Assembly: GCF_002531755.2 (NCBI RefSeq)
Contig: NZ_CP035002.1
Coordinates: forward strand, 310,001-374,000
From: Rhizobium acidisoli
Lineage (GTDB): Bacteria > Pseudomonadota > Alphaproteobacteria > Rhizobiales > Rhizobiaceae
Direction: 5' to 3'
Length of the DNA stretch: 64,000 nt
A program made the translations under genes and the position numbers. The notes beneath the pieces are model-generated. The model was not told where the DNA came from, ran no database searches, and saw only the letters and a program-made list of their open reading frames with translations. Position 1 is the first letter of the stretch. The number at the start of each line of letters is the position of its first letter. Positions 1 through 64,000 of the stretch are shown piece after piece.

Positions 1-319
1 CCTTCAGCATATCGTCGGAGACCGAGACGACGATCGCGTCGGACTGCTCTTCGACATCGAACCCATGCACCACGTTGCTCGGCACGAAGCTGACGGCGGG
101 AGCGGAAAAATTCCAAGTCTCGTCTTCGATCCGATATGTTCCGCTGCCCTGAAACCAATAGGTGATCTGTCCCATCAGCGGATGTTTGTGCGGCGAAACA
201 TGGCCGAAATGCAGGGTTTTCCGCTCCATCACCGTTTCGACATGCAGGAAGCCGACGTCGAGCGAGCGGCTCGGCTCGCCATAGACGAAAAAATTCGGAA
301 CCTCGTTTCGTGTCGCCAT
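1..319 (-). CDS. AraC-family regulator of 4-HPA hydroxylase (HpaA-like), C-terminus outside window
   Basis: Only the first 106 residues are visible; the window edge removes the helix-turn-helix. The visible part is a cupin-like effector domain. It has a His-x-His motif at residues 44-46 followed by the stretch leading to TYW, and a later VPSNVVHGF segment with His85, which is typical of AraC regulators of the HpaA/PobR type that bind an aromatic acid. The gene points away from hpaB with about 90 bp between the two starts. That divergent layout is the usual one for an activator of hpaBC. The call as AraC family rests on the N-terminal domain and context only, so a plain cupin protein is not fully excluded. 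Confidence 0.7.
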   Translation of the reverse strand, partial: MATRNEVPNFFVYGEPSRSLDVGFLHVETVMERKTLHFGHVSPHKHPLMGQITYWFQGSGTYRIEDETWNFSAPAVSFVPSNVVHGFDVEEQSDAIVVSVSDDMLK

Positions 320-411
320 GCCGGAAAAAGTACCAGCGAATTGCAGGCTTTGTCCATGGCCGCACGCGCCGTTCGGACTTAGTTTCCTCCCATCACAGGG
401 AGGAAAAGCTT

Positions 412-1974
412 ATGCGAGCCGAAGATCACCGCAGCGACAAGACAAGGCCGTTCACCGGCGCCGAATATCTCGCCAGCCTGCGCGACGGGCGCGAGGTCTA
501 TATCAATGGCGAACGCATCGCCGATGTCACGACACATCCCTCCATGCGCAATTCGGCGCGTTCGATCGCGCGGATGTATGATGCGCTGCATGACGAAAAG
601 ACCAAAGACCGCCTGACATCGCCGACCGATACCGGCAATGGCGGCTATACCCATAAATATTTCCGCGTCGCCAAATCCTCGGCCGAACTCGTCGCTCAGC
701 AGGGCGCCATCGCCGATTGGGCTCGCATGTCCTATGGCTGGATGGGCCGCACCGCCGACTACAAGGCGGCGCTGATGAACACGCTCGGCGCCAATGCCGA
801 CTGGTATGGGCCGTTCAAGGACAATGCACTTGCCTGGCACAAACGCGCCCAGGAAGCAGCGCTGTTCATGAACCATGCGATCGTCAATCCACCGATCGAC
901 CGGCACAAGCCGGCCGATGCCGTCAAGGATGTCTTCGTTCACATCACCAAGGAAACCGATGCCGGCATCTACGTCTCCGGCGCCAAGGTGGTCGCCACCT
1001 CCTCGGCGCTTACACATTACAACTTCCTCGCCCAGAGCTCGGCGACGGTAACCGAAGATCCCTCGCTCTCGGTCATGTTCATCGTCCCGATGAATGCGCC
1101 GGGGATCAAGATGTTCTGCCGCGTCTCCTATGAGCAGACCGCCAATACCGTCGGCCAGCCCTTCGACTATCCCTTGTCGTCGCGCTTTGACGAGAACGAT
1201 GCGATCCTGGTGCTCGACAACGTCTTCGTACCCTGGGAGGACGTGCTGGTCCTGCGCGATGCGGCCAAGATCCTGTCCTTCCATCCGGCCTCCGGCTTCA
1301 TGCACGGCTACTGCTTCCAGGGCTGCACGCGCTTTGCCGTCAAGCTTGACTTTATGGCGGGGCTGCTGGCCAAGGCGCTGCGCGCCACCGGCGGCGACGC
1401 TTTCCGCGGCAATCAGGCAGCACTCGGCGAGGTCATTGCGCTGCGCCACATGTTCTGGTCGTTTTCCAACGCCATGGCCCACAATCCGCAGCCATGGGCA
1501 AACGGCGCGGTGCTGCCCAACATGGAGGCAGCGCTCTCCTACCGCACCTTCATGTCGGAGGCCTATCCGCGCGTGATCGAGACGGTGCGCAAGGTCGTAG
1601 CCTCGGGGCTGATCTATCTCCCCTCCTCGACAAAGGATTTCGGCAATCCCGAGATCGACCGCTATCTCGCCCAATATGTGCGCGGGTCCAACGACATGGG
1701 CCATATCGAGCGCATCAAGATCATGAAACTGCTTTGGGATGCGACTGGCACCGAATTCGGCGGGCGTCACGCGCTCTACGAACTCAACTATGCCGGCGCG
1801 CCTGAGGAAGTCCGGCTCCAAGTACTGAAGGGCGCCGAGCGCGGCGGACGGCTGAGGGAGATGGAAGCGCTCGTCGACCAATGCATGAGCGATTACGACG
1901 AAACCGGCTGGACCGGCGATACCTGGCTGCCGCCGCTCGATGAGATATCCGCCGTCCGCAACGCGGCCGAATGA
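412..1974 (+). CDS. hpaB: 4-hydroxyphenylacetate 3-monooxygenase, oxygenase component
   Basis: This is the large FADH2-using component that ortho-hydroxylates 4-hydroxyphenylacetate to homoprotocatechuate (3,4-dihydroxyphenylacetate). The protein has 520 residues, the usual HpaB length. It opens with the family's TGAEYLASLRDGREVYINGE segment (residues 15-34), has GWMGRTADYK at about 109-118, and carries the long acyl-CoA-dehydrogenase-like body with the conserved VPWEDV region. The ATG at 412 is preceded by a GGGAGGAAAAG ribosome site; upstream in-frame starts would run into the regulator's leader. The flavin reductase hpaC follows 10 bp later, so the two are co-transcribed. The product is the substrate of the hpaD-I pathway about 17 kb downstream. 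Confidence 0.93.
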   Translation: MRAEDHRSDKTRPFTGAEYLASLRDGREVYINGERIADVTTHPSMRNSARSIARMYDALHDEKTKDRLTSPTDTGNGGYTHKYFRVAKSSAELVAQQGAIADWARMSYGWMGRTADYKAALMNTLGANADWYGPFKDNALAWHKRAQEAALFMNHAIVNPPIDRHKPADAVKDVFVHITKETDAGIYVSGAKVVATSSALTHYNFLAQSSATVTEDPSLSVMFIVPMNAPGIKMFCRVSYEQTANTVGQPFDYPLSSRFDENDAILVLDNVFVPWEDVLVLRDAAKILSFHPASGFMHGYCFQGCTRFAVKLDFMAGLLAKALRATGGDAFRGNQAALGEVIALRHMFWSFSNAMAHNPQPWANGAVLPNMEAALSYRTFMSEAYPRVIETVRKVVASGLIYLPSSTKDFGNPEIDRYLAQYVRGSNDMGHIERIKIMKLLWDATGTEFGGRHALYELNYAGAPEEVRLQVLKGAERGGRLREMEALVDQCMSDYDETGWTGDTWLPPLDEISAVRNAAE

Positions 1975-1984
1975 GGATACGGCC

Positions 1985-2497
1985 ATGGAGGAGCAAGTCT
2001 CGAAAACCGAGTTCCGCAATGCGATGGCCAGGGTCTGCGCGCCCGTCAACGTCATCACCACCAACGGACCTGCTGGGCGCGGCGGGTTCACCGCCACCGC
2101 CATGTGCAGCGTCACCGACGAACCGCCGACACTGCTGGTTTGCATGAACGGTCGCTCGGCTCAGTGCGGCGTCTTTCTCGAAAACCATCGCTTTTGTGTC
2201 AACGTCCTCGCGGATGACCACCAGGAACTCGCCGGCTATTTCGCCGGCCGCCAGGCGGATATGGCGGCACGCTATGCCGCGGCGGAATGGGTCGACATGC
2301 CGTCGGGAAGCCAGGCGCTGGCCGGCGCCATGGTCTCCTTCGACTGCCGGCTCACCGAGGCGCGCCTGGTCGGCACGCATCATATCTTCATCGGCCAGGT
2401 CATCGGCATTCGCTCGCGGGCGGATGGCAATGCGCTGCTCTATTTCGACCGCAATTACATCAACGTGCCGACACAGGTGGGCAGTTTCGGAGGCTAG
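1985..2497 (+). CDS. hpaC: Flavin reductase component of 4-HPA 3-monooxygenase
   Basis: A 170-residue NAD(P)H:flavin reductase of the HpaC/RutF fold that supplies reduced flavin to HpaB. The flavin-binding stretch GGFTATAMCSVTDEPPTLLV lies near residues 33-52, and the C-terminal FIGQV segment is at 135-139. The ATG at 1985 follows hpaB closely, with GAGGA a few bases upstream, so this start is preferred to upstream alternatives inside hpaB. Length and motifs fit the short-chain flavin reductase family. The pairing with hpaB fixes the role, though such reductases are interchangeable and could also feed other oxygenases. Confidence 0.9.
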   Translation: MEEQVSKTEFRNAMARVCAPVNVITTNGPAGRGGFTATAMCSVTDEPPTLLVCMNGRSAQCGVFLENHRFCVNVLADDHQELAGYFAGRQADMAARYAAAEWVDMPSGSQALAGAMVSFDCRLTEARLVGTHHIFIGQVIGIRSRADGNALLYFDRNYINVPTQVGSFGG

Positions 2498-2546
2498 AAC
2501 ACGAGGCCGAGGAGTGCGAGCGGTAATGCGTCCTACGCTGTACTAT

Positions 2547-3728
2547 CTATCGCAGCGTGACATTCAATGTCGAGGGAGCACGGAATTCCCAGCCGCGAAA
2601 CTGCACCGGGCCATCATCACGGAGCGAGATCTCCGGCGAATGGTCGATCAGATAGCGGAGCGCCGAGGTGATCTGCTGCCGGGCAAACCAGCGTCCTGCA
2701 CAGAAATGATGGCCGAAGCCGAAGGCCGCATGACTTCCTTCGTTGCGGTGAATGTCGAAGCGTCCTGGGTCCGTGAACCGGCTTTCGCAATGCGAGGCCG
2801 AGGCGAGCACGGCGGCGACCGGCTGGTTGGCGGGGATCGTCACGCCGCCGATTTCGACGGGCTGCGTCGTCTGCCGCGTTTGTGAGCCGATTGGCGTCAC
2901 CCAGCGCAAGCCTTCGTCGACGGCCCGCGGCAGAAGCGCATCGGGATTGCCCTTCACTTCTGAGAACTGATCCTGGTTCTGCAGCAGGCCAGCCATGATC
3001 GAACCCGCTCCGTGGCCAGGCTCCTGCATGCCGCCGAGCAGCAGGACTTTGAGTGTCGGCAGCACGAAATCTATGGTGCGGGTCTCGCCCTCCGGCATGC
3101 CGTCATGCAGCATATGCGACAAAGCGGAATCATCCGGTTCTTCGATGAGCTTCTGCATCACGGGCGTCACGATCCCGGTGATTTCGGCGCTGATCGCATC
3201 GGCGACGGCCTGCCGATCCGGATCGCATTCGAAATTGATCGCCCCCTGCGCTAAGCCGAAGAACCAGCGCCTGAGCGTTTCGAGATCGACATGGCCGAGC
3301 CCAAGTGAACGGGTGAGGCTGAGGATCGAGATGGGTTCGAAATAGTCCGACATCAGATCGCCGCCGCCACTGGCCCGCAAACGGTCATGGCATTCACGGG
3401 CGATCGGCAGGACCAGATCGTCCATATAGGCGGCAACACGCTTCGGATGATATTTCGGATCGACACCGCTGCGTAGATTCTTATGCACCGGACCGTCAGC
3501 GGTCAGGATGGTGGGTTTGCCCCAGGTCCGGTCGAGTGGCGAGCTTTCGACGGCGGCAGTAAAGATTTCCGGCGTCTTCGACAGGTATTCGACATCCTTG
3601 AAACGCGTTACGAACCAGAGATTGACGGCGGGGATATAGGCGACCGGCATCTCCCGCCGCAATTGGGCATAGATCGGATAAGGGTCGGCTTCGAGATCCT
3701 CGACGGTGATGGTTTCGGCGAAAGTCAT
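2547..3728 (-). CDS. Cytochrome P450
   Basis: A soluble bacterial P450 of 393 residues. The haem-binding loop AFGFGHHFCAG is at 335-345, with Cys343 as the thiolate ligand. The K-helix ExxR motif is at 272-275 (EGLR). The I-helix, where the oxygen-activating acid-alcohol pair (A/G)Gx(D/E)T is expected, reads GGMQEP at 232-237, so the usual threonine is a proline. A strong AGGAGG ribosome site precedes the ATG. It lies 33 bp downstream of an aldehyde dehydrogenase on the same strand and converges on hpaC. No ferredoxin or reductase is next to it. The substrate is unknown; the neighbours suggest an amine or aldehyde-related compound. Confidence 0.9.
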   Translation of the reverse strand: MTFAETITVEDLEADPYPIYAQLRREMPVAYIPAVNLWFVTRFKDVEYLSKTPEIFTAAVESSPLDRTWGKPTILTADGPVHKNLRSGVDPKYHPKRVAAYMDDLVLPIARECHDRLRASGGGDLMSDYFEPISILSLTRSLGLGHVDLETLRRWFFGLAQGAINFECDPDRQAVADAISAEITGIVTPVMQKLIEEPDDSALSHMLHDGMPEGETRTIDFVLPTLKVLLLGGMQEPGHGAGSIMAGLLQNQDQFSEVKGNPDALLPRAVDEGLRWVTPIGSQTRQTTQPVEIGGVTIPANQPVAAVLASASHCESRFTDPGRFDIHRNEGSHAAFGFGHHFCAGRWFARQQITSALRYLIDHSPEISLRDDGPVQFRGWEFRAPSTLNVTLR

Positions 3729-3761
3729 GGGCAGCCTCCTCCTGCTGGCCAGATTCCTGTT

Positions 3762-5240
3762 TCAGAGCTGAATCCACGCGGTTTTCAGATCGATATATTT
3801 GTCCAGCGCATGCAGCGATTTATCGTGGCCGTTGCCCGATTGCTTGACGCCGCCGAGCGGCACGCTGTTGTCGGCGCCGCCATAGGTGTTGACGTGCACG
3901 ACGCCGGCGCGGATGCCGCGCACCATCCGGTGGGCGCGTGACAGGTTCGAGGTCCAGACGGCAGACGCCAGGCCGTATTCCGTGGCGTTGGCGATCTGCA
4001 AGGCTTCCACCTCCGTCTCGAACGGAATGATCGACAGGATCGGCCCGAAGACCTCCTCGCGGGCAAGCGTCATCGATGGCGTCACATCGAAGACCGCCGG
4101 TCGCATGTAATAGCCGCCGGTCTCCTCCAGGATGCGGGCGCCGCCGGTGCGCAGCAGAGCGCCTTCCGACACGGCCTGGGCGACGTGACCAAGGTCTTTC
4201 TGCAGCTGGATCTCGCTCGAGATCGCACCGGCTTCGGTGGAGAGCTGCAAGGGATCTCCGACCTTCATGACCGCGGCGATGCCGGCGACCTTTTCCGAAA
4301 ACTCCCGATGGATCGATTTTTCCACAAGCAGGCGGGAACCGGCGACACAGACCTGACCGGAGTTGCGGAAGATGCCGTAGGCCGAGATCTTGGCGGCCTG
4401 ATCGAGATCCGGCGCATCGGCAAAGACGATGTTCGGGGATTTGCCGCCGAGTTCGAGATAGACGCGCTTCAGGTTGGAGCGCGCCGAATATTCCAGCAGT
4501 CGGCGGCCGACCGGACCGGAACCGGTAAAGGCGAGCACATCGATATCCATGTGCAGTCCGAGGGCTTCGCCGCTGACGGCGCCGCGCCCGGTGACGACGT
4601 TGAGCACGCCATCCGGCAATCCCGCCTCGGTGCAAAGTTCGGCGAGCCGCAGCAGCGCCAGCGACGCGCCCTCGGCCGGTTTCAGCACCACGGAATTGCC
4701 GGCCGCTAGTGCCGGCGCAATCTTCCAGGCGCCGATCATCATCGGGAAATTCCACGGCACGATGGCGGCAACGACGCCCACCGGCTCGCGATGAATAAGG
4801 CCGAGAATATTATCGGCCGTCGGAGCGATCTCGCCATAGACCTTGTCGATCGCCTCGGCATAATAGCGGAAGGTGCCGGCGGCACTGCTCGGCTCGGCCT
4901 TCAGCGCCATGGAGATTTCCGTGCCGTTGTCGCGCACGCCGAGCACCGCGAGTTCGAGCGCGTTCTTCTCGATCAGCTCGGCGATCTTCAGCAGCACCTT
5001 CTTGCGCTCGGCCGGTGCCGCCCGCGACCAGCTGCCTTTTTCGAAGGCGCGCCGCGCCGCCTTGACCGCCTGGTCGACATCTTCGGCGCCGGCATCGGCG
5101 ATCGTCGTCAGCCTCACCCCGTCGATCGGCGAGATGACATCCATCGCGGTGCCGCTTATCGCGGGGCGCCAGGCTCCGTCGATGAACAGCGATTGGGAGG
5201 GAACGGGCAATGTTCGCAACTGATCGATCTTGTCCTGCAT
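3762..5240 (-). CDS. NAD(P)-dependent aldehyde dehydrogenase (PuuC-like)
   Basis: A 492-residue member of the aldehyde dehydrogenase superfamily. The active-site residues are visible: Asn164 in VPWNF, Glu263 in LELGGKSPN and the nucleophile Cys298 in NSGQVCVA. The closest family I recognise is the gamma-glutamyl-aminobutyraldehyde/aminoaldehyde group. It sits between an APC-type amine or amino-acid permease (upstream on the same strand, beyond a terminator hairpin) and a P450. The divergent operon at 7077-13434 contains enzymes that would generate an aldehyde, so oxidation of an amino-aldehyde is a reasonable role. The exact substrate cannot be read from sequence. Confidence 0.88.
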   Translation of the reverse strand: MQDKIDQLRTLPVPSQSLFIDGAWRPAISGTAMDVISPIDGVRLTTIADAGAEDVDQAVKAARRAFEKGSWSRAAPAERKKVLLKIAELIEKNALELAVLGVRDNGTEISMALKAEPSSAAGTFRYYAEAIDKVYGEIAPTADNILGLIHREPVGVVAAIVPWNFPMMIGAWKIAPALAAGNSVVLKPAEGASLALLRLAELCTEAGLPDGVLNVVTGRGAVSGEALGLHMDIDVLAFTGSGPVGRRLLEYSARSNLKRVYLELGGKSPNIVFADAPDLDQAAKISAYGIFRNSGQVCVAGSRLLVEKSIHREFSEKVAGIAAVMKVGDPLQLSTEAGAISSEIQLQKDLGHVAQAVSEGALLRTGGARILEETGGYYMRPAVFDVTPSMTLAREEVFGPILSIIPFETEVEALQIANATEYGLASAVWTSNLSRAHRMVRGIRAGVVHVNTYGGADNSVPLGGVKQSGNGHDKSLHALDKYIDLKTAWIQL

Positions 5241-5254
5241 CTCATGCTCTCACG

Positions 5255-5285
5255 AAAAAGGGTGGCGGATATATGATCCGCCACC
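5255..5285 (-). terminator. Rho-independent terminator after APC permease
   Basis: On the minus strand a perfect 10-bp stem (GGTGGCGGAT paired with ATCCGCCACC, plus-strand 5261-5270 with 5276-5285) closes a 5-nt loop and is followed by CTTTTT. This is a textbook intrinsic terminator directly behind the permease stop codon. It should reduce read-through into the aldehyde dehydrogenase and P450 genes. Confidence 0.85.
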
Positions 5286-5301
5286 GTTGATAGGGTTCGC
5301 G

Positions 5302-6756
5302 TCAGGCTTCCTGCCCGGCGCCCAGCCGAGCAAAACCGATGGCATCCGCCGACTTCAAACGAACTGCTGCAAGCAATCCGATGATCCCGGCAATCAGCAC
5401 GAGACCCGGCAGGAACACCGCGAGCACACCGTTGGCGCCGGCGATCGCGCCGAAATTCACCGAGATGTAATAGACCAGCGCCAGGAGGATCAGGCCGGTG
5501 ACGACAGGCAGCACCTTGACGGCCAGCACATTACGCTCAAGCCCCGGATTGCGGCTGAAGAAGACGACAATCGAGAAGGCGGTGAAGGCCATTAGCAGAA
5601 TGATGGCCAGCGTGGCGACATTGGTGAGCCAGGAGAAGAGCGCCAGCACCGGATCCTGCCCCGTCGCTGCAAAGAGCGCGATCACGAGCACGGCAATGAC
5701 GGTCTGGATGATCGAGCCGACATGCGGGCTCTGGAAGACCGGGTGCGTGACGCCGACGGACTTCGGCAGCAGGCCCTCGCGGCCGGCGACATACATGTAG
5801 CGGGCAACGCCATTGTGGAAGGCAAGGACGCCGGCAAACAGGCTGGTGATGAAGAGCACGCTCATCACCACGGTGATCCAGTGGCCGACATAACGCTCGG
5901 CAAGGCCGAAGAGGAAGGTCGTGGGATCGGCGAGGCCCTGCAGTTCAGGCACGAGCTTGTCGGCGCCGGCGCCATTTACCATCAGCCATGATGTCAGCAT
6001 GTAGAAGAGACCGATGATCAGTACGGAAATATAAGTCGCGCGCGGCACGGTCTTGTGCGGTTCACGGGCTTCCTCGCTGTAGATGGTGGTCGCCTCGAAG
6101 CCGATGAAGGCGGCGAAGCAGAACAGGATGCCGATCGCCGGCGTTCCACTCCAGAAAGCGGTGGGCGTGAAGGGTGCGGCAGAGAGGCCGCTGTCGCCAC
6201 CCTTGGCGAAGATCGCAGCGTCGATGACGAGGACGACGAGATATTCGAGAATGACGAGAACCATCAGCACTTTGGCCGAAAGATCGACCCGCCGGTAGCC
6301 GAACACGGCGACGAAGGCGATGCCGATATAGCTCCAAACCCACCAGGGAAGGTCGAGGCCGAGCTGCTCGGCAAAAAAGCCCCTGGTCGCCGCGCCGAAG
6401 AGGCCGAGAACGCCGACCTGCATGGCGTTATAGGCGAGGATCGCGATCAGCGCCGCCGCCCCGCCCATCAGGCCGCCGAGGCCCTGGGCGGTATAGGCAT
6501 AGAAGGCGCCGGCATTGCGGATATGGCGCGCCATGGCGACATAACCGACGGCAAACAGCAGGAGAATTCCGGTCACCAGCAGGAAGGTCAGCGGAATGCC
6601 CGCTCCGTTGCCGAGCATCATCGACAGCGGCACGCCGCCGGCAACCGCCGTCAGCGGTGCGGCGGCCGACACCACCAGGAAGGTCACGGCGCCGACGCCG
6701 AGACTGTTTTTGCGCAGCTGGTTCTCAGCCGGGCTTTGCGAATTTTGCGTATTCAT
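5302..6756 (-). CDS. APC-superfamily amino acid/amine permease
   Basis: A 484-residue inner-membrane transporter with about twelve hydrophobic segments and the N-terminal APC pattern LGVGAVTFLVVSAAAPLTAVAGG (residues about 20-42). A cytoplasmic loop near the middle carries the family's GFEATTIYSEEAREPHKTVPRA motif, which is strongly conserved in amino-acid/polyamine permeases. It is transcribed away from the IclR regulator and its catabolic run, sharing a 320-bp divergent promoter region. Import of the amine or amino acid processed by the enzymes on either side is the simplest role. Substrate specificity is unknown. Confidence 0.88.
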   Translation of the reverse strand: MNTQNSQSPAENQLRKNSLGVGAVTFLVVSAAAPLTAVAGGVPLSMMLGNGAGIPLTFLLVTGILLLFAVGYVAMARHIRNAGAFYAYTAQGLGGLMGGAAALIAILAYNAMQVGVLGLFGAATRGFFAEQLGLDLPWWVWSYIGIAFVAVFGYRRVDLSAKVLMVLVILEYLVVLVIDAAIFAKGGDSGLSAAPFTPTAFWSGTPAIGILFCFAAFIGFEATTIYSEEAREPHKTVPRATYISVLIIGLFYMLTSWLMVNGAGADKLVPELQGLADPTTFLFGLAERYVGHWITVVMSVLFITSLFAGVLAFHNGVARYMYVAGREGLLPKSVGVTHPVFQSPHVGSIIQTVIAVLVIALFAATGQDPVLALFSWLTNVATLAIILLMAFTAFSIVVFFSRNPGLERNVLAVKVLPVVTGLILLALVYYISVNFGAIAGANGVLAVFLPGLVLIAGIIGLLAAVRLKSADAIGFARLGAGQEA

Positions 6757-7076
6757 CTGCCTTCGTTCCCCTTGTTTAAGAACATCCGATCATCGCTGCG
6801 ATATGCGCAAGCGACCTCCACCAGAACCGGACTGACAAACGGTGTTTTTGGCTTTTGTTGATTTTGCCGCCGTCAGCGCTTACGGTTCATTATTTGAACC
6901 TCAGCTTCAAATATAGACTTGCAAACATTACCGGCCTCTGTCAAGTTAATTCGCATGTTAAGTATCTTGGGTCGCTGCCATCGTGCCGCGGTACAGGGTT
7001 TGCGGGCTGATTTGGCGGATGGCGTAAAGCCGGATGCGACAAGCCGGGACATGAACCCACCCCAAGAGGACGAACG
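6757..7076. promoter_or_regulatory. Divergent promoter region between APC permease and IclR operon
   Basis: A 320-bp stretch without a gene. It holds a notable inverted repeat, TATTTGAA-N7-TTCAAATA (6891-6913), in an AT-rich patch. This is the type of palindrome expected for an IclR or other dimeric repressor between the two divergent transcription units. A ribosome site (AAGAGG) sits just before the IclR start at 7077. No small ORF in it looks real. Confidence 0.5.
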
Positions 7077-7862
7077 ATGAGCACGATCGGAAAGGCGCTT
7101 TCATTGCTGGATACCCTGTCACGGCTGGACAAGGAGGTGGGTCTGACGGACATCGCCCGCCTGTGTTCGCTCGACAAGGCGACGGCACGACGCTTTCTGG
7201 TGGAACTGGAAAAACACGGTTTCGTCGAGCAGGACCCCGATAGCCGCCGCTACCGGATCGGCTCGGCGCCGGTTCGGCTCGCCCGCATCCGCGAGGCCCG
7301 CTATCCGTTTCTGCGGGTCGCCGTGCCCTTCATCAAGACGCTCGCCGAATCCTCGGCGGAGACGGTGCATCTTTCCGAGTTCTCAGGCGGCAGGCTGTCG
7401 ACCATTCATGTGGAAGATCCGCCGCGGGCGCATCGCATCATCGTCGATGTCGGCAGCATCCTGCCCTTTCACGCCACCGCCTCCGGGCTTGCCTTCCTCG
7501 CCTTCTGCCCGCCCAAGCAGATCGACGCGGCGCTGCAAAAGCCGCTCGAAAAATTCACCGACCATACCGTCGTCGATCCCAAACTGATCCGCGGGCTGCT
7601 CGACGAGACGGCCGCGCGCGGCTTTTCGATCAGCCATCAGGGTCTCGAAGCCGGCGTCATCAGTGCTGCAGCGCCCGTGCGCGCACCGGATGGACGGCCG
7701 GTCGGCTGCGTTGCGATCGCCGCCCCGCTTTCGCGCACCACGAAGACGGCCATTCACGAATTCGGCGCGCAGGCCATCACCGCCGCCAATGGAATTTCAG
7801 AAAAATACTACGGGTCGGAAAGGCTCATGGGAACCAGTCCAAACATCAGGAGGAGAGATTGA
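7077..7862 (+). CDS. IclR-family transcriptional regulator
   Basis: A 261-residue regulator with an N-terminal winged helix (residues about 3-65, including LTDIARLCSLDKATARRFLVEL) followed by the IclR effector domain, with the usual central stretch HATASGLAFLAF around 130-141 and a C-terminal APVRAPDGRPVGCVAIAAP segment. It heads the operon: its TGA stop overlaps the next ATG by one base (TGATG), so it is translationally coupled to the Tm-1-like gene. It probably controls both this run and the divergent permease through the inverted repeat in the promoter region. Confidence 0.9.
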   Translation: MSTIGKALSLLDTLSRLDKEVGLTDIARLCSLDKATARRFLVELEKHGFVEQDPDSRRYRIGSAPVRLARIREARYPFLRVAVPFIKTLAESSAETVHLSEFSGGRLSTIHVEDPPRAHRIIVDVGSILPFHATASGLAFLAFCPPKQIDAALQKPLEKFTDHTVVDPKLIRGLLDETAARGFSISHQGLEAGVISAAAPVRAPDGRPVGCVAIAAPLSRTTKTAIHEFGAQAITAANGISEKYYGSERLMGTSPNIRRRD

Positions 7863-9115
7863 TGAGCCCTGCGGCTCCCCTGCCAAGGATACTCGTCATC
7901 GGAACCGGTGACACCAAATGCGACGAACTGCAGTTCATGGCGTCCGTCATCGCGGAAGCCGGTGGCCGGCCTGTTATGGTCGATGTCAGCATTCTCGGCG
8001 ATCCGCCCTATGTTCCCGATTATTCCAAGCACGACATCGCCAAGGCCGCCGCCACCTCGATTGCGGCCATTACAGAAAGCGGCGATGAAAACAGCGCCAT
8101 GGCGGCGATGGCTGAGGGTGCGGCGGCGCTGACCCTCCGGCTCTACAAGGACGGGCTCGTCGACGGCATCATCGTTCTCGGCGGCTCGATGGGCACGGAT
8201 CTGGCCCTCGATGTCGCCGCCGTCCTACCGCTAGGCGTGCCGAAATTCGTGGTCTCGACGATCGCCTATTCCCACCTGATCCCGCCCGAACGCATCGCGC
8301 CTGACCTGATGATGATCCTGTGGGCCGGCGGCCTCTACGGCCTCAACAGCATCTGCCGTTCGGTGCTGTCGCAGGCCTGCGGCGCCGTCGTCGGCGCTGC
8401 CCGGCACGGAACCAAACCCGATCGCACCCGTCCGCTGATCGGCATGACCTCGCTCGGCTCCTCCTGCCTGAAATACATGAAGCATCTGCGGCCCGAACTG
8501 GAAAAGCGCGGCTATGATGTCGCCGTTTTCCACTCCACCGGCATGGGCGGCCGCGCCTTCGAAGCCATCGCCGCGCAGTCGGGCTTTGCCGCCGTCTTCG
8601 ACTTCTGCATCCAGGAGGTCAGCAATCACCATTACGGCACGGTGGTAACCTCGGGACCGGACAGGCTCGAAAATGCCGGGCGCGCCGGCATTCCCCAGAT
8701 CGTGGCTCCCGGCGCCGTCGACATGGTCGATCTCCAGGCTTGGCAGACGCTGCCTGATATTTTTGCCGACCGCCCCTATCATGCCCATAACCGGCTGATA
8801 GGGTCGGTGACGACCTCGCCGGAAGGCCGGCGGGAAGTGGCTCGGCTGATTGGACAAAAGCTGGCGCGGGCCGATGCCAAGGTCGCCTTTCTGCTGCCGA
8901 CCGAAGGGCTGCAGGAATGGGACAAGCCGGACGAGCCGCTGCACGATCCGGAAGGTCTCGCCGCCTTCCTCGACGAGATGCGTCGCACCGTGCCGTCTTC
9001 CGTCACTTTTCAGGAAGTCGATGCCCACATCAATTCTCCCTCCTTTTCCGGCGCAGCCCTTGCCGTTTTCGACGGCTGGGTGGCCGAGGGCATCATCCCG
9101 GAAGGACGGCCATGA
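7862..9115 (+). CDS. Tm-1-like ATP-binding protein (UPF0261 family)
   Basis: A 417-residue protein of the UPF0261/Tm-1 N-terminal family. It starts with RILVIGTGDTKCDELQF, has a GGSMGTDLAL loop near 110 and the family's GMTSLGSSCLKYMKHLRPELEKRGYDVAVFHSTGMGGRAFE block around 195-235. The domain binds ATP in the plant virus-resistance protein Tm-1. Its biochemical role in bacteria is not established to my knowledge. In many genomes a phosphoenolpyruvate-hydrolase-like partner accompanies it; none is visible here. A TTG three bases upstream is possible but the ATG has better spacing from the AGGAGAG site. Its last codons overlap the next gene (ATGA). Confidence 0.85.
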   Translation: MSPAAPLPRILVIGTGDTKCDELQFMASVIAEAGGRPVMVDVSILGDPPYVPDYSKHDIAKAAATSIAAITESGDENSAMAAMAEGAAALTLRLYKDGLVDGIIVLGGSMGTDLALDVAAVLPLGVPKFVVSTIAYSHLIPPERIAPDLMMILWAGGLYGLNSICRSVLSQACGAVVGAARHGTKPDRTRPLIGMTSLGSSCLKYMKHLRPELEKRGYDVAVFHSTGMGGRAFEAIAAQSGFAAVFDFCIQEVSNHHYGTVVTSGPDRLENAGRAGIPQIVAPGAVDMVDLQAWQTLPDIFADRPYHAHNRLIGSVTTSPEGRREVARLIGQKLARADAKVAFLLPTEGLQEWDKPDEPLHDPEGLAAFLDEMRRTVPSSVTFQEVDAHINSPSFSGAALAVFDGWVAEGIIPEGRP

Positions 9116-9762
9116 CAAGAGAACGCGCCCTCATCCTCGATTTCGGCGGTGTGGTCACCCGCACCCTGTTCGAAACGCATGAGATCACCGAGCGCACGCT
9201 CGGCCTTCCCCAAGGCTCGCTCACCTGGCTTGGGCCGTTCGATACCGCGACCGACCCGCTCTGGGTGGCGATGCAGAACCGCGAGATCACCGAACGCGAC
9301 TACTGGCTGACGCGCGCCGGAGAAATCGGCCAGATGGTCGGCGAGAGCTGGACGGACATGCAGACATTCGTGCGCCGCGCCCGCGGCGCCGAACCCGAGC
9401 TGGTGCTGCGCCCGGAGGCCCGCGACGCCATCCTGCGGGCCAAGGACGCGGGACTGAAGCTCGCGATCCTGTCGAACGAACTCGACCTTTTCTACGGAGC
9501 CGAATTCCGCAAGCGCTTCCCGCTGATCGAGCTCTTCGACGTCATCGTCGACGCCACCTACACCAAGATCCTCAAGCCCGATCCGCGCGCCTACGAACAG
9601 GTGCTGTCCGAACTCGGCCTGCCGCGCGAAGCCTGCGTTTTCGTCGACGACCAGAAGAAGAACATTGAAGGCGCCGAAGCCGCCGGATTGCCGCATGTGC
9701 ATTTCGACGTCACCCGCCCTGCCGAAAGCTATGCCCGCGCCCTTGCGATGCTGGGCCTCTGA
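9112..9762 (+). CDS. HAD-family hydrolase
   Basis: A 216-residue HAD-superfamily protein of the YihX/epoxide-hydrolase-N type. Motif I is DFGGVV (Asp10), motif II the SNE segment near residue 119, and motifs III/IV KPDPRAYEQVL followed by CVFVDDQKKNIEGAEAAG near the C-terminus. Motif I lacks the second Asp of DxD phosphatases (it reads D-F-G-G), as in this subfamily. The start ATG overlaps the previous stop in ATGA, so the genes are coupled. A phosphatase or related hydrolase acting on an intermediate of this pathway is likely; the substrate is unknown. Confidence 0.85.
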   Translation: MTRERALILDFGGVVTRTLFETHEITERTLGLPQGSLTWLGPFDTATDPLWVAMQNREITERDYWLTRAGEIGQMVGESWTDMQTFVRRARGAEPELVLRPEARDAILRAKDAGLKLAILSNELDLFYGAEFRKRFPLIELFDVIVDATYTKILKPDPRAYEQVLSELGLPREACVFVDDQKKNIEGAEAAGLPHVHFDVTRPAESYARALAMLGL

Positions 9763-9779
9763 ACCCGAGAGGAATAGAG

Positions 9780-11135
9780 ATGCGTGAAACCAATTTCATA
9801 ATCGAAAACAACGCCCGCCACATGTGGCACCCGATGGCTCATCCGGCCGAAATGCAGGCCCAGCCGCCGCGCATCATCACTGCGGGCGAAGGCGTCGAAA
9901 TCGTCGACATTCAGGGAAAGAAGGTGCTCGATGCGGTCGGCGGCCTGTGGAACGTCAATCTTGGCTATTCCTGCGAGCCGGTGAAGAAGGCGATCCGCGA
10001 CCAGCTCGACGAGTTGCCCTACTATTCGACATTCCGCGGCACGACGAACTCACCGCTGATCGAGCTGTCCTACGAGCTTGCCGAATGGTTCCAGCCGGAT
10101 GGATTGAGCCGCTCCTTTTTTACCTCTGGCGGCTCGGATTCGGTCGAGACCTGCCTGCGGCTTGCCCGGCAATATCACAAGATCAACGGGCAGCCGGAAC
10201 GCACCAAATTCGTCGCGCTGAAGAAGGGTTATCACGGCACGCATTTCGGCGGCGCCTCCGTCAACGGAAATCAGAATTTCCGCCGCAGCTACGAGCCGCT
10301 GCTTCCCGGTGTCATCCATCTGCCGGCACCGTTCTCCTATCGCAATCCGTTCGGCACCAGCGACGGGGCGGAGATCGCCGCCGCCATCGGCCGGCTCTTC
10401 GAGGACGAGATCGCCTTCCAGGGCGCTGATACCATCGCCGCGCTGATCGTCGAACCGGTGCTCGGCGCCGGCGGCGTCATCGTTCCCCATGAGACCTTCC
10501 TGCCGCTGATGCGCGAGATCTGTGACCGTCACGGCATCCTGCTGATCGCGGACGAGGTCATCACCGCTTTCGGCCGGACCGGCGCCTGGACGGGATCGCG
10601 CCTCTGGGGCGTCAAGCCGGATCTGATGTCGACCGCCAAGGCGATCACCAACGGCTATTTCCCCTTCGGCGCGGTCATGATCGCCGACAAGGTGGCGGAG
10701 GTCTTCGAAGGCAGCAAGGGCGCATTCGGCAGCATCGGCCACGGCTATACCTATTCCGGCCATCCGGCCGGCGCGGCTGCAGCCCTCGCGACGCTTAAGG
10801 AAACAAAGCGGCTGAACGTCGCCGACGATGCTGCGGCTCGCGGCGAAGAACTGATTGCCGGCCTGAGGAAGCTGCAGGATAAACATGAGCTGATCGGCGA
10901 CGTGCGCGGCAAGGGCCTGATGTGCGCGCTCGAACTCGTCAGCGATCGGAAGAGGAAAAGCGCGGCATCGAAGGACATCCTGCAGAAAGTGCAGGATGTC
11001 GCCTATGATGCCGGCGCGCTCGTGCGCACTTCCGGCGCCAACGTCATCATGTCGCCGCCGCTGGTCATCACGGCGGGGGATGTGCAGACGATCCTGACGG
11101 CGCTCGACGCCGGCCTAACCGCGGCGGGAGCCTGA
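9780..11135 (+). CDS. Class III (omega) aminotransferase
   Basis: A 451-residue PLP enzyme of the omega-amino-acid:pyruvate aminotransferase group. The PLP-binding lysine is Lys287 in STAKAITNGYFPFG, Asp258 in IADEVITAFGRTG binds the pyridine nitrogen, and the FTSGGSDSVET phosphate-binding region lies at about 114-124. The N-terminal MWHPMA motif is typical of this group. It follows the HAD gene by 17 bp and precedes another class III enzyme by 2 bp. It probably moves the amino group from an omega-amine or amino acid to pyruvate. The paralog next to it belongs to a different subfamily, so the two are not simple duplicates. Confidence 0.9.
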   Translation: MRETNFIIENNARHMWHPMAHPAEMQAQPPRIITAGEGVEIVDIQGKKVLDAVGGLWNVNLGYSCEPVKKAIRDQLDELPYYSTFRGTTNSPLIELSYELAEWFQPDGLSRSFFTSGGSDSVETCLRLARQYHKINGQPERTKFVALKKGYHGTHFGGASVNGNQNFRRSYEPLLPGVIHLPAPFSYRNPFGTSDGAEIAAAIGRLFEDEIAFQGADTIAALIVEPVLGAGGVIVPHETFLPLMREICDRHGILLIADEVITAFGRTGAWTGSRLWGVKPDLMSTAKAITNGYFPFGAVMIADKVAEVFEGSKGAFGSIGHGYTYSGHPAGAAAALATLKETKRLNVADDAAARGEELIAGLRKLQDKHELIGDVRGKGLMCALELVSDRKRKSAASKDILQKVQDVAYDAGALVRTSGANVIMSPPLVITAGDVQTILTALDAGLTAAGA

Positions 11136-11137
11136 TC

Positions 11138-12421
11138 ATGTCCGACAACGCAGCCCTTATCGCGCGCCGCGAGCGGCTTCTCGGCCACAACATGTCGCTC
11201 TTCTATGACGAGCCGGTCCATCTGGTGCGCGGCGAAGGCGTCTGGCTCTGGGATGCCGACGGCCGGCGATATCTCGATTGCTACAACAATGTGCCGCACG
11301 TCGGCCATTGCCATCCGCGCGTAGTCGAGGCGATCACCCGGCAGGCGTCGACGCTGAACACGCATACGCGGTATCTGCATGAAGGCATTCTCGACTACGT
11401 CGATCGCCTGACCGCAACCTTCGACAGGAGCCTTAACGCGGCGATCCTCACCTGCACCGGCAGCGAAGCAAACGACGTGGCATTGCGCATGGCCCAGGCC
11501 GTTACCGGCAAGACCGGCGTCATCGCCACAAACCATACCTATCACGGCAACACGGCCGCCGTGTCGCAGCTCTCGACCCGCATGCCGCCGGTCGGCGGCT
11601 TCGATGGCCATGTCAGGCACGTGCCGGCGCCCGACAGCTACCGCCCGCTCGGCGGCCAAGGCGGCGAGGCTTTTGCCGTGGCCTTCGCGGCCGAAGTCGA
11701 GGCGGCGATCGCCTCGCTGCAGGAAAGCCCGCATGGTTTTTCCGCACTGATCATCGATCCCTTCTTTGCCAATGAAGGCTTTCCGGATTTGCCGCAGGGC
11801 TTTCTGGACAAGACGGTGGCTTCAGTGCGCAAGGCCGGCGGCCTCGTCATCACCGACGAGGTGCAGCCCGGTTTCGGCCGCACCGGCTCTGATATGTGGG
11901 GCCACCAGCGCGCCGGCATCGTTCCCGATATCGTGACGCTCGGCAAGCCGATGGCGAACGGTCATCCTGTCGGCGGCGTCGTTGCCAACGCCGATGTGCT
12001 GAACGCCTTCCGCAAGGCGTTCCGCTATTTCAATACGTTCGGCGGCAATCCGGTCTCCTGCGCCGCCGCCATGGCGGTCCTCGACGTCATCGAGGATGAG
12101 AAGCTTGTCGAGAACGCCCGCGATGTCGGCGAATATACGCGCGACGCCTTCAAGCGGCTTGCGCAAAAACATGCGATCATCGGCGACGTGCGCGGCAGCG
12201 GCCTCTTCATGGGTATGGAATTCGTGCTGGACCGGGCGACGAAGGAACCGGCCACCGCCGAGGCAAACCGGATCGTCAACGAAATGCGCGAACGCGGCGT
12301 GCTAATGGGCAAGATCGGCCTCCATCAATGCGCCACCAAGATCCGGCCGCCGATGCCCTTCTCCCGGGAGAATGCCGATCTGATGTTGTCGGTCTTCGAC
12401 GACGTGCTGTCGGGCCTGTGA
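11138..12421 (+). CDS. Class III aminotransferase-fold enzyme, phospho-lyase (AGXT2L)-like
   Basis: A 427-residue PLP enzyme with Lys270 (TLGKPMANGHPVGG) as the Schiff-base residue and EVQPGFGRTG at 241-250. The N-terminal block NNVPHVGHCHPRVVEA, the LNTHTRYLHEG stretch and TGSEANDVALRMA closely follow the pattern of ethanolamine-phosphate and 5-phosphohydroxy-L-lysine phospho-lyases (AGXT2L1/AGXT2L2) rather than true transaminases. Those enzymes release phosphate and ammonia from a phosphorylated amino-alcohol to give an aldehyde. The next gene is an APH-type kinase whose start overlaps this stop, which is the logical partner. Assignment as lyase rather than transaminase is inference from sequence similarity recalled, not computed. 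Confidence 0.82.
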   Translation: MSDNAALIARRERLLGHNMSLFYDEPVHLVRGEGVWLWDADGRRYLDCYNNVPHVGHCHPRVVEAITRQASTLNTHTRYLHEGILDYVDRLTATFDRSLNAAILTCTGSEANDVALRMAQAVTGKTGVIATNHTYHGNTAAVSQLSTRMPPVGGFDGHVRHVPAPDSYRPLGGQGGEAFAVAFAAEVEAAIASLQESPHGFSALIIDPFFANEGFPDLPQGFLDKTVASVRKAGGLVITDEVQPGFGRTGSDMWGHQRAGIVPDIVTLGKPMANGHPVGGVVANADVLNAFRKAFRYFNTFGGNPVSCAAAMAVLDVIEDEKLVENARDVGEYTRDAFKRLAQKHAIIGDVRGSGLFMGMEFVLDRATKEPATAEANRIVNEMRERGVLMGKIGLHQCATKIRPPMPFSRENADLMLSVFDDVLSGL

Positions 12422-13434
12422 GCGGCTCGATGGGCGAAAACGAATTCGCATGGCCAATGGATGCCCTTTCCGCGAGGGCGAAGGAGGCGCTTCGGCATTG
12501 GGGCCTGGCCGACCAGGCACCGACGCTGCTGAAATTCCGAGAGAATGCGGTGTTTCGGATTCGCCTGGCGGATGGCGAACCGGCGGCCCTTCGTCTCCAT
12601 CGGCCCGGATACCATGACGATCGCACCCTTGTCTCGGAGCTGCAGTGGGTGGCGGCGCTCGAAGCGGGCGGGCTTCGGGTTCCTGCACCAATCCCGACCT
12701 TGGACGGCCGCCATCTGGTGACCTTGCCGGCCAGCTCGGCGTTTGCAGTTCAGCATGCCGATATCGTGAGCTGGATGAGCGGCGAAGAATTGGGCCGGTC
12801 CGGCGTGCCCCTTCATCATTCGACCGATCGCATCGAGGCCATTTTCAGCCGATTGGGCGAAGCCATGGCTGAGCTTCACACCATATCCGACCGGTGGACA
12901 CCGCCTGCATCCTTCACCCGCCCGGCGTGGGACTTTGATGGCCTGCTCGGCGAGAGCCCGTTCTGGGGCCGGTTCTGGGACTGCCGGGGATTGACACCCG
13001 CAACCGCAGGGCAGCTCGGGGATCTCAGGTCTCTTCTCGGCGAGAAACTCAGATTGGCCGAACGGTCCGGGCTCGACTACGGGCTCATTCACGCCGATCT
13101 GGTGCGTGAAAACGTGCTCCTCGGCGCAGACGGCGTCGAGTTCATCGATTTCGACGACGCGGGCTATGGCTGGCGCATGTTCGACATTGCCACCGCGCTT
13201 CTCAGAAACCGGCGCGAACCCTGCTACGACCTGATCCGGGACGCGCTCATTGCCGGCTACTGCAAACGGCGGCCTCTATCGGATTCAACCCTTAAGACGC
13301 TGCCGCTCTTTCTGCTCTTGCGAAGCCTCACCTATATCGGCTGGGTCGGCGCGCGCCCGGATATGCCGGACGCGGAAGAGCGCCTGCGCCGCTACGTCGA
13401 GGAAGCGATGGAACTTGCTGCGCCCATTCGCTAG
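12418..13434 (+). CDS. APH/ChoK-family kinase (hydroxylysine-kinase-like)
   Basis: A phosphotransferase of 338 residues from a GTG that overlaps the preceding stop (GTGA), or 334 from the ATG at 12430. Both are in frame; overlap coupling favours the GTG, but neither has a good ribosome site. The nucleotide-binding front is present (RENAVFRIRLADGEPAALRL). The Brenner motif HADLVRENVLL holds the catalytic Asp and Asn, followed by the metal-binding FIDFDDAGYGWRMFD. The family phosphorylates small alcohols such as choline, homoserine, ethanolamine or hydroxylysine. Lying directly behind an AGXT2L-like enzyme, it probably phosphorylates an amino-alcohol that the lyase then cleaves. Confidence 0.85.
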   Translation: MSGSMGENEFAWPMDALSARAKEALRHWGLADQAPTLLKFRENAVFRIRLADGEPAALRLHRPGYHDDRTLVSELQWVAALEAGGLRVPAPIPTLDGRHLVTLPASSAFAVQHADIVSWMSGEELGRSGVPLHHSTDRIEAIFSRLGEAMAELHTISDRWTPPASFTRPAWDFDGLLGESPFWGRFWDCRGLTPATAGQLGDLRSLLGEKLRLAERSGLDYGLIHADLVRENVLLGADGVEFIDFDDAGYGWRMFDIATALLRNRREPCYDLIRDALIAGYCKRRPLSDSTLKTLPLFLLLRSLTYIGWVGARPDMPDAEERLRRYVEEAMELAAPIR

Positions 13435-13633
13435 CGCTTTCCCGATTTCTCTAGGTTCCGCACCCATAACCAGTAGGCGACGGTCGCCGCGATTTGGTTC
13501 GAATTGCTCGTCCGATAGCCAAAACAGGTCGCGGTTCATGCCCGGATCTTCCCGGACAGGAGGGACATTCCTCGCTGATCATAAAGCAAATTTATGGGCT
13601 GGACCCTAATCAGACAGGGCTGGTTGCGTTCGC

Positions 13634-14209
13634 TTACTTCACAATGCGATAGGCGATATGCCGAGCGAGCGGCGTGTCGAGCACGCTGGTGGGCTCAAGT
13701 TTGATCTGATTGGGCAGCATGTCGAACAGGCGAGTCCCAGCGCCAAAGAGCACCGGCACGATATGCAACTCAATCTCGTCGACAAGCCCGCCGGTCAATG
13801 CTTGGCGAAAGACGTCGGCTCCGCCCATGAGGCTCACATCCTTGCCTCTGGCCGCCAACTTCGCCTGCTTCACCGCGTCGGGAATTGTCCCAGTCGCGTG
13901 ATAGATTCCAGTGCTGTGCGAGGCGAGTAACGGCCGGTGGGTGACGACGAAAAGCGGCAGCTTTAACGGCCCCGTCGGCCCATTTTCGTCCCAGTATGGG
14001 ATCGAGTCGTCATAGCATTTGCGCCCGCAGATCACGCTGCCAACATTGCTGGTGAGGCGCTGCACATACGCATCACCCTCTGCACCGCCGTTGAAGAACC
14101 ATTCGTGAAGAAATTCGCCGTTCTTGCCGAGCGGTTCCTCCCTGGTCTGGCTTCCTGCGGTAATGAAGCCGTCGAGCGACATGCTGATATTGAAAGCGAC
14201 CTTGGTCAT
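13634..14209 (-). CDS. RibD C-terminal/dihydrofolate-reductase-like protein (YyaP type)
   Basis: A 191-residue protein of the RibD-C/YyaP family. It has the N-terminal NISMSLDGFITA strand and helix, the CGRKCYDD segment in the middle, VSLMGGADVFRQALTGGLVDEIELHIVPVLFGAGTRLFD around 124-162 and a short C-terminal strand. The family has the dihydrofolate reductase fold and binds NADPH, but most members have no known substrate. It stands alone: it converges on the kinase across 199 bp of non-coding DNA, and the amidase on its upstream side is separated by 158 bp. Nothing here ties it to the neighbours. Confidence 0.85.
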   Translation of the reverse strand: MTKVAFNISMSLDGFITAGSQTREEPLGKNGEFLHEWFFNGGAEGDAYVQRLTSNVGSVICGRKCYDDSIPYWDENGPTGPLKLPLFVVTHRPLLASHSTGIYHATGTIPDAVKQAKLAARGKDVSLMGGADVFRQALTGGLVDEIELHIVPVLFGAGTRLFDMLPNQIKLEPTSVLDTPLARHIAYRIVK

Positions 14210-14367
14210 TTGCGTTCTCCGTGACCGATCGATTGAGGTTACGCCTTCATGACGAATGAGTGTCGGTCAAACCTACATCTGGGGCAACGAATAACTCGTC
14301 GCGGCCTCTTGAAGCGTCCGAACTCCTCGGCCATTCTCCTGTCTATAAGCTCGGTCTGACCGCGTCC

Positions 14368-15810
14368 TCACGGCGCCAATGCGTTGAGGGACGGAATGCG
14401 CCCTGCCCAGGGGCGGGCCTCTTCAAGCTGAGCGGCAAGCGAAAACAGCAAGCCTTCCCGGCCGAAGCCGGCGGCAAAGTGCGCGCCGATCGGCAGGCCT
14501 TCCGGCGACCAGCAAAGCGGGACCGACATGGCGGGCTGGCCGCTCGCATTGAACAACGAGGTAAAGGGGGAAAAGCTGTGGAAACGTTCGATCAGATCCG
14601 ACAGCGCTTCGCTGTCTTTCATATCGAAGCTGCCGAGCAGTTGCGGAGGCTTGGCAAGCGTCGGTGACAGCAGGACGTCGTAATCCTCCAGAAGCCGCCC
14701 CATACGGCGGCCGAAGGCGTGAATGTAATCCACCGCCGCAGCGTAGTTTGCACCGGATACCTCGCCCTTTTCCCGAAGGATGATGCGCGTGCGCGCCTCG
14801 AGCGCACCACGGTCGACCGCCCGGCCACCCATCTCTTCGATCATGCCTATGAAGCTTCTGGTCTGGGCGCCGATGATCGTGAAAACGGTATCGTAGTATT
14901 CGATCGCATCCACCGGCAGCGTCGCCGTCTCGACATGATGGCCAAGTTCCTCGCAGAGCCGGGCTGCGTCCTCGACCGCCTGCAGGCACTGGCTGCTGGT
15001 TCCAAAGGGATCGAGCTGCGTGACCAGGCCGATACGCAGGCGGGCCGGCCGTTTCGCGCAGCAGGAGAGAAGACTGTCTTCGTCATGAGGGGCGGCATAG
15101 GGCGCGCCGGTCTCCATCCCGCTCAGGGCATCCAGCATTGCGGCGCTGTCGCGGACGGAAATCGACATGATATTGTTACATCCCATGCCGGCCCATCCTT
15201 CCCCGATCATCGGCCCCATCGGCACTCGACCCCTGGATGGTTTCAGGCCGAATATGCCGCAGCACGAGGCTGGAACGCGCAGCGATCCCCCGCCATCATT
15301 GCCGAAGGCAAAGGGGACGGCTCTGGCTGCCACCAGCACCGCCGATCCGCCGCTGGAGCCGCCAGCCGTATGTTCGAGCGACCAGGGATTGGCGGTCTTC
15401 CCGAAAAGGCGGCTTTCCGTTGTATAGGAGGTGCCGAATTCCGGCGAAGTCGTCGTGCCGAGGATCGAAATGCCGGTGGCCCGGCCCCGTCTCACCACTT
15501 CCGCATCGAAGGGTGCGACGACGGTGCCGCAGACCAGGGAGCCGTTGGTCATTCTTGCGCCCGCGACGGGCATGAAGAGATCCTTGATCACCGTCGGCAC
15601 GCCATCGAAAACGCCGCCCGGTGCGGATGCTGTGGTCATTGCCATCGCATCGTCGCCGAGATCGTCGACGATTGCATTCAGGGCTGGATTGACCCGGCGA
15701 ATGCGCGCAACGGCCTCGCTGGTAACGCTTCGGCGCGAGAGCCGGCCGCTGCCGATGGCCGCGGCGAGCGCAAGACCATCCGGCGTGGCGAGACGTGACA
15801 AGTCGTTCAT
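14368..15810 (-). CDS. Amidase (amidase-signature family)
   Basis: A 480-residue amidase-signature enzyme with its catalytic triad in place: Lys76 (PTVIKDLF), cis-Ser152 in GGSSGGSA, and nucleophile Ser176 in GNDGGGSLRVPAS. The 24-residue spacing between the two serines is the standard one. The ATG at 15810 is preceded by GAGGAAAGG; a longer reading frame upstream lacks a good ribosome site. It is the last gene of a run AraC regulator, outer-membrane protein, MFS transporter, amidase, so the probable role is hydrolysis of an imported amide or carbamate. The substrate cannot be named. Confidence 0.9.
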   Translation of the reverse strand: MNDLSRLATPDGLALAAAIGSGRLSRRSVTSEAVARIRRVNPALNAIVDDLGDDAMAMTTASAPGGVFDGVPTVIKDLFMPVAGARMTNGSLVCGTVVAPFDAEVVRRGRATGISILGTTTSPEFGTSYTTESRLFGKTANPWSLEHTAGGSSGGSAVLVAARAVPFAFGNDGGGSLRVPASCCGIFGLKPSRGRVPMGPMIGEGWAGMGCNNIMSISVRDSAAMLDALSGMETGAPYAAPHDEDSLLSCCAKRPARLRIGLVTQLDPFGTSSQCLQAVEDAARLCEELGHHVETATLPVDAIEYYDTVFTIIGAQTRSFIGMIEEMGGRAVDRGALEARTRIILREKGEVSGANYAAAVDYIHAFGRRMGRLLEDYDVLLSPTLAKPPQLLGSFDMKDSEALSDLIERFHSFSPFTSLFNASGQPAMSVPLCWSPEGLPIGAHFAAGFGREGLLFSLAAQLEEARPWAGRIPSLNALAP

Positions 15811-15885
15811 GCTGAATACCTTTCCTCGGTATGAAAAATGCGCCGGAGCGCCCGCGACGCGCCGGCGCAAGGCCGCGTCGAGCCG

Positions 15886-17121
15886 TCAGGAGGGGAGTAC
15901 CCGCCGTCCTTTTTCGCGGTGGAGGAGCCAGATACCGGCCCAGATGAGCGCTATGGCCAGAACGACGCCGGCCCAGAGGTTGATCGCCGCGGGAATTCCC
16001 TGCGGTGTTCCCCCGAAGCCTTGCGCGAAAGCCAGGATGATGAGCGGGCTTGCGAATTGCCCGAGATAGAGTGCCGAGGTGAAGCCGCCGACGCCACGCG
16101 CCCGATAGCGGGCGGACAATGTCTGCAACAGCGGCAACATGGCGTTCGGCACCAGAAAGCCCGCACCCAAACCGTGAACCGCGACTGCGATCATGACGGC
16201 GGCATAACTTCCGGCACTTGTCAGCAGCCACAGGCCGAGCGCCAGCAGCGAAAGCAGGAGGACATTGACGCCGGCGGTGCCGAGACGCCGGCGGGCGCTC
16301 GGCCAGGCGAGCGACCCGACGAGTGTGGCCAGCAGCCCGAGACCGGTGCAAAGACCGATAAGCGACGACGAGGTCGTGCCGAGCGCGACCAGAAGCCCGG
16401 GCGCCATGACAGGCACGATGAAGCTTGCGATCATGCCGGTGAAGACCAGCAGATAGGAAGCCGTGACGGCGCCGAGGATCCTTGGCCGCGAAAACGTATA
16501 CTCCCGGACGTCCTGCTCGGCGCGGCGCGCCGGCTCCCACAGCGTGCGAGCGATGAAGGGGAGCAGAAGGAGCGGCAGCAGATACAGATAGAATGGGTAG
16601 CGCCAGTTCGTCTCGCCGGCAGCACCGCCCAGCACGAAGAAGATCGAACCGACGATGCCGATCGTCACCACTTGGCGATTGACATAACGCGAGCGGTCCT
16701 CGCCGGTCCAGTAGTCGGCAATCAAGGTCGTGCAACTGGTCATGATGATCGCTTCGGCGCAACCAAAGGCGAGGCGCGCGGCAAGCAGACTGCCCAGATC
16801 GTCGAGGACCGCCGGCAAGAAACCGAAAAGGGCATAGAGAAGGCTGCCGACGATCAGCATCGTCTTACGGCCGAGCCGATCCGCAAGGAAACCGACGGCC
16901 GGAGCAAAAAGGGCGATCGCAAGCGCCGGTCCCGTGGCGACGAGGGGAACCAGTTCGGCCGCCCGCGGCGAGGATGGCGCGAATTCCGCAGCAAGCTTGG
17001 GCAGCATCGGCGCGATCATGACGGCGCCCATGATCGTCAGGCTGCTGGCAATCTGGATTACCAGGCCCTGCTTCGGTCCGGCTTGGCGGTCGGCGCCGCC
17101 GGGGAAAGAAGAATGACTCAT
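15886..17121 (-). CDS. MFS transporter
   Basis: A 411-residue major facilitator with about twelve transmembrane segments. The first cytoplasmic loop carries GFLADRLGRKTMLIVGS (residues near 78-94), the MFS signature 2-3 motif. The ATG at 17121 is set by a GAGGAGG ribosome site 6 bp upstream, which argues against the 29-residue longer N-terminus. It lies 10 bp after an outer-membrane protein gene and 75 bp before an amidase, suggesting that it carries the amidase substrate or product across the inner membrane. The direction of transport is not evident. Confidence 0.88.
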   Translation of the reverse strand: MSHSSFPGGADRQAGPKQGLVIQIASSLTIMGAVMIAPMLPKLAAEFAPSSPRAAELVPLVATGPALAIALFAPAVGFLADRLGRKTMLIVGSLLYALFGFLPAVLDDLGSLLAARLAFGCAEAIIMTSCTTLIADYWTGEDRSRYVNRQVVTIGIVGSIFFVLGGAAGETNWRYPFYLYLLPLLLLPFIARTLWEPARRAEQDVREYTFSRPRILGAVTASYLLVFTGMIASFIVPVMAPGLLVALGTTSSSLIGLCTGLGLLATLVGSLAWPSARRRLGTAGVNVLLLSLLALGLWLLTSAGSYAAVMIAVAVHGLGAGFLVPNAMLPLLQTLSARYRARGVGGFTSALYLGQFASPLIILAFAQGFGGTPQGIPAAINLWAGVVLAIALIWAGIWLLHREKGRRVLPS

Positions 17122-17131
17122 CTCAACCTCC

Positions 17132-18070
17132 TCAGAAAGCCATACCGATGCGGAAGGCGACATTGACCCCTTCAGCCCGGTTCTCGGCAGCAAATTCGCG
17201 GTAGGCATGCAGGCTCATCACCGGCAGACCAGGTTCAAAGAAGCTGATGGCGGGTCCGAGGGCCATGACACGCCCACGATTGCCGTCGCCGGCCGTCGGT
17301 CCCGTATCATCGCTGAGCTGCTGGTAGACATATCCGCCGGCCCCGAGGGTCCAGGGGCCGAAATGCTGACCGACGGCGAATTCCTGTTTGTATTCGACGC
17401 CGCTGGTATAGTCCGTATCCGGGTTCTCCGTATTGAAGTTGAGCTCGATTCGCGAGGAGATCTCAAAGCCGCCGTCGGTGAGATAGGTAAAACCGACGAG
17501 GGGAGCGATTGCCCAATGGTTGGTGCCGACGTTGAAGGGCTCATTGACGTCATAGGAGCCCGTCGGCGCCTGAACCTGCAGGCTGGCATTGACGAAGAGA
17601 TTGGGTGGCGCGTTCCACTGCAGCATCAGCGGCATGATCTGGATATCGCCGAGTGCGAAATCCTCGCCGGCCAGTGTGAACGGCCCGCCCGGCGTCGGCA
17701 CCGTGAGACTGCCGTTGATGTCCATCAGCGGAATGATGGTGCCGAACCCGACCGAGGCGCCGAACAGTTGGGTCTCGCTCATGTGGATGTAGGCGAGGCC
17801 GATCGTTTTGACCGTCAGATCGAAATCATTGTCGATCCTGTCGCCCCTGCCGTTCTTCACGACGTCGGCGGAGTAGTAGGCCGCTCTGACGCCGACCGTC
17901 CCGAAGGGCGTTGACGGCGGGAGCATGCCTGCGCCGAAATCGGTGACGCCGAATGGCGTGATCGTCGCGCCGTTCTCGGCGGCGAAGACGCCGGGTACGA
18001 AACAGAAGGCATTGAAAATCGCGGCACCCGCGGCAAGGCCGAGGGCGCATCCACATGCGCTGGTCTTCAT
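17132..18070 (-). CDS. Outer-membrane transporter, phenol meta-pathway (SphA/COG4313) family
   Basis: A 312-residue exported protein. A signal peptide covers about residues 1-30 (ending FAAENG). The mature part is rich in alternating beta strands ending in a phenylalanine (IGMAF), as expected of an outer-membrane barrel. FGVTDFGAGMLPPSTPFGT at the mature N-terminus and repeated aromatic strand ends match the family found next to phenol and other aromatic degradation genes. It is 10 bp ahead of the MFS gene on the same strand, so the two may form a transport route through both membranes. The ligand is unknown. Confidence 0.85.
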   Translation of the reverse strand: MKTSACGCALGLAAGAAIFNAFCFVPGVFAAENGATITPFGVTDFGAGMLPPSTPFGTVGVRAAYYSADVVKNGRGDRIDNDFDLTVKTIGLAYIHMSETQLFGASVGFGTIIPLMDINGSLTVPTPGGPFTLAGEDFALGDIQIMPLMLQWNAPPNLFVNASLQVQAPTGSYDVNEPFNVGTNHWAIAPLVGFTYLTDGGFEISSRIELNFNTENPDTDYTSGVEYKQEFAVGQHFGPWTLGAGGYVYQQLSDDTGPTAGDGNRGRVMALGPAISFFEPGLPVMSLHAYREFAAENRAEGVNVAFRIGMAF

Positions 18071-18122
18071 GATAAGGTTCCCCTGCTGGTCTCTTCTGAA
18101 CCAGTTCGGGGATTTTAGAAGA

Positions 18123-19169
18123 TCAGCGCCGCCAGGCGTTATCCGTTTTCGGCACGGCCGGAAAACTTTGCCATGCCGGCAGTGCTTTCCCGTCGCGCAC
18201 CGTTGCCGATGGAAGCTCGCCGAAGTGCTTCCGATAATCTTCGGCAAACCGGCTCCAGTGCCAGAATCCCCACCGGGCGGCGATATCGCCGATCGAAACG
18301 CGGACGCCGAGCTGGGCATGGTGGCGAAGCTCGCGACGCACGCCATTGAGCCGGATAGCCCGCAGCACATGGGTCGCGCTCTGGCCGTAAGAGCTTAGGA
18401 AGCAATTCTGCAGATGGCGCCGGCTGACACTCAGCCGACGGCAAATCCCGCCGATATCGAGTGTCTCCGAAGCGTCGGCAAGCGCCAGCGCCCGCGCCCG
18501 ATCGGCGGTGGTCTTGCGTGGCGTGTCCTCGCGCGGCTCGACCGACACCGATGCGGCCAAGGCTTCCACGATATGCTCGATGATCGCATTCTGAATCTCT
18601 CGGCGGGCGTTCTCGAAGCCGAGCACCGCCGGCCGTTGCGAAATCTCGCAGAAAAGCTCCCGAAACAATGCTTGCAAGAGGTGGAGCCGAGACGGCGGAA
18701 TCACCAATATTTCCTGCCGCCGGAGACGCTGGGCAAGCGCGGCATGGCCGAGAGCGTCTGCCTGTAGCGCAAACCACTGCCGATCGAGTGCGATGCAGAC
18801 GAGGTCGAGTTCGACGGGTGTCACGAGTTCCGGCAGGTCCTGTCCGTCCGCAAGCAATCCGGACGGATAGGCGATCGGCCGCCCGCCCGTCCAGCCGTCT
18901 CCCGACGCGGCCAATGGCAGGCTGAACACGACCGACCCGGCCCAGCCGGCGCCGCGCTTCAACAGCGCGCGGTTGGTGCGCTCGCGGATCAATTGAAGAT
19001 GCTCGAAGCGAGTTTGGAACAAATGGCTCTCGAAAGGTCCTTCCGACAGTTGAAGACATTCGAGTTGCCAGCCGTTGATCGCCATACCATGCTCGCACGC
19101 ATCATGCTCGGCGCGCATCGCGGCCTGCGGCATCTGTGCCGCACTCGTCTGCGGTTCCCTACCTCTCAT
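18123..19169 (-). CDS. AraC-family regulator (EutR-like)
   Basis: A 348-residue regulator with a long N-terminal sensor region of no obvious fold and a C-terminal AraC DNA-binding domain at about 235-330 (LDIGGICRRLSVSRRHLQNCF for the first helix-turn-helix, ISDIAARWGFWHWSRFAEDYRKHFGELPSA-like region for the second). The start at 19169 follows a GGAGGGAGGG tract. It is the first gene of the amidase run (52 bp before the outer-membrane gene) and is divergent from hpaF. It could therefore control either unit; control of its own operon is more likely because HpaR-type operators cover the hpaF promoter. Confidence 0.87.
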   Translation of the reverse strand: MRGREPQTSAAQMPQAAMRAEHDACEHGMAINGWQLECLQLSEGPFESHLFQTRFEHLQLIRERTNRALLKRGAGWAGSVVFSLPLAASGDGWTGGRPIAYPSGLLADGQDLPELVTPVELDLVCIALDRQWFALQADALGHAALAQRLRRQEILVIPPSRLHLLQALFRELFCEISQRPAVLGFENARREIQNAIIEHIVEALAASVSVEPREDTPRKTTADRARALALADASETLDIGGICRRLSVSRRHLQNCFLSSYGQSATHVLRAIRLNGVRRELRHHAQLGVRVSIGDIAARWGFWHWSRFAEDYRKHFGELPSATVRDGKALPAWQSFPAVPKTDNAWRR

Positions 19170-19202
19170 CCACCCTCCCTCCCCGGACGGTCGAAGAAAG
19201 AG

Positions 19203-19265
19203 AACATGTTAAGCAATTTTTTGCAAGAAGCGCTTGACAGCGCCTGATATATTTAACATGTTAAT
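19203..19265 (+). promoter_or_regulatory. hpaF promoter with two HpaR-type operator candidates
   Basis: Two palindromes flank a good -35 element. The first is AACATGTT at 19203-19210, the second TTAACATGTTAA at 19253-19264 within TATATTTAACATGTTAAT. TTGACA lies at 19234-19239, and the position 17 bp later (CATGTT) falls inside the second palindrome, so a bound dimer would cover the -10 site. MarR-family repressors such as HpaR bind palindromes of this size in hpa promoters. A near copy of the second site occurs beside hpaR at 38226-38243. Confidence 0.65.
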
Positions 19266-19293
19266 AAAAAGAGCTAGCGATCGGGGAGGATCG

Positions 19294-19680
19294 ATGCCAC
19301 ATCTCACCATCGAATATTCGGCCAATCTCGATGGCCGCGCCGATATCGGCGCGCTCTGCGAGGCGCTGCTGAAGACCGTGCTGGAGACGGACCTTTTCGA
19401 ACTCGGCGCGGTGCGCGTGCGCGCCCTGCGCGCCGATCACTATGCGATTGCCGACCAGCTCCCGGAAAACGCCTTCGTCGATCTGAACTTCCGCATCGGC
19501 AAGGGCCGCACGGCCGAGGAGAAGAAGCGCACCGGCGAAGCGATCCTTGCGGCGGCGGCCGACATCCTCGGCCCGCTCTTCGAGACGCCGCATTTTGCGC
19601 TATCGCTGGAGATCCGCGAGATCGATGCGGAGCTGAGTTGGAAGAAAAACGCCCTCCATCCGCGGCTTCGCGGCAAGTGA
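19294..19680 (+). CDS. hpaF: 5-carboxymethyl-2-hydroxymuconate delta-isomerase
   Basis: A 128-residue protein of the CHMI/tautomerase superfamily that isomerises 5-carboxymethyl-2-hydroxymuconate in the homoprotocatechuate pathway. The N-terminus is Met-Pro-His-Leu-Thr-Ile-Glu-Tyr-Ser-Ala-Asn; Pro2 becomes the catalytic N-terminal proline after Met removal. Length and the VRVRALRADHYAIAD and FVDLNFRIGKGR segments fit HpaF. The ATG at 19294 is fixed by GGGGAGGA and by the requirement for Pro2; longer readings would abolish catalysis. It opens the meta-cleavage operon, 44 bp before hpaE. Confidence 0.92.
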   Translation: MPHLTIEYSANLDGRADIGALCEALLKTVLETDLFELGAVRVRALRADHYAIADQLPENAFVDLNFRIGKGRTAEEKKRTGEAILAAAADILGPLFETPHFALSLEIREIDAELSWKKNALHPRLRGK

Positions 19681-19724
19681 CAACACCCCCACCGCGGGAC
19701 GAGACAACATCAGGGAAACAGACG

Positions 19725-21242
19725 ATGTCCAAACTGCAGGAAAACATCGCAAAGGCCGAAACCTATCTTGCGAAGTTCAAGGAGCGCGGCGTCCTCAACC
19801 GCATCAACGGCGAGGACGTGAGGGGTGGTGACGGGGAAACCTTCGAGACGCTCTCGCCGGTCGATCTGAAGCCGCTCGCCAGCATCGCCCGCGGCACCGC
19901 CGCCGATATCGACCGCGCCGCCAGAGCCGCCAAATCGGCCTTTGCCGAATGGGCCGCCATGCCGGGCGATGCGCGCAAGAAGCTGCTGCATAAGATCGCC
20001 GACGCGATCGTCGCGCGGGCCGAGGAGATCGCTTTCGTCGAATGCATGGATACCGGCCAGTCGCTGAAGTTCATGGCGAAGGCGGCGCTGCGCGGTGCGG
20101 AAAATTTCCGCTTCTTCGCCGATCGCGCGCCTGAGGCCCGTGACGGCAAGGCGCTGCGCGCCGACGGCCAGGTGAACCTGACGACGCGCGTGCCGATCGG
20201 CCCGGTCGGCATTATCACGCCGTGGAACACGCCCTTCATGCTGTCGACCTGGAAGATCGCGCCGGCCCTTGCTGCCGGCTGCACCATCGTCCACAAGCCG
20301 GCCGAATTCTCGCCGCTGACGGCCCGCCTGCTCGTCGAAATCGCCGAAGAGGCCGGCCTGCCCAAGGGTGTGTGGAACCTCGTCAACGGCTTCGGCGAGG
20401 ATGCCGGCAAGGCGCTGACCGAACATCCGCTGATCAAGGCGATCGGCTTCGTCGGCGAAAGCCGCACCGGCTCGATGATCATGAAACAGGGCGCCGACAC
20501 GCTGAAGCGAGTGCATTTCGAACTCGGCGGCAAGAACCCGGTCGTCGTCTTTGCCGACGCCGATCTCGAACGCGCCGCCGATGCCGCCGTCTTCATGATC
20601 TATTCGCTGAACGGCGAGCGCTGCACCTCGTCGTCGCGCCTGCTGGTCGAAGACAGCGTCTATGACAGGTTCACCACGCTCGTCGCCGAAAAGGCCAGGC
20701 GCATCAAGGTCGGCCACCCCCTCGATCCCGAAACGGTCATCGGCCCGCTTATCCATCCCGTGCACGAAAAGAAGGTGCTGGAATATATCGCGATCGGCCG
20801 CTCCGAAGGCGCGACGCTTGCCGCCGGCGGCGAGAAGTTCGATGGCCCGGGCGGCGGCTGCTATGTCTCCCCCACCCTCTTTACCGGCGCCGACAACAAG
20901 ATGCGCATCGCCCAGGAAGAGATTTTCGGGCCGGTACTGACAGCCATCCCCTTCAAGGACGAAGCCGACGCGCTGGCGCTGGCCAACGACGTCCAGTACG
21001 GGCTCACCGGTTATCTCTGGACCTCCGACGTCACCCGCGCCTTCCGTTTCACCGACCATCTCGATGCCGGGATGATCTGGGTGAACTCGGAAAACGTCCG
21101 CCACCTGCCGACGCCTTTCGGCGGGGTCAAGAACTCCGGCATCGGCCGCGACGGCGGCGACTGGTCCTTCGATTTCTACATGGAAACCAAGAACGTCGCC
21201 TTCGCCACCAAGCCGCACGCCATCCAGAAACTCGGCGGCTGA
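19725..21242 (+). CDS. hpaE: 5-carboxymethyl-2-hydroxymuconate semialdehyde dehydrogenase
   Basis: A 505-residue NAD-dependent aldehyde dehydrogenase that oxidises the ring-cleavage product of homoprotocatechuate. Active-site residues are Asn168 (TPWNT), Glu266 (FELGGKNP) and Cys300 in NGERCTSSSRL, the last being typical of HpaE. The N-terminal NIAKAETYLAKFKERGVLNRINGE stretch is also characteristic of this subfamily. The start at 19725 follows a CAGGGAAAC region and gives the usual length. It lies between hpaF and hpaD in pathway order, co-directional and closely spaced. Confidence 0.93.
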   Translation: MSKLQENIAKAETYLAKFKERGVLNRINGEDVRGGDGETFETLSPVDLKPLASIARGTAADIDRAARAAKSAFAEWAAMPGDARKKLLHKIADAIVARAEEIAFVECMDTGQSLKFMAKAALRGAENFRFFADRAPEARDGKALRADGQVNLTTRVPIGPVGIITPWNTPFMLSTWKIAPALAAGCTIVHKPAEFSPLTARLLVEIAEEAGLPKGVWNLVNGFGEDAGKALTEHPLIKAIGFVGESRTGSMIMKQGADTLKRVHFELGGKNPVVVFADADLERAADAAVFMIYSLNGERCTSSSRLLVEDSVYDRFTTLVAEKARRIKVGHPLDPETVIGPLIHPVHEKKVLEYIAIGRSEGATLAAGGEKFDGPGGGCYVSPTLFTGADNKMRIAQEEIFGPVLTAIPFKDEADALALANDVQYGLTGYLWTSDVTRAFRFTDHLDAGMIWVNSENVRHLPTPFGGVKNSGIGRDGGDWSFDFYMETKNVAFATKPHAIQKLGG

Positions 21243-21268
21243 GCCATACTGATAAAGAGGAGGAACCC

Positions 21269-22249
21269 ATGCCCCTGCCGACACCCAATCTCTATCCGCC
21301 CTTCAACATCGTGCGTCTCAGCCATGTCGAACTCGGCGTCACCGATCTCGCCAAGTCCCGCGCCTTCTATGTCGATACGCTTGGCCTGCAGGTGACGGAT
21401 GAGACCGTCGATACCATCTATCTCAGGGCGCTCGAAGAACGCGGCCATCACTGCATCGTGCTGAAGAAATCCGGCAAGGCCGAAGCCCGCGACCTTGGTT
21501 TCAAGGTCTTCGGCGACGAGGATCTCGACAAGGCCGCCCATTTCTTCAAGGACAAGGGCCTGCCTGTGGAATGGATCGAGCGCCCCTATCAGGCGCGCAC
21601 CTTCCGCACCCGCGATCCGCACGGCATTCCGCTCGAATTCTATTCGAAGATGGATCGCCTGCCGCCGATCCATCAGAAATATGCGCTCTACAAGGGCGTC
21701 AAGCCGTTGCGCATCGACCACTTCAACTGCTTCTCGCCGAATGTCGACGAGAGCGTCGCCTTCTATAACGAGCTTGGCTTCCGCGTCACCGAATATACCG
21801 AGGATGCCGAGACCGGCCGTCTCTGGGCCGCCTGGACGCACCGCAAGGGCGGCGTGCACGACATCGCCTTCACCAACGGCCGCGGCCCGCGTCTGCACCA
21901 CACCGCTTTCTGGGTGCCGACGCCGCTCAACATCATCGACCTGCTCGACCTGATGGCAACCACCGGATGGGTCTCCAACATCGAGCGCGGCCCGGGCCGC
22001 CACGGCATCTCCAATGCCTTCTTCCTCTATATCCTCGATCCCGACGGCCACCGCATCGAGATCTACTGCTCGGACTACCAGACGGTCGATCCCGATCTGG
22101 AGCCGATCAAGTGGGACCTCAAGGATCCGCAGCGCCAGACACTTTGGGGCGCACCGGCTCCCAAATCCTGGTTCGAACATGGTAGCCTGTTTGCCGGCGC
22201 CGAGGTGGTCGAGCCTGAGTTAAAGGCACAGCCGATCATCGCGCCTTGA
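21269..22249 (+). CDS. hpaD: 3,4-dihydroxyphenylacetate 2,3-dioxygenase (type I extradiol, VOC fold)
   Basis: A 326-residue extradiol ring-cleavage enzyme made of two VOC modules. Metal ligands are His151 (RIDHFN), His210 or His211 (RLHHTAF) and Glu264 (HRIEIY), matching the 2-His-1-carboxylate pattern of the Brevibacterium and Arthrobacter homoprotocatechuate dioxygenases. This is the type I family, not the unrelated LigB-type HpaD of E. coli, so the ring-cleavage step uses a different enzyme class from the enteric pathway. A GAGGAGGAA ribosome site precedes the ATG. It cleaves homoprotocatechuate to the semialdehyde used by HpaE. Confidence 0.93.
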   Translation: MPLPTPNLYPPFNIVRLSHVELGVTDLAKSRAFYVDTLGLQVTDETVDTIYLRALEERGHHCIVLKKSGKAEARDLGFKVFGDEDLDKAAHFFKDKGLPVEWIERPYQARTFRTRDPHGIPLEFYSKMDRLPPIHQKYALYKGVKPLRIDHFNCFSPNVDESVAFYNELGFRVTEYTEDAETGRLWAAWTHRKGGVHDIAFTNGRGPRLHHTAFWVPTPLNIIDLLDLMATTGWVSNIERGPGRHGISNAFFLYILDPDGHRIEIYCSDYQTVDPDLEPIKWDLKDPQRQTLWGAPAPKSWFEHGSLFAGAEVVEPELKAQPIIAP

Positions 22250-22308
22250 ACGTTTACCCCGAAAGCGGGCGAAATCGTCCGCTTTTCAACGTTGGCGAGG
22301 ATAGAGTC

Positions 22309-23760
22309 ATGGAATTGAAAGACGCAACATTGTTCCGGCAGGCCGCATTGGTCGGCGGCGATTGGATCGAGGCGGGGGACAATGGGATCGCGGTTGATAA
22401 TCCCGCGACCGGCGAGATCATCGGTCGCGTTCCCAATCTCGGCGCAGCCGAGACCAAGGCGGCGATTGCCGCGGCCGAGATTGCGCAGAAGGAATGGGCC
22501 GCCCGCACCGCCAAGGAGCGGTCGGTCATCCTGCGCCGCTGGTTCCAGCTTATGATGGACAATCAGGACGATCTCGGCCGCATCCTGACGGCGGAACAGG
22601 GCAAGCCGCTCGCCGAAGCCAAGGGTGAGATTGCCTATGGGGCGAGCTTCATCGAATGGTTTGCCGCGGAGGCGCGGCGCGTCTATGGCGACATCGTTCC
22701 CGGCCATCAGAAGGATAAGCGCATCCTGGTGATGAAGCAGCCGATCGGCGTGGTTGCAGCCATCACTCCGTGGAATTTCCCGAATGCGATGATCACCCGC
22801 AAGGCAGGGCCCGCCTTTGCCGCCGGCTGCGCCATGGTGTTGAAGCCGGCCTCGCAGACGCCGTTTTCGGCGATCGCCATCGCCATCCTTGCCGAGCGCG
22901 CCGGTTTTCCCAAGGGCCTCTTCAGCGTTCTCACCGGTTCGGCACGCGCAATCGGCGGCGAGATGACTGCAAGTCCCGTCGTGCGCAAGCTGACCTTTAC
23001 CGGTTCGACCGAAGTCGGCGCCGAGCTCTATAGGCAGAGTGCGCCGACCATCAAGAAGCTCGGGCTGGAGCTCGGCGGCAATGCGCCCTTTATCGTCTTC
23101 GACGATGCCGATCTCGATGCGGCGGTGGAAGGCGCGCTGATCGCCAAATTCCGCAACAACGGCCAGACCTGCGTCTGCGCCAACCGCCTCTATGTGCAGG
23201 AGGGCGTCTATGATGCCTTTGCCGAGAAGTTGTCGAAGGCGGTGGCCACGTTGAAGACCGGCAATGGCCTTGACGAAGGCATCAATCTCGGCCCGCTGAT
23301 CGACGAGTCCGCCCTTGCCAAGGTCGAGGAGCATGTCGCCGATGCGCTGTCCAAGGGCGGCCGCGTCGTTGCGGGTGGCCATCGCCATCGGCTCGGCGGA
23401 CGCTTCTACGAGGCGACAGTGCTCGCCGACGTCACCCCTGCCATGGCTGTGGCGAAGGAAGAGACGTTTGGACCCGTGGCGCCACTCTTCCGCTTCAAGG
23501 ACGAAGCCGATGTGATCGCCCAGGCCAACGACACCGAGTTCGGCCTTGCCTCCTATTTCTACGCCAAGGATCTCGCCCGGGTCTTCCGGGTCGCCGAGGC
23601 GCTGGAATACGGCATGGTCGGGGTCAATACCGGGCTGATCTCGACGGCCGAAGCCCCCTTCGGCGGCGTCAAGCTTTCCGGCCTCGGCCGTGAAGGCTCG
23701 AAATACGGCATCGAGGAATTCACCGAAATCAAATATGTCTGCCTCGGCGGTATCGCCTGA
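22309..23760 (+). CDS. gabD: NAD(P)-dependent succinate-semialdehyde dehydrogenase
   Basis: A 483-residue aldehyde dehydrogenase of the GabD group. Glu255 sits in LELGGNAPF and Cys288 in NNGQTCVCANR; the cysteine two residues after the nucleophile is the pair seen in SSADHs. The family's GEVAYGASFIEWFAEEA-like segment is present at 107-122 as GEIAYGASFIEWFAAEA. Placed inside the hpa operon, it would oxidise the succinic semialdehyde released by HpaI to succinate. The ATG at 22309 lies 59 bp after hpaD with GGCGAGGA upstream. Confidence 0.92.
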   Translation: MELKDATLFRQAALVGGDWIEAGDNGIAVDNPATGEIIGRVPNLGAAETKAAIAAAEIAQKEWAARTAKERSVILRRWFQLMMDNQDDLGRILTAEQGKPLAEAKGEIAYGASFIEWFAAEARRVYGDIVPGHQKDKRILVMKQPIGVVAAITPWNFPNAMITRKAGPAFAAGCAMVLKPASQTPFSAIAIAILAERAGFPKGLFSVLTGSARAIGGEMTASPVVRKLTFTGSTEVGAELYRQSAPTIKKLGLELGGNAPFIVFDDADLDAAVEGALIAKFRNNGQTCVCANRLYVQEGVYDAFAEKLSKAVATLKTGNGLDEGINLGPLIDESALAKVEEHVADALSKGGRVVAGGHRHRLGGRFYEATVLADVTPAMAVAKEETFGPVAPLFRFKDEADVIAQANDTEFGLASYFYAKDLARVFRVAEALEYGMVGVNTGLISTAEAPFGGVKLSGLGREGSKYGIEEFTEIKYVCLGGIA

Positions 23761-23785
23761 GGCCAAGAGAAGGCCCGAGACAAGC

Positions 23786-24658
23786 ATGACCCATCCACGA
23801 TTCCTGTCCTTTTCCAGAAACGGCCGTCATGGCTATGGGCTTGCCGTCGAGGGCGGCGTCATCGACCTGTCGGCTCGCCACGGCGCAAGCTGGGCGAGCC
23901 TTCGCGAGGTGATCGAGGCGGGCCGCCTCGTTCAGCTCGCCGAGGAGAGCAGATCATTGCAGCCGGATTTCGCGCTTCACGACATCCGCTTCGAAATTCC
24001 CATTCCGGCTCCGGAGAAGATCATCTGCGTCGGGGTCAATTTCCCCGACCGCAACGAGGAATATAAGGACGGCCAGGCAGCCCCCTCCAACCCCTCGCTG
24101 TTCATCCGTTTTCCCCGTTCCTTCACCGGCCACGGCGAGGCGTTGATCCGCCCGCCGGAAAGCCCGCAGCTCGATTATGAGGGCGAGATCGTCATCGTCA
24201 TCGGCAAAGGCGGCCGGCGGATCGCCGAGGCCGACGCCTTCTCCCACATCGCCGCCCTGTCGCTCTGCAATGAAGGCACGATCCGCGACTGGGTGCGCCA
24301 TGCGAAGTTCAACGTCACCCAGGGCAAGAATTTCGATCGTACCGGCGCGATCGGCCCCTGGTTGATCCCCTTCACCGACGCCGCGCAGCTCGAGGACATC
24401 AAGCTCGAAACCCGCGTCAACGGCGAGGTTCGCCAGAGCGACCGCACCAGCCGGATGATCTTCTCCTTCCGCAAGATCATCAATTACATCTCCACCTTCA
24501 CCACTCTCGTTCCCGGCGACGTCATCGTCACAGGAACGCCGACGGGCGCCGGCGCCCGCTTCGATCCGCCGATCTGGCTGAAGCCCGGCGATGTCGTCGA
24601 AGTCGAGGCCGACGGGCTCGGCATCCTGAAGAACACCATCGCCGACGAGGTGTTCTGA
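23786..24658 (+). CDS. hpaG: Fumarylacetoacetate-hydrolase-fold decarboxylase/isomerase
   Basis: A 290-residue FAH-family enzyme. The metal-binding pattern is visible: CVGVNFPDRNEEY near 76-88, DYEGEIVIVIGKGGR around 129-143 and VTGTPTGAG near the C-terminus. In the pathway HpaG decarboxylates 5-oxopent-3-ene-1,2,5-tricarboxylate and isomerises the product. E. coli HpaG is a fusion of two such domains of about 430 residues, whereas here a single domain is present and no second FAH gene is nearby. Either this one does both steps or another copy lies elsewhere. Its stop overlaps the hpaH start by one base. Confidence 0.87.
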   Translation: MTHPRFLSFSRNGRHGYGLAVEGGVIDLSARHGASWASLREVIEAGRLVQLAEESRSLQPDFALHDIRFEIPIPAPEKIICVGVNFPDRNEEYKDGQAAPSNPSLFIRFPRSFTGHGEALIRPPESPQLDYEGEIVIVIGKGGRRIAEADAFSHIAALSLCNEGTIRDWVRHAKFNVTQGKNFDRTGAIGPWLIPFTDAAQLEDIKLETRVNGEVRQSDRTSRMIFSFRKIINYISTFTTLVPGDVIVTGTPTGAGARFDPPIWLKPGDVVEVEADGLGILKNTIADEVF

Positions 24659-25461
24659 TGCTGTCGCAGGACGAAATCCAGGTGGCGGCCGAAAGCCTCG
24701 ACCAGGCCGAGCGAACCCGCGTCCAGACTGGGCTTTTGTCGCTGAAACACCCCGCCATGGACATGGACGACGCCTATGCCGTCCAGAGCGCCTGGGTGAA
24801 GAAGAAGATCGCCGGCGGCCGCAAGCCGATCGGCTGGAAGATCGGGCTGACATCGAAGGCGATGCAGTATGCCCTCAACATCAACATCCCCGATTCCGGC
24901 GTGCTCATCGACGATATGGTCTTCGAAGACGGCGCGACCGTACCGGCTGACCGTTTCATCCAGCCGCGCATCGAAGCCGAGATCGCCTTCGTGATGAAGG
25001 CTCCACTCAAAGGGCCAAACGTCTCGATCTTCGATGTCTTGAACGCCACCGACTACGTGACGCCGGCGCTTGAAATCCTCGATACGCGCATCCTCCGGGT
25101 CGATCCCGACACGAAGAAAGCGCGCACCATCGTCGACACGATTTCGGACAATGCCGCCAATGCCGGCATCGTCACCGGCGGCCGCGCCGTGAAGCCTGAC
25201 CAGATCGACATGCGCTGGATGGGCGCGATCGTCAGCCGCAATGCCGAAGTCGAGGAGACGGGGCTTGGGGCCGGCGTCCTCAACCAGCCGGCCCGCGGCG
25301 TCGCCTGGCTCGCCAACCGGCTGGCGCAATATGGCGATGGCATCGAGGCTGGACAGATCGTGCTGGCTGGTTCATTCATCCGTCCGATCGAGGCGCGGCA
25401 CGGCGACACCATTCATGCCGATTTCGGCCCTTACGGCTCGGTCAGCCTCTATTTTGCATGA
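24658..25461 (+). CDS. hpaH: 2-oxo-hept-4-ene-1,7-dioate hydratase
   Basis: A 267-residue hydratase of the HpaH/MhpD/4-oxalocrotonate-decarboxylase family. The recognisable parts are the KPIGWKIGLTSKAMQ segment near 58-72, FIQPRIEAEIAFVM with conserved Glu residues near 99-112, and the C-terminal GSVSLYFA. It adds water to 2-oxohept-4-ene-1,7-dioate to give the substrate of HpaI. Translation is coupled to hpaG (TGATG), and hpaI begins 12 bp later. Confidence 0.92.
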   Translation: MLSQDEIQVAAESLDQAERTRVQTGLLSLKHPAMDMDDAYAVQSAWVKKKIAGGRKPIGWKIGLTSKAMQYALNINIPDSGVLIDDMVFEDGATVPADRFIQPRIEAEIAFVMKAPLKGPNVSIFDVLNATDYVTPALEILDTRILRVDPDTKKARTIVDTISDNAANAGIVTGGRAVKPDQIDMRWMGAIVSRNAEVEETGLGAGVLNQPARGVAWLANRLAQYGDGIEAGQIVLAGSFIRPIEARHGDTIHADFGPYGSVSLYFA

Positions 25462-25473
25462 AGGAGCAAAGAC

Positions 25474-26280
25474 ATGCCGGCGCCTAAGAACCTCTTCAAG
25501 CAGGCCCTGAAAGAGGGGCGGGCGCAGATCGGTCTCTGGCAGGCGCTCGCCAGCCCCTATACGGTCGAAATCTGCGCCGGCGCCGGTTACGACTGGCTGC
25601 TGCTCGATGCCGAACATGCGCCGAACGACGTGCCGCTTCTCGCCTCGCAGCTGCAGGCCATGAAGGGATCGGCAAGCCATGCGGTGATCCGCCCGCCGGT
25701 CGGCGAGACCTGGATCATCAAGCAGATGCTCGATATCGGCGCGCAGACGCTGCTCATTCCGATGGTCGACAGCAAGGAGATGGCCGAAGCTATGGTCCGC
25801 GCCGTGCGTTATCCGCCGCAGGGTGTGCGCGGCGTCGGTGCTGCCCTTGCCCGCGCCTCCGATTTCAATCGCATTCCAGATTATCTCCAGACCGCCAATG
25901 ACGAGATCTGCCTGCTGCTGCAGGTCGAATGCCGCGCGGGGCTTGCCGCGCTCGACGCGATTGCCACGACCGAAGGCGTCGACGGCGTCTTCATCGGCCC
26001 CTCCGATCTCGCCGCCGACATGGGTTATCTCGGCCGACCGGGCGCGCCCGAAGTGCAGGCCGAAGTCGAAAAGGCGCTTGCCAGGATCCAGTCGCACGGC
26101 AAGGCCGCCGGCATCCTGATCGGCGATCTCGCCCTTTCCAAGCGCTATCTCGAACTCGGCGCCACCTTCGTCGCGATCGGCAACGACGTCATGCTGCTCG
26201 CCAATGCCACGGCCAAGCTGCTCGAAGACTTCCACAAGGCCGAAGCGGCCAGGCCGGCGGGCGACGTGAAGGTCTACTGA
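25474..26280 (+). CDS. hpaI: 4-hydroxy-2-oxoheptanedioate aldolase
   Basis: A 268-residue class II, metal-dependent pyruvate aldolase of the HpcH/HpaI family, cleaving 4-hydroxy-2-oxoheptanedioate to pyruvate and succinic semialdehyde. The residues known for E. coli HpaI are found with a constant shift of three: Asp45, His48 (DAEHAPND), Arg73, Glu152 (VECRAG) and Asp178 (GPSDLAADMG). AAGGAG precedes the ATG. It is the last pathway enzyme of the operon; three genes of unclear role follow after a 112-bp gap with a hairpin. Confidence 0.93.
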   Translation: MPAPKNLFKQALKEGRAQIGLWQALASPYTVEICAGAGYDWLLLDAEHAPNDVPLLASQLQAMKGSASHAVIRPPVGETWIIKQMLDIGAQTLLIPMVDSKEMAEAMVRAVRYPPQGVRGVGAALARASDFNRIPDYLQTANDEICLLLQVECRAGLAALDAIATTEGVDGVFIGPSDLAADMGYLGRPGAPEVQAEVEKALARIQSHGKAAGILIGDLALSKRYLELGATFVAIGNDVMLLANATAKLLEDFHKAEAARPAGDVKVY

Positions 26281-26351
26281 CCTCCCGCATCCCGCAGCGT
26301 TTTGCACGCTCAGTCAAAACGGACTGCACGCCTGGGCAGGACGCCTCCCGG

Positions 26352-26376
26352 CCTTTCGACCATGATAATCGAAAGG
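26352..26376 (+). other. Perfect inverted repeat upstream of the SDR gene
   Basis: CCTTTCGA and TCGAAAGG form an exact 8-bp inverted repeat around a 9-nt spacer, ending 17 bp before the ATG of the SDR gene and abutting its AGGAGGAAGAG ribosome site. It may be an operator for a separate promoter of the three trailing genes or an mRNA hairpin that modulates their translation. No T-tract follows, so it is not a typical terminator. Confidence 0.6.
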
Positions 26377-26392
26377 TCCAGGAGGAAGAGAT

Positions 26393-27181
26393 ATGCGTTT
26401 CAGCAATAAGACGGCGCTGATCACCGGCGGCGGCACCGGCATCGGTGCTGCGGTCGCCCGGCGCATCCGGCAGGAAGGCGGCAATGTCGCGCTCGTCGGC
26501 CGGCGCCCCGAACCGCTTCGCGCCGTTGCCGATGAGATCGGCGCCAGCGTCATCACGGCCGATGCGGCTGACGGCGCCGCGATGCGGGAAGCACTCGAAA
26601 CGGTCGTCGAGGACTTCGGCGGGCTCGACATTCTGATTGCCAATGCCGGCGGCCACGGTGTCGGGCCGACGATCAGCATGTCCGATGAGACCTGGGACCT
26701 CGCCATCCGGATGAACCTCAATACCGCTTTTGTCAGCGCCCGCGAATGCCTGCCGCATCTGATCCGGAGCAAGGGCAATATCGTCGTTCTCGCCTCGATC
26801 GCCGGGCTGTTCGCCGGGCCGGATGCGGCTGGTTACGTCACGATGAAGCACGGTTGCATCGGGCTTGCGAAGTCGCTGGCGCGCGACTACGGCCGCAAGG
26901 GCGTGCGCACCAACACGGTCTGCCCGGGGTGGGTGAGGACGGCGATGGCTGACGAGCAGATGCAGGCCGTGGTCGAAAAATTCAAGCTCAGGAATATCGA
27001 CGAGGCCTACGCGCTCGTTACCAAGGATGTGCCGCTCGGCCGGCCGGCCACCGCAAACGACGTGGCCGGCGCGGTCTGCTTTCTCGCCTCGGCTGAGGCG
27101 GCGATGATCAACGGCGCCATCCTGACCGTCGATGGCGGCGCCGGCACCGTCGACCTGCCGACCCTTGCCTTTGCGGATTGA
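26393..27181 (+). CDS. SDR-family oxidoreductase
   Basis: A 262-residue classical short-chain dehydrogenase. The cofactor motif is TGGGTGIG (11-18), NAG at 84-86, and the catalytic residues are Ser135, Tyr148 and Lys152 (YVTMK). The basic pair GRR at 36-38 just after the second strand suggests preference for NADP(H). It trails the hpa operon behind a 112-bp gap with a hairpin, followed closely by MoaF-like and NTF2-like genes. None of the known homoprotocatechuate steps needs an SDR, so it probably handles a related hydroxylated substrate or belongs to a sub-operon. Confidence 0.87.
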   Translation: MRFSNKTALITGGGTGIGAAVARRIRQEGGNVALVGRRPEPLRAVADEIGASVITADAADGAAMREALETVVEDFGGLDILIANAGGHGVGPTISMSDETWDLAIRMNLNTAFVSARECLPHLIRSKGNIVVLASIAGLFAGPDAAGYVTMKHGCIGLAKSLARDYGRKGVRTNTVCPGWVRTAMADEQMQAVVEKFKLRNIDEAYALVTKDVPLGRPATANDVAGAVCFLASAEAAMINGAILTVDGGAGTVDLPTLAFAD

Positions 27182-27199
27182 TATGAGGAGGAGAGAGCG

Positions 27200-27979
27200 A
27201 TGAACGACAAGCCGAAGGATTGGAAGACTTACGACGAATTCGCCTATGGCATCGACACCAACCGGCTGCCGGCAACGGAGGCGCTAGCCGGCTCTGTCCA
27301 TAGGGTCAACTTCGACGATGGCCGTCGGCTCGAACTTTCCTTCGGCAAGGGTGAGGTCCGCTGGTCCGACGGCAAGGAAAGCGCGACCGACAGGGCTGAG
27401 GTGATCGAGGTCGGGTCGAATACCTATTTCGTCGAGATCGTCTTTGCCGGCCGGCCGCAGGAAGCCGAAACGCTGATCGTCAATGTTCAGACCCGCCGAG
27501 CGCTTTCGATCTATTCCATCGTCCGCGATGCGAAGGATGCCGTCGGCGAGCCGCAGGTGGCGCAGATCTTCCGGCCCGGCATCGTCGAGGGCGCCGCTGC
27601 CGGCGGGCCAGCGCCGGCCGAAAGCCGCGACCTCATCGGGCTCAGGGCGCATTTCACCTACAGCCCCAATCACGTCTACGAACACACGTACCTTTCCTCT
27701 GAGCGCTACGCCTGGCAGTGCTTGGTCGGTGTCCAGCGCGGCCATGGCGACGTCGATCTGACGACCACCTACAAATTCGACGAGAACCAGTACGTCTTCA
27801 CCTTCCGCGAGTTCAAAATCCCGGTCGCTTCCACCTTTTTCTATAATTTCGACGACATGCGCTCGACCGGCAAATTTCTCGGTATCGCCGGTGACGGACG
27901 CATACAGAACAGCCCGGCCGGCGCCTTCATCCGCAAGGCCTCGATGACCTATTACCTGCCGGGCCAGGAACCGGTGTGA
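27200..27979 (+). CDS. MoaF-like protein (molybdenum cofactor biosynthesis F family)
   Basis: A 259-residue protein of the MoaF family, a lipocalin-like double domain. The N-terminal half contains GKGEVRWSDG and the C-terminal half LRAHFTYSPNHVYEHTYLSSERYAWQCL followed by the TFREFKIPVASTFFYNFDDMRSTGKFLG block. The name comes from the Klebsiella monoamine regulon, where moaF lies with tyramine genes. A molybdenum role is not supported by biochemistry known to me. The association with aromatic amine or 4-HPA genes is repeated here. A GAGGAGG site precedes the ATG, 18 bp after the SDR stop. Binding of a small hydrophobic or aromatic ligand is plausible. Confidence 0.8.
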   Translation: MNDKPKDWKTYDEFAYGIDTNRLPATEALAGSVHRVNFDDGRRLELSFGKGEVRWSDGKESATDRAEVIEVGSNTYFVEIVFAGRPQEAETLIVNVQTRRALSIYSIVRDAKDAVGEPQVAQIFRPGIVEGAAAGGPAPAESRDLIGLRAHFTYSPNHVYEHTYLSSERYAWQCLVGVQRGHGDVDLTTTYKFDENQYVFTFREFKIPVASTFFYNFDDMRSTGKFLGIAGDGRIQNSPAGAFIRKASMTYYLPGQEPV

Positions 27980-27989
27980 GGACAAGACA

Positions 27990-28379
27990 ATGAAAAGAGC
28001 TTTCGACATCGTAAAGGCGCATTACGACGCCAACGACCGCCGCGATATCAACGGCATGCTGGCCGACATCGCATCCGACTGCCGCTGGACCGAAATGGAC
28101 GGCTTTCCCTGCGCCGGCACTTATGTCGGTCCGCAGGAAGTCTGCAAGAATGTCTTCCAGGCGCTCGGCGAGACATTCGACGGCTATACCTTCAAGCTGG
28201 AGCGCCTCCTCGATGCCGGCGACGACGTCATCGCCATCGGTGACTATAGCGGCACCCACCGGCAGACCGGCAAATCCTTCAAGGCCCGCGTCATCCATGC
28301 TTGGCGCGTGGCGGACGGCAAGATCCGGCGCTTCGAGCAGTTTACCGATACGCTGCGCGTCGCTGAATCGATGCGATAG
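27990..28379 (+). CDS. NTF2-like (SnoaL) superfamily protein
   Basis: A 129-residue cone-shaped alpha+beta barrel protein of the SnoaL-like group. It starts with helices ending in YDANDRRDINGMLADIASDCRWTEMDGFPCAGTYVG, then FKLERLLDAGDDVIAIGDYSGT and FKARVIHAWRVADGKIRRFEQFTDT, which is the standard strand order. Such proteins are small isomerases, hydrolases or binding proteins, and the fold alone does not tell which. It ends the plus-strand run 10 bp after the MoaF-like gene and converges on an AraC gene across a strong hairpin. Confidence 0.82.
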   Translation: MKRAFDIVKAHYDANDRRDINGMLADIASDCRWTEMDGFPCAGTYVGPQEVCKNVFQALGETFDGYTFKLERLLDAGDDVIAIGDYSGTHRQTGKSFKARVIHAWRVADGKIRRFEQFTDTLRVAESMR

Positions 28380-28385
28380 AATCCG

Positions 28386-28412
28386 GGCGGCCCGGCGCAA
28401 AGCCGGGCCGCC
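28386..28412. terminator. Bidirectional hairpin between convergent genes
   Basis: A perfect 11-bp GC-rich stem (GGCGGCCCGGC / GCCGGGCCGCC) with a 5-nt loop fills the 33-bp space between the NTF2-like stop and the AraC stop. It lacks a T-tract on either side, but its place between converging transcripts suggests that it ends both or protects their 3-prime ends. Confidence 0.6.
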
Positions 28413-29354
28413 TCAGGAAAGCGCGGCCTTGCGCCATTGCGACGGCGAGACAGCGTAGCGGGCGCGGAAAGCCCGCGAAAAATGCGCGCTGGAGGAAAAG
28501 CCGAGCGCAAAGGCGATCCCCGATATTTCGCCGCTGTGGCCGCCGGCCTCGCGCAGCTTCGCCGCGGCCCGTTGCAGCCGCAGGTCCCAGATATAGTCGG
28601 AGGGCGTCAGCCGCTCGGCCTCGAATGCGCGATAGATGTAACGCACCGAGCAGCCCATGCGCCGCGCGATCATGGCGATGGTGAGATCCGGCCGGTCGAT
28701 ATTTCGGGCGATGAAGTCCTTGATGCGCGCCAGCAACAGGTCAAGCGGGTTGACGACCTGTCCGGCCGGACCTTCGCCGATCATGGTGCGGACGAGGTCG
28801 ATCATGGTCTGGCCGACGCTTGAGCGCCGCGCCGCATCCAGATGGCCGATCTCATACATGGTCGATTCCATCAGCGACAACAGAATGCGGCACATGCCGT
28901 CATGCTCGGCATGCGCGCTGAAGGGTGCCGCCAGCCGTTCGACGGCGGCCTCCGGCAATGCCTGCCGCGGCAGTTGCAATAGCAGCTGGCGAACCGGCGT
29001 ACTGTTTGTCAGCACATAGGGCCGGCGCGGATCATAGATCACAAGCGCATTGCTGGAGACCGGCGCGTGCAAGCCACCCTGGGTGATCGAGGCGCTGCCT
29101 TCGGTCTGCAGGATCAGCTTGATCGCGTCGGGATCGTCGGGCCCCGCCGTCACCCGCTCGCCGAAAACCACATGCCGGTCGGCTTCGAGCCGCGTCAGCC
29201 GGCAGGCTCCCAGCATGGCCGAGAGCATCGAACTCTTCTCCTCGTCGGCCGCAGTGAAATCGAGCCTGACATTGCCGAACAGCGCGCGGGCAAGCCCGGC
29301 GAATTCCTGGCCCCGAGCCGTCTCGATAGGGCGGTAATCAGCGGAAAAACGCAT
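28413..29354 (-). CDS. AraC-family regulator (FeaR-like, AraC-binding-like N-domain)
   Basis: A 313-residue regulator with an N-terminal domain of the FeaR type (ADYRPIETARGQEFAGLARALFGNVRLDF and a DDPDAIKLILQTEGSASITQGG segment) and a C-terminal AraC domain at about 205-310 (TIAMIARRMGCSVRYIYRAFEAE, ISGIAFALGFSSSAHFSRAFRARYAVSPSQWR). The start follows GAGGAGG. It is the last gene of the minus-strand run that contains the branched-chain-type ABC importer, 15 bp after the LivF-like gene. A second regulator of the same type sits at the other end of that run. Confidence 0.87.
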   Translation of the reverse strand: MRFSADYRPIETARGQEFAGLARALFGNVRLDFTAADEEKSSMLSAMLGACRLTRLEADRHVVFGERVTAGPDDPDAIKLILQTEGSASITQGGLHAPVSSNALVIYDPRRPYVLTNSTPVRQLLLQLPRQALPEAAVERLAAPFSAHAEHDGMCRILLSLMESTMYEIGHLDAARRSSVGQTMIDLVRTMIGEGPAGQVVNPLDLLLARIKDFIARNIDRPDLTIAMIARRMGCSVRYIYRAFEAERLTPSDYIWDLRLQRAAAKLREAGGHSGEISGIAFALGFSSSAHFSRAFRARYAVSPSQWRKAALS

Positions 29355-29369
29355 GACATCCTCCTCGCT

Positions 29370-30086
29370 TCAGCTCGCCAGATAGGCGCCGTGGAGAATG
29401 TCCGGCTGCCCTTTCAGCGTCGCGGCGGGACCGTCGAAGACGAGGCGGCCGCGCTCCAGCACGAGAGCCTTATCGGCAAGATCCAGCGCCAGATTGGCGA
29501 ATTGCTCGATCAGCAGCACGCCGATGCCGCCGGCAGCGGCAATCTTCAGCGCCTCGGCCAGACGCTTGACCACGGCAGGCGCCAAGCCGAGCGAAAGCTC
29601 GTCGACGATCATGAAACGCGGCTTTGCGACGAAAGCCTGTGCCATCGCCACCATCTGCTTCTGACCGCCGGAAAGATCGGAAGCCGACTGACGCCGGCGC
29701 TCGGCAAGCTCGGGAAAGATCTCATAGGCGCGCTCCAGCCCCTGCCGGCGCGCCGTTGCCGAAGGATCGAGCGCGGCGACGAGGATATTGTCCTCCACCG
29801 ACAATTGCCCGAGCACGCGGTGCCCTTCCGGAACGAGCGCAAGGCCTGCCCGGCGAATGCGGTCGGGCACAAATCCTTCGAGCGCGACATCGCCCAGACG
29901 CACCGCTCCGCCGCGCGGCAGAACACCCGCCATGGCCATGACCGTGCTCGATTTCCCCGCTCCGTTGGCGCCGAGCAGGGTCGTCACCTTGCCGGCCGCG
30001 ACCGAAAAGGAAATGTCGTGGATGACGCGTTTGCCGCCGCGTTCGACGACGAGGTTTTCGACGCGGACCTCGGAATTCCCGCTCAT
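29370..30086 (-). CDS. ABC transporter ATP-binding protein (LivF type)
   Basis: A 238-residue nucleotide-binding subunit of a hydrophobic/branched-chain-type importer. Walker A is GANGAGKSS near residue 38, the signature DLSGGQKQMVAMAQ and Walker B RFMIVDELSLGLAP follow, with the LivF-type LIEQFANLALDLADKALVLERGR region. In Walker B the usual Glu is present (VDELS), as is common in LivF. It pairs with the LivG-type protein encoded immediately upstream (1-bp gap). The importer serves the GMC/ALDH genes of the same run, so an aromatic or hydrophobic substrate is more likely than leucine. Confidence 0.9.
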   Translation of the reverse strand: MSGNSEVRVENLVVERGGKRVIHDISFSVAAGKVTTLLGANGAGKSSTVMAMAGVLPRGGAVRLGDVALEGFVPDRIRRAGLALVPEGHRVLGQLSVEDNILVAALDPSATARRQGLERAYEIFPELAERRRQSASDLSGGQKQMVAMAQAFVAKPRFMIVDELSLGLAPAVVKRLAEALKIAAAGGIGVLLIEQFANLALDLADKALVLERGRLVFDGPAATLKGQPDILHGAYLAS

Positions 30087-30087
30087 C

Positions 30088-30792
30088 TCAGAACTCCCCT
30101 AGATAGGCGCGCCGCACGTTCGGATCGGCGAGCACGGCCTGCGTCGGGCCGAGGGCCAGGAGCTTGCCGTAGTCGAGCACCATGGTTTCGCTGCACATGG
30201 AGCGGATAAGGTCGACGTCGTGATCGATGACCAGAACCTGCGCCCGGAATTCCGCGGGGATGCGCAGCACCAGCTCGCGAAACGCCTTTCCCTCCTCCTC
30301 GGTCAGGCCGGCGGCCGGCTCGTCCAGCAGGATCAACTTCGGCTCGCCGACGACACATTTCGCCAGTTCGACCAGGCGGCGCTGGAAGAGATTGAGCGAT
30401 TGCCCCAGTCGGTCGGCAGCGGCGCTGAGACCGACGAAGGAAAGCGCCTCGTCCACGGCTTCGGAGCGATGCGGCGCGCCAACCACATGATCGGCGATCG
30501 CCGCGATATTGCCGGCGACGGTCAGGTCCTCGACCACCTGTTCGGTCTGGAACGAGCGGCGCAGGCCGGCGCGCACGCGCTGCAGCGGCGTCATCGGCAA
30601 CAGCGCCTGAGCACCGAGCGACACAGTCCCCTGAACCGGCCTGATGAAACCGGAGAGCACGTTGAGCAACGTCGTCTTGCCGGCTCCATTCGGGCCGATG
30701 AGGCCCGCGACCGGTGCGGTGAGCACGGCGCTGAGCTCGTTGATCGGCTTCACACCACCGAACTGGACGACGAGATTGTCGATGGTGATCAT
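30088..30792 (-). CDS. ABC transporter ATP-binding protein (LivG type)
   Basis: A 234-residue ATPase subunit with Walker A GPNGAGKTT near 37-45, Walker B LILLDEPAAGLTEEE and the LivG-typical C-terminal VIDHDVDLIRSMCSETMVLDYGKLLALG. The signature region is less canonical (SLNLFQRRLVELAK rather than LSGGQ), which is worth noting because LivG proteins usually keep LSYGQQR. It overlaps the permease gene upstream (ATGA) and is followed by the LivF-type gene, so all four membrane and ATPase subunits are translationally linked. Confidence 0.88.
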   Translation of the reverse strand: MITIDNLVVQFGGVKPINELSAVLTAPVAGLIGPNGAGKTTLLNVLSGFIRPVQGTVSLGAQALLPMTPLQRVRAGLRRSFQTEQVVEDLTVAGNIAAIADHVVGAPHRSEAVDEALSFVGLSAAADRLGQSLNLFQRRLVELAKCVVGEPKLILLDEPAAGLTEEEGKAFRELVLRIPAEFRAQVLVIDHDVDLIRSMCSETMVLDYGKLLALGPTQAVLADPNVRRAYLGEF

Positions 30793-31826
30793 CGTGCCCT
30801 CCCCCTTGATAGGCCGCTGTTCAGACGGGCGAGCAGAGCTGCGATCTGGCCGGCTATGCCGGTCGGCGCCGTTGCCAGCGCATGGAACAGGGCGACGCCG
30901 AAAATGCCGATCGTGACATAACCATCGATACCGAGATCGGTCAGCAGCGCCGGCACCGCGCGCAGCAGAAGCCCGGCGATCAGCGCGCCATACCAGTTGA
31001 AGACACCGCCGACGATGGCGAGCGCGAAGAGGTTGAGGCTCTCAAAGGCGCCGAAGGCGCGCCCGTCGAGCTGGCCGACATTGCCGGCCAGCAGCCCGCC
31101 GGCAAGGCCGGCGAGCAGGCCGCTGAGCGCAAAAGCCCAGGCCTTGTAGATGAGAACGTTGACGCCGCTCGCGACTGCGACAGTCTCGCCCTTGCGGATC
31201 AGCGCCCAGGCCCTGCCGGGACGCGCAAGCTTATGCCATTGCGCGATCAAAAGACCGATCGCCGCTGCCGCGCAGACATAGAGGAAATAGGCAATCTCGC
31301 CGTCGGCCATGGCAGGCCTCGCCAGCATTTCGCGTCCGGAGCCGTCCGCCCGACCGAGAAAACCAGGACCGCCATCAGGAAAACCCCAAGCGCTGATGAT
31401 GATCTGGAAGCCGCCGGCGAGCATCAGGGTGACGAGCGCGAGGTAGAGACCACGCAGCCGCAAGGCCGGCACGCCGAAGGCGAGCCCGACCGCGGAGGCG
31501 ACGATGCCGCCGGCAAGCAGGCTGACCTCGAAGGGCGGATGAAAGGCGTGACCGATGCGCAGCGTTACCCAGCCGCCGACGCCGACGAGGGCGAACTGGC
31601 AGAGCGAAACCAGGCCGAGCTGACCGTAGAGAATGGCAAGACCGGCAACCGACAGCGACAGCGCGACGGCCGATGTTGCCGCCGAAAGCCAGAAGGAATT
31701 GGCGAGAAAAGCGACCACGGCTGCGAAGAGCGTCATTGCCACGGGGACATGCAGAAGCTGCTTCGGCAAGCGGATCATCGGCGGGCCTTCGGTCTTGGAG
31801 GCGATCGTTTGCGGCTGAACGCTCAT
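30789..31826 (-). CDS. ABC transporter permease (LivM type)
   Basis: A 345-residue inner-membrane permease with about ten hydrophobic segments and the LivM motif GLAGGLLAGNVGQLDGRAFGAFESLNLFALAIVGGVFNWYGALIAGLLLRAVP in its second half. A short charged N-terminal extension precedes the first membrane segment. Start and stop overlap the neighbouring permease and ATPase genes by four bases each (ATGA), which indicates strict co-translation. It forms the channel with the LivH-type subunit. Confidence 0.88.
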   Translation of the reverse strand: MSVQPQTIASKTEGPPMIRLPKQLLHVPVAMTLFAAVVAFLANSFWLSAATSAVALSLSVAGLAILYGQLGLVSLCQFALVGVGGWVTLRIGHAFHPPFEVSLLAGGIVASAVGLAFGVPALRLRGLYLALVTLMLAGGFQIIISAWGFPDGGPGFLGRADGSGREMLARPAMADGEIAYFLYVCAAAAIGLLIAQWHKLARPGRAWALIRKGETVAVASGVNVLIYKAWAFALSGLLAGLAGGLLAGNVGQLDGRAFGAFESLNLFALAIVGGVFNWYGALIAGLLLRAVPALLTDLGIDGYVTIGIFGVALFHALATAPTGIAGQIAALLARLNSGLSRGRAR

Positions 31827-32689
31827 CGGTCTTTCAACGCGGCCTTCGCCGTGCCTCCCAGGATCGTGACAGCGGCAAGCGCGATGATGAAGGGGGCCGC
31901 CGCGCGATAGGGCGATATCCAGGCAATCGGCGTCAGTGCCGCCTCGGCGATGCCGATCAGAATGCCGGCAACCGCCGTTTCCCAGAGCGAGCGCAACTGG
32001 CCAAGGATCGCCGCGGCAATGGCCGGGATGACCAGCAGGGTCAAAAACGTGCCCTGCAGGCGCACAAGATCGGCAAGCAACAGGCCGGCCAGGCCTGAGA
32101 AGATACCGGTGATGATCCAGGCGGCCGTCTCGGTATGGAGGACGCGTACGCCGAGCACAGCGCTGAGATCGCGATCATTGGCAAGTGCGCGCATGTCGAG
32201 GCCAAGCCGCGTGCGAGAAAGCAGCAAGGTGATCGCGACGACCATGGCGACGGCAAGAAGAAGGGCGATGATACGGGTGTAGGTGAGGCGCACGGCAAAG
32301 AGCGACACAAACATCTGGTCGGTCGGAAATTGCAGGCGGCGCGGAAGCTCGGCCCAGGTGACGCCCATGACCGCGATCAGGACGAGCGCCGGCGCTAGCG
32401 TGCCGACGGCGCGCACGACGGTGTCGCGATGCGACAGCATCGGCGCGAAGACCCGGCCATAGAGGAAACTGATCGCCGTCGAGACGGCAACGGCGACAAG
32501 GATGGCGACGCCGAGCGGCATCTTCCATTCGAGCAGCTGCCAGGCGCAATGTGCGCCGATCGCGCCGAAGGCGCCGAAAGCGAAATTGAGAACACCGGTC
32601 GCGCGAAACAGCACGACGAGGCCGACGCCCGACAGGGCATAGACCGCTCCGATCCCGAGCCCCGAAATGATGAAAGGAAGAATGTTCAT
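31823..32689 (-). CDS. ABC transporter permease (LivH type)
   Basis: A 288-residue permease with about eight membrane segments, starting NILPFIISGLGIGAVYALSGVGLVVLFRATGVLNFAFG, which is the LivH-type N-terminus. The ATG at 32689 is chosen because AGAGGA lies six bases upstream; a start 24 bp earlier would place that site inside the gene. It lies 66 bp downstream of the binding-protein gene, separated by a strong hairpin, and overlaps the LivM gene. Confidence 0.88.
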   Translation of the reverse strand: MNILPFIISGLGIGAVYALSGVGLVVLFRATGVLNFAFGAFGAIGAHCAWQLLEWKMPLGVAILVAVAVSTAISFLYGRVFAPMLSHRDTVVRAVGTLAPALVLIAVMGVTWAELPRRLQFPTDQMFVSLFAVRLTYTRIIALLLAVAMVVAITLLLSRTRLGLDMRALANDRDLSAVLGVRVLHTETAAWIITGIFSGLAGLLLADLVRLQGTFLTLLVIPAIAAAILGQLRSLWETAVAGILIGIAEAALTPIAWISPYRAAAPFIIALAAVTILGGTAKAALKDR

Positions 32690-32710
32690 GGGCGATCCTC
32701 TGGGACTTAT

Positions 32711-32740
32711 CATGCTCCGCGGGTGATGCCGCGGAGCATG
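32711..32740 (-). other. Intercistronic hairpin after the binding-protein gene
   Basis: A perfect 12-bp inverted repeat (CATGCTCCGCGG / CCGCGGAGCATG) with a 6-nt loop lies between the binding-protein stop and the LivH start. There is no T-tract. Hairpins in this place usually stabilise the abundant binding-protein message and lower expression of the membrane subunits. Confidence 0.65.
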
Positions 32741-32755
32741 ATGGCAGACGCAGGC

Positions 32756-34009
32756 TCAGTTGAGACCGGCGGACTTTTCGAAGGCGCGGATGTCCTTCAG
32801 CTCAGGATCCGGCGACGGCGCGCAGTCGGAGACGACTTTCCACTTGCCGCCCTCGCTGACGGCCATGCGCGTCGTCGAATTGGCGTTGTGGCGGGTCTGG
32901 CCGTCACCGAAATACCAGGGCGCGCAGAAGATATCGCTCTTGAAGCCCTTGATCCCCCGCACGGCGGCCGAAGCCGTCTCGCGATTGATGTTGGCGGGAT
33001 CGAGCGTCATCAGCGCCGTTTCGGCAATCCGTGCCGCGAGATAGCCGGCCTGGGCGAAGGTATCGCGCGGATCCGATTTCTGGCCGTACTGATCCATGAC
33101 GGCGAGCCAGTTCTGATTGTCGGGCGTCGTCGCTTCGAGATCGTTGAATTCCATGTTGACGATGAAATTGCCGTCCCAGCCGCCGCCGATCGTGCCGGGA
33201 ACCGAGAGATCATAGGCGGAGGCGGCGCTGAGGAACTTGATGCTCTGGTTCAGCCCCTGTTCTTCGGCGGCGGTCAAGAGCGGCACGGTGACGCCCTTGG
33301 GCAGGCCGAGGATGATCACATCCGGCTTGGAAGCCGCGGCCTGCAGGATGGTCGATGTGGAATCGGCGGTGCCGGGATCCATCAGGATTCTGTCGGCCTT
33401 CAGGCCCTTCTCCTTGGCAAGCTGGATGATCCCGTCGCAGGACCAGGTTCCGACATTCGGAATGTTCGGGCCGATGCAGACGACCGACTTGGCATTGAGC
33501 TGATCGAGCGCATAGCCCATGGCGCCGAGCATCGAGACGCGCGGACCGGCATTGGTGGGCGCGTAATTTGCCGCGAAGAAGCATTCGCGGGGGACGCCGA
33601 CGCCGGCGACGACGAGAATGCCGGATTTCTTGTAGAAATCGGCATTGGCGCCGCATTCGACGAAACTCGAATTGCCGACCATCAGCACGGCCTTCTCGTC
33701 ATTGACGAGCTTGGCCGCAAGCTGCGCGGCGATCTCCGGATTCCACTGGTCGTCCTCGACCAGATATTTGACCGGTCGCCCCTTGATGCCGCCATTGGCA
33801 TTGAGGCAGTCGAAATAAGCCTTGGCAGCCTTGGTCGAATTCGAGAAATCGTCCGGCCCGGTCTTGCCGGTGATGGCGCCGATCACGATCGGCTCGCCGG
33901 TTGCCGGCTTGCCGCTATTGTCGCCGCAGGATGCGGCGGCATGGGCGCTGAACGCCGAAACGAGCGTCAGAAAAAGGCCGATTGCCAGCCCTCTTGGATT
34001 TATAGGCAT
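32756..34009 (-). CDS. ABC transporter substrate-binding protein (branched-chain type)
   Basis: A 417-residue periplasmic binding protein with a signal peptide over about residues 1-25 (ending AHAAASCGD) and the type I periplasmic fold. The N-terminal PIVIGAITGKTGPDDFSNSTKAAKAYFDCLNANGGIKGRPVKYLVEDDQWNPE pattern is that of LivJ-like proteins. It has several cysteines (SCGD, FDCL, VECGA, ECFF, VVCIG, SCDG, FCAP, SDCAP), more than usual for this family, which could form disulfides. The ligand is not predictable; the GMC oxidoreductase and ALDH genes just upstream suggest an alcohol or aromatic compound. Confidence 0.88.
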   Translation of the reverse strand: MPINPRGLAIGLFLTLVSAFSAHAAASCGDNSGKPATGEPIVIGAITGKTGPDDFSNSTKAAKAYFDCLNANGGIKGRPVKYLVEDDQWNPEIAAQLAAKLVNDEKAVLMVGNSSFVECGANADFYKKSGILVVAGVGVPRECFFAANYAPTNAGPRVSMLGAMGYALDQLNAKSVVCIGPNIPNVGTWSCDGIIQLAKEKGLKADRILMDPGTADSTSTILQAAASKPDVIILGLPKGVTVPLLTAAEEQGLNQSIKFLSAASAYDLSVPGTIGGGWDGNFIVNMEFNDLEATTPDNQNWLAVMDQYGQKSDPRDTFAQAGYLAARIAETALMTLDPANINRETASAAVRGIKGFKSDIFCAPWYFGDGQTRHNANSTTRMAVSEGGKWKVVSDCAPSPDPELKDIRAFEKSAGLN

Positions 34010-34054
34010 TGTCTCCTCCAGTTGTTGCCCCGCTCCCCACGGGGTAGTGCGATC

Positions 34055-34083
34055 GGCGATTTCGGGCTCAGCCGGAAATCGCC
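34055..34083 (-). other. Hairpin spanning the end of the GMC gene
   Basis: GGCGATTTC and GAAATCGCC form a 9-bp stem with an 11-nt loop, overlapping the last codons of the GMC gene. No T-tract follows. It may be an attenuator or processing signal between the enzyme genes and the importer genes. Confidence 0.4.
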
Positions 34084-35663
34084 TTTCCCGTCATGAATGC
34101 GGCAGCCTTTGCTGCAATCATCATCGTCGGCGCGTTGGTATTGCCCGACACCAGCGTCGGCATCACCGAGGCGTCGCAGATACGCAGCCCCTCGACGCCG
34201 CGCACCTTGAGATCCGATCCGACGACCGCCATGCGATCATCAGCGCGGCCCATGCGCGCCGTTCCCGCCGGATGGAAGACGGTCTTGGCCGATTGCCTGA
34301 TGTAGTCGCGCAGGGCCTCCGGATCTTTCTCGACGCCGGGTTTCGGCAGCACGCGGCGCTTGACCAGCTTGGCGAGCGCCGGGGCATCGAGGATGCGGAT
34401 TGCCGTTTCGACACCGCGCACCAGTGTCTCGATATCGGCGGGATCAGACAGCAGATTGGCGTTGAAATCGGTCTGCTCCCTGGGATCGGCGCTTTTCAGC
34501 CTGATCCAGCCGCGCGACCGCGGCCGGAGGTAACACGGCCCGATGCTGAGGCCGTGGCCGGGCTCCGCTTCGCGGTCGACGAAGCCGATCAGCACCGGCA
34601 GCACATGGAACTGCACATCCGGCTGGCCGGTGCCTGCGGTATCGACGAAGCCGCCGCATTCGACGACGTTGGACGACAGCAGCCCGCGATGCGAGGTGAG
34701 ATAGCGCAGCATATGGCCGGCGGCCCGCAGGCCCCTGTCGTGGCCGAGGATCGAGATCGGCTCGCGCGTCTCGCCTTGTACCGGCACTTCGAGATGATCC
34801 TGATAATTGGCGCCGACCCCCGGCAGATCGGCGATCACCGGGATGCCCAGCGCGGCAAGATGCGCACCATCGCCGATCCCCGACAATTGCAGGATCTTCG
34901 GCGTGGCGATGGCGCCTGCGGTGAGCGCGATTTCGCGCGACGCCCTGAAGGTCGCACCATCGAGCAGTTCCACGCCGGTCGCCCTCTGCCCCTCGAACAG
35001 CAGGCGCGCCACCTTGCGCTCGGTCAGCACGGTGAGATTCGGCCGCTTCTCCGCCTCGCGCAGAAAGGCCTGGGCTGAGCTCCAGCGCCGGCCGCCGTGG
35101 GTGGTGCTCTGATAAAAGCCGACGCCCGCCTGATCGGCGCCGTTGAAATCGTCATTATGGGGAATGCCGATTTCGGTCGCCGCCTGGACGAAGGCCTCGC
35201 TCAGCGGATGCCGATGGCGGGGATCGGAGACGTGCAGGCCGCCCTTCTTGCCGTGGAATTGGCCGTTCAGCCGCTCATTGTGCTCCAGCGAGCGGAAGGC
35301 CGGAAGCACATCGTCATAGGACCAGCCCTCGCAGCCCATCTGCGACCAGGTGTCGTAGTCATTGCGATGGCCGCGAATATAGATCATCGCATTGACCGAG
35401 CTGCCGCCGCCGAGCACATTGCCCTGCGGCACGATGCTCGGCCGGCCGTTCAGGCCTTTGTCCGGGTTCGATGCATAGGGATGGATATCGATCCCCTTGC
35501 CCAGCACCTTGAAAAAGGTCGCGGGGATATGGATCCACGGATCGGCGTCGCGGCGGCCGGATTCGATCAGGAGCACCTTGTGCGCTGGGTTTTCCGACAG
35601 GCGGTTGGCCAGCACGCAGCCCGAGGATCCGCCACCGACGATGATGTAATCGTAAGTCGTCAT
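34068..35663 (-). CDS. GMC-family FAD-dependent alcohol oxidoreductase
   Basis: A 531-residue glucose-methanol-choline family flavoenzyme. The FAD-binding GxGxxG is in DYIIVGGGSSGCVLANRLSE at the N-terminus, GMC signature 1 is PQGNVLGGGSSVNAMIYIRGHRNDYD, signature 2 AGAIATPKILQLSGIGD, and the catalytic His is in HPAGTARMG near the C-terminus. It belongs to the choline-dehydrogenase-like group that oxidises primary alcohols to aldehydes. The adjacent aldehyde dehydrogenase (3 bp upstream on the same strand) would take the product to the acid. In this neighbourhood an aryl-ethanol such as tyrosol giving 4-HPA is an attractive but untested substrate. Confidence 0.9.
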   Translation of the reverse strand: MTTYDYIIVGGGSSGCVLANRLSENPAHKVLLIESGRRDADPWIHIPATFFKVLGKGIDIHPYASNPDKGLNGRPSIVPQGNVLGGGSSVNAMIYIRGHRNDYDTWSQMGCEGWSYDDVLPAFRSLEHNERLNGQFHGKKGGLHVSDPRHRHPLSEAFVQAATEIGIPHNDDFNGADQAGVGFYQSTTHGGRRWSSAQAFLREAEKRPNLTVLTERKVARLLFEGQRATGVELLDGATFRASREIALTAGAIATPKILQLSGIGDGAHLAALGIPVIADLPGVGANYQDHLEVPVQGETREPISILGHDRGLRAAGHMLRYLTSHRGLLSSNVVECGGFVDTAGTGQPDVQFHVLPVLIGFVDREAEPGHGLSIGPCYLRPRSRGWIRLKSADPREQTDFNANLLSDPADIETLVRGVETAIRILDAPALAKLVKRRVLPKPGVEKDPEALRDYIRQSAKTVFHPAGTARMGRADDRMAVVGSDLKVRGVEGLRICDASVMPTLVSGNTNAPTMMIAAKAAAFMTGKAISG

Positions 35664-35666
35664 GGC

Positions 35667-37073
35667 TCAGCTCAACACCGTCTGGATCGTTGTGAATTCC
35701 TTCAGCCCATCGGCGCCGAATTCGACGCCGATGCCGGATTGTTTGACGCCCCCGAAAGGTGCGTTTGGCTGGATCGCGCCATGTTTGTTGATCCAGACCG
35801 AACCGCATTCGAGCTGCATGGCATAGCGCTTCGCCTTCTCGACATCGGCAGACCAGACCGAGCCGCCGAGACCGGCCGGATTCTGGTTGGCGCGGGCGAT
35901 CACCTCGTCGAGATCGCTGTAGCGGATGATTGGCAGGGCCGGTCCGAACTGCTCCTCATCGACCAGCCGGACACCATGGTCGACATCGGCAACCAGCGTG
36001 ATCGGGTAGAAATAGCCGGGCCGATCCAGCGGCGCGCCGCCGGTCAGAATGCGGCCGCCCTTTGCGCGCGCGTCGTCGACGAGCTCGCGCACCTTGTTGA
36101 ACTGCAATTCGTTTTGTATCGGACCGAGGATGCTTGCCTCATCCAGGCCGTCGCCAATGGTGATCTTGCCGGCATAATCGGCAAGTGCTGCGCAGACCTC
36201 TTCATAGATGCTGTCATGCACATAGAGGCGTTTCAGCGCCGCGCAGGTCTGGCCGTTGTTGATGAAGGCGCCCCAGAACAGGCCCTCGGCGATGGCTTTC
36301 GGATCGACGTCGGGCAGCACGATGCCCGCATCGTTGCCGCCAAGCTCCAGCGTCAGCCGCTTCAGGGTGGCCACCGCCGAGGCCATGATCTTCTTGCCGG
36401 TTTCGGTCGAGCCGGTGAAGGTCATCTTGGCAATGCTTGGATGGGCGGAAAGCGCCGCACCGATGCTGTTTTCGCCGGTGATCACATTGACGATGCCGGC
36501 CGGCAGCACCGTGTTGATGATCTCGACGAGACGGATGGTCGAGAGCGGCGTCAGGGGCGACGGCTTGATGACGACGGTATTGCCGGCCCGCAGCGCCGGC
36601 ACGATGTGCCAGCAGGCGATCATGACCGGCCAGTTCCAGGGCGTGATCGAGCCGACGACGCCGATCGGCTTGCGATGCAGCTCGACACGGCCCTCATTGT
36701 CATCCTGCAGGATTTCGACTGGCAGGTCGAGTTCGGCCGTATGGCGCGTCCAGGCAAGTGCTGCGCCGATTTCGAAGCGCGATCCTAGACCGTTGAGCGG
36801 CTTGCCCTGCTCCCGGGTCAGGATCTGCGCCAGTTCTTCGGCGTGCTCGGCAATCTTCTCGGCAATGGCCCGGCAGGCCGCGGCGCGTTCTTCATTCGAG
36901 GTCTGCGACCAGCTTTTGAAGGCCTCGGCAGCGGCGGCAACGGCCCGGTCGAGATCGGTTTCCCCGGCAAGCGGCATATAGCCGACGATTTCGCCGTTCG
37001 ACGGATTGGCAACCGGCGCATGATGGGCGGTGGCGACAGTTTCGCCACCGATGAGCAGGGTAGACTGCTTCAC
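35667..37073 (-). CDS. Aldehyde dehydrogenase (aryl/aliphatic aldehyde)
   Basis: An aldehyde dehydrogenase of 468 residues when started at the GTG at 37073. That start is preferred because a strong GGGAGGAG ribosome site lies 6-13 bp before it. The ATG 21 bp further upstream would have the site inside the gene and has nothing comparable in front. Catalytic residues are Glu243 (LELGGND) and Cys277 (NNGQTCAALKR), numbered from the GTG. The neighbouring GMC gene and FeaR-like regulator suggest oxidation of an arylacetaldehyde-type product to the acid. Confidence 0.88.
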   Translation of the reverse strand: MKQSTLLIGGETVATAHHAPVANPSNGEIVGYMPLAGETDLDRAVAAAAEAFKSWSQTSNEERAAACRAIAEKIAEHAEELAQILTREQGKPLNGLGSRFEIGAALAWTRHTAELDLPVEILQDDNEGRVELHRKPIGVVGSITPWNWPVMIACWHIVPALRAGNTVVIKPSPLTPLSTIRLVEIINTVLPAGIVNVITGENSIGAALSAHPSIAKMTFTGSTETGKKIMASAVATLKRLTLELGGNDAGIVLPDVDPKAIAEGLFWGAFINNGQTCAALKRLYVHDSIYEEVCAALADYAGKITIGDGLDEASILGPIQNELQFNKVRELVDDARAKGGRILTGGAPLDRPGYFYPITLVADVDHGVRLVDEEQFGPALPIIRYSDLDEVIARANQNPAGLGGSVWSADVEKAKRYAMQLECGSVWINKHGAIQPNAPFGGVKQSGIGVEFGADGLKEFTTIQTVLS

Positions 37074-37175
37074 GATATTCTCCTCCCGTGACATTGGGGA
37101 GGACTATGACTTTGGCTGGAAAAACCGTCTTGGGGAGAAACGCACCTCGTCTTGGACGGAAGCGCAAATTGCGCG

Positions 37176-38162
37176 TCAGACCATCTTTGGCACCGGTTCG
37201 CCGGCGCGCAGCAGCTCGCTCGGCGCACAATCGAACAGTTCCTTGAAGCTGCGGTTGAAATAGGAAATGTCGTTGAAGCCGGCGGAATAGGCGACTTCGG
37301 CGATCGTTCCGGTGTTGCGCTGCTCCTTGAGCTGCTCGATCTTTTCGCGTGCAAAGCGCAGGCGCTTGTCGCGGATGACGGTGGTGCAGGTCATGCCCAG
37401 TCCCTGGAAGTCCTGCTGCAGCGTGCGGATCGAAACGCCGAGCCTCGTCGCCAGCCATTTGGCGCTGAGATCGCTCTCGGTCAGGTGTTTGTCGATCAGA
37501 ATATCGACCATCTGCATGCGCCTGCCGGCACTCTCATGCAAGGAAGTCAGGCTTGCCGTCTGGATGTCGGTCGACAGAAATGCCTGGCGCGTCGTGTCGA
37601 ACATCAGCTGGCGCAGATGCGGCGAGGCCGCTTCGCTTTCCGGCGTCGTCATCATCTTGGCGATCAGCGCACGCAGCATCATCGTCATCGGATCGTCGGC
37701 CGCAAGCTTGCGGGCCACGTCGAAATCCACCTTGCTGCCCGAATATATCAATTGCCGCGGCAAATGCAGGGACAGATGATTGGAGAAGTGACCGCGGAAA
37801 TAGAAGGTGGTCGGCCGCGTGGAATCGACCAGAATGCATTCGCCGACATCGAGAATGTTCTGCTGGCCGGAATGCTCTACGCCACAGGCTCCCTCGAGCT
37901 GCAGGATCAGGAACAGATGCTCGTGGGCATCGCGGCGAATATCGTCCCAGCCGCGATGGACATAATCGAGATCGTTGGAGACATGGGCGAATTCCATGCC
38001 GCAGACGTCGATGCGGCTTGCCGTGCCGACCACCTTGTCGCCGCGCTCCATCGTGTGCGGATTGAAATTCCCACAGATGTTATGAAGATCGTCCGACCAT
38101 TGATCGTAAGGTGTCGGCGCCCAGGCGCGATCGACGAGGCTGCGGTTCTGCAACAGGTCCAA
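37176..38162 (-). CDS. AraC-family regulator (FeaR-like)
   Basis: A 328-residue regulator with an N-terminal FeaR/AraC-binding-like domain (about 30-200, including RRDAHEHLFLILQLEGACGVEH and CILVDSTRPTTFYFRG) and C-terminal AraC helix-turn-helix pairs (LSAKWLATRLGVSIRTLQQDFQGLG; IAEVAYSAGFNDISYFNRSFKELFDCAPSELLR). The start codon is TTG, fixed by GGGAGG five bases upstream. FeaR controls phenylacetaldehyde dehydrogenase and amine oxidase genes in E. coli, which fits the GMC/ALDH genes directly downstream. A near-copy of the hpaF operator lies about 65 bp before the start, so HpaR may regulate it. Confidence 0.87.
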   Translation of the reverse strand: MDLLQNRSLVDRAWAPTPYDQWSDDLHNICGNFNPHTMERGDKVVGTASRIDVCGMEFAHVSNDLDYVHRGWDDIRRDAHEHLFLILQLEGACGVEHSGQQNILDVGECILVDSTRPTTFYFRGHFSNHLSLHLPRQLIYSGSKVDFDVARKLAADDPMTMMLRALIAKMMTTPESEAASPHLRQLMFDTTRQAFLSTDIQTASLTSLHESAGRRMQMVDILIDKHLTESDLSAKWLATRLGVSIRTLQQDFQGLGMTCTTVIRDKRLRFAREKIEQLKEQRNTGTIAEVAYSAGFNDISYFNRSFKELFDCAPSELLRAGEPVPKMV

Positions 38163-38225
38163 CTCTGCCTCCCAACAGTGTCAATACCGCGGAAGACTGC
38201 CGCAGACCGGGCGGGTCGTCAATCG

Positions 38226-38243
38226 TATATTTAACACATTAAT
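38226..38243 (-). promoter_or_regulatory. HpaR operator candidate upstream of the AraC gene
   Basis: TATATTTAACACATTAAT matches the hpaF promoter element TATATTTAACATGTTAAT at 16 of 18 positions. It lies in the 111-bp gap between hpaR and the FeaR-like gene, next to a TTGACG -35-like element on the minus strand (plus-strand 38217-38222). A shared site in both promoters would place the two regulators in one circuit. Confidence 0.6.
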
Positions 38244-38273
38244 CAAGCGGCTTTCCACAGCGACCGAAAGGCG

Positions 38274-38747
38274 TCACTCTTCACCGCTCGTCCCACCTTC
38301 GAGTCTCAGCGCCGTCAGTTCGTCAAGCATGTCCAAGAGTTGCTCGACCCGCTCTCCACCGAAGCGAGCACCTATATCGGCGTAGACCTTCAGGCTCTCC
38401 GGCATGACCTCGTCGACCATTGCCCGCCCTGCGGCCGTAATCCGCAGCAGCACCCGTCGGCCGTCGGCCTTGTCCTTATGTTTGGTGATGAAGCCGCGCT
38501 CCTCGAGCGAGCGGATCATGCGCGTCAGGCTCGGCGCCAGGATCGAGGCCTTTTCCGCCACTTCGCTTGCATCGAGCGTTCCCGCTTCCGAGAGCACACG
38601 AATGACCCGCCACTGCTGCTCGGTTACATCATGCGCCGCCAGGATCGGCCGGAAATGGCTCATCACCGCTTCGCGCGCACGCAAAAGCCCGATCGCCAGG
38701 GACCGCTGGCGCTCCTGCGGCGACCGGCTGGTCGGCGACGAGGGCAT
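38274..38747 (-). CDS. hpaR: Homoprotocatechuate degradation regulator, MarR family
   Basis: A MarR-family repressor of 157 residues from the ATG at 38747. An ATG at 38777 and a still longer form are in frame; none has a perfect ribosome site, and the shorter one is closest to the E. coli HpaR length. The core SLAIGLLRAREAVMSHFRPILAAHDVTEQQWRVIRVLSEAG matches the HpaR pattern almost residue by residue, followed by the winged-helix ILAPSLTRMIRSLEERGFITKHKDKADGRRVLLRIT. HpaR represses hpa genes and is relieved by 4-HPA or homoprotocatechuate. It lies 19 kb from the hpaF operon but next to a matching operator. Confidence 0.9.
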   Translation of the reverse strand: MPSSPTSRSPQERQRSLAIGLLRAREAVMSHFRPILAAHDVTEQQWRVIRVLSEAGTLDASEVAEKASILAPSLTRMIRSLEERGFITKHKDKADGRRVLLRITAAGRAMVDEVMPESLKVYADIGARFGGERVEQLLDMLDELTALRLEGGTSGEE

Positions 38748-39036
38748 TTCGCGTTTATCCTGCTGTCCATTCTTCATGCGGGTTCCGATCGCGCAGCTGT
38801 TGAATGCGGGATTTTCCGCTGGCCTTGAGCAGCCGGCGGAAAACCGCAAGACAGCTAGTTAACACAGCAACGACCAACCACAAGCCCAGCCTCTCGATCG
38901 ACCGACAAAGCCTATGAACATCGTGGACGGTCGCCGGTCTTTTGCAGAGCAAACGCCGACAGCGTACCCTCGCTTCGACGATACCCCTTTCGCAAGTTCA
39001 TTCAGGCGCTATGGTGTTGGAAAAACAAGGGCGAGC

Positions 39037-39303
39037 ATGGGACAAGATACAAGCCACCTTCAGGAGCGGATGACGATTATCGGTGATCTCAAGGCTGCGT
39101 CCTTTATCCCCTGGATCCGGCGCCATGCCGCCAAACTCGGGCTCTCGCACAGCATATCGCATGCAAGTTCAATGCGGATAGAACTCGAGCTTTCAGGACC
39201 GGAGGAGTTGATCGACATGATGGAGGTGGGGTGCTCACTGGGGCCAATCGACGTATGGGTCGAGAGCATAGAACGCACTGCGATGATCGGCGAAACGGCC
39301 TGA
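39037..39303 (+). CDS. Small protein with degenerate acylphosphatase-like fold
   Basis: An 88-residue protein (ATG at 39037; a longer reading from 38914 adds a low-complexity N-terminus without a convincing ribosome site). The order of elements resembles acylphosphatase: a first strand ending in the GDLKAASFIPWIRRHAAKLGLSHSI loop-helix, then MRIELELSGPEELIDMMEVGCSLGPIDVWVESIERT. In true acylphosphatases the loop ends in GFR with a catalytic Arg, and an Asn follows in the next strand. Here the Arg position is Ile and no clear Asn is present, so it is probably not an active enzyme. It sits alone between hpaR and the Rieske gene. Confidence 0.6.
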   Translation: MGQDTSHLQERMTIIGDLKAASFIPWIRRHAAKLGLSHSISHASSMRIELELSGPEELIDMMEVGCSLGPIDVWVESIERTAMIGETA

Positions 39304-39391
39304 CACCAAATGCGGTTTTTGCGATATGCATATTATTTAACCATTGTTGCCAATGCGAAAAAACTATGCAAACGTGAGGCCTTGAGCGTAT

Positions 39392-39405
39392 CGTTTTACA
39401 AAACG
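39392..39405 (+). promoter_or_regulatory. Palindrome upstream of the Rieske/purine operon
   Basis: CGTTTTACAAAACG is a perfect 6-bp inverted repeat with a 2-bp centre, 25 bp before the Rieske ATG, in an otherwise AT-rich 126-bp leader. Its size suits a dimeric repressor, and its place suggests that it overlaps the transcription start. The cognate regulator is not obvious in the cluster. Confidence 0.5.
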
Positions 39406-39429
39406 TAGTATGGTTCAGGAAGTCTAGTC

Positions 39430-40083
39430 ATGCCATCCGATCCGACCGGCTTTTGGACGCCAGTCGCCCTTTCCCGGGATCTGCCGGCCGCTACCGTCAT
39501 GCCGGCCCGGACGGCATCTGGATCGATCGCCCTCTGGCGCAGCGCTTCGGGGCGTATATCGGCATCGGCGGATCGCTGTCCGCACCGCGGCATGCGCTTG
39601 TCTCATGGCTTCGTGCGCGGCGAGGCACTTTCGTGCATCTATCACGGCTGGAGCTATGGCGAGGCCGGAAACTGTCTGCGCATTCCCGCCCATCCGGGAC
39701 TGGCGCCGCCGGAAACCATCCGTGTCGCCACCCATGAAGTCGAGGAAGCAGGCAGCGTGATCTGGGTGGCCGTCGGCACGCCCGCTTCGAAGCCGCCGAG
39801 GCTTGACGGCCTCATTCCCCTACGCTCGCTGACGGCGTTTGCAGGCACCGCCGCGATTGAAGCGGCGGCCGGCGTGAAGGCGAACCCTGACGGTCTTCTC
39901 GAGATCGACGCACCCACCGGCACTCTCTGTCTGCTACTATCCGCCCAGGAAGACGGTCAGACGCTGATCCATGTGCTCCTGAAGGATGACGTCGGCCCTG
40001 CCGCGGCCATCGGCGCTTCGCAGGCCGCCGAAAGTCTGCGGCGCCGGGCTGAGGATCTTCAGAAAAAGGAGATCGCGCGGTGA
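39430..40083 (+). CDS. Stand-alone Rieske [2Fe-2S] protein of a split oxygenase
   Basis: A 217-residue protein whose N-terminal half is a Rieske domain: Cys50 and His52 in CPHRG, Cys69 and His72 in CIYHGW, spaced C-x-H-x16-C-x2-H as in ring-hydroxylating oxygenases. The domain ends at SVIWVAVG near 109-116. The remaining 100 residues contain no mononuclear-iron triad but have an oxygenase-like end (PTGTLCLLLSAQEDGQTLIHVLL, then a helix). The next gene encodes an oxygenase catalytic domain without Rieske ligands and starts inside this stop (GTGA). The likely role is electron delivery to that subunit, as the Rieske domain of NdmD does for NdmC in P. putida CBB5. No reductase gene is nearby. Confidence 0.87.
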   Translation: MPSDPTGFWTPVALSRDLPAATVMPARTASGSIALWRSASGRISASADRCPHRGMRLSHGFVRGEALSCIYHGWSYGEAGNCLRIPAHPGLAPPETIRVATHEVEEAGSVIWVAVGTPASKPPRLDGLIPLRSLTAFAGTAAIEAAAGVKANPDGLLEIDAPTGTLCLLLSAQEDGQTLIHVLLKDDVGPAAAIGASQAAESLRRRAEDLQKKEIAR

Positions 40084-40925
40084 GCATGCAGGCGATGATC
40101 GACGAATGGTATCCGGTTGGGCTTTTCAGTCAGCTCGATAGCGCCGGTCGCAAGACGGCGCTGATGGGCGAGCCGATCGAGGTGGCGCGCGACGCCGATG
40201 GCAATGCGAGGGTCACGGGCGGCGACGGCCGTGTTTTGCCGGTGCGCGTGCGTTACGGCCATGTCTGGTCCTCGCTCGGCGAACCGCAGAAGGAAATTTT
40301 CCCGATTCCCGAGGCCGACCAGCCCGGCCGCCGTTTCGTCGACGTCGGCGTGGTGCGCGTGCGCTGCTCGCCCCTGCGCGCCGTCGAGAATTTTCTCGAC
40401 ATTGCCCATTTCCCCTTCGTCCACACTGACATTCTCGGCGCGGAGCCGCACACCGAGGTTCAGAACTACACGGTCGAGATCCGCGAGGAGGAAGATGAAG
40501 TCTGGGCAACGCAGGTGAAGTTTTACCAGCCGCAGGCCGCCAAATCGGCAAGCGGCGGCATCACCACGGAGTATATGTACCGCGTGCCGGCACCAACCTG
40601 CTCCGTGCTCTACAAGACCTGCCCGCCGCGTCCGAGCGAATGGGATGTCATCACGCTCTTCGTGCAGCCGCTGGCCGAGGACCTGTGCGACGTCTGGCCG
40701 TGGATGGCGCTTTTCGATGACGAGACCGCGATGACCGATCTCATCCACTTCCAGCAGACGATCTTCCTGCAGGACCGTTCGATCCTGGAAAACCAGATCC
40801 CGCCGCTTCTGCCGCTCGATCCCGGCATGGAAATCCCGACGCGGGCCGATCTCACATCGATCGCCTACCGACGCTGGCTGAAGCGTCACAATTATACCTA
40901 TGGCGCGCAGCTGGTGGCGCAATGA
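40080..40925 (+). CDS. Rieske-less oxygenase catalytic subunit (NdmC-like)
   Basis: A 281-residue protein from a GTG overlapping the previous stop (or 279 from the ATG at 40086). The N-terminus follows a Rieske-oxygenase alpha subunit (DEWYPVGLFSQ, MGEPIEVARDADG) but jumps straight to VLPVRVRYGHVWSSLGEP: the whole cluster-binding segment with its two Cys-x-His pairs is absent. The catalytic domain is intact: ENFLDIAHFPFVH provides Asp107, His110 and His115, and QDRSILENQ near 231-239 offers the third ligand Asp232. This is the architecture of the N7-demethylase NdmC. Coupling to a Rieske gene upstream and a GST-like gene downstream supports an N- or O-demethylase or hydroxylase on a modified purine. 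Confidence 0.87.
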   Translation: MSMQAMIDEWYPVGLFSQLDSAGRKTALMGEPIEVARDADGNARVTGGDGRVLPVRVRYGHVWSSLGEPQKEIFPIPEADQPGRRFVDVGVVRVRCSPLRAVENFLDIAHFPFVHTDILGAEPHTEVQNYTVEIREEEDEVWATQVKFYQPQAAKSASGGITTEYMYRVPAPTCSVLYKTCPPRPSEWDVITLFVQPLAEDLCDVWPWMALFDDETAMTDLIHFQQTIFLQDRSILENQIPPLLPLDPGMEIPTRADLTSIAYRRWLKRHNYTYGAQLVAQ

Positions 40926-41584
40926 AGCTCTACGACTACATTCTCTCCCCCAGTTGCTACAAGGTGCGCCTGATGGCGGCGCTGACCGGCGTGAAACTGG
41001 AACTCCGCCCGGTGGATTTCCATCCCGGCGCCGAGCATCGCGGCCCCGAGCTTCTCGCCCTCAATCCGGCAGGCTCCATTCCAATCCTGGAGGATGGCGA
41101 TCTGATCCTGACCGAGTCGTCGGCGATCCTCGTTTATCTCGCCGCCAAGGCAGCACCCGAATGGCTTGGCAGCGGCAAGGCCGAGGAAGCGGCCCGGGTG
41201 CAGCAATGGCTGTCGTTCTCGGGCCGGCTGACGGCAAGCCTGGGTGGCGCACGGCTTCATGAAATGCTGCTGCGGCCGGGCGATATCGACGCGCTGCAGG
41301 CCCAGGGCATCGCCGCACTTCGCGAGCTTGAGGCCGGGCTCGTCGAGCAGGGTCTTCGCGGCATGCGCTATCTTGCCGCCGACCGGCCGACAATCGCCGA
41401 CATCGCCTGCTTTCCCTATGTGGCGCTGGCACCCGATGGGGGCGTGGCGCTGGATTCCTATCCCGCCATCCGGCTTTGGTCGCGGGCACTGCGCGCCCTC
41501 GACAGGTTTATCGAAATGCCGGGTATTCACCGGCTGCACGAATTGAAGCCCGAACCTCATATCGAAGAACCGGGCGAGGCGTGA
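40922..41584 (+). CDS. Glutathione S-transferase-family protein (NdmE-like)
   Basis: A 220-residue GST-fold protein: N-terminal thioredoxin-like domain (KLYDYILSPSCYKVRLMAALTGVKLELRPVDF, with the ESSAIL glutathione-binding segment near 62-67) and an all-helical C-terminal domain. Its ATG overlaps the oxygenase stop (ATGA). In P. putida CBB5 a GST homolog, NdmE, is required to assemble the split N7-demethylase and is thought to be structural rather than catalytic. The same gene order here suggests the same scaffold role. A catalytic, glutathione-dependent role remains possible. Confidence 0.87.
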   Translation: MKLYDYILSPSCYKVRLMAALTGVKLELRPVDFHPGAEHRGPELLALNPAGSIPILEDGDLILTESSAILVYLAAKAAPEWLGSGKAEEAARVQQWLSFSGRLTASLGGARLHEMLLRPGDIDALQAQGIAALRELEAGLVEQGLRGMRYLAADRPTIADIACFPYVALAPDGGVALDSYPAIRLWSRALRALDRFIEMPGIHRLHELKPEPHIEEPGEA

Positions 41585-41585
41585 C

Positions 41586-42965
41586 ATGGCGGGATATCTC
41601 CTGAAGAACTGCACGGCCGTGATTGTCGACGATGGCAAGGGGCCGGTCGTCCGTCGCAATGTCGATCTGCTAACCGACGGTTCGGCGATTGTGGCGATCG
41701 GTGAAAATCTGGCGGCGGACGCGCTTCGCGACGGCACGACCGTTCAGGATGCCACCGGCTGGTTCGTCTATCCCGGCCTCGTCAATACCCATCATCATTT
41801 TTTTCAATGCTTCGTGCGCAATCGCGCCGATCTCGACTGGACGAAGCTTTCGGTCATCGAGTGGCTGGACCGCATCTACCCGATCTTTTCGCAGCTCAAT
41901 GAGGCGTGTTTTTACCACTCCTCCGTCACGGCGATGGCCGAGATGATCAAACATGGCTGTACCACGGCGTTCGACCATCAATATAATTTCCCCCGGCACG
42001 CCGGGAAGCGGCTGATCGACCGCCAGTTCGAAGCCGCCGAGCTCTTCGGCATGCGCTTCCACGCTGGCCGCGGCGGCAATACTCTGCCGAAGTCGCAGGG
42101 CTCGACCATTCCCGACGAGATGCTGGAAACGACCGACGAATTTATCGCCGACTGCGCCCGGCTGATCGACACTTACCACGATGCCAAGCCGTTCAGTATG
42201 CGCCAGGTCGTGGTGGCGCCCTGCCAGCCGGTGAATTGCTATCGCGAGACCTTTGCGGAATCGGTGGCGCTAGCGCGTGATCGCGGCGTCATGATGCACA
42301 CCCATGTCGGCGAGGGCGAAAGCCCGGTCATTCACGCTCGTTATGGTATGCGCACCGTCGACTATCTGGAAGAACTCGGCTTTGCCGGCCCCGACGCCTT
42401 CTATGCCCATTGCTGGGAGTTGACCCACGACGAACTCAGGACGATGGCGGCGAGCCGCACCGGCGTGGCGCACTGCCCCGAACCGGTTTATCTTGTCGGC
42501 GCCGAGGTCACCGATATTCCCGCCATGGCCGCCCTCGGCCTGCGCATCGGCCTTGGCTGCGACGGGGCCGCCTCCAACGACAATTCCAATCTGATGCACT
42601 GCCTGCACTCTGCCTATATGCTGCAGTGCCTGGTATCTTCGAGCCGCGCCCATCCCGTGCCGCCGCCCGTCGATTTCCTCGGCTACGGCACGACAGGCGG
42701 TGCGAGCCTGCTCGGCAGGCGCGACATCGGCCGGCTGGCGCCCGGCATGGCAGCCGACCTGTTTGCGATTGACACGCGTCGCATGGATTATGTCGGTACG
42801 CGGCACGATCCGTTGAGCCTGATTGCCCGCGTCGGCATCGGCATGGCGACCGATATGACGATGATCAATGGCCGCATCGTCTGGCAGAACGGGGAGTTTC
42901 CCGGTCTCGACGAGGCCAAACTGTCGGCCGACGCCGAGGCTGCACTATCCGCCGTAGAATTTTAA
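41586..42965 (+). CDS. Amidohydrolase, 8-oxoguanine deaminase/guanine deaminase-like
   Basis: A 459-residue amidohydrolase-superfamily deaminase (TrzN/AtzB/8-oxoguanine deaminase branch). Metal-site residues are visible: His69 and His71 (NTHHH), His240 in MMHTHVGEGES with Glu243, His275 (YAHCW) and Asp326 (GCDGAAS). The overall pattern, including LDWTKLSVIEWLDRIYPIF near the N-terminus and NDNSNLM after the Asp, is that of 8-oxoguanine deaminase-type proteins acting on amino-purines or s-triazines. It follows the GST-like gene by one base and precedes a nucleoside-type ABC importer, so a purine base is the most likely substrate. Confidence 0.87.
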   Translation: MAGYLLKNCTAVIVDDGKGPVVRRNVDLLTDGSAIVAIGENLAADALRDGTTVQDATGWFVYPGLVNTHHHFFQCFVRNRADLDWTKLSVIEWLDRIYPIFSQLNEACFYHSSVTAMAEMIKHGCTTAFDHQYNFPRHAGKRLIDRQFEAAELFGMRFHAGRGGNTLPKSQGSTIPDEMLETTDEFIADCARLIDTYHDAKPFSMRQVVVAPCQPVNCYRETFAESVALARDRGVMMHTHVGEGESPVIHARYGMRTVDYLEELGFAGPDAFYAHCWELTHDELRTMAASRTGVAHCPEPVYLVGAEVTDIPAMAALGLRIGLGCDGAASNDNSNLMHCLHSAYMLQCLVSSSRAHPVPPPVDFLGYGTTGGASLLGRRDIGRLAPGMAADLFAIDTRRMDYVGTRHDPLSLIARVGIGMATDMTMINGRIVWQNGEFPGLDEAKLSADAEAALSAVEF

Positions 42966-42990
42966 AAAGCCAAAAGAGGGAACTGAGAAC

Positions 42991-44088
42991 ATGACCAAAC
43001 TGACCCGCAGAAACCTGATGACGGCCGCTGCCGCCACCGGCCTTGCCGGCGCGCTCGGCAGCCGTCTTGCTTTCGCCGCCGACCAGCCGCTCGGCATCAC
43101 CCTCGTCGTCCCTTCGCCGATCGGCGACGTCGGCTGGGGGCACGCCCTTGCCGCCGGCCTCGAGCCGATCAAGGCCGCTTACGGCGACAAGGTGAAGGTC
43201 ACCGTGCTTGAGAATATCGCCGAAGGCCCGGACGCCGACCGCATTATGACCAAGACGGTCGCCGACGGAAACAAGTTTCTGATCGCCGGCTCCTTCGGCT
43301 ATCAGAACGGCGCCCTGCAGATCGCCCGCCGTGATCCGAGCGTGACGGTCCTGCATGCCTCCGGCTTCCAGGTTGCTCCCAATTTCTCGCCGTTCGCCGC
43401 CAAATATTTCCAGGGCACCTATCTGCTCGGCATGGCAGCGGCGGCACTCAGCAAGACCGGTAAGCTCGGCTCCGTCTCGGCCTTTGCCATTCCCGAACTC
43501 ATCACCTCGATCAATGCCTTTACGCTCGGCGCCCAGGCGGTCAAGCCGGATATCGAAGTCTCCGTCGTCTGGGTCAATTCCTGGTTCGACCCGGCCAAGG
43601 AGCAGGAGGCAGCCAAGGCGCTGATCGCACAGAAGTGCGACGTGATCTTCTCCAATGCCCAGGATACGCCATCCGTCATCTCGGCTTGCGAAGACGCCGG
43701 CGTCTACGCCTTCAACCTCAACTCCTCGATGAAGAAATATGCGCCGAAAACTTATCTCGGCTGCGTCTCGACGGATTGGTCGCCGTTCTTCAAGGCCTCG
43801 GTCGATGCCCATCTCGCCGGCACGTTCAAGGGGGCCAATGCGTTTCTCGGCGTTGCCGACAAGGTTGTCGAGGTGGTCGACTGGAGCGCCGATATTCCGG
43901 CCGACGTGATGGCCAAGATCAAAGAGGTCGAGGCAAAGATCGCCGACGGCAGCTTCTCGCCCTTCACCGGGCCGATCACCAAGGCCGACGGCAGCGAAGG
44001 TGTGGCCTCGGGCGCAACCATGGCCGACCCCGAGATCATCGCCATGAATTGGCACGTCAAGGGCGTCTCGACGCCGCTGCCGAAATAA
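42991..44088 (+). CDS. BMP-family ABC transporter substrate-binding protein
   Basis: A 365-residue periplasmic protein of the basic membrane protein (BMP/PnrA) family, which binds nucleosides, purines and related compounds. A twin-arginine-like leader (LTRRNLMTAAAATG) precedes an Ala-rich signal ending FAADQP. The ligand-binding region has the usual IAGSFGYQNGALQIARRDPSVTVLHASGF block and the C-terminal FTGPITKADGSEGVASGATMADPEI. It is the first gene of a complete importer (two-domain ATPase and two permeases) transcribed with the oxygenase and deaminase genes. Confidence 0.9.
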   Translation: MTKLTRRNLMTAAAATGLAGALGSRLAFAADQPLGITLVVPSPIGDVGWGHALAAGLEPIKAAYGDKVKVTVLENIAEGPDADRIMTKTVADGNKFLIAGSFGYQNGALQIARRDPSVTVLHASGFQVAPNFSPFAAKYFQGTYLLGMAAAALSKTGKLGSVSAFAIPELITSINAFTLGAQAVKPDIEVSVVWVNSWFDPAKEQEAAKALIAQKCDVIFSNAQDTPSVISACEDAGVYAFNLNSSMKKYAPKTYLGCVSTDWSPFFKASVDAHLAGTFKGANAFLGVADKVVEVVDWSADIPADVMAKIKEVEAKIADGSFSPFTGPITKADGSEGVASGATMADPEIIAMNWHVKGVSTPLPK

Positions 44089-44091
44089 TTC

Positions 44092-45612
44092 ATGACCACC
44101 CCGCTCCTGTCGCTGCGCGGCATTTCGAAAAGCTACGGCCAGATCCACGCCAATCAGGCAATCGATCTGGACGTGGCTCCGCAATCGATCCATGCGATCC
44201 TCGGAGAAAACGGGGCGGGAAAATCGACGCTGATGAAGCTGATCTACGGCGTCGAGCAGCCAGACGACGGAGATATCGTCTGGCAAGGCACTCCCTTGCG
44301 CCTCGCCTCCCCGGCGGAGGCGAGGCGCAAGGGCATCGGCATGGTCTTCCAGCATTTTTCGTTGTTCGAGACCTTGACGGTCATCGAGAATATTCGGCTG
44401 GTGGTGCCGGGTCGCAAAGCTGATCTCAAGGAACGTATCCGGACGCTTGGACGGGAGTTCGGCCTCGAGGTCGATCCGCTCGCCCATGTGCATTCGCTGT
44501 CCGTCGGCGAGCGGCAACGGGTGGAGATCATCCGCAGCCTGATGACCAATCCGAAGCTGCTGATCCTCGACGAGCCCACCTCCGTCCTGCCGCCGCAAAT
44601 GGTGGAGAAGCTCTTCGACACCCTGCTTCGGCTGCGCGACGGCGGCGTTTCCATCCTGCTGATTTCCCACAAGCTCGAAGAAATTCGGGCGATTTGTGAC
44701 CGCGCGACAATCCTGCGCGGCGGGCGCGTGACCGGGGATGTCGATCCGCGCGAGCATGATGCTCATGACCTTGCCCGGATGATGATCGGCCGCGATATGC
44801 CCGCACCCATCTCGGCGCTGCCGCTGTCTGGCGGGGAAAAGCGGCTGGAGATCATCGGTTTGGACCACCAGCCCGACGATCCCTTTGCGGTGCCGCTCTC
44901 CGGCCTCAGCCTTGCGGTACGTGCCGGCGAAATTCTCGGGATCGCCGGTGTTTCGGGCAACGGCCAAAGTGAGCTTGCGGCGCTGATTTCGGGCGAGACC
45001 ATGCTGGGGCGCGAACAACGCGACCGGATCTACATGATGGGAACGGATGTCGGCAGGCTCGATGCCGCCGCGCGGCGGCAGCTCGGATTTGCCTTCGTTC
45101 CGGAAGACCGGCTCGGACGCGGCGCCGTGCCCGAAATGTCGCTCGTCCTCAACAGCCTGCTGACGGCCCATCCGCTCAAGCTTTTACGGCGTGGTCTCAT
45201 CGAAAGGGCACGGGCGATGACGTTCACCAAGGATTGTATCCATCAGTATGATGTCCGCACATCCGGCCCGGATGCGGAAGCCGGCACCCTGTCCGGCGGC
45301 AACCTGCAGAAGTTCATCGTCGGCCGCGAAATCATGCTGTCTCCGAAATTGCTTTTCGTGGCGCAGCCGACCTGGGGCGTCGATGTCGGCGCTGCCTCTG
45401 CTATCCGCAGCCGCCTGGTCGCATTGCGCAATCAGGGCATGGCGATCCTCGTCATTTCCGAGGAGCTGGAAGAACTGTTCGAACTCTGCGATTGCATCCA
45501 GGTGCTGCATCACGGCCGGCTCAGCCCGCCGCTTGCAACGCGGGACACCAAGCCTGAGGAGATCGGCCGATACATGATCGGGGCCCATGCCTCGCCCGAG
45601 AAAGTTCAATAA
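44092..45612 (+). CDS. ABC transporter ATP-binding protein, two NBDs (BMP-type importer)
   Basis: A 506-residue protein with two fused ATPase domains, as in nucleoside and ribose importers. The first has Walker [10 protein letters not shown] (38-46), signature LSVGERQRVEI and Walker [14 protein letters not shown]. The second has a degenerate Walker A (GVSGNGQSE) and Walker B LLFVAQPTWGVD, with signature LSGGNLQKFIVGRE; a weak second site is normal in this family. It follows the binding-protein gene by 3 bp and overlaps the first permease gene by one base (TAATG). Confidence 0.9.
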   Translation: MTTPLLSLRGISKSYGQIHANQAIDLDVAPQSIHAILGENGAGKSTLMKLIYGVEQPDDGDIVWQGTPLRLASPAEARRKGIGMVFQHFSLFETLTVIENIRLVVPGRKADLKERIRTLGREFGLEVDPLAHVHSLSVGERQRVEIIRSLMTNPKLLILDEPTSVLPPQMVEKLFDTLLRLRDGGVSILLISHKLEEIRAICDRATILRGGRVTGDVDPREHDAHDLARMMIGRDMPAPISALPLSGGEKRLEIIGLDHQPDDPFAVPLSGLSLAVRAGEILGIAGVSGNGQSELAALISGETMLGREQRDRIYMMGTDVGRLDAAARRQLGFAFVPEDRLGRGAVPEMSLVLNSLLTAHPLKLLRRGLIERARAMTFTKDCIHQYDVRTSGPDAEAGTLSGGNLQKFIVGREIMLSPKLLFVAQPTWGVDVGAASAIRSRLVALRNQGMAILVISEELEELFELCDCIQVLHHGRLSPPLATRDTKPEEIGRYMIGAHASPEKVQ

Positions 45613-46712
45613 TGAGCGTCTGGTTTCCTGCTTCCCTTCCCACCCTGGTCCGCCGGGAGCGCGCCTCGCTGGCCGCCGCCCTCTGCGCACCCGTCATCGC
45701 GCTCGGGGGCGCGATCGCACTTAATCTCGGCCTTTACGTCTTGATGGGTCGCGACCCCGTCGCGGTCGTCTATGCGATGCTTTTCGAACCCTTCCTCTCC
45801 TGGGCTTCATTTTCGGAGGTGCTGTTAAAGGCTGGGCCCCTCCTCCTCATCGCCCAGGGGCTGGCAATCGGCTTTCGCGCCAAGGTTTTCAATATCGGCG
45901 CCGAAGGCCAGTTTATCCTTGGGGCGATCTTCGCTTCCGCCATTCCAGTCTGGTTTCCCCAGGCGACGGGCCAGTGGATCTGGCCGGCGATGCTGCTGCT
46001 TGGCGCCATCGGCGGCACGATTTGGGCGTCTCTCACTGCTTTCTGGCGCGTTCGCCTCAACGCCAATGAGATCCTCGTTTCGCTGATGCTGAGCCTCGTT
46101 GCCGCGCAATTGTTGAACTATCTGCTGCTCGGCCCCTGGAAGGATCCGAACGGCTTCAATTTCCCGCAGTCGGTGATGTTCCAGTACGATGCGATGGTGC
46201 CGACCCTGATTGCCGGGACTCGCGTCAACGTCTCTTTCCTCATCACCCTCGTTTTGTCGGTTGCCGCCTGGGTCTTCATGCAGAAGAGCTTCATCGGCTA
46301 CAAGCTGCAGGTCGGTGGTCTGGCGCCGCGCGCTGCCGGCTACGCCGGCTTCAGGGAAGGTTGGGCGATCTGGCTTTCGCTGCTGATCGGCGGTTTTGCT
46401 GCCGGTCTTGCAGGTGCTGCCGAAGTGGCCGGTCCGCTCGGCCAGCTGCAGCGTTCGGTCGCGAGCGGCTATGGTTATGCGGCCATCATCGTCGCCTATC
46501 TCGGCGGCCTGCATCCAATCGGGATCGTGGCCTCGGCGCTGGTCATGGCGGTTATCTATATCGGCGGCGACAATGCCATGGTCTCGGCCAGCCTGCCGAT
46601 CGCCGCCGTCCGCGTCTTCCAGGGTAGTCTGCTGCTCGCCTACCTCATCGCCGTCGCCTTCGTGCGCTATCGTCTTGAATGGCGCCGCACGGCCCAGCGG
46701 AGCCTGCCATGA
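45612..46712 (+). CDS. ABC transporter permease (BMP-type importer), subunit 1
   Basis: A 366-residue inner-membrane permease with about nine or ten membrane segments. The GLAIGFRAKVFNIGAEGQFILGAIF motif near 88-112 is the signature of nucleoside-type permeases (YufP/NupP group), as are WRVRLNANEILVSLMLSLVA and the C-terminal GYGYAAIIVAYLGGLHPIGIVASAL. It overlaps its neighbours on both sides by one and four bases, so the importer is translated as a unit. Confidence 0.9.
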   Translation: MSVWFPASLPTLVRRERASLAAALCAPVIALGGAIALNLGLYVLMGRDPVAVVYAMLFEPFLSWASFSEVLLKAGPLLLIAQGLAIGFRAKVFNIGAEGQFILGAIFASAIPVWFPQATGQWIWPAMLLLGAIGGTIWASLTAFWRVRLNANEILVSLMLSLVAAQLLNYLLLGPWKDPNGFNFPQSVMFQYDAMVPTLIAGTRVNVSFLITLVLSVAAWVFMQKSFIGYKLQVGGLAPRAAGYAGFREGWAIWLSLLIGGFAAGLAGAAEVAGPLGQLQRSVASGYGYAAIIVAYLGGLHPIGIVASALVMAVIYIGGDNAMVSASLPIAAVRVFQGSLLLAYLIAVAFVRYRLEWRRTAQRSLP

Positions 46713-47620
46713 ACGCCATCGAGTTCATTCTTGCCGGCATGCTTGCGGCTGCGACACCGTTTCTTCTGGCGGCACTCGGCGAATTGGTGGCCGAGCGCGC
46801 CGGTGTTCTCAACCTCGGGGTCGAGGGATTGATGGCCCTTGGCGCCGTGCTCGCCTTCATCGTCGTTTATCATGGCGGCGGACATTTTCTCGGCTTCATC
46901 GTCGCAGGGCTCGGCAGCGCCGCCCTTTCACTGCTCTTTGCCTTCGTCACGCTCGGGTTCCGGGCAAACCAGGTGGCTGCCGGCCTTGCCATCGGCATTC
47001 TTGGCCAAGGCCTTTCGGCCCTCTTCGGCAAGACCTATGAAAGCCTGACGGTCAAGGGTCTTCCAAAGCTTGCTCTTCCAGCGCTGTCGGAACTGCCTGT
47101 CATCGGCGGCCTTTTCGTCCAGGACATCGTCGTGTGGATTTCGCTCGCCGCGACGCTGGCTCTTTGGGCCATACTTGCCTACACCAAGCTTGGTCTCATC
47201 GTCCGCGCCGTCGGCGAGAACCCGAAGGCCGCCCACGCCATCGGCTATTCGGTGATATCGGTCCGTATCCTCGCCATCGCCTTCGGTGGCGCGATGGCAG
47301 GTTTCGCCGGCGCCTATGCGGCGGTCGTCTACACACCACTCTGGGCTGACGGGATGATCGCCGGACGCGGCTGGATCGCCATCGCCCTCGTCGTCTTCGG
47401 GACCTGGCTCACCGGTCGCATCTTCCTTGGCGCCTGTCTTTTCGGCGCAGTCTCGCTGATGGGTCTTGCGGCCCAAGCAACCGGACTGGATGTTCCCTCG
47501 CAGCTATTGTCAAGCCTGCCCTATCTCGTCACGATCATCGTGCTCGGCATCATCTCCGCCGACCGTCGCCTGCTGAAACTGAACGGTGTTGCGTCGCTCG
47601 GTGAACCATTCGAGCGATAG
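46709..47620 (+). CDS. ABC transporter permease (BMP-type importer), subunit 2
   Basis: A 303-residue permease with about eight membrane segments and the signature ALGELVAERAGVLNLGVEGLMALGAVLAF at 22-50, typical of the second nucleoside-type permease (YufQ/NupQ group). GKTYESLTVKG in the middle and VGENPKAAHAIGYSVISVR are further family marks. The ATG overlaps the previous stop (ATGA). A decayed copy of part of this gene (equivalent to about 46961-47039) occurs at 49046-49122. A 198-bp non-coding gap follows, holding a weak CTTCCG/CGGAAG hairpin at 47669-47686. Confidence 0.9.
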   Translation: MNAIEFILAGMLAAATPFLLAALGELVAERAGVLNLGVEGLMALGAVLAFIVVYHGGGHFLGFIVAGLGSAALSLLFAFVTLGFRANQVAAGLAIGILGQGLSALFGKTYESLTVKGLPKLALPALSELPVIGGLFVQDIVVWISLAATLALWAILAYTKLGLIVRAVGENPKAAHAIGYSVISVRILAIAFGGAMAGFAGAYAAVVYTPLWADGMIAGRGWIAIALVVFGTWLTGRIFLGACLFGAVSLMGLAAQATGLDVPSQLLSSLPYLVTIIVLGIISADRRLLKLNGVASLGEPFER

Positions 47621-47818
47621 ACATCGTGCGGTCTGTTGATTACCGCCGGTATGCTGATTACCTTGATACTTCCGTCCATTCGGAAGGGTCGCAAGGAAGC
47701 ATTCGAAGCAAGCGAAGATGAAGCTGCGGGGAGGCTGGCAGTCGGTATCGGTGGATGCAATCGCATTCACCGCCTTCTCCAAGGAAGCAAATTCGTCTGT
47801 AATCCAACGGAGTAAGCC

Positions 47819-49006
47819 ATGAAAATAAGCAGCCTTGACACCCGTCGGTCGGCCCGACTGGCGCAGGCTATGCTCTGCCTCGATGACTTTGAGCCAAAGG
47901 CAAAACGGCACCTGCCAAAGCCGCTCTACGGCTATATTTCCGGTGGAAGCGAAACCAACGCATCGCTGCGAAATAATCTCGACGCCTTTCAGGCCTATGC
48001 GTTTCGGCCGCGTATTCTCCAGGACGTATCGAAGCGAAGTACCGAAACGACCTTATTCGGTCAGACCTATACCGCCCCATTCGGTATCGCCCCAATGGGG
48101 ATCAGCGCGCTCATGGCCTATCGCGGCGACATTGTTCTTGCCGCCGGCGCAGCGCAGGTCGGCATTCCGATGATCATGAGCGGATCCTCGCTCATCCGGC
48201 TCGAAGAGGTTGTTGCCGCCGCGCCCGCGACCTGGTTCCAAGCCTACCTGCCCGGAGAGCCCGAACGCATCGATGCGTTGGTGGACCGCGTTGCTGCGGC
48301 AGGCTTTGGCACCTTGTTGCTGACCGTCGATACGGCCACGCTCCCGAACCGGGAAAACAATATCCGGGCGGGCTTCTCGACGCCTCTGCGGCCCAGCCTT
48401 GCTTTGGCCTGGCAGGGTGTTTCGCACCCGCAATGGACCATCGGGACATTTTTGCGCACGATCGCCCGCCACGGCATCCCGCATTTCGAAAACTCCTACG
48501 CAACCCGAGGCGCACCCATCATCGCCTCGAACGTTACGCGGGACTTTGGCCGAAGAGACCATCTGAACTGGAGCCATCTCGAGCGCATCCGCAACCGCTG
48601 GAACGGCAAGCTGATCGTCAAGGGCATTCTTCATCCGGACGATGCGGCGCGTGCTGCCGAGACAGGGGCTGACGGGGTAATCGTCTCCAATCACGGTGGC
48701 CGTCAGCTCGATGGCGCCATCTCTCCGCTCGCGGCGCTTCCCGAGATCGTGGAACGCCTGGGCGACAGGATCCCCATCATGATCGATGGCGGCTTTCGCC
48801 GCGGAACCGATATTATCAAGGCTTTGGCGCTGGGGGCACGTTTCGTGTTTGTCGGGCGGCCGTTCCTTTATGCGGCGGCCGTTGCCGGTCTGCCTGGCGT
48901 ATTGAGGGCGGCAGACATCCTAAAATCTGAGCTCCATAGCAATATGGCCCTGCTTGGCGTTACAACGATCGAGCAAATTTCACGCGGCCACCTCGTTCCG
49001 GCTTGA
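47819..49006 (+). CDS. FMN-dependent alpha-hydroxy-acid oxidase/dehydrogenase
   Basis: A 395-residue enzyme of the LldD/glycolate-oxidase family that oxidises 2-hydroxy acids to 2-oxo acids. The FMN and catalytic residues are present: Lys268 (LIVKGI), catalytic His292 and Arg295 in VSNHGGRQLDGA, and the MIDGGFRRGTDIIKALALGA phosphate-binding segment. The N-terminal YISGGSETNASLRNN replaces the more common YxxGGAxDExT. It lies between two nitrogen-type importers, separated by 198 bp from the permease upstream. A link to purine breakdown (glyoxylate or lactate from demethylation or ureides) is only a guess. Confidence 0.9.
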   Translation: MKISSLDTRRSARLAQAMLCLDDFEPKAKRHLPKPLYGYISGGSETNASLRNNLDAFQAYAFRPRILQDVSKRSTETTLFGQTYTAPFGIAPMGISALMAYRGDIVLAAGAAQVGIPMIMSGSSLIRLEEVVAAAPATWFQAYLPGEPERIDALVDRVAAAGFGTLLLTVDTATLPNRENNIRAGFSTPLRPSLALAWQGVSHPQWTIGTFLRTIARHGIPHFENSYATRGAPIIASNVTRDFGRRDHLNWSHLERIRNRWNGKLIVKGILHPDDAARAAETGADGVIVSNHGGRQLDGAISPLAALPEIVERLGDRIPIMIDGGFRRGTDIIKALALGARFVFVGRPFLYAAAVAGLPGVLRAADILKSELHSNMALLGVTTIEQISRGHLVPA

Positions 49007-49045
49007 CGAGATAAGCCGTGATCTCTCGCCGGCGCGGATCGTCCT

Positions 49046-49122
49046 CGCGAACCATCTGGCAGCGGGCGTAGCATCGGCATCTTTTGCTAAAGCCTCTCGG
49101 CCCTTTTCGGCAAAGACCTATG
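49046..49122 (+). pseudogene. Decayed fragment of a BMP-type permease gene
   Basis: By eye, about three quarters of the bases align with 46961-47039 inside the second permease gene. The shared parts are the codons for ANxxAAG, an ATCGGCAT block, CTCTCGGCCCTTTTCGGC and AGACCTATGA. The fragment has at least two single-base indels and an in-frame TAA, so it cannot be translated as permease. It looks like the rest of an older importer gene or a partial duplication. Confidence 0.55.
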
Positions 49123-49328
49123 ACTGGAGCGATAATTTCGGCTTGATGGTCCCGGCCAGGCGACCGAAACGGCGCGTGTGCACTGCACAAACAGGCGCAT
49201 TCATGACTGCGAGCATAGCAGCAATCGCCTAATGCATCATCATTTAGTATAGATGCCTAAAATATAATCAACTGTGGAATTGCGAAGTATCTCCTGTTGA
49301 TTCAGGCAGTTATCGGCCGCTTTCAGGA

Positions 49329-49345
49329 TTGGCACGCTGATTGCA
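49329..49345 (+). promoter_or_regulatory. Sigma-54 (-24/-12) promoter of nrtABC
   Basis: TTGGCACGCTGATTGCA matches the RpoN consensus (TGGCAC, five bases, TTGC) exactly at the invariant GG and GC positions. It lies 174 bp upstream of the binding-protein start. In rhizobia such promoters on nitrate and other nitrogen genes are activated by NtrC under nitrogen limitation. A TGTGCA/TGCACA repeat about 140-150 bp upstream could be part of an activator site. Confidence 0.75.
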
Positions 49346-49518
49346 GGTTCTAAGGCGCATCGGTCAACGGCGACCGGCGCGGATAGGCGCGGCATTCAGC
49401 GCCTACACAGACACCGACGTCGCAAGGTCTTTGCACTCCAGGATACTCCCATCTCTGGACGTAAATTCCGGCGGCGTTTTTTTGCGTCCGAATTCAGCAA
49501 GCAGAGGGGAACCTGCAG

Positions 49519-50832
49519 ATGAAAAAGATTTCGACGACTGGGATTTCGACAACCGGCATTACCCGCCGCAGCATGCTCAAGACGACCGCAACGGCTGCCC
49601 TCATCGGCGCCGTGAAGACTGCCTTTCCGTCCGGCGCCTTTGCCGCCGGGGCGGGCCCTGAAGTGAAAGGCATCAAGCTCGGCTTTATCGCGCTCACGGA
49701 TTCCGCGCCGCTGATCATCGCTAAAGAAAAGGGCTTTTTCGACAAGCACGGCCTTCCGGAAACAGATGTGGCCAAACAGGCATCTTGGGGCGCGACCCGC
49801 GACAATCTCGTGCTGGGCGGCGCAGCAAACGGCATCGACGGTGCCCACATCCTCTCGCCGCTGCCCTATCTCATGCATACCGGCAAGGTGACGCAGAACA
49901 ACAAGCCGGTGCCGATGTCGATCCTCGCCCGGCTCAACCTCGACAGCCAGGGCATTTCCGTCGCCAAGGAATATGCCGAAACCGGCGTGCAGCTCGACGC
50001 CTCCAAGCTGAAGGCCGCCTTCGAGAAAAAGAAGGCGGAAGGTAAGGAGGTCAAGGCTGCCATGACCTTCCCTGGTGGGACCCACGATCTCTGGATCCGC
50101 TACTGGCTCGCCGCCGGCGGCATCGACCCGAACAAGGACGTTTCCACAATCGTCGTGCCGCCGCCGCAGATGGTTGCCAATATGAAGGTGGGCAACATGG
50201 ACGTCTTCTGTGTGGGCGAGCCGTGGAATGAGCAGCTCGTCAACCAGGGCATCGGCTTTACCGCGGCGACCACCGGCGAGCTCTGGAAGGGGCATCCCGA
50301 AAAGGCGCTGGGGCTCCGCGCCGAATGGATCGAAAAGAATCCCAATGCCGCCAAGGCCCTGCTGATGGCTGTCATGGAGGCTCAGCAGTGGTGCGAGAGC
50401 ATGGATAACAAAGCGGAGATGGCCGATATCCTCGGCAAGCGCCAGTGGTTCAACGTTCCGACCAAGGACGTGCTCGGCCGCCTCAAAGGCGACATCAATT
50501 ATGGCAATGGCCGCGAGGCCAAGGCCACCGACCTCTACATGAAGTTCTGGAAAGACGGCGCCTCCTATCCGTTCAAGAGTCACGACACCTGGTTCATGAC
50601 GGAAAACATCCGCTGGGGAAATCTGCCTGGTACAACCGACATCAAGGCGCTGGTCAACCAGGTGAACCGCGAGGACGTCTGGCGCGAGGCCGCCAAGGAT
50701 CTCGGCGTTGCTGCAGCCGATATTCCCGCCTCGTCCTCCCGCGGCAAGGAGACCTTCTTCGACGGCAAGGTTTTCGATCCCGAAAATCCCTCCGCCTATC
50801 TCGACAGCCTTTCGATCAAGGCCGTCTCCTGA
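49519..50832 (+). CDS. nrtA: Nitrate-type ABC transporter substrate-binding protein
   Basis: A 437-residue exported protein of the NrtA/CmpA family. A twin-arginine leader (TRRSMLKT, 15-22) precedes an Ala-rich segment ending FAAGAGP. The body has LGFIALTDSAPLIIAKEKGFFDKHGL, KQASWGATRDNLVLGG and the ligand-region GGTHDLWIRYWLAAGGIDP, all typical of NrtA. Nitrate or nitrite is the best guess, though bicarbonate and cyanate binders belong to the same family. It is the first gene behind the sigma-54 promoter, followed by the permease and one ATPase. Confidence 0.87.
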   Translation: MKKISTTGISTTGITRRSMLKTTATAALIGAVKTAFPSGAFAAGAGPEVKGIKLGFIALTDSAPLIIAKEKGFFDKHGLPETDVAKQASWGATRDNLVLGGAANGIDGAHILSPLPYLMHTGKVTQNNKPVPMSILARLNLDSQGISVAKEYAETGVQLDASKLKAAFEKKKAEGKEVKAAMTFPGGTHDLWIRYWLAAGGIDPNKDVSTIVVPPPQMVANMKVGNMDVFCVGEPWNEQLVNQGIGFTAATTGELWKGHPEKALGLRAEWIEKNPNAAKALLMAVMEAQQWCESMDNKAEMADILGKRQWFNVPTKDVLGRLKGDINYGNGREAKATDLYMKFWKDGASYPFKSHDTWFMTENIRWGNLPGTTDIKALVNQVNREDVWREAAKDLGVAAADIPASSSRGKETFFDGKVFDPENPSAYLDSLSIKAVS

Positions 50833-50890
50833 TCCCGCCTCCGGCGCGCCGCGGGCGCGCCGACCTTTCATTCCCGTGAGGAGCGCGTCG

Positions 50891-51784
50891 ATGCCCGCCC
50901 TGGCAAGTCAAGAAAATCCCTCCGCTGCCGCCGCTGCCAAGCCGGCGGCAAAGGTCCTGCCATTTTCCGGCAAGCACGGATCACGGATCGATTTTGCTCG
51001 TGCGGCAAGCGCCGCGTTTCGCAACGTCGTTCCGCCAGCCGTCGTGCTGGTACTCATCCTGCTCGTCTGGCAGGTGCTCTGTTCATCGCCGGATGCCTCT
51101 CTGCCCTCGCCGCATCGGGTCTGGCAGGAGAGCTACGACCTGATCGCCTATCCGTTCTTCAACAACGGCTCCCAGGATATCGGGCTTGGCTGGCGCGTGC
51201 TCGTTTCGCTGCAACACGTGCTCTATGGCTTTGGCCTTGCCGCCGTCACCGGGGTTATCATCGGGGCGATCATCGGCCAATCGGTCTGGGCAATGCGCGG
51301 TCTCGATCCGATCTTCCAGGTGCTGCGAACGGTTCCACCGCTCGCCTGGCTGCCGCTGTCGCTCGCAGCCTTCCAGGATTCCAACCCTTCGGCGATCTTC
51401 GTTATCTTCATCACCTCGATCTGGCCGGTGATTATCAACACCGCCGTCGGCGTACGTAATATCCCGCAGGACTACCGCAACGTCGCCGAAGTGCTGCGGC
51501 TCAACCAGTTCGAGTTTTTCTGGAAGATCATGCTCCCTTCGGCGGCCCCCTACATCTTCACCGGCCTCAGGATCGGCGTTGGCCTCTCTTGGCTCGCCAT
51601 CGTCGCAGCCGAAATGCTGACCGGCGGCGTCGGTATCGGCTTCTTCATCTGGGACGCGTGGAACTCGTCGCGCCTGCCGGATATCATCGTCGCGCTCGCC
51701 TATATCGGCATCGTCGGCTTCGCCCTCGACAAGCTGGTGGCTGCGCTCGGCAAACTCATCACTCGCGGCGCCACCGCCAGCTAA
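50891..51784 (+). CDS. nrtB: Nitrate-type ABC transporter permease
   Basis: A 297-residue permease with an Ala/Pro-rich cytoplasmic N-terminus and about six membrane segments. The EAA-like loop reads YRNVAEVLRLNQFEFFWKIMLPSAAPYIFTGLRIGVGLSWLAIVAAEML, which is the NrtB/SsuC pattern. The ATG at 50891 has GAGGAG eight bases upstream; the longer reading would begin inside the nrtA gene. It lies 58 bp after nrtA and 11 bp before the ATPase gene. Confidence 0.88.
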   Translation: MPALASQENPSAAAAAKPAAKVLPFSGKHGSRIDFARAASAAFRNVVPPAVVLVLILLVWQVLCSSPDASLPSPHRVWQESYDLIAYPFFNNGSQDIGLGWRVLVSLQHVLYGFGLAAVTGVIIGAIIGQSVWAMRGLDPIFQVLRTVPPLAWLPLSLAAFQDSNPSAIFVIFITSIWPVIINTAVGVRNIPQDYRNVAEVLRLNQFEFFWKIMLPSAAPYIFTGLRIGVGLSWLAIVAAEMLTGGVGIGFFIWDAWNSSRLPDIIVALAYIGIVGFALDKLVAALGKLITRGATAS

Positions 51785-51795
51785 GGAACGTCCCG

Positions 51796-52593
51796 ATGAA
51801 TGCCTATTTGAAGCTCGATCATATCGACAAACATTTCGATCGCGGCGGCGTGCGCGCCGAAGTCCTGAAGGACATCAACCTGACGATATCAGAGGGCGAA
51901 TTCGTCTCGATCATCGGCCATTCGGGCTGTGGCAAATCCACCCTGCTCAACCTGATTGCCGGCCTGACCCCGGTTTCCGCAGGCGCCGTGCTCCTCGAAA
52001 ACCGCGAGGTCAACGGACCCGGTCCCGAACGCGCCGTCGTTTTCCAAAACCACTCGCTGCTGCCCTGGCTGACCGTTTACGAGAACGTCAATCTCGCCGT
52101 TTCCAAACTCTTCAACCGAACAAAGACCAAGGCCGAGCGGCATGACTGGGTCATGGCCAACCTCGACCTTGTGCAAATGGCGCATGCCAGGGATAAGCGG
52201 CCTTCGGAAATTTCCGGCGGCATGAAACAGCGCGTCGGCATTGCCCGCGCGCTTTCAATGGAGCCGAAAATCCTGCTGCTCGACGAGCCTTTCGGCGCGC
52301 TGGATGCGCTGACCCGTGCCCATCTTCAGGACGCCGTGATGGAAATCCACGCCCGGCTCGGCAACACGATGGTGATGATCACTCATGACGTCGATGAGGC
52401 GGTGCTGCTCTCCGACTGCATCGTGATGATGACCAACGGCCCGGCGGCCGGCATCGGCGAAGTGCTCGATGTGACCATGTCCCGTCCCCGCAATCGCATC
52501 GAACTCGCCTCCAGCAGGACATATCTCAAATGCCGGGAGGCCGTGCTGAAGTTCCTCTACGAACGCCACCGCTTCATTGAAGCCGCGGAGTAG
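51796..52593 (+). CDS. nrtC: Nitrate-type ABC transporter ATP-binding protein
   Basis: A 265-residue single-domain ATPase with Walker A GHSGCGKST near 40-48, Q-loop FQNHSLLPWLTVYENV, signature ISGGMKQRVGIARAL and Walker B ILLLDEPFGALDALTR, followed by THDVDEAVLLSD. It lacks the extra NrtA-like domain fused to cyanobacterial NrtC, so it is closer to NrtD in length. The ATG at 51796 follows AAGGAACG. No nitrate reductase gene is linked in this window. Confidence 0.88.
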   Translation: MNAYLKLDHIDKHFDRGGVRAEVLKDINLTISEGEFVSIIGHSGCGKSTLLNLIAGLTPVSAGAVLLENREVNGPGPERAVVFQNHSLLPWLTVYENVNLAVSKLFNRTKTKAERHDWVMANLDLVQMAHARDKRPSEISGGMKQRVGIARALSMEPKILLLDEPFGALDALTRAHLQDAVMEIHARLGNTMVMITHDVDEAVLLSDCIVMMTNGPAAGIGEVLDVTMSRPRNRIELASSRTYLKCREAVLKFLYERHRFIEAAE

Positions 52594-52633
52594 ACCGGGA
52601 AACAACCGGGGTGATTGACCGGTCGCGGTCTGC

Positions 52634-53308
52634 TTATTCCTCGGCCGTTGCAAATACCGCGCTGGCATCGCTGACAATTTCCACGTGGGAATATGCCGCC
52701 TGCCCCGCGGCGGCTGCGTCCGCGCGCATGATTGCGGTCACGATCCGGCCGTGCTCTTCGTAGGATTTCGCCAGACGCCCAGGCAGACGGAACTGCGCCC
52801 GCCGAAAAGCCGCGAGCCGCGCCCGCGTCTGAGTCACCATCTCGAAGATATGATCGTTATGCGCGCCGCGATAAAGCCGGGTGTGGAATTCGGTGTTGTG
52901 AGCCGAATATTCCTCTTCCGCGCCGGCATGCACGAGCCTCACCGATCCCCGATGATCCAGTTCCAGCGCCCGCCGCTCATCGACCGTCATACGCTCGGCT
53001 GAGAGCCTGGCACAGATTGCTTCGAGTTCCGCCATCGCCTCGAACATCGAATGCAGATAGGCCTCGGTGACATTGGTGACGACGGCGCTGCGGTTTGGTT
53101 CGCGCGCGACCAATCCCATGGCGCTGAGTTCACGCAGGGCTTCTCTGACCGGCGTGCGCGAAACGTCGAAACGAACAGCAAGCGACACCTCGTCCAGCTT
53201 TCCACCCGGCAGGATTTCGCCTGTAACGATCATGTCGGAAATCGCCCTCACCATCTGTTCAACGGTGGTTCCGGTGCGGATGACTTCTCTGCGTCTGGCC
53301 TGCTTCAC
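52634..53308 (-). CDS. GntR-family (FCD) transcriptional regulator
   Basis: A 224-residue regulator with a winged helix at about 12-75 (GKLDEVSLAVRFDVSRTPVREALRELSAMGLVAREPNRSAVV) and a C-terminal FCD effector domain with metal-ligand candidates in HNTEFHTRLYRGAHN and the late YSHVE histidine. It lies just behind the nrt genes on the opposite strand and is divergent from the BMP importer/biuH operon across 339 bp. It is the obvious candidate regulator of that operon, binding a small acid or ureide through the FCD metal site. Confidence 0.88.
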   Translation of the reverse strand: MKQARRREVIRTGTTVEQMVRAISDMIVTGEILPGGKLDEVSLAVRFDVSRTPVREALRELSAMGLVAREPNRSAVVTNVTEAYLHSMFEAMAELEAICARLSAERMTVDERRALELDHRGSVRLVHAGAEEEYSAHNTEFHTRLYRGAHNDHIFEMVTQTRARLAAFRRAQFRLPGRLAKSYEEHGRIVTAIMRADAAAAGQAAYSHVEIVSDASAVFATAEE

Positions 53309-53647
53309 GATACGAATCTGCTCACGTCAACACTCTGCATACAGATGCCGCTCGGCACTCGATAAGTCAAACTGCGTGGGGAAGATATTGTTAGCTTTTC
53401 ACTTTCTGATGCAAGGCGCAGTCTACCGTAGCTGGCGACACGCTGACTCCGCAGTTAAATTAGGCACAAAAATCAGCATGATTACTTTTTATGCGTTACT
53501 ACGATGGATCTGCGTGCACTTTAAACGCAATAGATTGTCGATTCGAAAATTATATATAGAAAACAATAATTTGCCTTTTGGCATGTGCATTGCATGCACT
53601 TTACTGTCCTGTTTCGCAACCGGCCCAGCGCCGCAAGGAGCATTCCA
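53309..53647. promoter_or_regulatory. Divergent promoter region, GntR gene / BMP importer with biuH
   Basis: A 339-bp region without a convincing gene, partly AT-rich (about 53450-53580). It contains an exact palindrome, GTGCAT-TGC-ATGCAC (53585-53599), and two direct copies of TGCACTTTA (53515-53523 and 53595-53603) 80 bp apart. A GntR dimer site and a second activator or repressor site are plausible. AAGGAG lies just before the ATG at 53648. Confidence 0.5.
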
Positions 53648-54775
53648 ATGACCAAACTCCTTTCCATGAACCGCCGCAATTTCCTGCAGGCTTCCGCGGC
53701 CGGAGCGCTCGCCGGCGTCATGCCGGGCCTGATCGGCTCCTCTGCAGCGGCCCAAACCGCGCTGACGATCGGCTTCATCTATGTCGGCCCCAAGGACGAC
53801 TACGGCTACAACCAGGCACATGCGGAAGGCGCGGCCGTGGTCAAGGCCCTGCCGGGCGTGACGCTGGTCGAGGAAGAGAATGTGCCGGAAACCGTCGATG
53901 TCCAGAAGACCATGGAGTCGATGATCAATCTCGACGGTGCGACCCTGCTCTTTCCGACCTCTTTCGGCTATTTCGACCCGCACATGCTGGCCATGGCCGC
54001 CAAGCATCCCGACGTTCAGTTCCGCCATTGCGGCGGCCTTTGGCAGGAAGGCAAGCATCCGGCCAATACGGGCTCCTATTTCGGCTATATATTCCAGGGC
54101 CAGTATCTGAACGGCATCGCCGCCGGCCATGCGACGAAGAGCAAGAAGATCGGCTTCGTCGCCGCCAAGCCGATCCCGCAGGTTCTGCAGAATATCAACG
54201 CCTTCCTGCTCGGCGCGCGCACAGTCGATCCTACGATCACCTGCCAGGTGATCTTCACCGGCGAGTGGTCGCTCGCCGTCAAGGAGGCCGAAGCCACCAA
54301 CGCCTTGGTCGACCAAGGCGCCGACGTCATCACCTGCCACGTCGACAGCCCGAAAGTGGTCGTCGAGACGGCCGCGGGCCGCGGCGCCTTCGTCTGCGGC
54401 TATCATGCCAACCAGAGCCCGCTTGCTCCCGAAAAATACCTCACCGGCGCCGAATGGGCCTGGGGTAACGTCTACAGCGACTTCGTCAAAAAGGCGCAGG
54501 CCGGCGAAAACCTCGGCAATTTCGTGCGCGGCGGCCTGAAGGACGGCTTCGTCAAGATGAGCGCGCTCGGCCCCGGCGTGTCGGCGGAGGGCCGCAAGGC
54601 CTTCGAAGCCACGCAGGCGGGCATGATGAAGGGCGGCTTCTCGGTTTTCAAGGGACCGTTGAAGGACAACAAGGGCGACACCGTCGTGACTGCCGACAAG
54701 AGCTACGCTGAAGACGCGATCGAGCTCGAAAGCATGAATTATCTGGTCGAGGGCGTCGTCGGGTCCACAGCGTAA
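53648..54775 (+). CDS. BMP-family ABC transporter substrate-binding protein (biuret/ureide operon)
   Basis: A 375-residue BMP/PnrA-family binding protein with a twin-arginine-like leader (MNRRNFLQASAAGAL) and a signal ending SSAAAQT. The body shows IGFIYVGPKDDYGYNQAHAEGAAVVKALPGV, typical of the family, and FRHCGGLWQEGKHPANTGSYFGYIFQGQYLNGIAAGHATKSKKIGFVAAKPIPQVLQNINAF. It is the first gene of an operon that also encodes two permeases, biuret hydrolase, the ATPase, a second hydrolase and a cupin, so the ligand is probably biuret, triuret or a related ureide. Confidence 0.9.
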   Translation: MTKLLSMNRRNFLQASAAGALAGVMPGLIGSSAAAQTALTIGFIYVGPKDDYGYNQAHAEGAAVVKALPGVTLVEEENVPETVDVQKTMESMINLDGATLLFPTSFGYFDPHMLAMAAKHPDVQFRHCGGLWQEGKHPANTGSYFGYIFQGQYLNGIAAGHATKSKKIGFVAAKPIPQVLQNINAFLLGARTVDPTITCQVIFTGEWSLAVKEAEATNALVDQGADVITCHVDSPKVVVETAAGRGAFVCGYHANQSPLAPEKYLTGAEWAWGNVYSDFVKKAQAGENLGNFVRGGLKDGFVKMSALGPGVSAEGRKAFEATQAGMMKGGFSVFKGPLKDNKGDTVVTADKSYAEDAIELESMNYLVEGVVGSTA

Positions 54776-54795
54776 ACCGCGAGGGGAGAAGCGCC

Positions 54796-55923
54796 ATGAC
54801 CATCGAGGCCAATGATCCTGTACTATCGATCGTGGGAAAACCGGCTTCGCTGCGCCCGGTCCTCGAATGGACCGCGCGGCGAGCCGAGCCTGTTGTCATC
54901 GGGCTTACGGCCATCCTCATCGGTCTTGCGATCTTCTCCCTCTTCATCCTGGCGGTCGGCAAGTCACCGGCCACCCTCTTCCAACTGATGTACACCGGCG
55001 GCTTCGCCAGCTGGTTTTCGGTGCAAAACAGTCTCAGCCGTGCCGCACCCCTTCTCCTGACGGCACTCTGCGTCGCCCTGCCCGCCCGTCTCGGCCTCGT
55101 CATCATCGGCGGGGAAGGAGCGGTCGTGCTGGGCGGCGTTGCTGCAGCAGCCATGGCTCTGCCGCTCGCCGGCACGGCGCCGGTCTTCCTCACCCTGGTT
55201 CTGATGGCGATGGCGGCCATGGTGGTCGGCGGCATCTGGATCGGCCTTGCCGGCTTCCTGCGCCACTACCGCGGCGTCAACGAAACCATCTCGTCGCTGC
55301 TGCTCTCCTATATCGCCATTGCCCTGATGAACCAGTTCGTCGAAGGGCTGCTCCGCGATCCGGCAAGCCTCAACAAGCCATCGACCAGGCCGCTGCCGGC
55401 GGAATACATGCTCGGCAATATTCCCGGCATGGACGTGCATTGGGGTCTCGTCATCGGCATCCTCGCCTGCATTGTCTCCTGGATCGTGATCGAGGCGACG
55501 AGCTACGGTTTTGCCGCCCGCATTGCCGGCGGCAACGTGCGCGCCGCTCAGATCCAGGGGCTGCCGGTCGGCAAGCTGATCGCGGGCTTTACCGCACTTG
55601 CCGGCAGCTTTGCCGGTCTGGCGGGCATGATCGAAGTGGCCGCGGTGCAGGGAAGTGCCAATGCCTCGCTTGCGGCAGGTTACGGTTATACCGGCATCCT
55701 CGTCGCTTTCCTCGCCAGGCACAATCCGCTTGCAATCATTCCAGTGGCGATCCTGCTCGGCGGCATCGACGCCTCGGGCGGCCTCATCCAGCGGCGCATG
55801 GGCCTGCCGGATGCGACCGTTCTGGTGCTGCAGGGAACACTCTTCATCGTCATTCTTTTCTGCGAGACCTTCTACGGCCGCTTCAAGATCTTCAATCCCG
55901 ATCTCTGGAAAAGGACCCTCTGA
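54796..55923 (+). CDS. ABC transporter permease (BMP-type importer 2), subunit 1
   Basis: A 375-residue permease with about ten membrane segments and the nucleoside-type motif CVALPARLGLVIIGGEGAVVLGGVAAAAMALP near 93-124, FLRHYRGVNETISSLLLSYIA, and AAVQGSANASLAAGYGYTGILVAFLARHNPLAIIPVAILLGGIDA near the end. It begins 20 bp after the binding-protein gene and overlaps the next permease (TGATG). It is paralogous to, but clearly different from, the permease at 45612-46712. Confidence 0.9.
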   Translation: MTIEANDPVLSIVGKPASLRPVLEWTARRAEPVVIGLTAILIGLAIFSLFILAVGKSPATLFQLMYTGGFASWFSVQNSLSRAAPLLLTALCVALPARLGLVIIGGEGAVVLGGVAAAAMALPLAGTAPVFLTLVLMAMAAMVVGGIWIGLAGFLRHYRGVNETISSLLLSYIAIALMNQFVEGLLRDPASLNKPSTRPLPAEYMLGNIPGMDVHWGLVIGILACIVSWIVIEATSYGFAARIAGGNVRAAQIQGLPVGKLIAGFTALAGSFAGLAGMIEVAAVQGSANASLAAGYGYTGILVAFLARHNPLAIIPVAILLGGIDASGGLIQRRMGLPDATVLVLQGTLFIVILFCETFYGRFKIFNPDLWKRTL

Positions 55924-56849
55924 TGGAAGAGACAGGCATCGGCATCTGGGGCGTGCCGCTGGCGATCTTTGCAGGCGCCATCCGCGTTTCCACCCCGTTC
56001 ATCTTCGTCAGCCTCGGCGAGACGATCACCGAACGTTCCGGCCGCATCAATCTCGGCCTGGAAGGCACGCTGGTTTTCGGCGCCATGACGGCCTATGCGG
56101 TGGCCGTCATCACTGGCTCGCCGACCTTCGGCGTGCTGGCCGCGATGATGGCAGGCGCGATCTTCGGCCTCATCCACGGCTGGATCTGCAAATTCCCCAA
56201 GGTCAATGACATCGCCATCGGCATCGCCATGATGCAATTCGGTCTCGGCATGGCGTTCTTCCTCGGCAAATCCTTCATCCAGCCGGTGGCGCCGAAACTG
56301 CCCTCGATCGCGCTCGGAGGCTGGTCGAACATGCCGCAGGTACAGGCGGCACTCAATATCAACGTGCTGTTCTTCATCGGCGCAGCACTTGCTCTCTTCC
56401 TGTTCTGGGCCTTCAAGAACATGCGCATCGGCCTTATCCTGCGGGTCGTCGGCGACAGCACCGACGCGGCCCGGGCCATGGGCATCGACCCGGACCGGGT
56501 TCGCCTGCTGGCGACGGCCGCGGGCGGCTCGCTGGCGGCAATCGGCGGCGCCTATCTCTCGCTCTATTATCCGGGCTCATGGAACGAAGGCATCTCGTCG
56601 GGTCAGGGCCTGATGGCCGTGGCCCTCGTCATCTTCGCGCGCTGGAACCCGATCGGCTGCTTCCTCGCCGCCCTGCTGTTCGGCGGTGCCGGCGCGCTCG
56701 GCCCGGCGCTGCAATCGGTCGGTGTCACACAAGGCTACTACCTCTTCTACGCTGCCCCTTACGTGCTCACCCTGATCATCCTGGTTGCCACTTCCTCGCC
56801 CACTCGCTCGCTTGCCGGTGCGCCGGGCGCGCTGTCGCTTACGAAATAA
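55923..56849 (+). CDS. ABC transporter permease (BMP-type importer 2), subunit 2
   Basis: A 308-residue permease with about eight membrane segments and the signature SLGETITERSGRINLGLEGTLVFGAMTAYAV near 30-60. VVGDSTDAARAMGIDPDRVRLLATAAGGSLAAIGGAYLSL is the conserved coupling-loop region. The ATG at 55923 overlaps the previous stop; a much longer in-frame reading upstream is only the alternate frame of the preceding gene. A degenerate formamidase start and a tandem repeat follow before biuH. Confidence 0.9.
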   Translation: MEETGIGIWGVPLAIFAGAIRVSTPFIFVSLGETITERSGRINLGLEGTLVFGAMTAYAVAVITGSPTFGVLAAMMAGAIFGLIHGWICKFPKVNDIAIGIAMMQFGLGMAFFLGKSFIQPVAPKLPSIALGGWSNMPQVQAALNINVLFFIGAALALFLFWAFKNMRIGLILRVVGDSTDAARAMGIDPDRVRLLATAAGGSLAAIGGAYLSLYYPGSWNEGISSGQGLMAVALVIFARWNPIGCFLAALLFGGAGALGPALQSVGVTQGYYLFYAAPYVLTLIILVATSSPTRSLAGAPGALSLTK

Positions 56850-56859
56850 CGGAGCCCTG

Positions 56860-56904
56860 TGATGAACGGACTCGTGATGAACGGACTTGTGATGAACGGA
56901 CTTG
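56860..56904 (+). repeat. Three tandem copies of a 15-bp unit
   Basis: GTGATGAACGGACTC is followed by two copies of GTGATGAACGGACTT, directly head to tail. Each unit contains a start codon followed by AAC GGA CT, so a reading frame passes through as (M-N-G-L-V)2-M-N-G-L. The expansion seems to have copied the start region of the formamidase remnant. Confidence 0.85.
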
Positions 56905-56969
56905 GCGGCCTCAACAAATCCGAACGCGGCGTCGGGCTCGTCCCGGAACTGCATGTCCTGCGGATTTGA
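56862..56969 (+). pseudogene. N-terminal remnant of a formamidase/aliphatic amidase gene
   Basis: A 35-codon frame: the repeats give MNGLVMNGLV, then the codons read M-N-G-L-G-G-L-N-K-S-E-R-G-V-G-L-V before ending at a TGA. Bacterial formamidases of the nitrilase superfamily begin with MNGLGGLNKS-x-x-GVV-x-GLVQLQLP, so this is a recognisable start of such a gene, cut off after about 17 residues. The rest of the enzyme is missing. It lies between the second permease and biuH, in the position an amide-releasing enzyme would be expected. The stub could still be translated but would not be active. Confidence 0.65.
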
Positions 56970-57027
56970 CAAGCCGACGCGCCCTTAGGCGAACCCTCAA
57001 GCCTGCTGCGGAATAGGAGAGAGAATG

Positions 57028-57729
57028 ATGGACGCGATGGTCGAAACCAAAGGGCATTTTATCGACGCCGATCCGTATGCGTGGCCCTATAACGGCGCTC
57101 TGAGGCCTGATAACACCGCGCTCATCATCATCGACATGCAGACGGATTTCTGCGGCAAAGGCGGCTATGTCGACCATATGGGCTACGACCTGTCGCTGGT
57201 GCAGGCGCCGATCGAACCGATGAAGCGCGTGCTTGCCGCCATGCGGGCCAAGGGTTACCACATCATCCATACGCGCGAGGGCCATCGCCCCGACCTCGCC
57301 GATCTGCCGGCCAACAAACGCTGGCGCTCGCGGCGGATCGGCGCCGGGATAGGGGATCCCGGCCCCTGCGGCCGTATCCTGACGCGTGGCGAACCCGGCT
57401 GGGACATCATCCCCGAACTCTACCCGATCGAAGGCGAGACGATCATCGACAAGCCCGGCAAGGGTTCGTTCTGCGCCACCGATCTTGAGCTCATCCTCAA
57501 CCAGAAGCGCATCGAGAACATCATCCTCGCGGGAATCACCACCGATGTCTGCGTCTCGACGACGATGCGCGAAGCGAACGACCGTGGCTACGAATGCCTG
57601 CTGCTGGAGGACTGCTGTGGGGCGACCGATTATGGAAACCACCTCGCCGCAATCAAGATGGTGAAGATGCAGGGCGGCGTCTTCGGCTCGGTTACCAATT
57701 CCGAAACCTTTGTGAGCCAGCTGCCATGA
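57028..57729 (+). CDS. biuH: Biuret hydrolase (isochorismatase-fold cysteine hydrolase)
   Basis: A 233-residue cysteine hydrolase that converts biuret to allophanate and ammonia. Counting from the ATG at 57028, the catalytic triad is Asp36 (IIIDMQTDF), Lys142 (IDKPGKGSF) and Cys175 (TTDVCVSTT), identical in numbering to the R. leguminosarum bv. viciae 3841 enzyme, and the N-terminus (MDAMVET, then [19 protein letters not shown]) is also that of BiuH. This fixes the start at the second of two adjacent ATGs. It is embedded between permease and ATPase genes of a BMP importer. Cyanuric acid hydrolase and allophanate hydrolase genes are not in the window. Confidence 0.92.
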
Positions 57730-59276
57730 GCACCGTTCGCGACACGCCCCTTCCCAAGGCCGGCAAGGCGATCGGTATCGATACGCTCGGCATGACCATG
57801 CGCTTCGGCAGCTTTACCGCGCTCGACAACGTCTCGATCGCCGTTCCGGCCGGCTCTTTTCACGCGCTTCTCGGTGAAAACGGCGCCGGCAAGTCGACGC
57901 TGGTCAAATGCGTCATGGGCTTCTATCACGCCACGTCAGGCTCGCTGTCGGTCGACGGCCGCGAGGTGGCGATCGGCTCACCTAAGGATGCCGCGACCTA
58001 CGGGCTCGGCATGGTCTACCAGCATTTCACACTGGTACCCTCTCTGACCGGCGCGGAAAACCTGGTCATCAGCCGTGCCGAAGTACCCGCGGTGATCAAC
58101 TGGGCCGGGGAGCGCAAGGATCTGGCGGCCTTCATGGAACGCATGCCGTTCAAGATCCCGCTGGACAGGCCGGTCAGTCAGCTTGCCGCCGGCGAAAAGC
58201 AAAAGCTCGAAATCGTCAAGCAGCTTTATCTCGGCCGCTCCTTCCTCGTTCTCGATGAGCCGACCTCGGTGCTGACGCCGGCGGAGGCAGACGAGATGCT
58301 CGGCATCGTGCGCGGGATGACCGAGCGCGGCGAACTCACCGTGCTGATGATTTCTCACAAATTCCACGAAGTGACGAAATTCGCCGATGCCGTCTCGATC
58401 CTGCGGCGCGGCAAACTGGTCGGCACCGGCAAGGTCGGCGAACTCTCCACATCGGATATGGCGGCGATGATGATCGGCGACGTCAAGCTCGCCGAACTCG
58501 ACAGCCGCCTGCCGGTGGCGGAAGTGGCAAGACCGGTGCTGTCGGTAAACCGGGTGACAGCGCCGGATCGTTCCGGCCTGAAAACGATCGAAATCGACGA
58601 GCTCACGGTGCGCTCCGGCGAGATCGTCGGCATCGCCGGCATATCGGGCAACGGCCAGAAGGAGCTGACGGAAATTCTCTCCGGACAGCGCCCGACGAAT
58701 ACCGGCCGGGTCATGGTCAATGGCCAGGCTTACCGCGCCACCCGCGGCGAGACCCGCAAGAACAAGGTGCGTTTCATCCCCGAGGAGCCGCTGCAGAATG
58801 CCTGCGCGCCGAAGATGACGGTGAGCGAGAACCTTGCGTTCCGCACCTTCGACTTGAAGCCGGACGGCAAGGACGCGATCTGGCTGAACAGGGGCAGCAT
58901 GAAGAAGCGTGCGTCGGCGCTGATCTCCGACTTCAAGGTCAGGACCGCCTCTTCCTCCTCGCCGATCGCAGCGCTTTCAGGCGGCAACGTGCAGCGGGCG
59001 GTGCTCGCCCGCGAGCTGACGGGTGATGTCGATCTGCTCATCGTCTCCAACCCGTGTTTCGGCCTCGATTTCTCGGCCGTCGCCGAGATCCGCGCCCGCA
59101 TCATGAAGGCGCGCAATTCAGGTGCTGCCGTGCTGCTGCTCTCCGAAGACCTCGACGAACTGCTCGAAATGTCCGATCGCATCATGGTTATTTCGGAAGG
59201 CAGGCTGGTTTACGAGACACCGGCGCGTTCGGCCGATATCGGCGTGATCGGCGCCCACATGGCGGGGCATCACTGA
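57726..59276 (+). CDS. ABC transporter ATP-binding protein, two NBDs (BMP-type importer 2)
   Basis: A 516-residue double ATPase. First domain: Walker [10 protein letters not shown] near 49-57, signature [13 protein letters not shown] and Walker [14 protein letters not shown]. Second domain: weak Walker A (GISGNGQKE), [14 protein letters not shown] and [14 protein letters not shown] in place of Walker B with its usual Gln/Glu. The start overlaps biuH by four bases (ATGA), and the stop overlaps the next hydrolase by one (TGATG). It belongs to the importer at 53648-56849 although biuH is inserted between. Confidence 0.9.
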
Positions 59277-59944
59277 TGGTCGGGATCAAGGCCGAACCTT
59301 TCGCCTTTCCGGTCAGGCACGATGAGCTCGCCCTTATCGTCATCGACATGCAGCGCGATTTTGCCGAGCCCGGCGGCTTCGGCGCCAGCCTTGGCAACGA
59401 TGTCAGCCGCATCACCAGGATCGTGCCGGATGTCAAACGGCTCATCCAGGGCTTCCGCAATGCCGGCCTGCCTGTGATCCATACGATGGAGTGCCACCGG
59501 CCTGATCTGTCCGACCTGCCGCCGGCCAAACGCGACCGCGGCAATCCTTCGCTCAGGATCGGCGACGAAGGCCCGATGGGCCGCATCCTGATCTCAGGCG
59601 AACCCGGCACGGCAATTCTTGCGGAACTTGCTCCTGTGAAAGGGGAAATCATCATCGAAAAACCCGGCAAGGGCGCCTTCTACGCTACCGAGCTTGGCGC
59701 CGTGTTGCGGCAGAAGGGCATCAGCCAGCTCGTCTTTTCCGGCGTCACCACCGAAGTCTGCGTGCAGACGACGATGCGAGAAGCAAACGACCGCGGCTAT
59801 GAATGCCTGCTCGCCGAGGAGGCGACGGAAAGCTATTTCCCTGAATTCAAAGCCGCCGCCATCGCCATGATCCGCGCCCAGGGCGCTATCGTCGGCTGGA
59901 CCGCCCATGTCGACGACATTCTGGAAAGCATTGCCAATGCCTGA
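59276..59944 (+). CDS. Isochorismatase-family cysteine hydrolase, BiuH paralog (possible triuret hydrolase)
   Basis: A 222-residue cysteine hydrolase with Asp24 (VIDMQRDF), Lys129 (IEKPGKGAF) and Cys162 (TTEVCVQTT). Long blocks are shared with BiuH: HRPDLSDLP, GDEGPMGRILISGEPG and [15 protein letters not shown]. It lacks the BiuH N-terminal extension and the [11 protein letters not shown] loop. Triuret hydrolase (TrtA) of Herbaspirillum is a homolog of BiuH found with it, so a two-step triuret-to-biuret-to-allophanate route is a reasonable idea. Other ureides or N-carbamoyl compounds remain possible. The start overlaps the ATPase stop. Confidence 0.87.
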   Translation: MVGIKAEPFAFPVRHDELALIVIDMQRDFAEPGGFGASLGNDVSRITRIVPDVKRLIQGFRNAGLPVIHTMECHRPDLSDLPPAKRDRGNPSLRIGDEGPMGRILISGEPGTAILAELAPVKGEIIIEKPGKGAFYATELGAVLRQKGISQLVFSGVTTEVCVQTTMREANDRGYECLLAEEATESYFPEFKAAAIAMIRAQGAIVGWTAHVDDILESIANA

Positions 59945-60290
59945 AACGACCCGCGAACTGCTGACGTCAGGCGGCTGGAAGGAATTGGAATTCGGCCCTT
60001 TCCGCGAAAATGTCACCATTCACTGGATCCGCCCCTTCGAGGGCGATCAGCCGGGCGTGGCGCTGTTGAAATATAAGCCCGGCGCCTCCGTTCCCCGCCA
60101 TCGCCACGAGGGGCTAGAGACCATCCTGGTGCTCGATGGTATTCAATCCGACGAGACGGGCGACTACATCAGCGGCAGTTATATCGTCAATTCACCCGGC
60201 AGCGAGCATTCGGTCTGGAGCGATACCGGCTGTGTCGTGCTCATCCAGTGGGACCGGCCGGTGAAGATACTCGAAGACGAAATCGAATAA
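59937..60290 (+). CDS. ChrR-like cupin protein
   Basis: A 117-residue single-domain cupin with metal ligands His55, His57, Glu61 (PRHRHEGLE) and His91 (SPGSEHSVW). The pattern VPRHRHEGLETILVLDG, then GDYISGSY, then NSPGSEHSV is that of the ChrR-type cupin group. It overlaps the end of the hydrolase gene by eight bases and ends the operon. In ureide pathways small cupins such as ureidoglycine aminohydrolase or ureidoglycolate lyase act on late intermediates. This one is shorter and cannot be assigned to them with confidence. Confidence 0.83.
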   Translation: MPETTRELLTSGGWKELEFGPFRENVTIHWIRPFEGDQPGVALLKYKPGASVPRHRHEGLETILVLDGIQSDETGDYISGSYIVNSPGSEHSVWSDTGCVVLIQWDRPVKILEDEIE

Positions 60291-60392
60291 TGCCGTTCCT
60301 CACCTTCGAGAGTGCCTCGCGGTTTTAACTCGGCGCTGTCGCGAGTTGCTCTGCAGACGTGCTGGCGATCAGCATGACGATCTTCAATCCGG

Positions 60393-62429
60393 CTATGCCG
60401 CGCAAATCTTCGCCGTTGCGCCGTTTCGCGTGTCCTCCGCGGCTCCGATCGCCATTCCGGCGCGCCGTCCCTCATAGAAGGCATAGGGAGCCTGCCTTGG
60501 AGCCACACCATCGCCGATCTCGACGAAGGGGATAGCGAGTTCGGTCAGCTCCAAGGCGAGCCAGTTCGCGGCAACATTGGTGGTGGAGAAGACGAGGCTG
60601 TCGGCGCCGACCGTCTCGCGCTTTCCGGTCAGGTGGGAGACGAGGATTGCGGCATTGCCTTGCCAGCTCGCTATGCTGGTCTCCGTTCGGAATTGAACGC
60701 CGAGCATGCTGAGCGTCCGGCGCAGGGGAACGTCGGCGGAGGTGCGTTGCAGTTCCTTTCCGATGAGTGCGTCGGGTGTGACGAGCACGACTTCGTGCCC
60801 CTGCTCGGCGAGCTTCCAGGCCGTGCCGCAGCCTTTCCAGCCGCCGGTTTCGTCCACCACGACAACACGTTTGCCGAGCCTTGCCTGGCGGGCCATGACG
60901 CTTTCTGCAGAGAAGACATTTCCTTGCTCGATCCCGGCGAGCGACGGCCGGTCGGGCATAGCCTTCTGAAAGCCCGTTTCCTGCGGCAGTGATCCGGTCG
61001 CCACGATCACCACGTCGGCGCCGATCTCGGCGACGTCGCTTCCCTCGATATAGGTATTGAAACGAACCTCGACGCCGAGTTTTTCGAAGCGGGTTTCGTA
61101 CCAGCGAATGAGGTCGAGTATCTGCGCGCGCCGGGGCTGCTCGCCGGCAAGGCGGAAAGCGCCGCCCAGCCGATCCGAGGCTTCCGCAAGAATAACCCGA
61201 TGGCCTCGTTCGGCGGCCACGCGTGCCGCTTCCAAGCCGGCCGGCCCTCCCCCGACGACCAGCACGAGCTGAGGATTGTCGACAGGTTCGAACCGGTCGC
61301 CGCCCCATTCCGCCTCGCGCCCGACGGAAGGGTTGATCAGACAGCTGATCCAGTAGTCGCGCGACCGGCGGCCCCAGCACATCTGGTTGCAGGACAGACA
61401 GCCGCGGATATCTTCGGGCGTTCCCAAGCGCGCCTTGTTGGCAAGATGCGGGTCGGCGATCTGGCCGCGGACGATCGAGACTAGGTCCGCCGCCCCCTCC
61501 CCGAGCGTGATTTCCGCATTTTCGGGTGTTCGAATATGGCTTTCCGCCGTGACCAGCGCATGCCTCACCACCTGCTTCAGGCGTGCCGACAGCTCGACAC
61601 CCAATCGCTCGGGATAAAGAAAGGTCGGCATCAGGCTGCCATAGTCGAAATATCCGCCCGAGCCGCAGGTCACGTAATCGATCAGCCTCTCTTCATCGAG
61701 GCCGGCAACGATTTCCGTCAACTGGTCGCGATTCAAGGCGGTCGGACAGCCCGGCTCGTCGCTGACGGTCAGCCCGATGATGAAATCAGGACCGCAGGCG
61801 TGCCGGATGCGGCTGAGGATTTCCCTGGAGAATCTCGTTCTGTTTTCGAGACTTCCACCCCAGCGATCCTCGCGGCGGTTATAGAAGGGTGTCCAGAACT
61901 GATCGAGAAGACCGCCATAGGCGGCCCAGACCTCGACGCCGTCAAAACCTGCCGCCCGACAGCGCAGCGCCGCCTTGACGAAGGCGTCGATGGTTTCCTC
62001 GATCTCGTCTTCCGTCATCGCATGCGAGCCGTCACTGTCATGATAGCTCGGTCCTCCCGAAGGCGACCAATGCGGATGAAAGGAAAGATCGGAGTCTCCG
62101 TGGCTTCCGACATGATAGAGCTGCTGAACGATGACGGCCCCATGCTGCTTGACGCTGTCGGTCAGCCTCTTGAACGCCGGGATGACGGAGTCGTCCGATG
62201 TGCGGAAGTTGCCGCGCGTCAGCACGGTGGCCGGATGGACCGGCATCGGCTCGACGACGATCATCGCTGCCCCGCCGATTGCCCGTTCGACATAATAGGC
62301 CGTGGTCTGATCGCCCGGCAGCCCATTCACCGACATATTTGCCGTATGGGCGCCGAACACGATCCTGTTGCGCAGCCTATGGCCAGCAAGCGTGATCTCG
62401 GAGAAGGTCTTCGGAAAGGAGGTCGTCAT
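60393..62429 (-). CDS. Old-yellow-enzyme-type iron-sulfur flavoprotein (trimethylamine/histamine dehydrogenase-like)
   Basis: A 678-residue three-domain protein: an N-terminal FMN TIM barrel (about 1-370), a [4Fe-4S] site at Cys344, Cys347, Cys351 and Cys363 (C-x2-C-x3-C-x11-C), and a C-terminal ADP/FAD-binding module starting VLVVGGGPAGLEAARVA near 389. This is the layout of 2,4-dienoyl-CoA reductase and trimethylamine, dimethylamine and histamine dehydrogenases, and of rhizobial N-methylproline demethylases. A betaine-type binding protein lies directly upstream, so oxidative N-demethylation of a betaine-derived amine is the favoured role. The ribosome site is AGGATCC. Confidence 0.88.
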   Translation of the reverse strand: MTTSFPKTFSEITLAGHRLRNRIVFGAHTANMSVNGLPGDQTTAYYVERAIGGAAMIVVEPMPVHPATVLTRGNFRTSDDSVIPAFKRLTDSVKQHGAVIVQQLYHVGSHGDSDLSFHPHWSPSGGPSYHDSDGSHAMTEDEIEETIDAFVKAALRCRAAGFDGVEVWAAYGGLLDQFWTPFYNRREDRWGGSLENRTRFSREILSRIRHACGPDFIIGLTVSDEPGCPTALNRDQLTEIVAGLDEERLIDYVTCGSGGYFDYGSLMPTFLYPERLGVELSARLKQVVRHALVTAESHIRTPENAEITLGEGAADLVSIVRGQIADPHLANKARLGTPEDIRGCLSCNQMCWGRRSRDYWISCLINPSVGREAEWGGDRFEPVDNPQLVLVVGGGPAGLEAARVAAERGHRVILAEASDRLGGAFRLAGEQPRRAQILDLIRWYETRFEKLGVEVRFNTYIEGSDVAEIGADVVIVATGSLPQETGFQKAMPDRPSLAGIEQGNVFSAESVMARQARLGKRVVVVDETGGWKGCGTAWKLAEQGHEVVLVTPDALIGKELQRTSADVPLRRTLSMLGVQFRTETSIASWQGNAAILVSHLTGKRETVGADSLVFSTTNVAANWLALELTELAIPFVEIGDGVAPRQAPYAFYEGRRAGMAIGAAEDTRNGATAKICAA

Positions 62430-62467
62430 CTTGGATCCTGGCGGGTTTCACAGTCTGCCGAGCGGAT

Positions 62468-62490
62468 GCGCGGGCCTCGACGGCCCGCGC
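62468..62490 (-). other. Intercistronic hairpin after the betaine-binding-protein gene
   Basis: GCGCGGGCC and GGCCCGCGC form a perfect 9-bp stem with a 5-nt loop between the binding-protein stop (62500) and the flavoprotein start (62429). No T-tract follows. As at 32711-32740, it lies immediately behind a periplasmic binding-protein gene. Confidence 0.6.
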
Positions 62491-62499
62491 GTTTATCGT

Positions 62500-63495
62500 T
62501 CAGAGGGCGGCGGTGATTTTCTCCGCCACATCGGCGCTCAGCCACGACTTCCAGACCTCCGGATGCTCCTTGAAAAAGTGCACAGCGCCGTCGTCGCCGC
62601 CCGCCTGGGTATCGGTCATCCACGACATGACCGAACTGACGGTCTGATTGTCCCATGACCTCTTGCGGAGATAGTCTATCACGCCGGCATTTCCGCCTTC
62701 CGCCAGTTTCTGCGAGACCAGCGTCACGACATGGTCCTTCGGCCACTCGTTCTTCTTCGGATCGGGACAATCGGCAACGGTGTTGCAGCGCTTCCACTCC
62801 GCCGCATCATTGGGGACGCCGGCATCGAGACGCACCATGGAATATTTCCCAAGAAGGGCGGTCGGCGACCAGTAATAGCCCATCCAGCCCTCCTTGTGCT
62901 CATAGGCCCGCGCCATGGCGCCGTCGAGACCGGCCTGGGTTCCGGGATCGACGAGGTCGAAGCCCTTGGCCTCGCCGCCATGGGCCTTGAAAAGCTGGGC
63001 AGTGACGACCGAGCCGCCCGAACCCGTCGGGCCGTTGAAGACCGCTCCTTTCGCCGTATTCTCGGGCGCCGGGAAAAGCTCCGGATGCGCGAAGGCATCA
63101 TCGACCGTCTTGATCTCGGGGTGAGCGTCGACGATGAATTTCGGTATATACCAACCCTGGATGCCGCCGTCGGACAAGGCCGGTCCGATATTTACAATTC
63201 TGTGCTCGTCGACGCCGCGTTTGACGATCTCAGGGACGAGATCGACCCAGGCCTCGCCGGCAATGTCGGGCTGGCCTTTTTCCACCATCGAGGTGATCGT
63301 CGGCACGGTATCGCCGGGCACGAACTCCACCTGACAGCCGAAACCGTGCTCGAGGATGAATTTGTCGACGTGGGCGAGAAGTTCGCCGCTTTGCCAGTTC
63401 ATGTTGGCGACGGTGACGGTGCCGCAAGCGGCGTTGGCATTGGATGCGATGCCGGCGATCAACGCGACCGTCGAAATTGCGAGAAGATTCTTCAT
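62500..63495 (-). CDS. Glycine betaine/proline betaine-type ABC substrate-binding protein (ProX/OpuAC family)
   Basis: A 331-residue exported protein. A signal peptide (KNLLAISTVALIAGIASNANA, about 1-22) is followed by CGTVTVANMNWQSGELLAHVDKFILEHGFGC, the OpuAC-type start. WVDLVPEIVKR, WYIPKFIVDAHPEIKTVDD and GYYWSPTALLGKY carry the tryptophan/tyrosine-rich cage residues common in betaine binders. AAGGGGAAC precedes the ATG at 63495. No permease or ATPase for it is visible in the window, so it either uses one outside or delivers to a distant importer. It is divergent from a GbdR-like regulator. Confidence 0.88.
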   Translation of the reverse strand: MKNLLAISTVALIAGIASNANAACGTVTVANMNWQSGELLAHVDKFILEHGFGCQVEFVPGDTVPTITSMVEKGQPDIAGEAWVDLVPEIVKRGVDEHRIVNIGPALSDGGIQGWYIPKFIVDAHPEIKTVDDAFAHPELFPAPENTAKGAVFNGPTGSGGSVVTAQLFKAHGGEAKGFDLVDPGTQAGLDGAMARAYEHKEGWMGYYWSPTALLGKYSMVRLDAGVPNDAAEWKRCNTVADCPDPKKNEWPKDHVVTLVSQKLAEGGNAGVIDYLRKRSWDNQTVSSVMSWMTDTQAGGDDGAVHFFKEHPEVWKSWLSADVAEKITAAL

Positions 63496-63654
63496 TATGT
63501 TCCCCTTTTGCGCTTTGGCATGTCTGCTTGGCGGGAGGGAATGGCGGTTTTCCGAGTCTCGGACCGCGCCTCCCAACGCAAATCGATGGTATTTGTCTTG
63601 GTTGCCGCGGTATTGTACGTTTAGGACAATTTCCATGGTCCGGAGGACCTTCGT

Positions 63655-64000
63655 TTGCAGCGCGACTACTCCCAGCTGGGGCCGAGCAAACCGCCGCCCG
63701 AGATCACCTCTCCGCTCAGAGTGGGGATCGTCGCGACACCGAATTTCACGCTGATGCCGCTTGCCTGCTTCACGGATTTTCTTCGGCTTGCAGGCGACGA
63801 AGGTGATTTCAGCCGGCGGATCTATTGTGACTGGGAGCTGCTGTCGCACAATCTCGATCCGATACGGTCGAGCTGCGGCCTGGAACTGACACCCGGCAGG
63901 ACATACGGAAATCCCAGCGATTACGACTTCATCGTCGTGCACGGAGGCATACTCCATGCCGACCACAGGATCCCGCCGGAACTCTACGACTTCGTCACTG
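63655..64000 (+). CDS. GlxA/GbdR-like AraC-family regulator, 5-prime part only
   Basis: The first 115 codons of a regulator running off the window. The start is a TTG at 63655 with CGGAGGA nine bases upstream; the ATG at 63635 is out of frame. The visible part is a DJ-1/PfpI-like domain: LRVGIVATPNFTLMPLACFTDFLRLAGDEG, then DWELLSHNLDPIRSSCGLELTP and YDFIVVHGG. This is the N-terminal sensor of GbdR, CdhR and similar activators of glycine-betaine, carnitine and methylamine catabolism. The helix-turn-helix lies outside the window. Its position opposite a betaine-binding protein and a demethylase-type flavoprotein fits that role. Confidence 0.8.
   Translation, partial: MQRDYSQLGPSKPPPEITSPLRVGIVATPNFTLMPLACFTDFLRLAGDEGDFSRRIYCDWELLSHNLDPIRSSCGLELTPGRTYGNPSDYDFIVVHGGILHADHRIPPELYDFVT

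What the first reader, a model, noticed from the sequence alone, without database searches (positions are those of the whole stretch)
39430..47620. Split Rieske oxygenase + GST + purine-type deaminase + nucleoside-type importer in one coupled operon
Seen: seven co-directional genes with overlaps or gaps of at most 25 bp encode a lone Rieske protein, a Rieske-less oxygenase subunit, a GST-fold protein, an 8-oxoguanine-deaminase-like amidohydrolase and all four parts of a BMP-family importer. Known: in P. putida CBB5 the 7-methylxanthine N7-demethylase is split between NdmC (no Rieske) and NdmD (Rieske fused to reductase) and needs the GST homolog NdmE. Inference: this is a relative that carries its Rieske domain as an independent protein, and it works on an imported modified purine (for example a 7-methyl- or oxidised guanine/xanthine) that is also deaminated. 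The combination with a dedicated importer and deaminase looks like an undescribed modified-purine scavenging pathway.
Basis: partly seen in the sequence, partly recalled or inferred. Interest (0 to 1): 0.92.

Follow-up and report, generated by a model that had tools for sequence, protein, structure and literature searches.

The report
Split demethylase operon for methylated guanines
A conserved gene cluster in root-nodule bacteria and their kin appears to import methylated guanines and strip them to xanthine, using an oxygenase broken into two complementary proteins plus a recently described enzyme that removes a dimethylamino group.

Summary
The genes are real: eight tightly coupled genes (39430-47620), plus a missed upstream acylphosphatase-like gene (39037-39303). 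The eight-gene order is intact in 79 of 80 fetched relatives; the 80th contig ends early.

The oxygenase is 45% identical to NdmC and the GST-fold protein 41% to NdmE of a Pseudomonas plasmid locus. The 'Rieske' gene is more than a Rieske domain: 215 of its 217 modelled residues align to whole Rieske-oxygenase subunits, so it is one that lost much of its catalytic domain, while the oxygenase lost the iron-sulphur part.

The amidohydrolase is not an 8-oxoguanine deaminase by score or residues. It is 80% identical to a Pleomorphomonas oryzae protein and has all 13 listed residues of N2,N2-dimethylguanine hydrolase (NdmH), an enzyme published in 2026 whose physiological context its authors are still investigating.

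Best reading: uptake of a dimethylated guanine (perhaps 2,2,7-trimethylguanine), N-demethylation by the split oxygenase, hydrolysis to xanthine and dimethylamine. The genome has guanine deaminase, xanthine dehydrogenase and a DmmA-type locus elsewhere. The oxygenase's substrate and reductase are unproven.

The parts
   Evidence: R. johnstonii copy annotated acylphosphatase; Pfam 17.0 bits, under cut-off 22.5; L190 copy 29.3, over it; L123 copy no match; AF2 pLDDT 88.0, Foldseek top hits acylphosphatases; 79 of 80 close loci; 39 of 41 split loci, 0 of 21 fusion loci; profile alignment to PDB acylphosphatases puts Val/Ile at the Arg and His at the Asn; that these two are the catalytic residues is recalled
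39347..39373 (+). conserved intergenic element (TTGCCAATGCG...TATGCAAAC), probable promoter or operator of the Rieske operon
   Evidence: aligned upstream stretches of 81 sequences, window included; function inferred
39430..40083 (+). Rieske electron-transfer protein (217 aa): intact Rieske domain plus truncated catalytic-domain remnant
40080..40925 (+). NdmC-type oxygenase (281 aa) without the [2Fe-2S] subdomain; D107, H110, H115, D232
   Evidence: 45% to the NdmC-position protein of a P. putida plasmid; VanA_C 69.7 bits; the four residues invariant in 71 of 71; deletion seen in alignment
40922..41584 (+). GST-fold protein, NdmE-like
   Evidence: 41% over 205 aa to the NdmE-position protein of L122
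41586..42965 (+). NdmH-type amidohydrolase (N2,N2-dimethylguanine hydrolase)
   Evidence: 80% to P0222 of Pleomorphomonas oryzae; 13 of 13 published residues at the same numbers
42991..44088 (+). BMP-family solute-binding protein, nucleobase type, Tat-like signal
   Evidence: nearest solved structures 3s99 (4e-80) and AtzT (5.5e-79); pocket comparison; weak TAT models
44092..45612 (+). ABC importer ATPase
   Evidence: PF00005, two stretches
45612..46712 (+). ABC importer permease 1
   Evidence: PF02653 128 bits
46709..47620 (+). ABC importer permease 2 (an in-frame start at 46679 also exists)
   Evidence: PF02653 111.5 bits; start as in the R. johnstonii annotation, 4-bp overlap

Best explanation
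This is an import-and-degrade operon for N-methylated guanine bases. (1) A BMP-type ABC importer brings the free base in (inferred from homology to the guanine-binding protein AtzT). (2) A split N-demethylase works on it: the Rieske protein and the oxygenase are two diverged oxygenase subunits with complementary losses. The first keeps the [2Fe-2S] cluster and has lost the catalytic iron site; the second keeps the catalytic iron and has lost the cluster part. Electrons pass from one protein to the other as they do between neighbouring subunits of ordinary Rieske oxygenases (recalled); the GST-fold protein, and probably the acylphosphatase-like protein, hold the complex together (inferred). The methyl removed is most likely on N7, as in NdmCDE. 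(3) The NdmH-type amidohydrolase cleaves the 2-dimethylamino group, giving xanthine and dimethylamine. (4) Chromosomal xanthine dehydrogenase takes xanthine onward, and a DmmA-type locus elsewhere in the genome could take the dimethylamine. Together, steps 2 and 3 fit N2,N2-dimethylguanine or its 7-methyl derivative. Shown by sequence or model: gene order, family relations, the 13 NdmH residues, the complementary truncations and the downstream genes. Inferred: substrate, order of steps, electron donor and complex.
For: NdmH identity. NdmC and NdmE relation, with the P. putida locus anchored by its neighbours NdmB (6icl, 9.5e-236) and NdmD (6icm_D, 4.7e-47). Module conserved in 79 of 80 loci. 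Complementary truncation from the AF2 model and near-whole-length alignment, NdmD-linker homology (probability 98) and the alignment gap. Importer nearest to 3s99 and to AtzT, which binds guanine at 110 nM. The genome already has canonical GuaD (574.2 bits) and XdhA, XdhB and XdhC over cut-off, so neither plain guanine nor xanthine needs this operon. It also has a DmmA-family gene (117.3 over 60) beside trimethylamine monooxygenase (851.1 over 675). Related clusters carry GuaD instead of NdmH. Between these two types the binding proteins differ at positions 169 and 218 (next to the guanine amine in AtzT) and at a residue inserted after 218, while no oxygenase position is fixed differently (9 vs 5 rows): the same oxygenase step, with a different C2 group.
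Against: No enzyme of the split clade is known to me to be characterised. No reductase lies in the operon; the nearest NdmD-reductase-like matches in the genome are 33%, 29% and 29% and lie on other contigs. A FrmA gene (60% or more identity) is near 8 of 21 fusion-type loci but 0 of 41 split-type loci, which does not favour demethylation. NdmH alone turns N2,N2-dimethylguanine into xanthine, so the oxygenase step needs a further methyl group that nothing here shows. A strong DmmA is in only 7 of 15 type-A genomes, so dimethylamine use is not obligatory. The oxygenase is also 30% identical to an HpxD-like protein. The two-type comparison rests on few sequences, and the GuaD type is not one branch of the tree.
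Confidence: 0.6

Rival explanations
1. Xanthine-to-urate route: NdmH makes xanthine from N2,N2-dimethylguanine, and the split oxygenase then hydroxylates xanthine at C8, like the molybdenum-free xanthine hydroxylase HpxD.
For: HpxD-annotated proteins are among the hits (27-30%); the oxygenase is 30% identical over 229 residues to an HpxD-like protein beside hpxO; no FrmA near split loci.
Against: 45% to NdmC against 30% to the HpxD-like protein. The genome has complete canonical xanthine dehydrogenase genes, so the step would be redundant.
Confidence: 0.17
2. Broad methylguanine salvage (overlaps with the best reading): one importer serves several RNA-derived bases; the oxygenase demethylates 7-methylguanine (or another monomethyl guanine) and NdmH separately hydrolyses N2,N2-dimethylguanine and, weakly, guanine. 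The two enzymes act on different substrates.
For: AtzB-cluster enzymes are promiscuous (PMC13054789). GuaD replaces NdmH in sister clusters with the same oxygenase type.
Against: The binding protein's listed pocket residues are nearly invariant within the NdmH type (8 rows, L227 the exception), which suggests one preferred ligand.
Confidence: 0.3
3. 8-oxoguanine or 7-methylxanthine scavenging.
For: Best NCBIfam hit of the amidohydrolase is 8-oxoguanine deaminase.
Against: Below cut-off; the window has N165, Q214, N217 and W85, whereas the seven 8-oxoguanine-deaminase-like copies in the panel have M, S, S and a gap at 85. A deaminase would not be needed for 7-methylxanthine.
Confidence: 0.05

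Closest known systems
NdmCDE, 7-methylxanthine N7-demethylase of Pseudomonas putida CBB5
   Same: Rieske-less oxygenase of similar length (45% to the copy of a P. putida plasmid locus), partner with the Rieske domain and the same remnant C-terminal part, GST-fold protein (41%)
   Different: In NdmD the Rieske part is fused to an NADH reductase; here it stands alone, no reductase is near, and an acylphosphatase-like gene is added (39 of 41 split loci, 0 of 21 fusion loci)
NdmH, N2,N2-dimethylguanine hydrolase (PMC13054789, 2026)
   Same: 80% identical to the P. oryzae protein; all 13 listed catalytic, substrate-flanking and CQNN residues
   Different: The parts of the paper that I read give no operon or transporter; here the gene sits in a transport-plus-oxygenase operon, which the probable P. 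oryzae genome also carries (L186)
AtzT, guanine-binding periplasmic protein (PMC6834077)
   Same: Same BMP subfamily; S97, F98, T139, E165, W194 and N218 kept
   Different: W at 45, S at 169, D at 220 and one inserted residue next to N218, the residue that faces the guanine amine
HpxD, molybdenum-independent xanthine hydroxylase
   Same: Rieske-family purine oxygenase, about 30% identity in the catalytic part
   Different: the L121 HpxD-like protein carries its own Rieske domain in the same chain

Membership tests
NdmCDE-type split N-demethylase | oxygenase subunit lacking the Rieske cluster but keeping the mononuclear iron ligands | tested here: met
   cluster part absent in alignment; D107, H110, H115, D232 in 71 of 71
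NdmCDE-type split N-demethylase | Rieske domain supplied in trans, fused to a reductase | tested here: not met
   supplied in trans, but as a 217-aa protein without reductase
NdmCDE-type split N-demethylase | GST-fold partner gene | tested here: met
   41% to the NdmE-position protein
NdmCDE-type split N-demethylase | N7-demethylation of 7-methylxanthine | not testable with these tools
   needs enzymology
NdmH (N2,N2-dimethylguanine hydrolase) | catalytic Q74, E243, H275, D326; flanking W85, W93, Y98, Y133, P300; CQNN set C213, Q214, N217, N165 | tested here: met
   13 of 13 in window and P0222, same numbers
NdmH (N2,N2-dimethylguanine hydrolase) | hydrolyses N2,N2-dimethylguanine to xanthine | not testable with these tools
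   needs enzymology
8-oxoguanine deaminase | NCBIfam model score over its cut-off | tested here: not met
   369.9 vs 532 bits
BMP nucleobase importer (AtzT type) | aromatic sandwich and contact residues at 45, 97, 98, 165, 194, 218, 220 | tested here: inconclusive
   W, S, F, E, W, N, D: five identical, aromatic kept at 45, N to D at 220; binding itself not tested
acylphosphatase | acylphosphatase fold | tested here: met
   AF2 and Foldseek, 3trg E 5.8e-6, TM 0.81
acylphosphatase | catalytic Arg and Asn (roles recalled) | tested here: not met
   Arg aligned to Val/Ile and Asn to His in the profile alignment, itself weak (E 0.18 and 0.29)
HpxD xanthine hydroxylase | own Rieske domain in the same chain | tested here: not met
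   no Rieske domain in the 281-aa protein; 30% identity to an HpxD-like protein

The most novel reading that the evidence does not exclude
The operon is a dedicated salvage route for 2,2,7-trimethylguanine, the base of the trimethylguanosine cap of eukaryotic small nuclear RNAs: importer, split N7-demethylase, then dimethylamine-releasing hydrolysis to xanthine. Sister operons with guanine deaminase in place of NdmH would do the same for 7-methylguanine from messenger-RNA caps and tRNA.
Probability: 0.25. Interest if true: 0.88.

Novelty: new variant of a known kind. Interest (0 to 1): 0.74.

Why it matters
It offers a physiological setting for NdmH, which its discoverers say they are still investigating, and so a candidate natural context for the enzyme lineage from which they argue the herbicide-degrading AtzB arose (abstract). 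It shows a Rieske oxygenase divided into two subunits with complementary losses, useful for studying electron transfer between subunits. It links an acylphosphatase-fold protein to Rieske chemistry. It predicts a catabolic route for methylated guanines from RNA turnover, testable in Rhizobium with a few knock-outs.

Tried and rejected
8-oxoguanine deaminase function: set aside on score and residues. Riboswitch: Rfam scan of 37000-50000 gave 0 matches at E up to 1. Acylphosphatase-like domain hidden in the NdmD linker: not found (hmmsearch best E 0.043 of 22 proteins, and not in the linker; hhalign probability 0.2). A palindrome CGTTTTACAAAACG upstream of the Rieske gene was tested as a conserved operator: 2 of 81 sequences (window and L018), rejected. 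FMN dehydrogenase downstream (47819-49006): found at its place in only 1 of 80 loci, so not part of the module. Oxygenase positions separating NdmH-type from GuaD-type clusters: none found. Similarity of the Rieske C-terminal part to the oxygenase by profile alone was weak (probability 35, E 4e-4, against best 0.043 of 20 column-shuffled controls and 0.46 reversed) and was accepted only with the structural alignment. NdmH in wider samples: 12 of 249 genomes of the order at E up to 1e-80, of which 5 at 80% identity or more and 7 at 36-41%; in the class sample only the window's own genome of 385 at E up to 1e-100.

Literature: seven completed searches bear on this question; one search was for AtzT. 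None of the titles in their capped listings describes this operon. The library holds only openly licensed PMC papers. Seen of each paper: PMC4408171 passages; PMC6834077 passages; PMC13054789 abstract, sections 7, 8, 11 and passages; PMC12828455 abstract and the first of three parts of section 5; PMC6186785 passages.
Full report
OBSERVATION. The eight ORFs lie on the + strand at the stated places with overlaps of 1-4 bp and gaps of 1-25 bp, and each carries the expected Pfam domain over cut-off. The window lies in a 7.5-Mb genome of five contigs. Its nearest named relatives are of the Rhizobium leguminosarum group, many on plasmids, for example pRL10 of R. johnstonii 3841. Of 80 related loci fetched (the best of 474 in the collection), 79 hold all eight genes in order and the last is cut by its contig end. 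Flanks differ between R. johnstonii pRL10, Shinella zoogloeoides p1 and R. etli p42c, which suggests a module that moves as a unit. Within it the Rieske gene varies most (median identity 66.5% against 83-90% for the others).

DISTRIBUTION. The oxygenase query matched 52 of 199 genomes of the family at E up to 0.001 (distant hits included), 47 of 297 of the order and 15 of 398 of the phylum at E up to 1e-40. These fall into neighbourhood types: A, with NdmH, as in the window; B, with guanine deaminase in place of NdmH; C, where one Rieske gene appears to serve two oxygenases; D, with an NdmD-type Rieske-reductase fusion, which includes the methylxanthine loci.

A MISSED NINTH GENE. A small ORF, 39037-39303, ends 126 bp before the Rieske gene; its start is chosen to match the R. 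johnstonii copy, annotated acylphosphatase. A profile built from seven copies finds it in 79 of 80 close loci. Among 67 wider loci examined, 39 of 41 with a standalone Rieske gene have it somewhere in the fetched stretch and 0 of 21 with the NdmD-type fusion have it; one further locus has both Rieske forms and the small gene, and four show no Rieske gene and no small gene. Three genomes (G191, G094, G792) each contribute the same Rieske gene to two overlapping loci, so the split group holds about 38 independent clusters. The predicted structure (pLDDT 88.0) matches acylphosphatases (3trg, E 5.8e-6, TM 0.81). Pfam scores the window copy under cut-off (17.0 vs 22.5), the L190 copy over it, and the L123 copy not at all. 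A weak profile alignment to solved acylphosphatases (E 0.18 and 0.29) puts valine/isoleucine at the conserved Arg and histidine at the conserved Asn; that these are the catalytic residues is recalled. I take it as a non-catalytic subunit of the split oxygenase (inference).

A quick tree of 71 oxygenases and 6 outgroup rows puts the oxygenases of types A, B and C and the other split loci in one branch of 43 rows (SH-aLRT 99). The fusion types and the caffeine-locus NdmC lie outside it, as does one row (L217) whose locus shows no Rieske gene. The tool warns of long outgroup branches, and support is SH-aLRT alone.

THE AMIDOHYDROLASE. NCBIfam's best hit is 8-oxoguanine deaminase, under cut-off. 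PMC13054789 (abstract, sections 7, 8 and 11, and passages) describes N2,N2-dimethylguanine hydrolases, among them poNdmH of Pleomorphomonas oryzae, and lists its residues. The P. oryzae protein P0222, 80% identical to the window protein, has every listed residue at the listed number, and the window protein has the same 13 at the same numbers. I therefore take P0222 to be poNdmH (inference from name and numbering). The seven 8-oxoguanine-deaminase-like copies, the six AmiRt-type copies and the seven GuaD copies in the panel lack the set. G430:C79, of another family, happens to have the same length but no NdmH-type gene in the stretch read. G839 carries the whole module (L186). NdmH releases dimethylamine and yields xanthine; the authors write that they are investigating its physiological context. 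Proteins on Aminobacter, Arthrobacter and Paenarthrobacter plasmids are about 56% identical to the window protein; calling them AtzB rests on their source and on recall.

THE IMPORTER. The closest solved structures are 3s99 and AtzT. AtzT carries guanine (Kd 110 nM) and its contact residues are published (PMC6834077, passages). The window protein keeps S97, F98, T139, E165, W194 and N218, has W for Y45, S for N169, D for N220, and one inserted residue after 218. The five GuaD-type rows read (one of them, L193, of unsure type) have I at 169, L at 218 and Y inserted; the NdmH-type rows have S (T in L227), N and A. Asn218 faces the guanine amine in AtzT and Asn169 holds it. With 9 and 5 sequences, no oxygenase position was fixed differently between the two types. 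This fits one oxygenase reaction shared by both types and a different group at C2, but the samples are small.

THE REST OF THE CELL. The genome has canonical GuaD (574.2 bits) and XdhA, XdhB and XdhC over cut-off, so the operon is not needed for guanine or xanthine themselves. It has a locus with a GcvT-like protein (DmmD-like by recall), a DmmA-family protein (117.3 over 60), a reductase, a protein with no NCBIfam match, and trimethylamine monooxygenase (851.1 over 675); that the locus makes a working dimethylamine monooxygenase is inferred. In the family sample, 7 of 15 genomes with an oxygenase of 60% or more identity have a strong DmmA (70 bits or more) against 27 of 184 others (Fisher p 0.005, relatedness not corrected). 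The co-occurrence is partial.

RESULTS AGAINST MY READING. FrmA (60% or more identity) lies near 8 of 21 fusion loci and 0 of 41 split loci. No reductase is linked; the best own-genome matches are 33%, 29% and 29%, and the best one is the DmmA-linked reductase. NdmH by itself does not need an oxygenase. An HpxD-like xanthine-hydroxylase role is not excluded (30% identity).

CONCLUSION. Confidence is high (about 0.9) that the amidohydrolase is NdmH-type and that the oxygenase is an NdmC relative, moderate (about 0.6) that the whole works as an importer plus N-demethylase plus dimethylamine-releasing hydrolase for methylated guanine, and low (about 0.25) for 2,2,7-trimethylguanine in particular. 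The confidences of the readings overlap and do not sum to one.

Noticed in passing
L123, L199/L200, L228/L229, L230, L231/L232, L218/L219: Larger clusters in which one Rieske gene, one GST gene and one acylphosphatase-like gene appear to serve two oxygenases, one beside guanine deaminase and a BMP importer, the other (read in all but L230) beside a molybdenum hydroxylase, an amidohydrolase, a GMC oxidoreductase and in most a TPP enzyme. Looks like a longer undescribed purine or pterin pathway.
   Followed up: partly
L124, L212, L214, L235, L239, L242: Tandem NdmC-like oxygenase genes followed by one NdmD-like fusion and NdmE, near a GntR regulator and a BMP importer; function unknown.
   Followed up: no
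L258 (Aminobacter plasmid pSR8) 6929-8386; Arthrobacter and Paenarthrobacter plasmids: Amidohydrolases about 56% identical to the window NdmH, probably AtzB; no oxygenase is annotated beside the gene in the one locus opened.
   Followed up: partly
L203 10323-12000: A split Rieske gene stands next to a standalone VanB-like reductase (325 aa, 37% to NdmD), a candidate for the missing electron donor type.
   Followed up: no
window 39347-39373: Strongly conserved intergenic element between the acylphosphatase-like and Rieske genes in otherwise variable DNA.
   Followed up: partly
window 35667-38849, - strand: Aldehyde dehydrogenase-like ORF (name by eye), AraC-type and HpaR-type (167.7 bits over 121.2) regulator genes upstream; absent beside the module in the three annotated relatives opened.
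   Followed up: no
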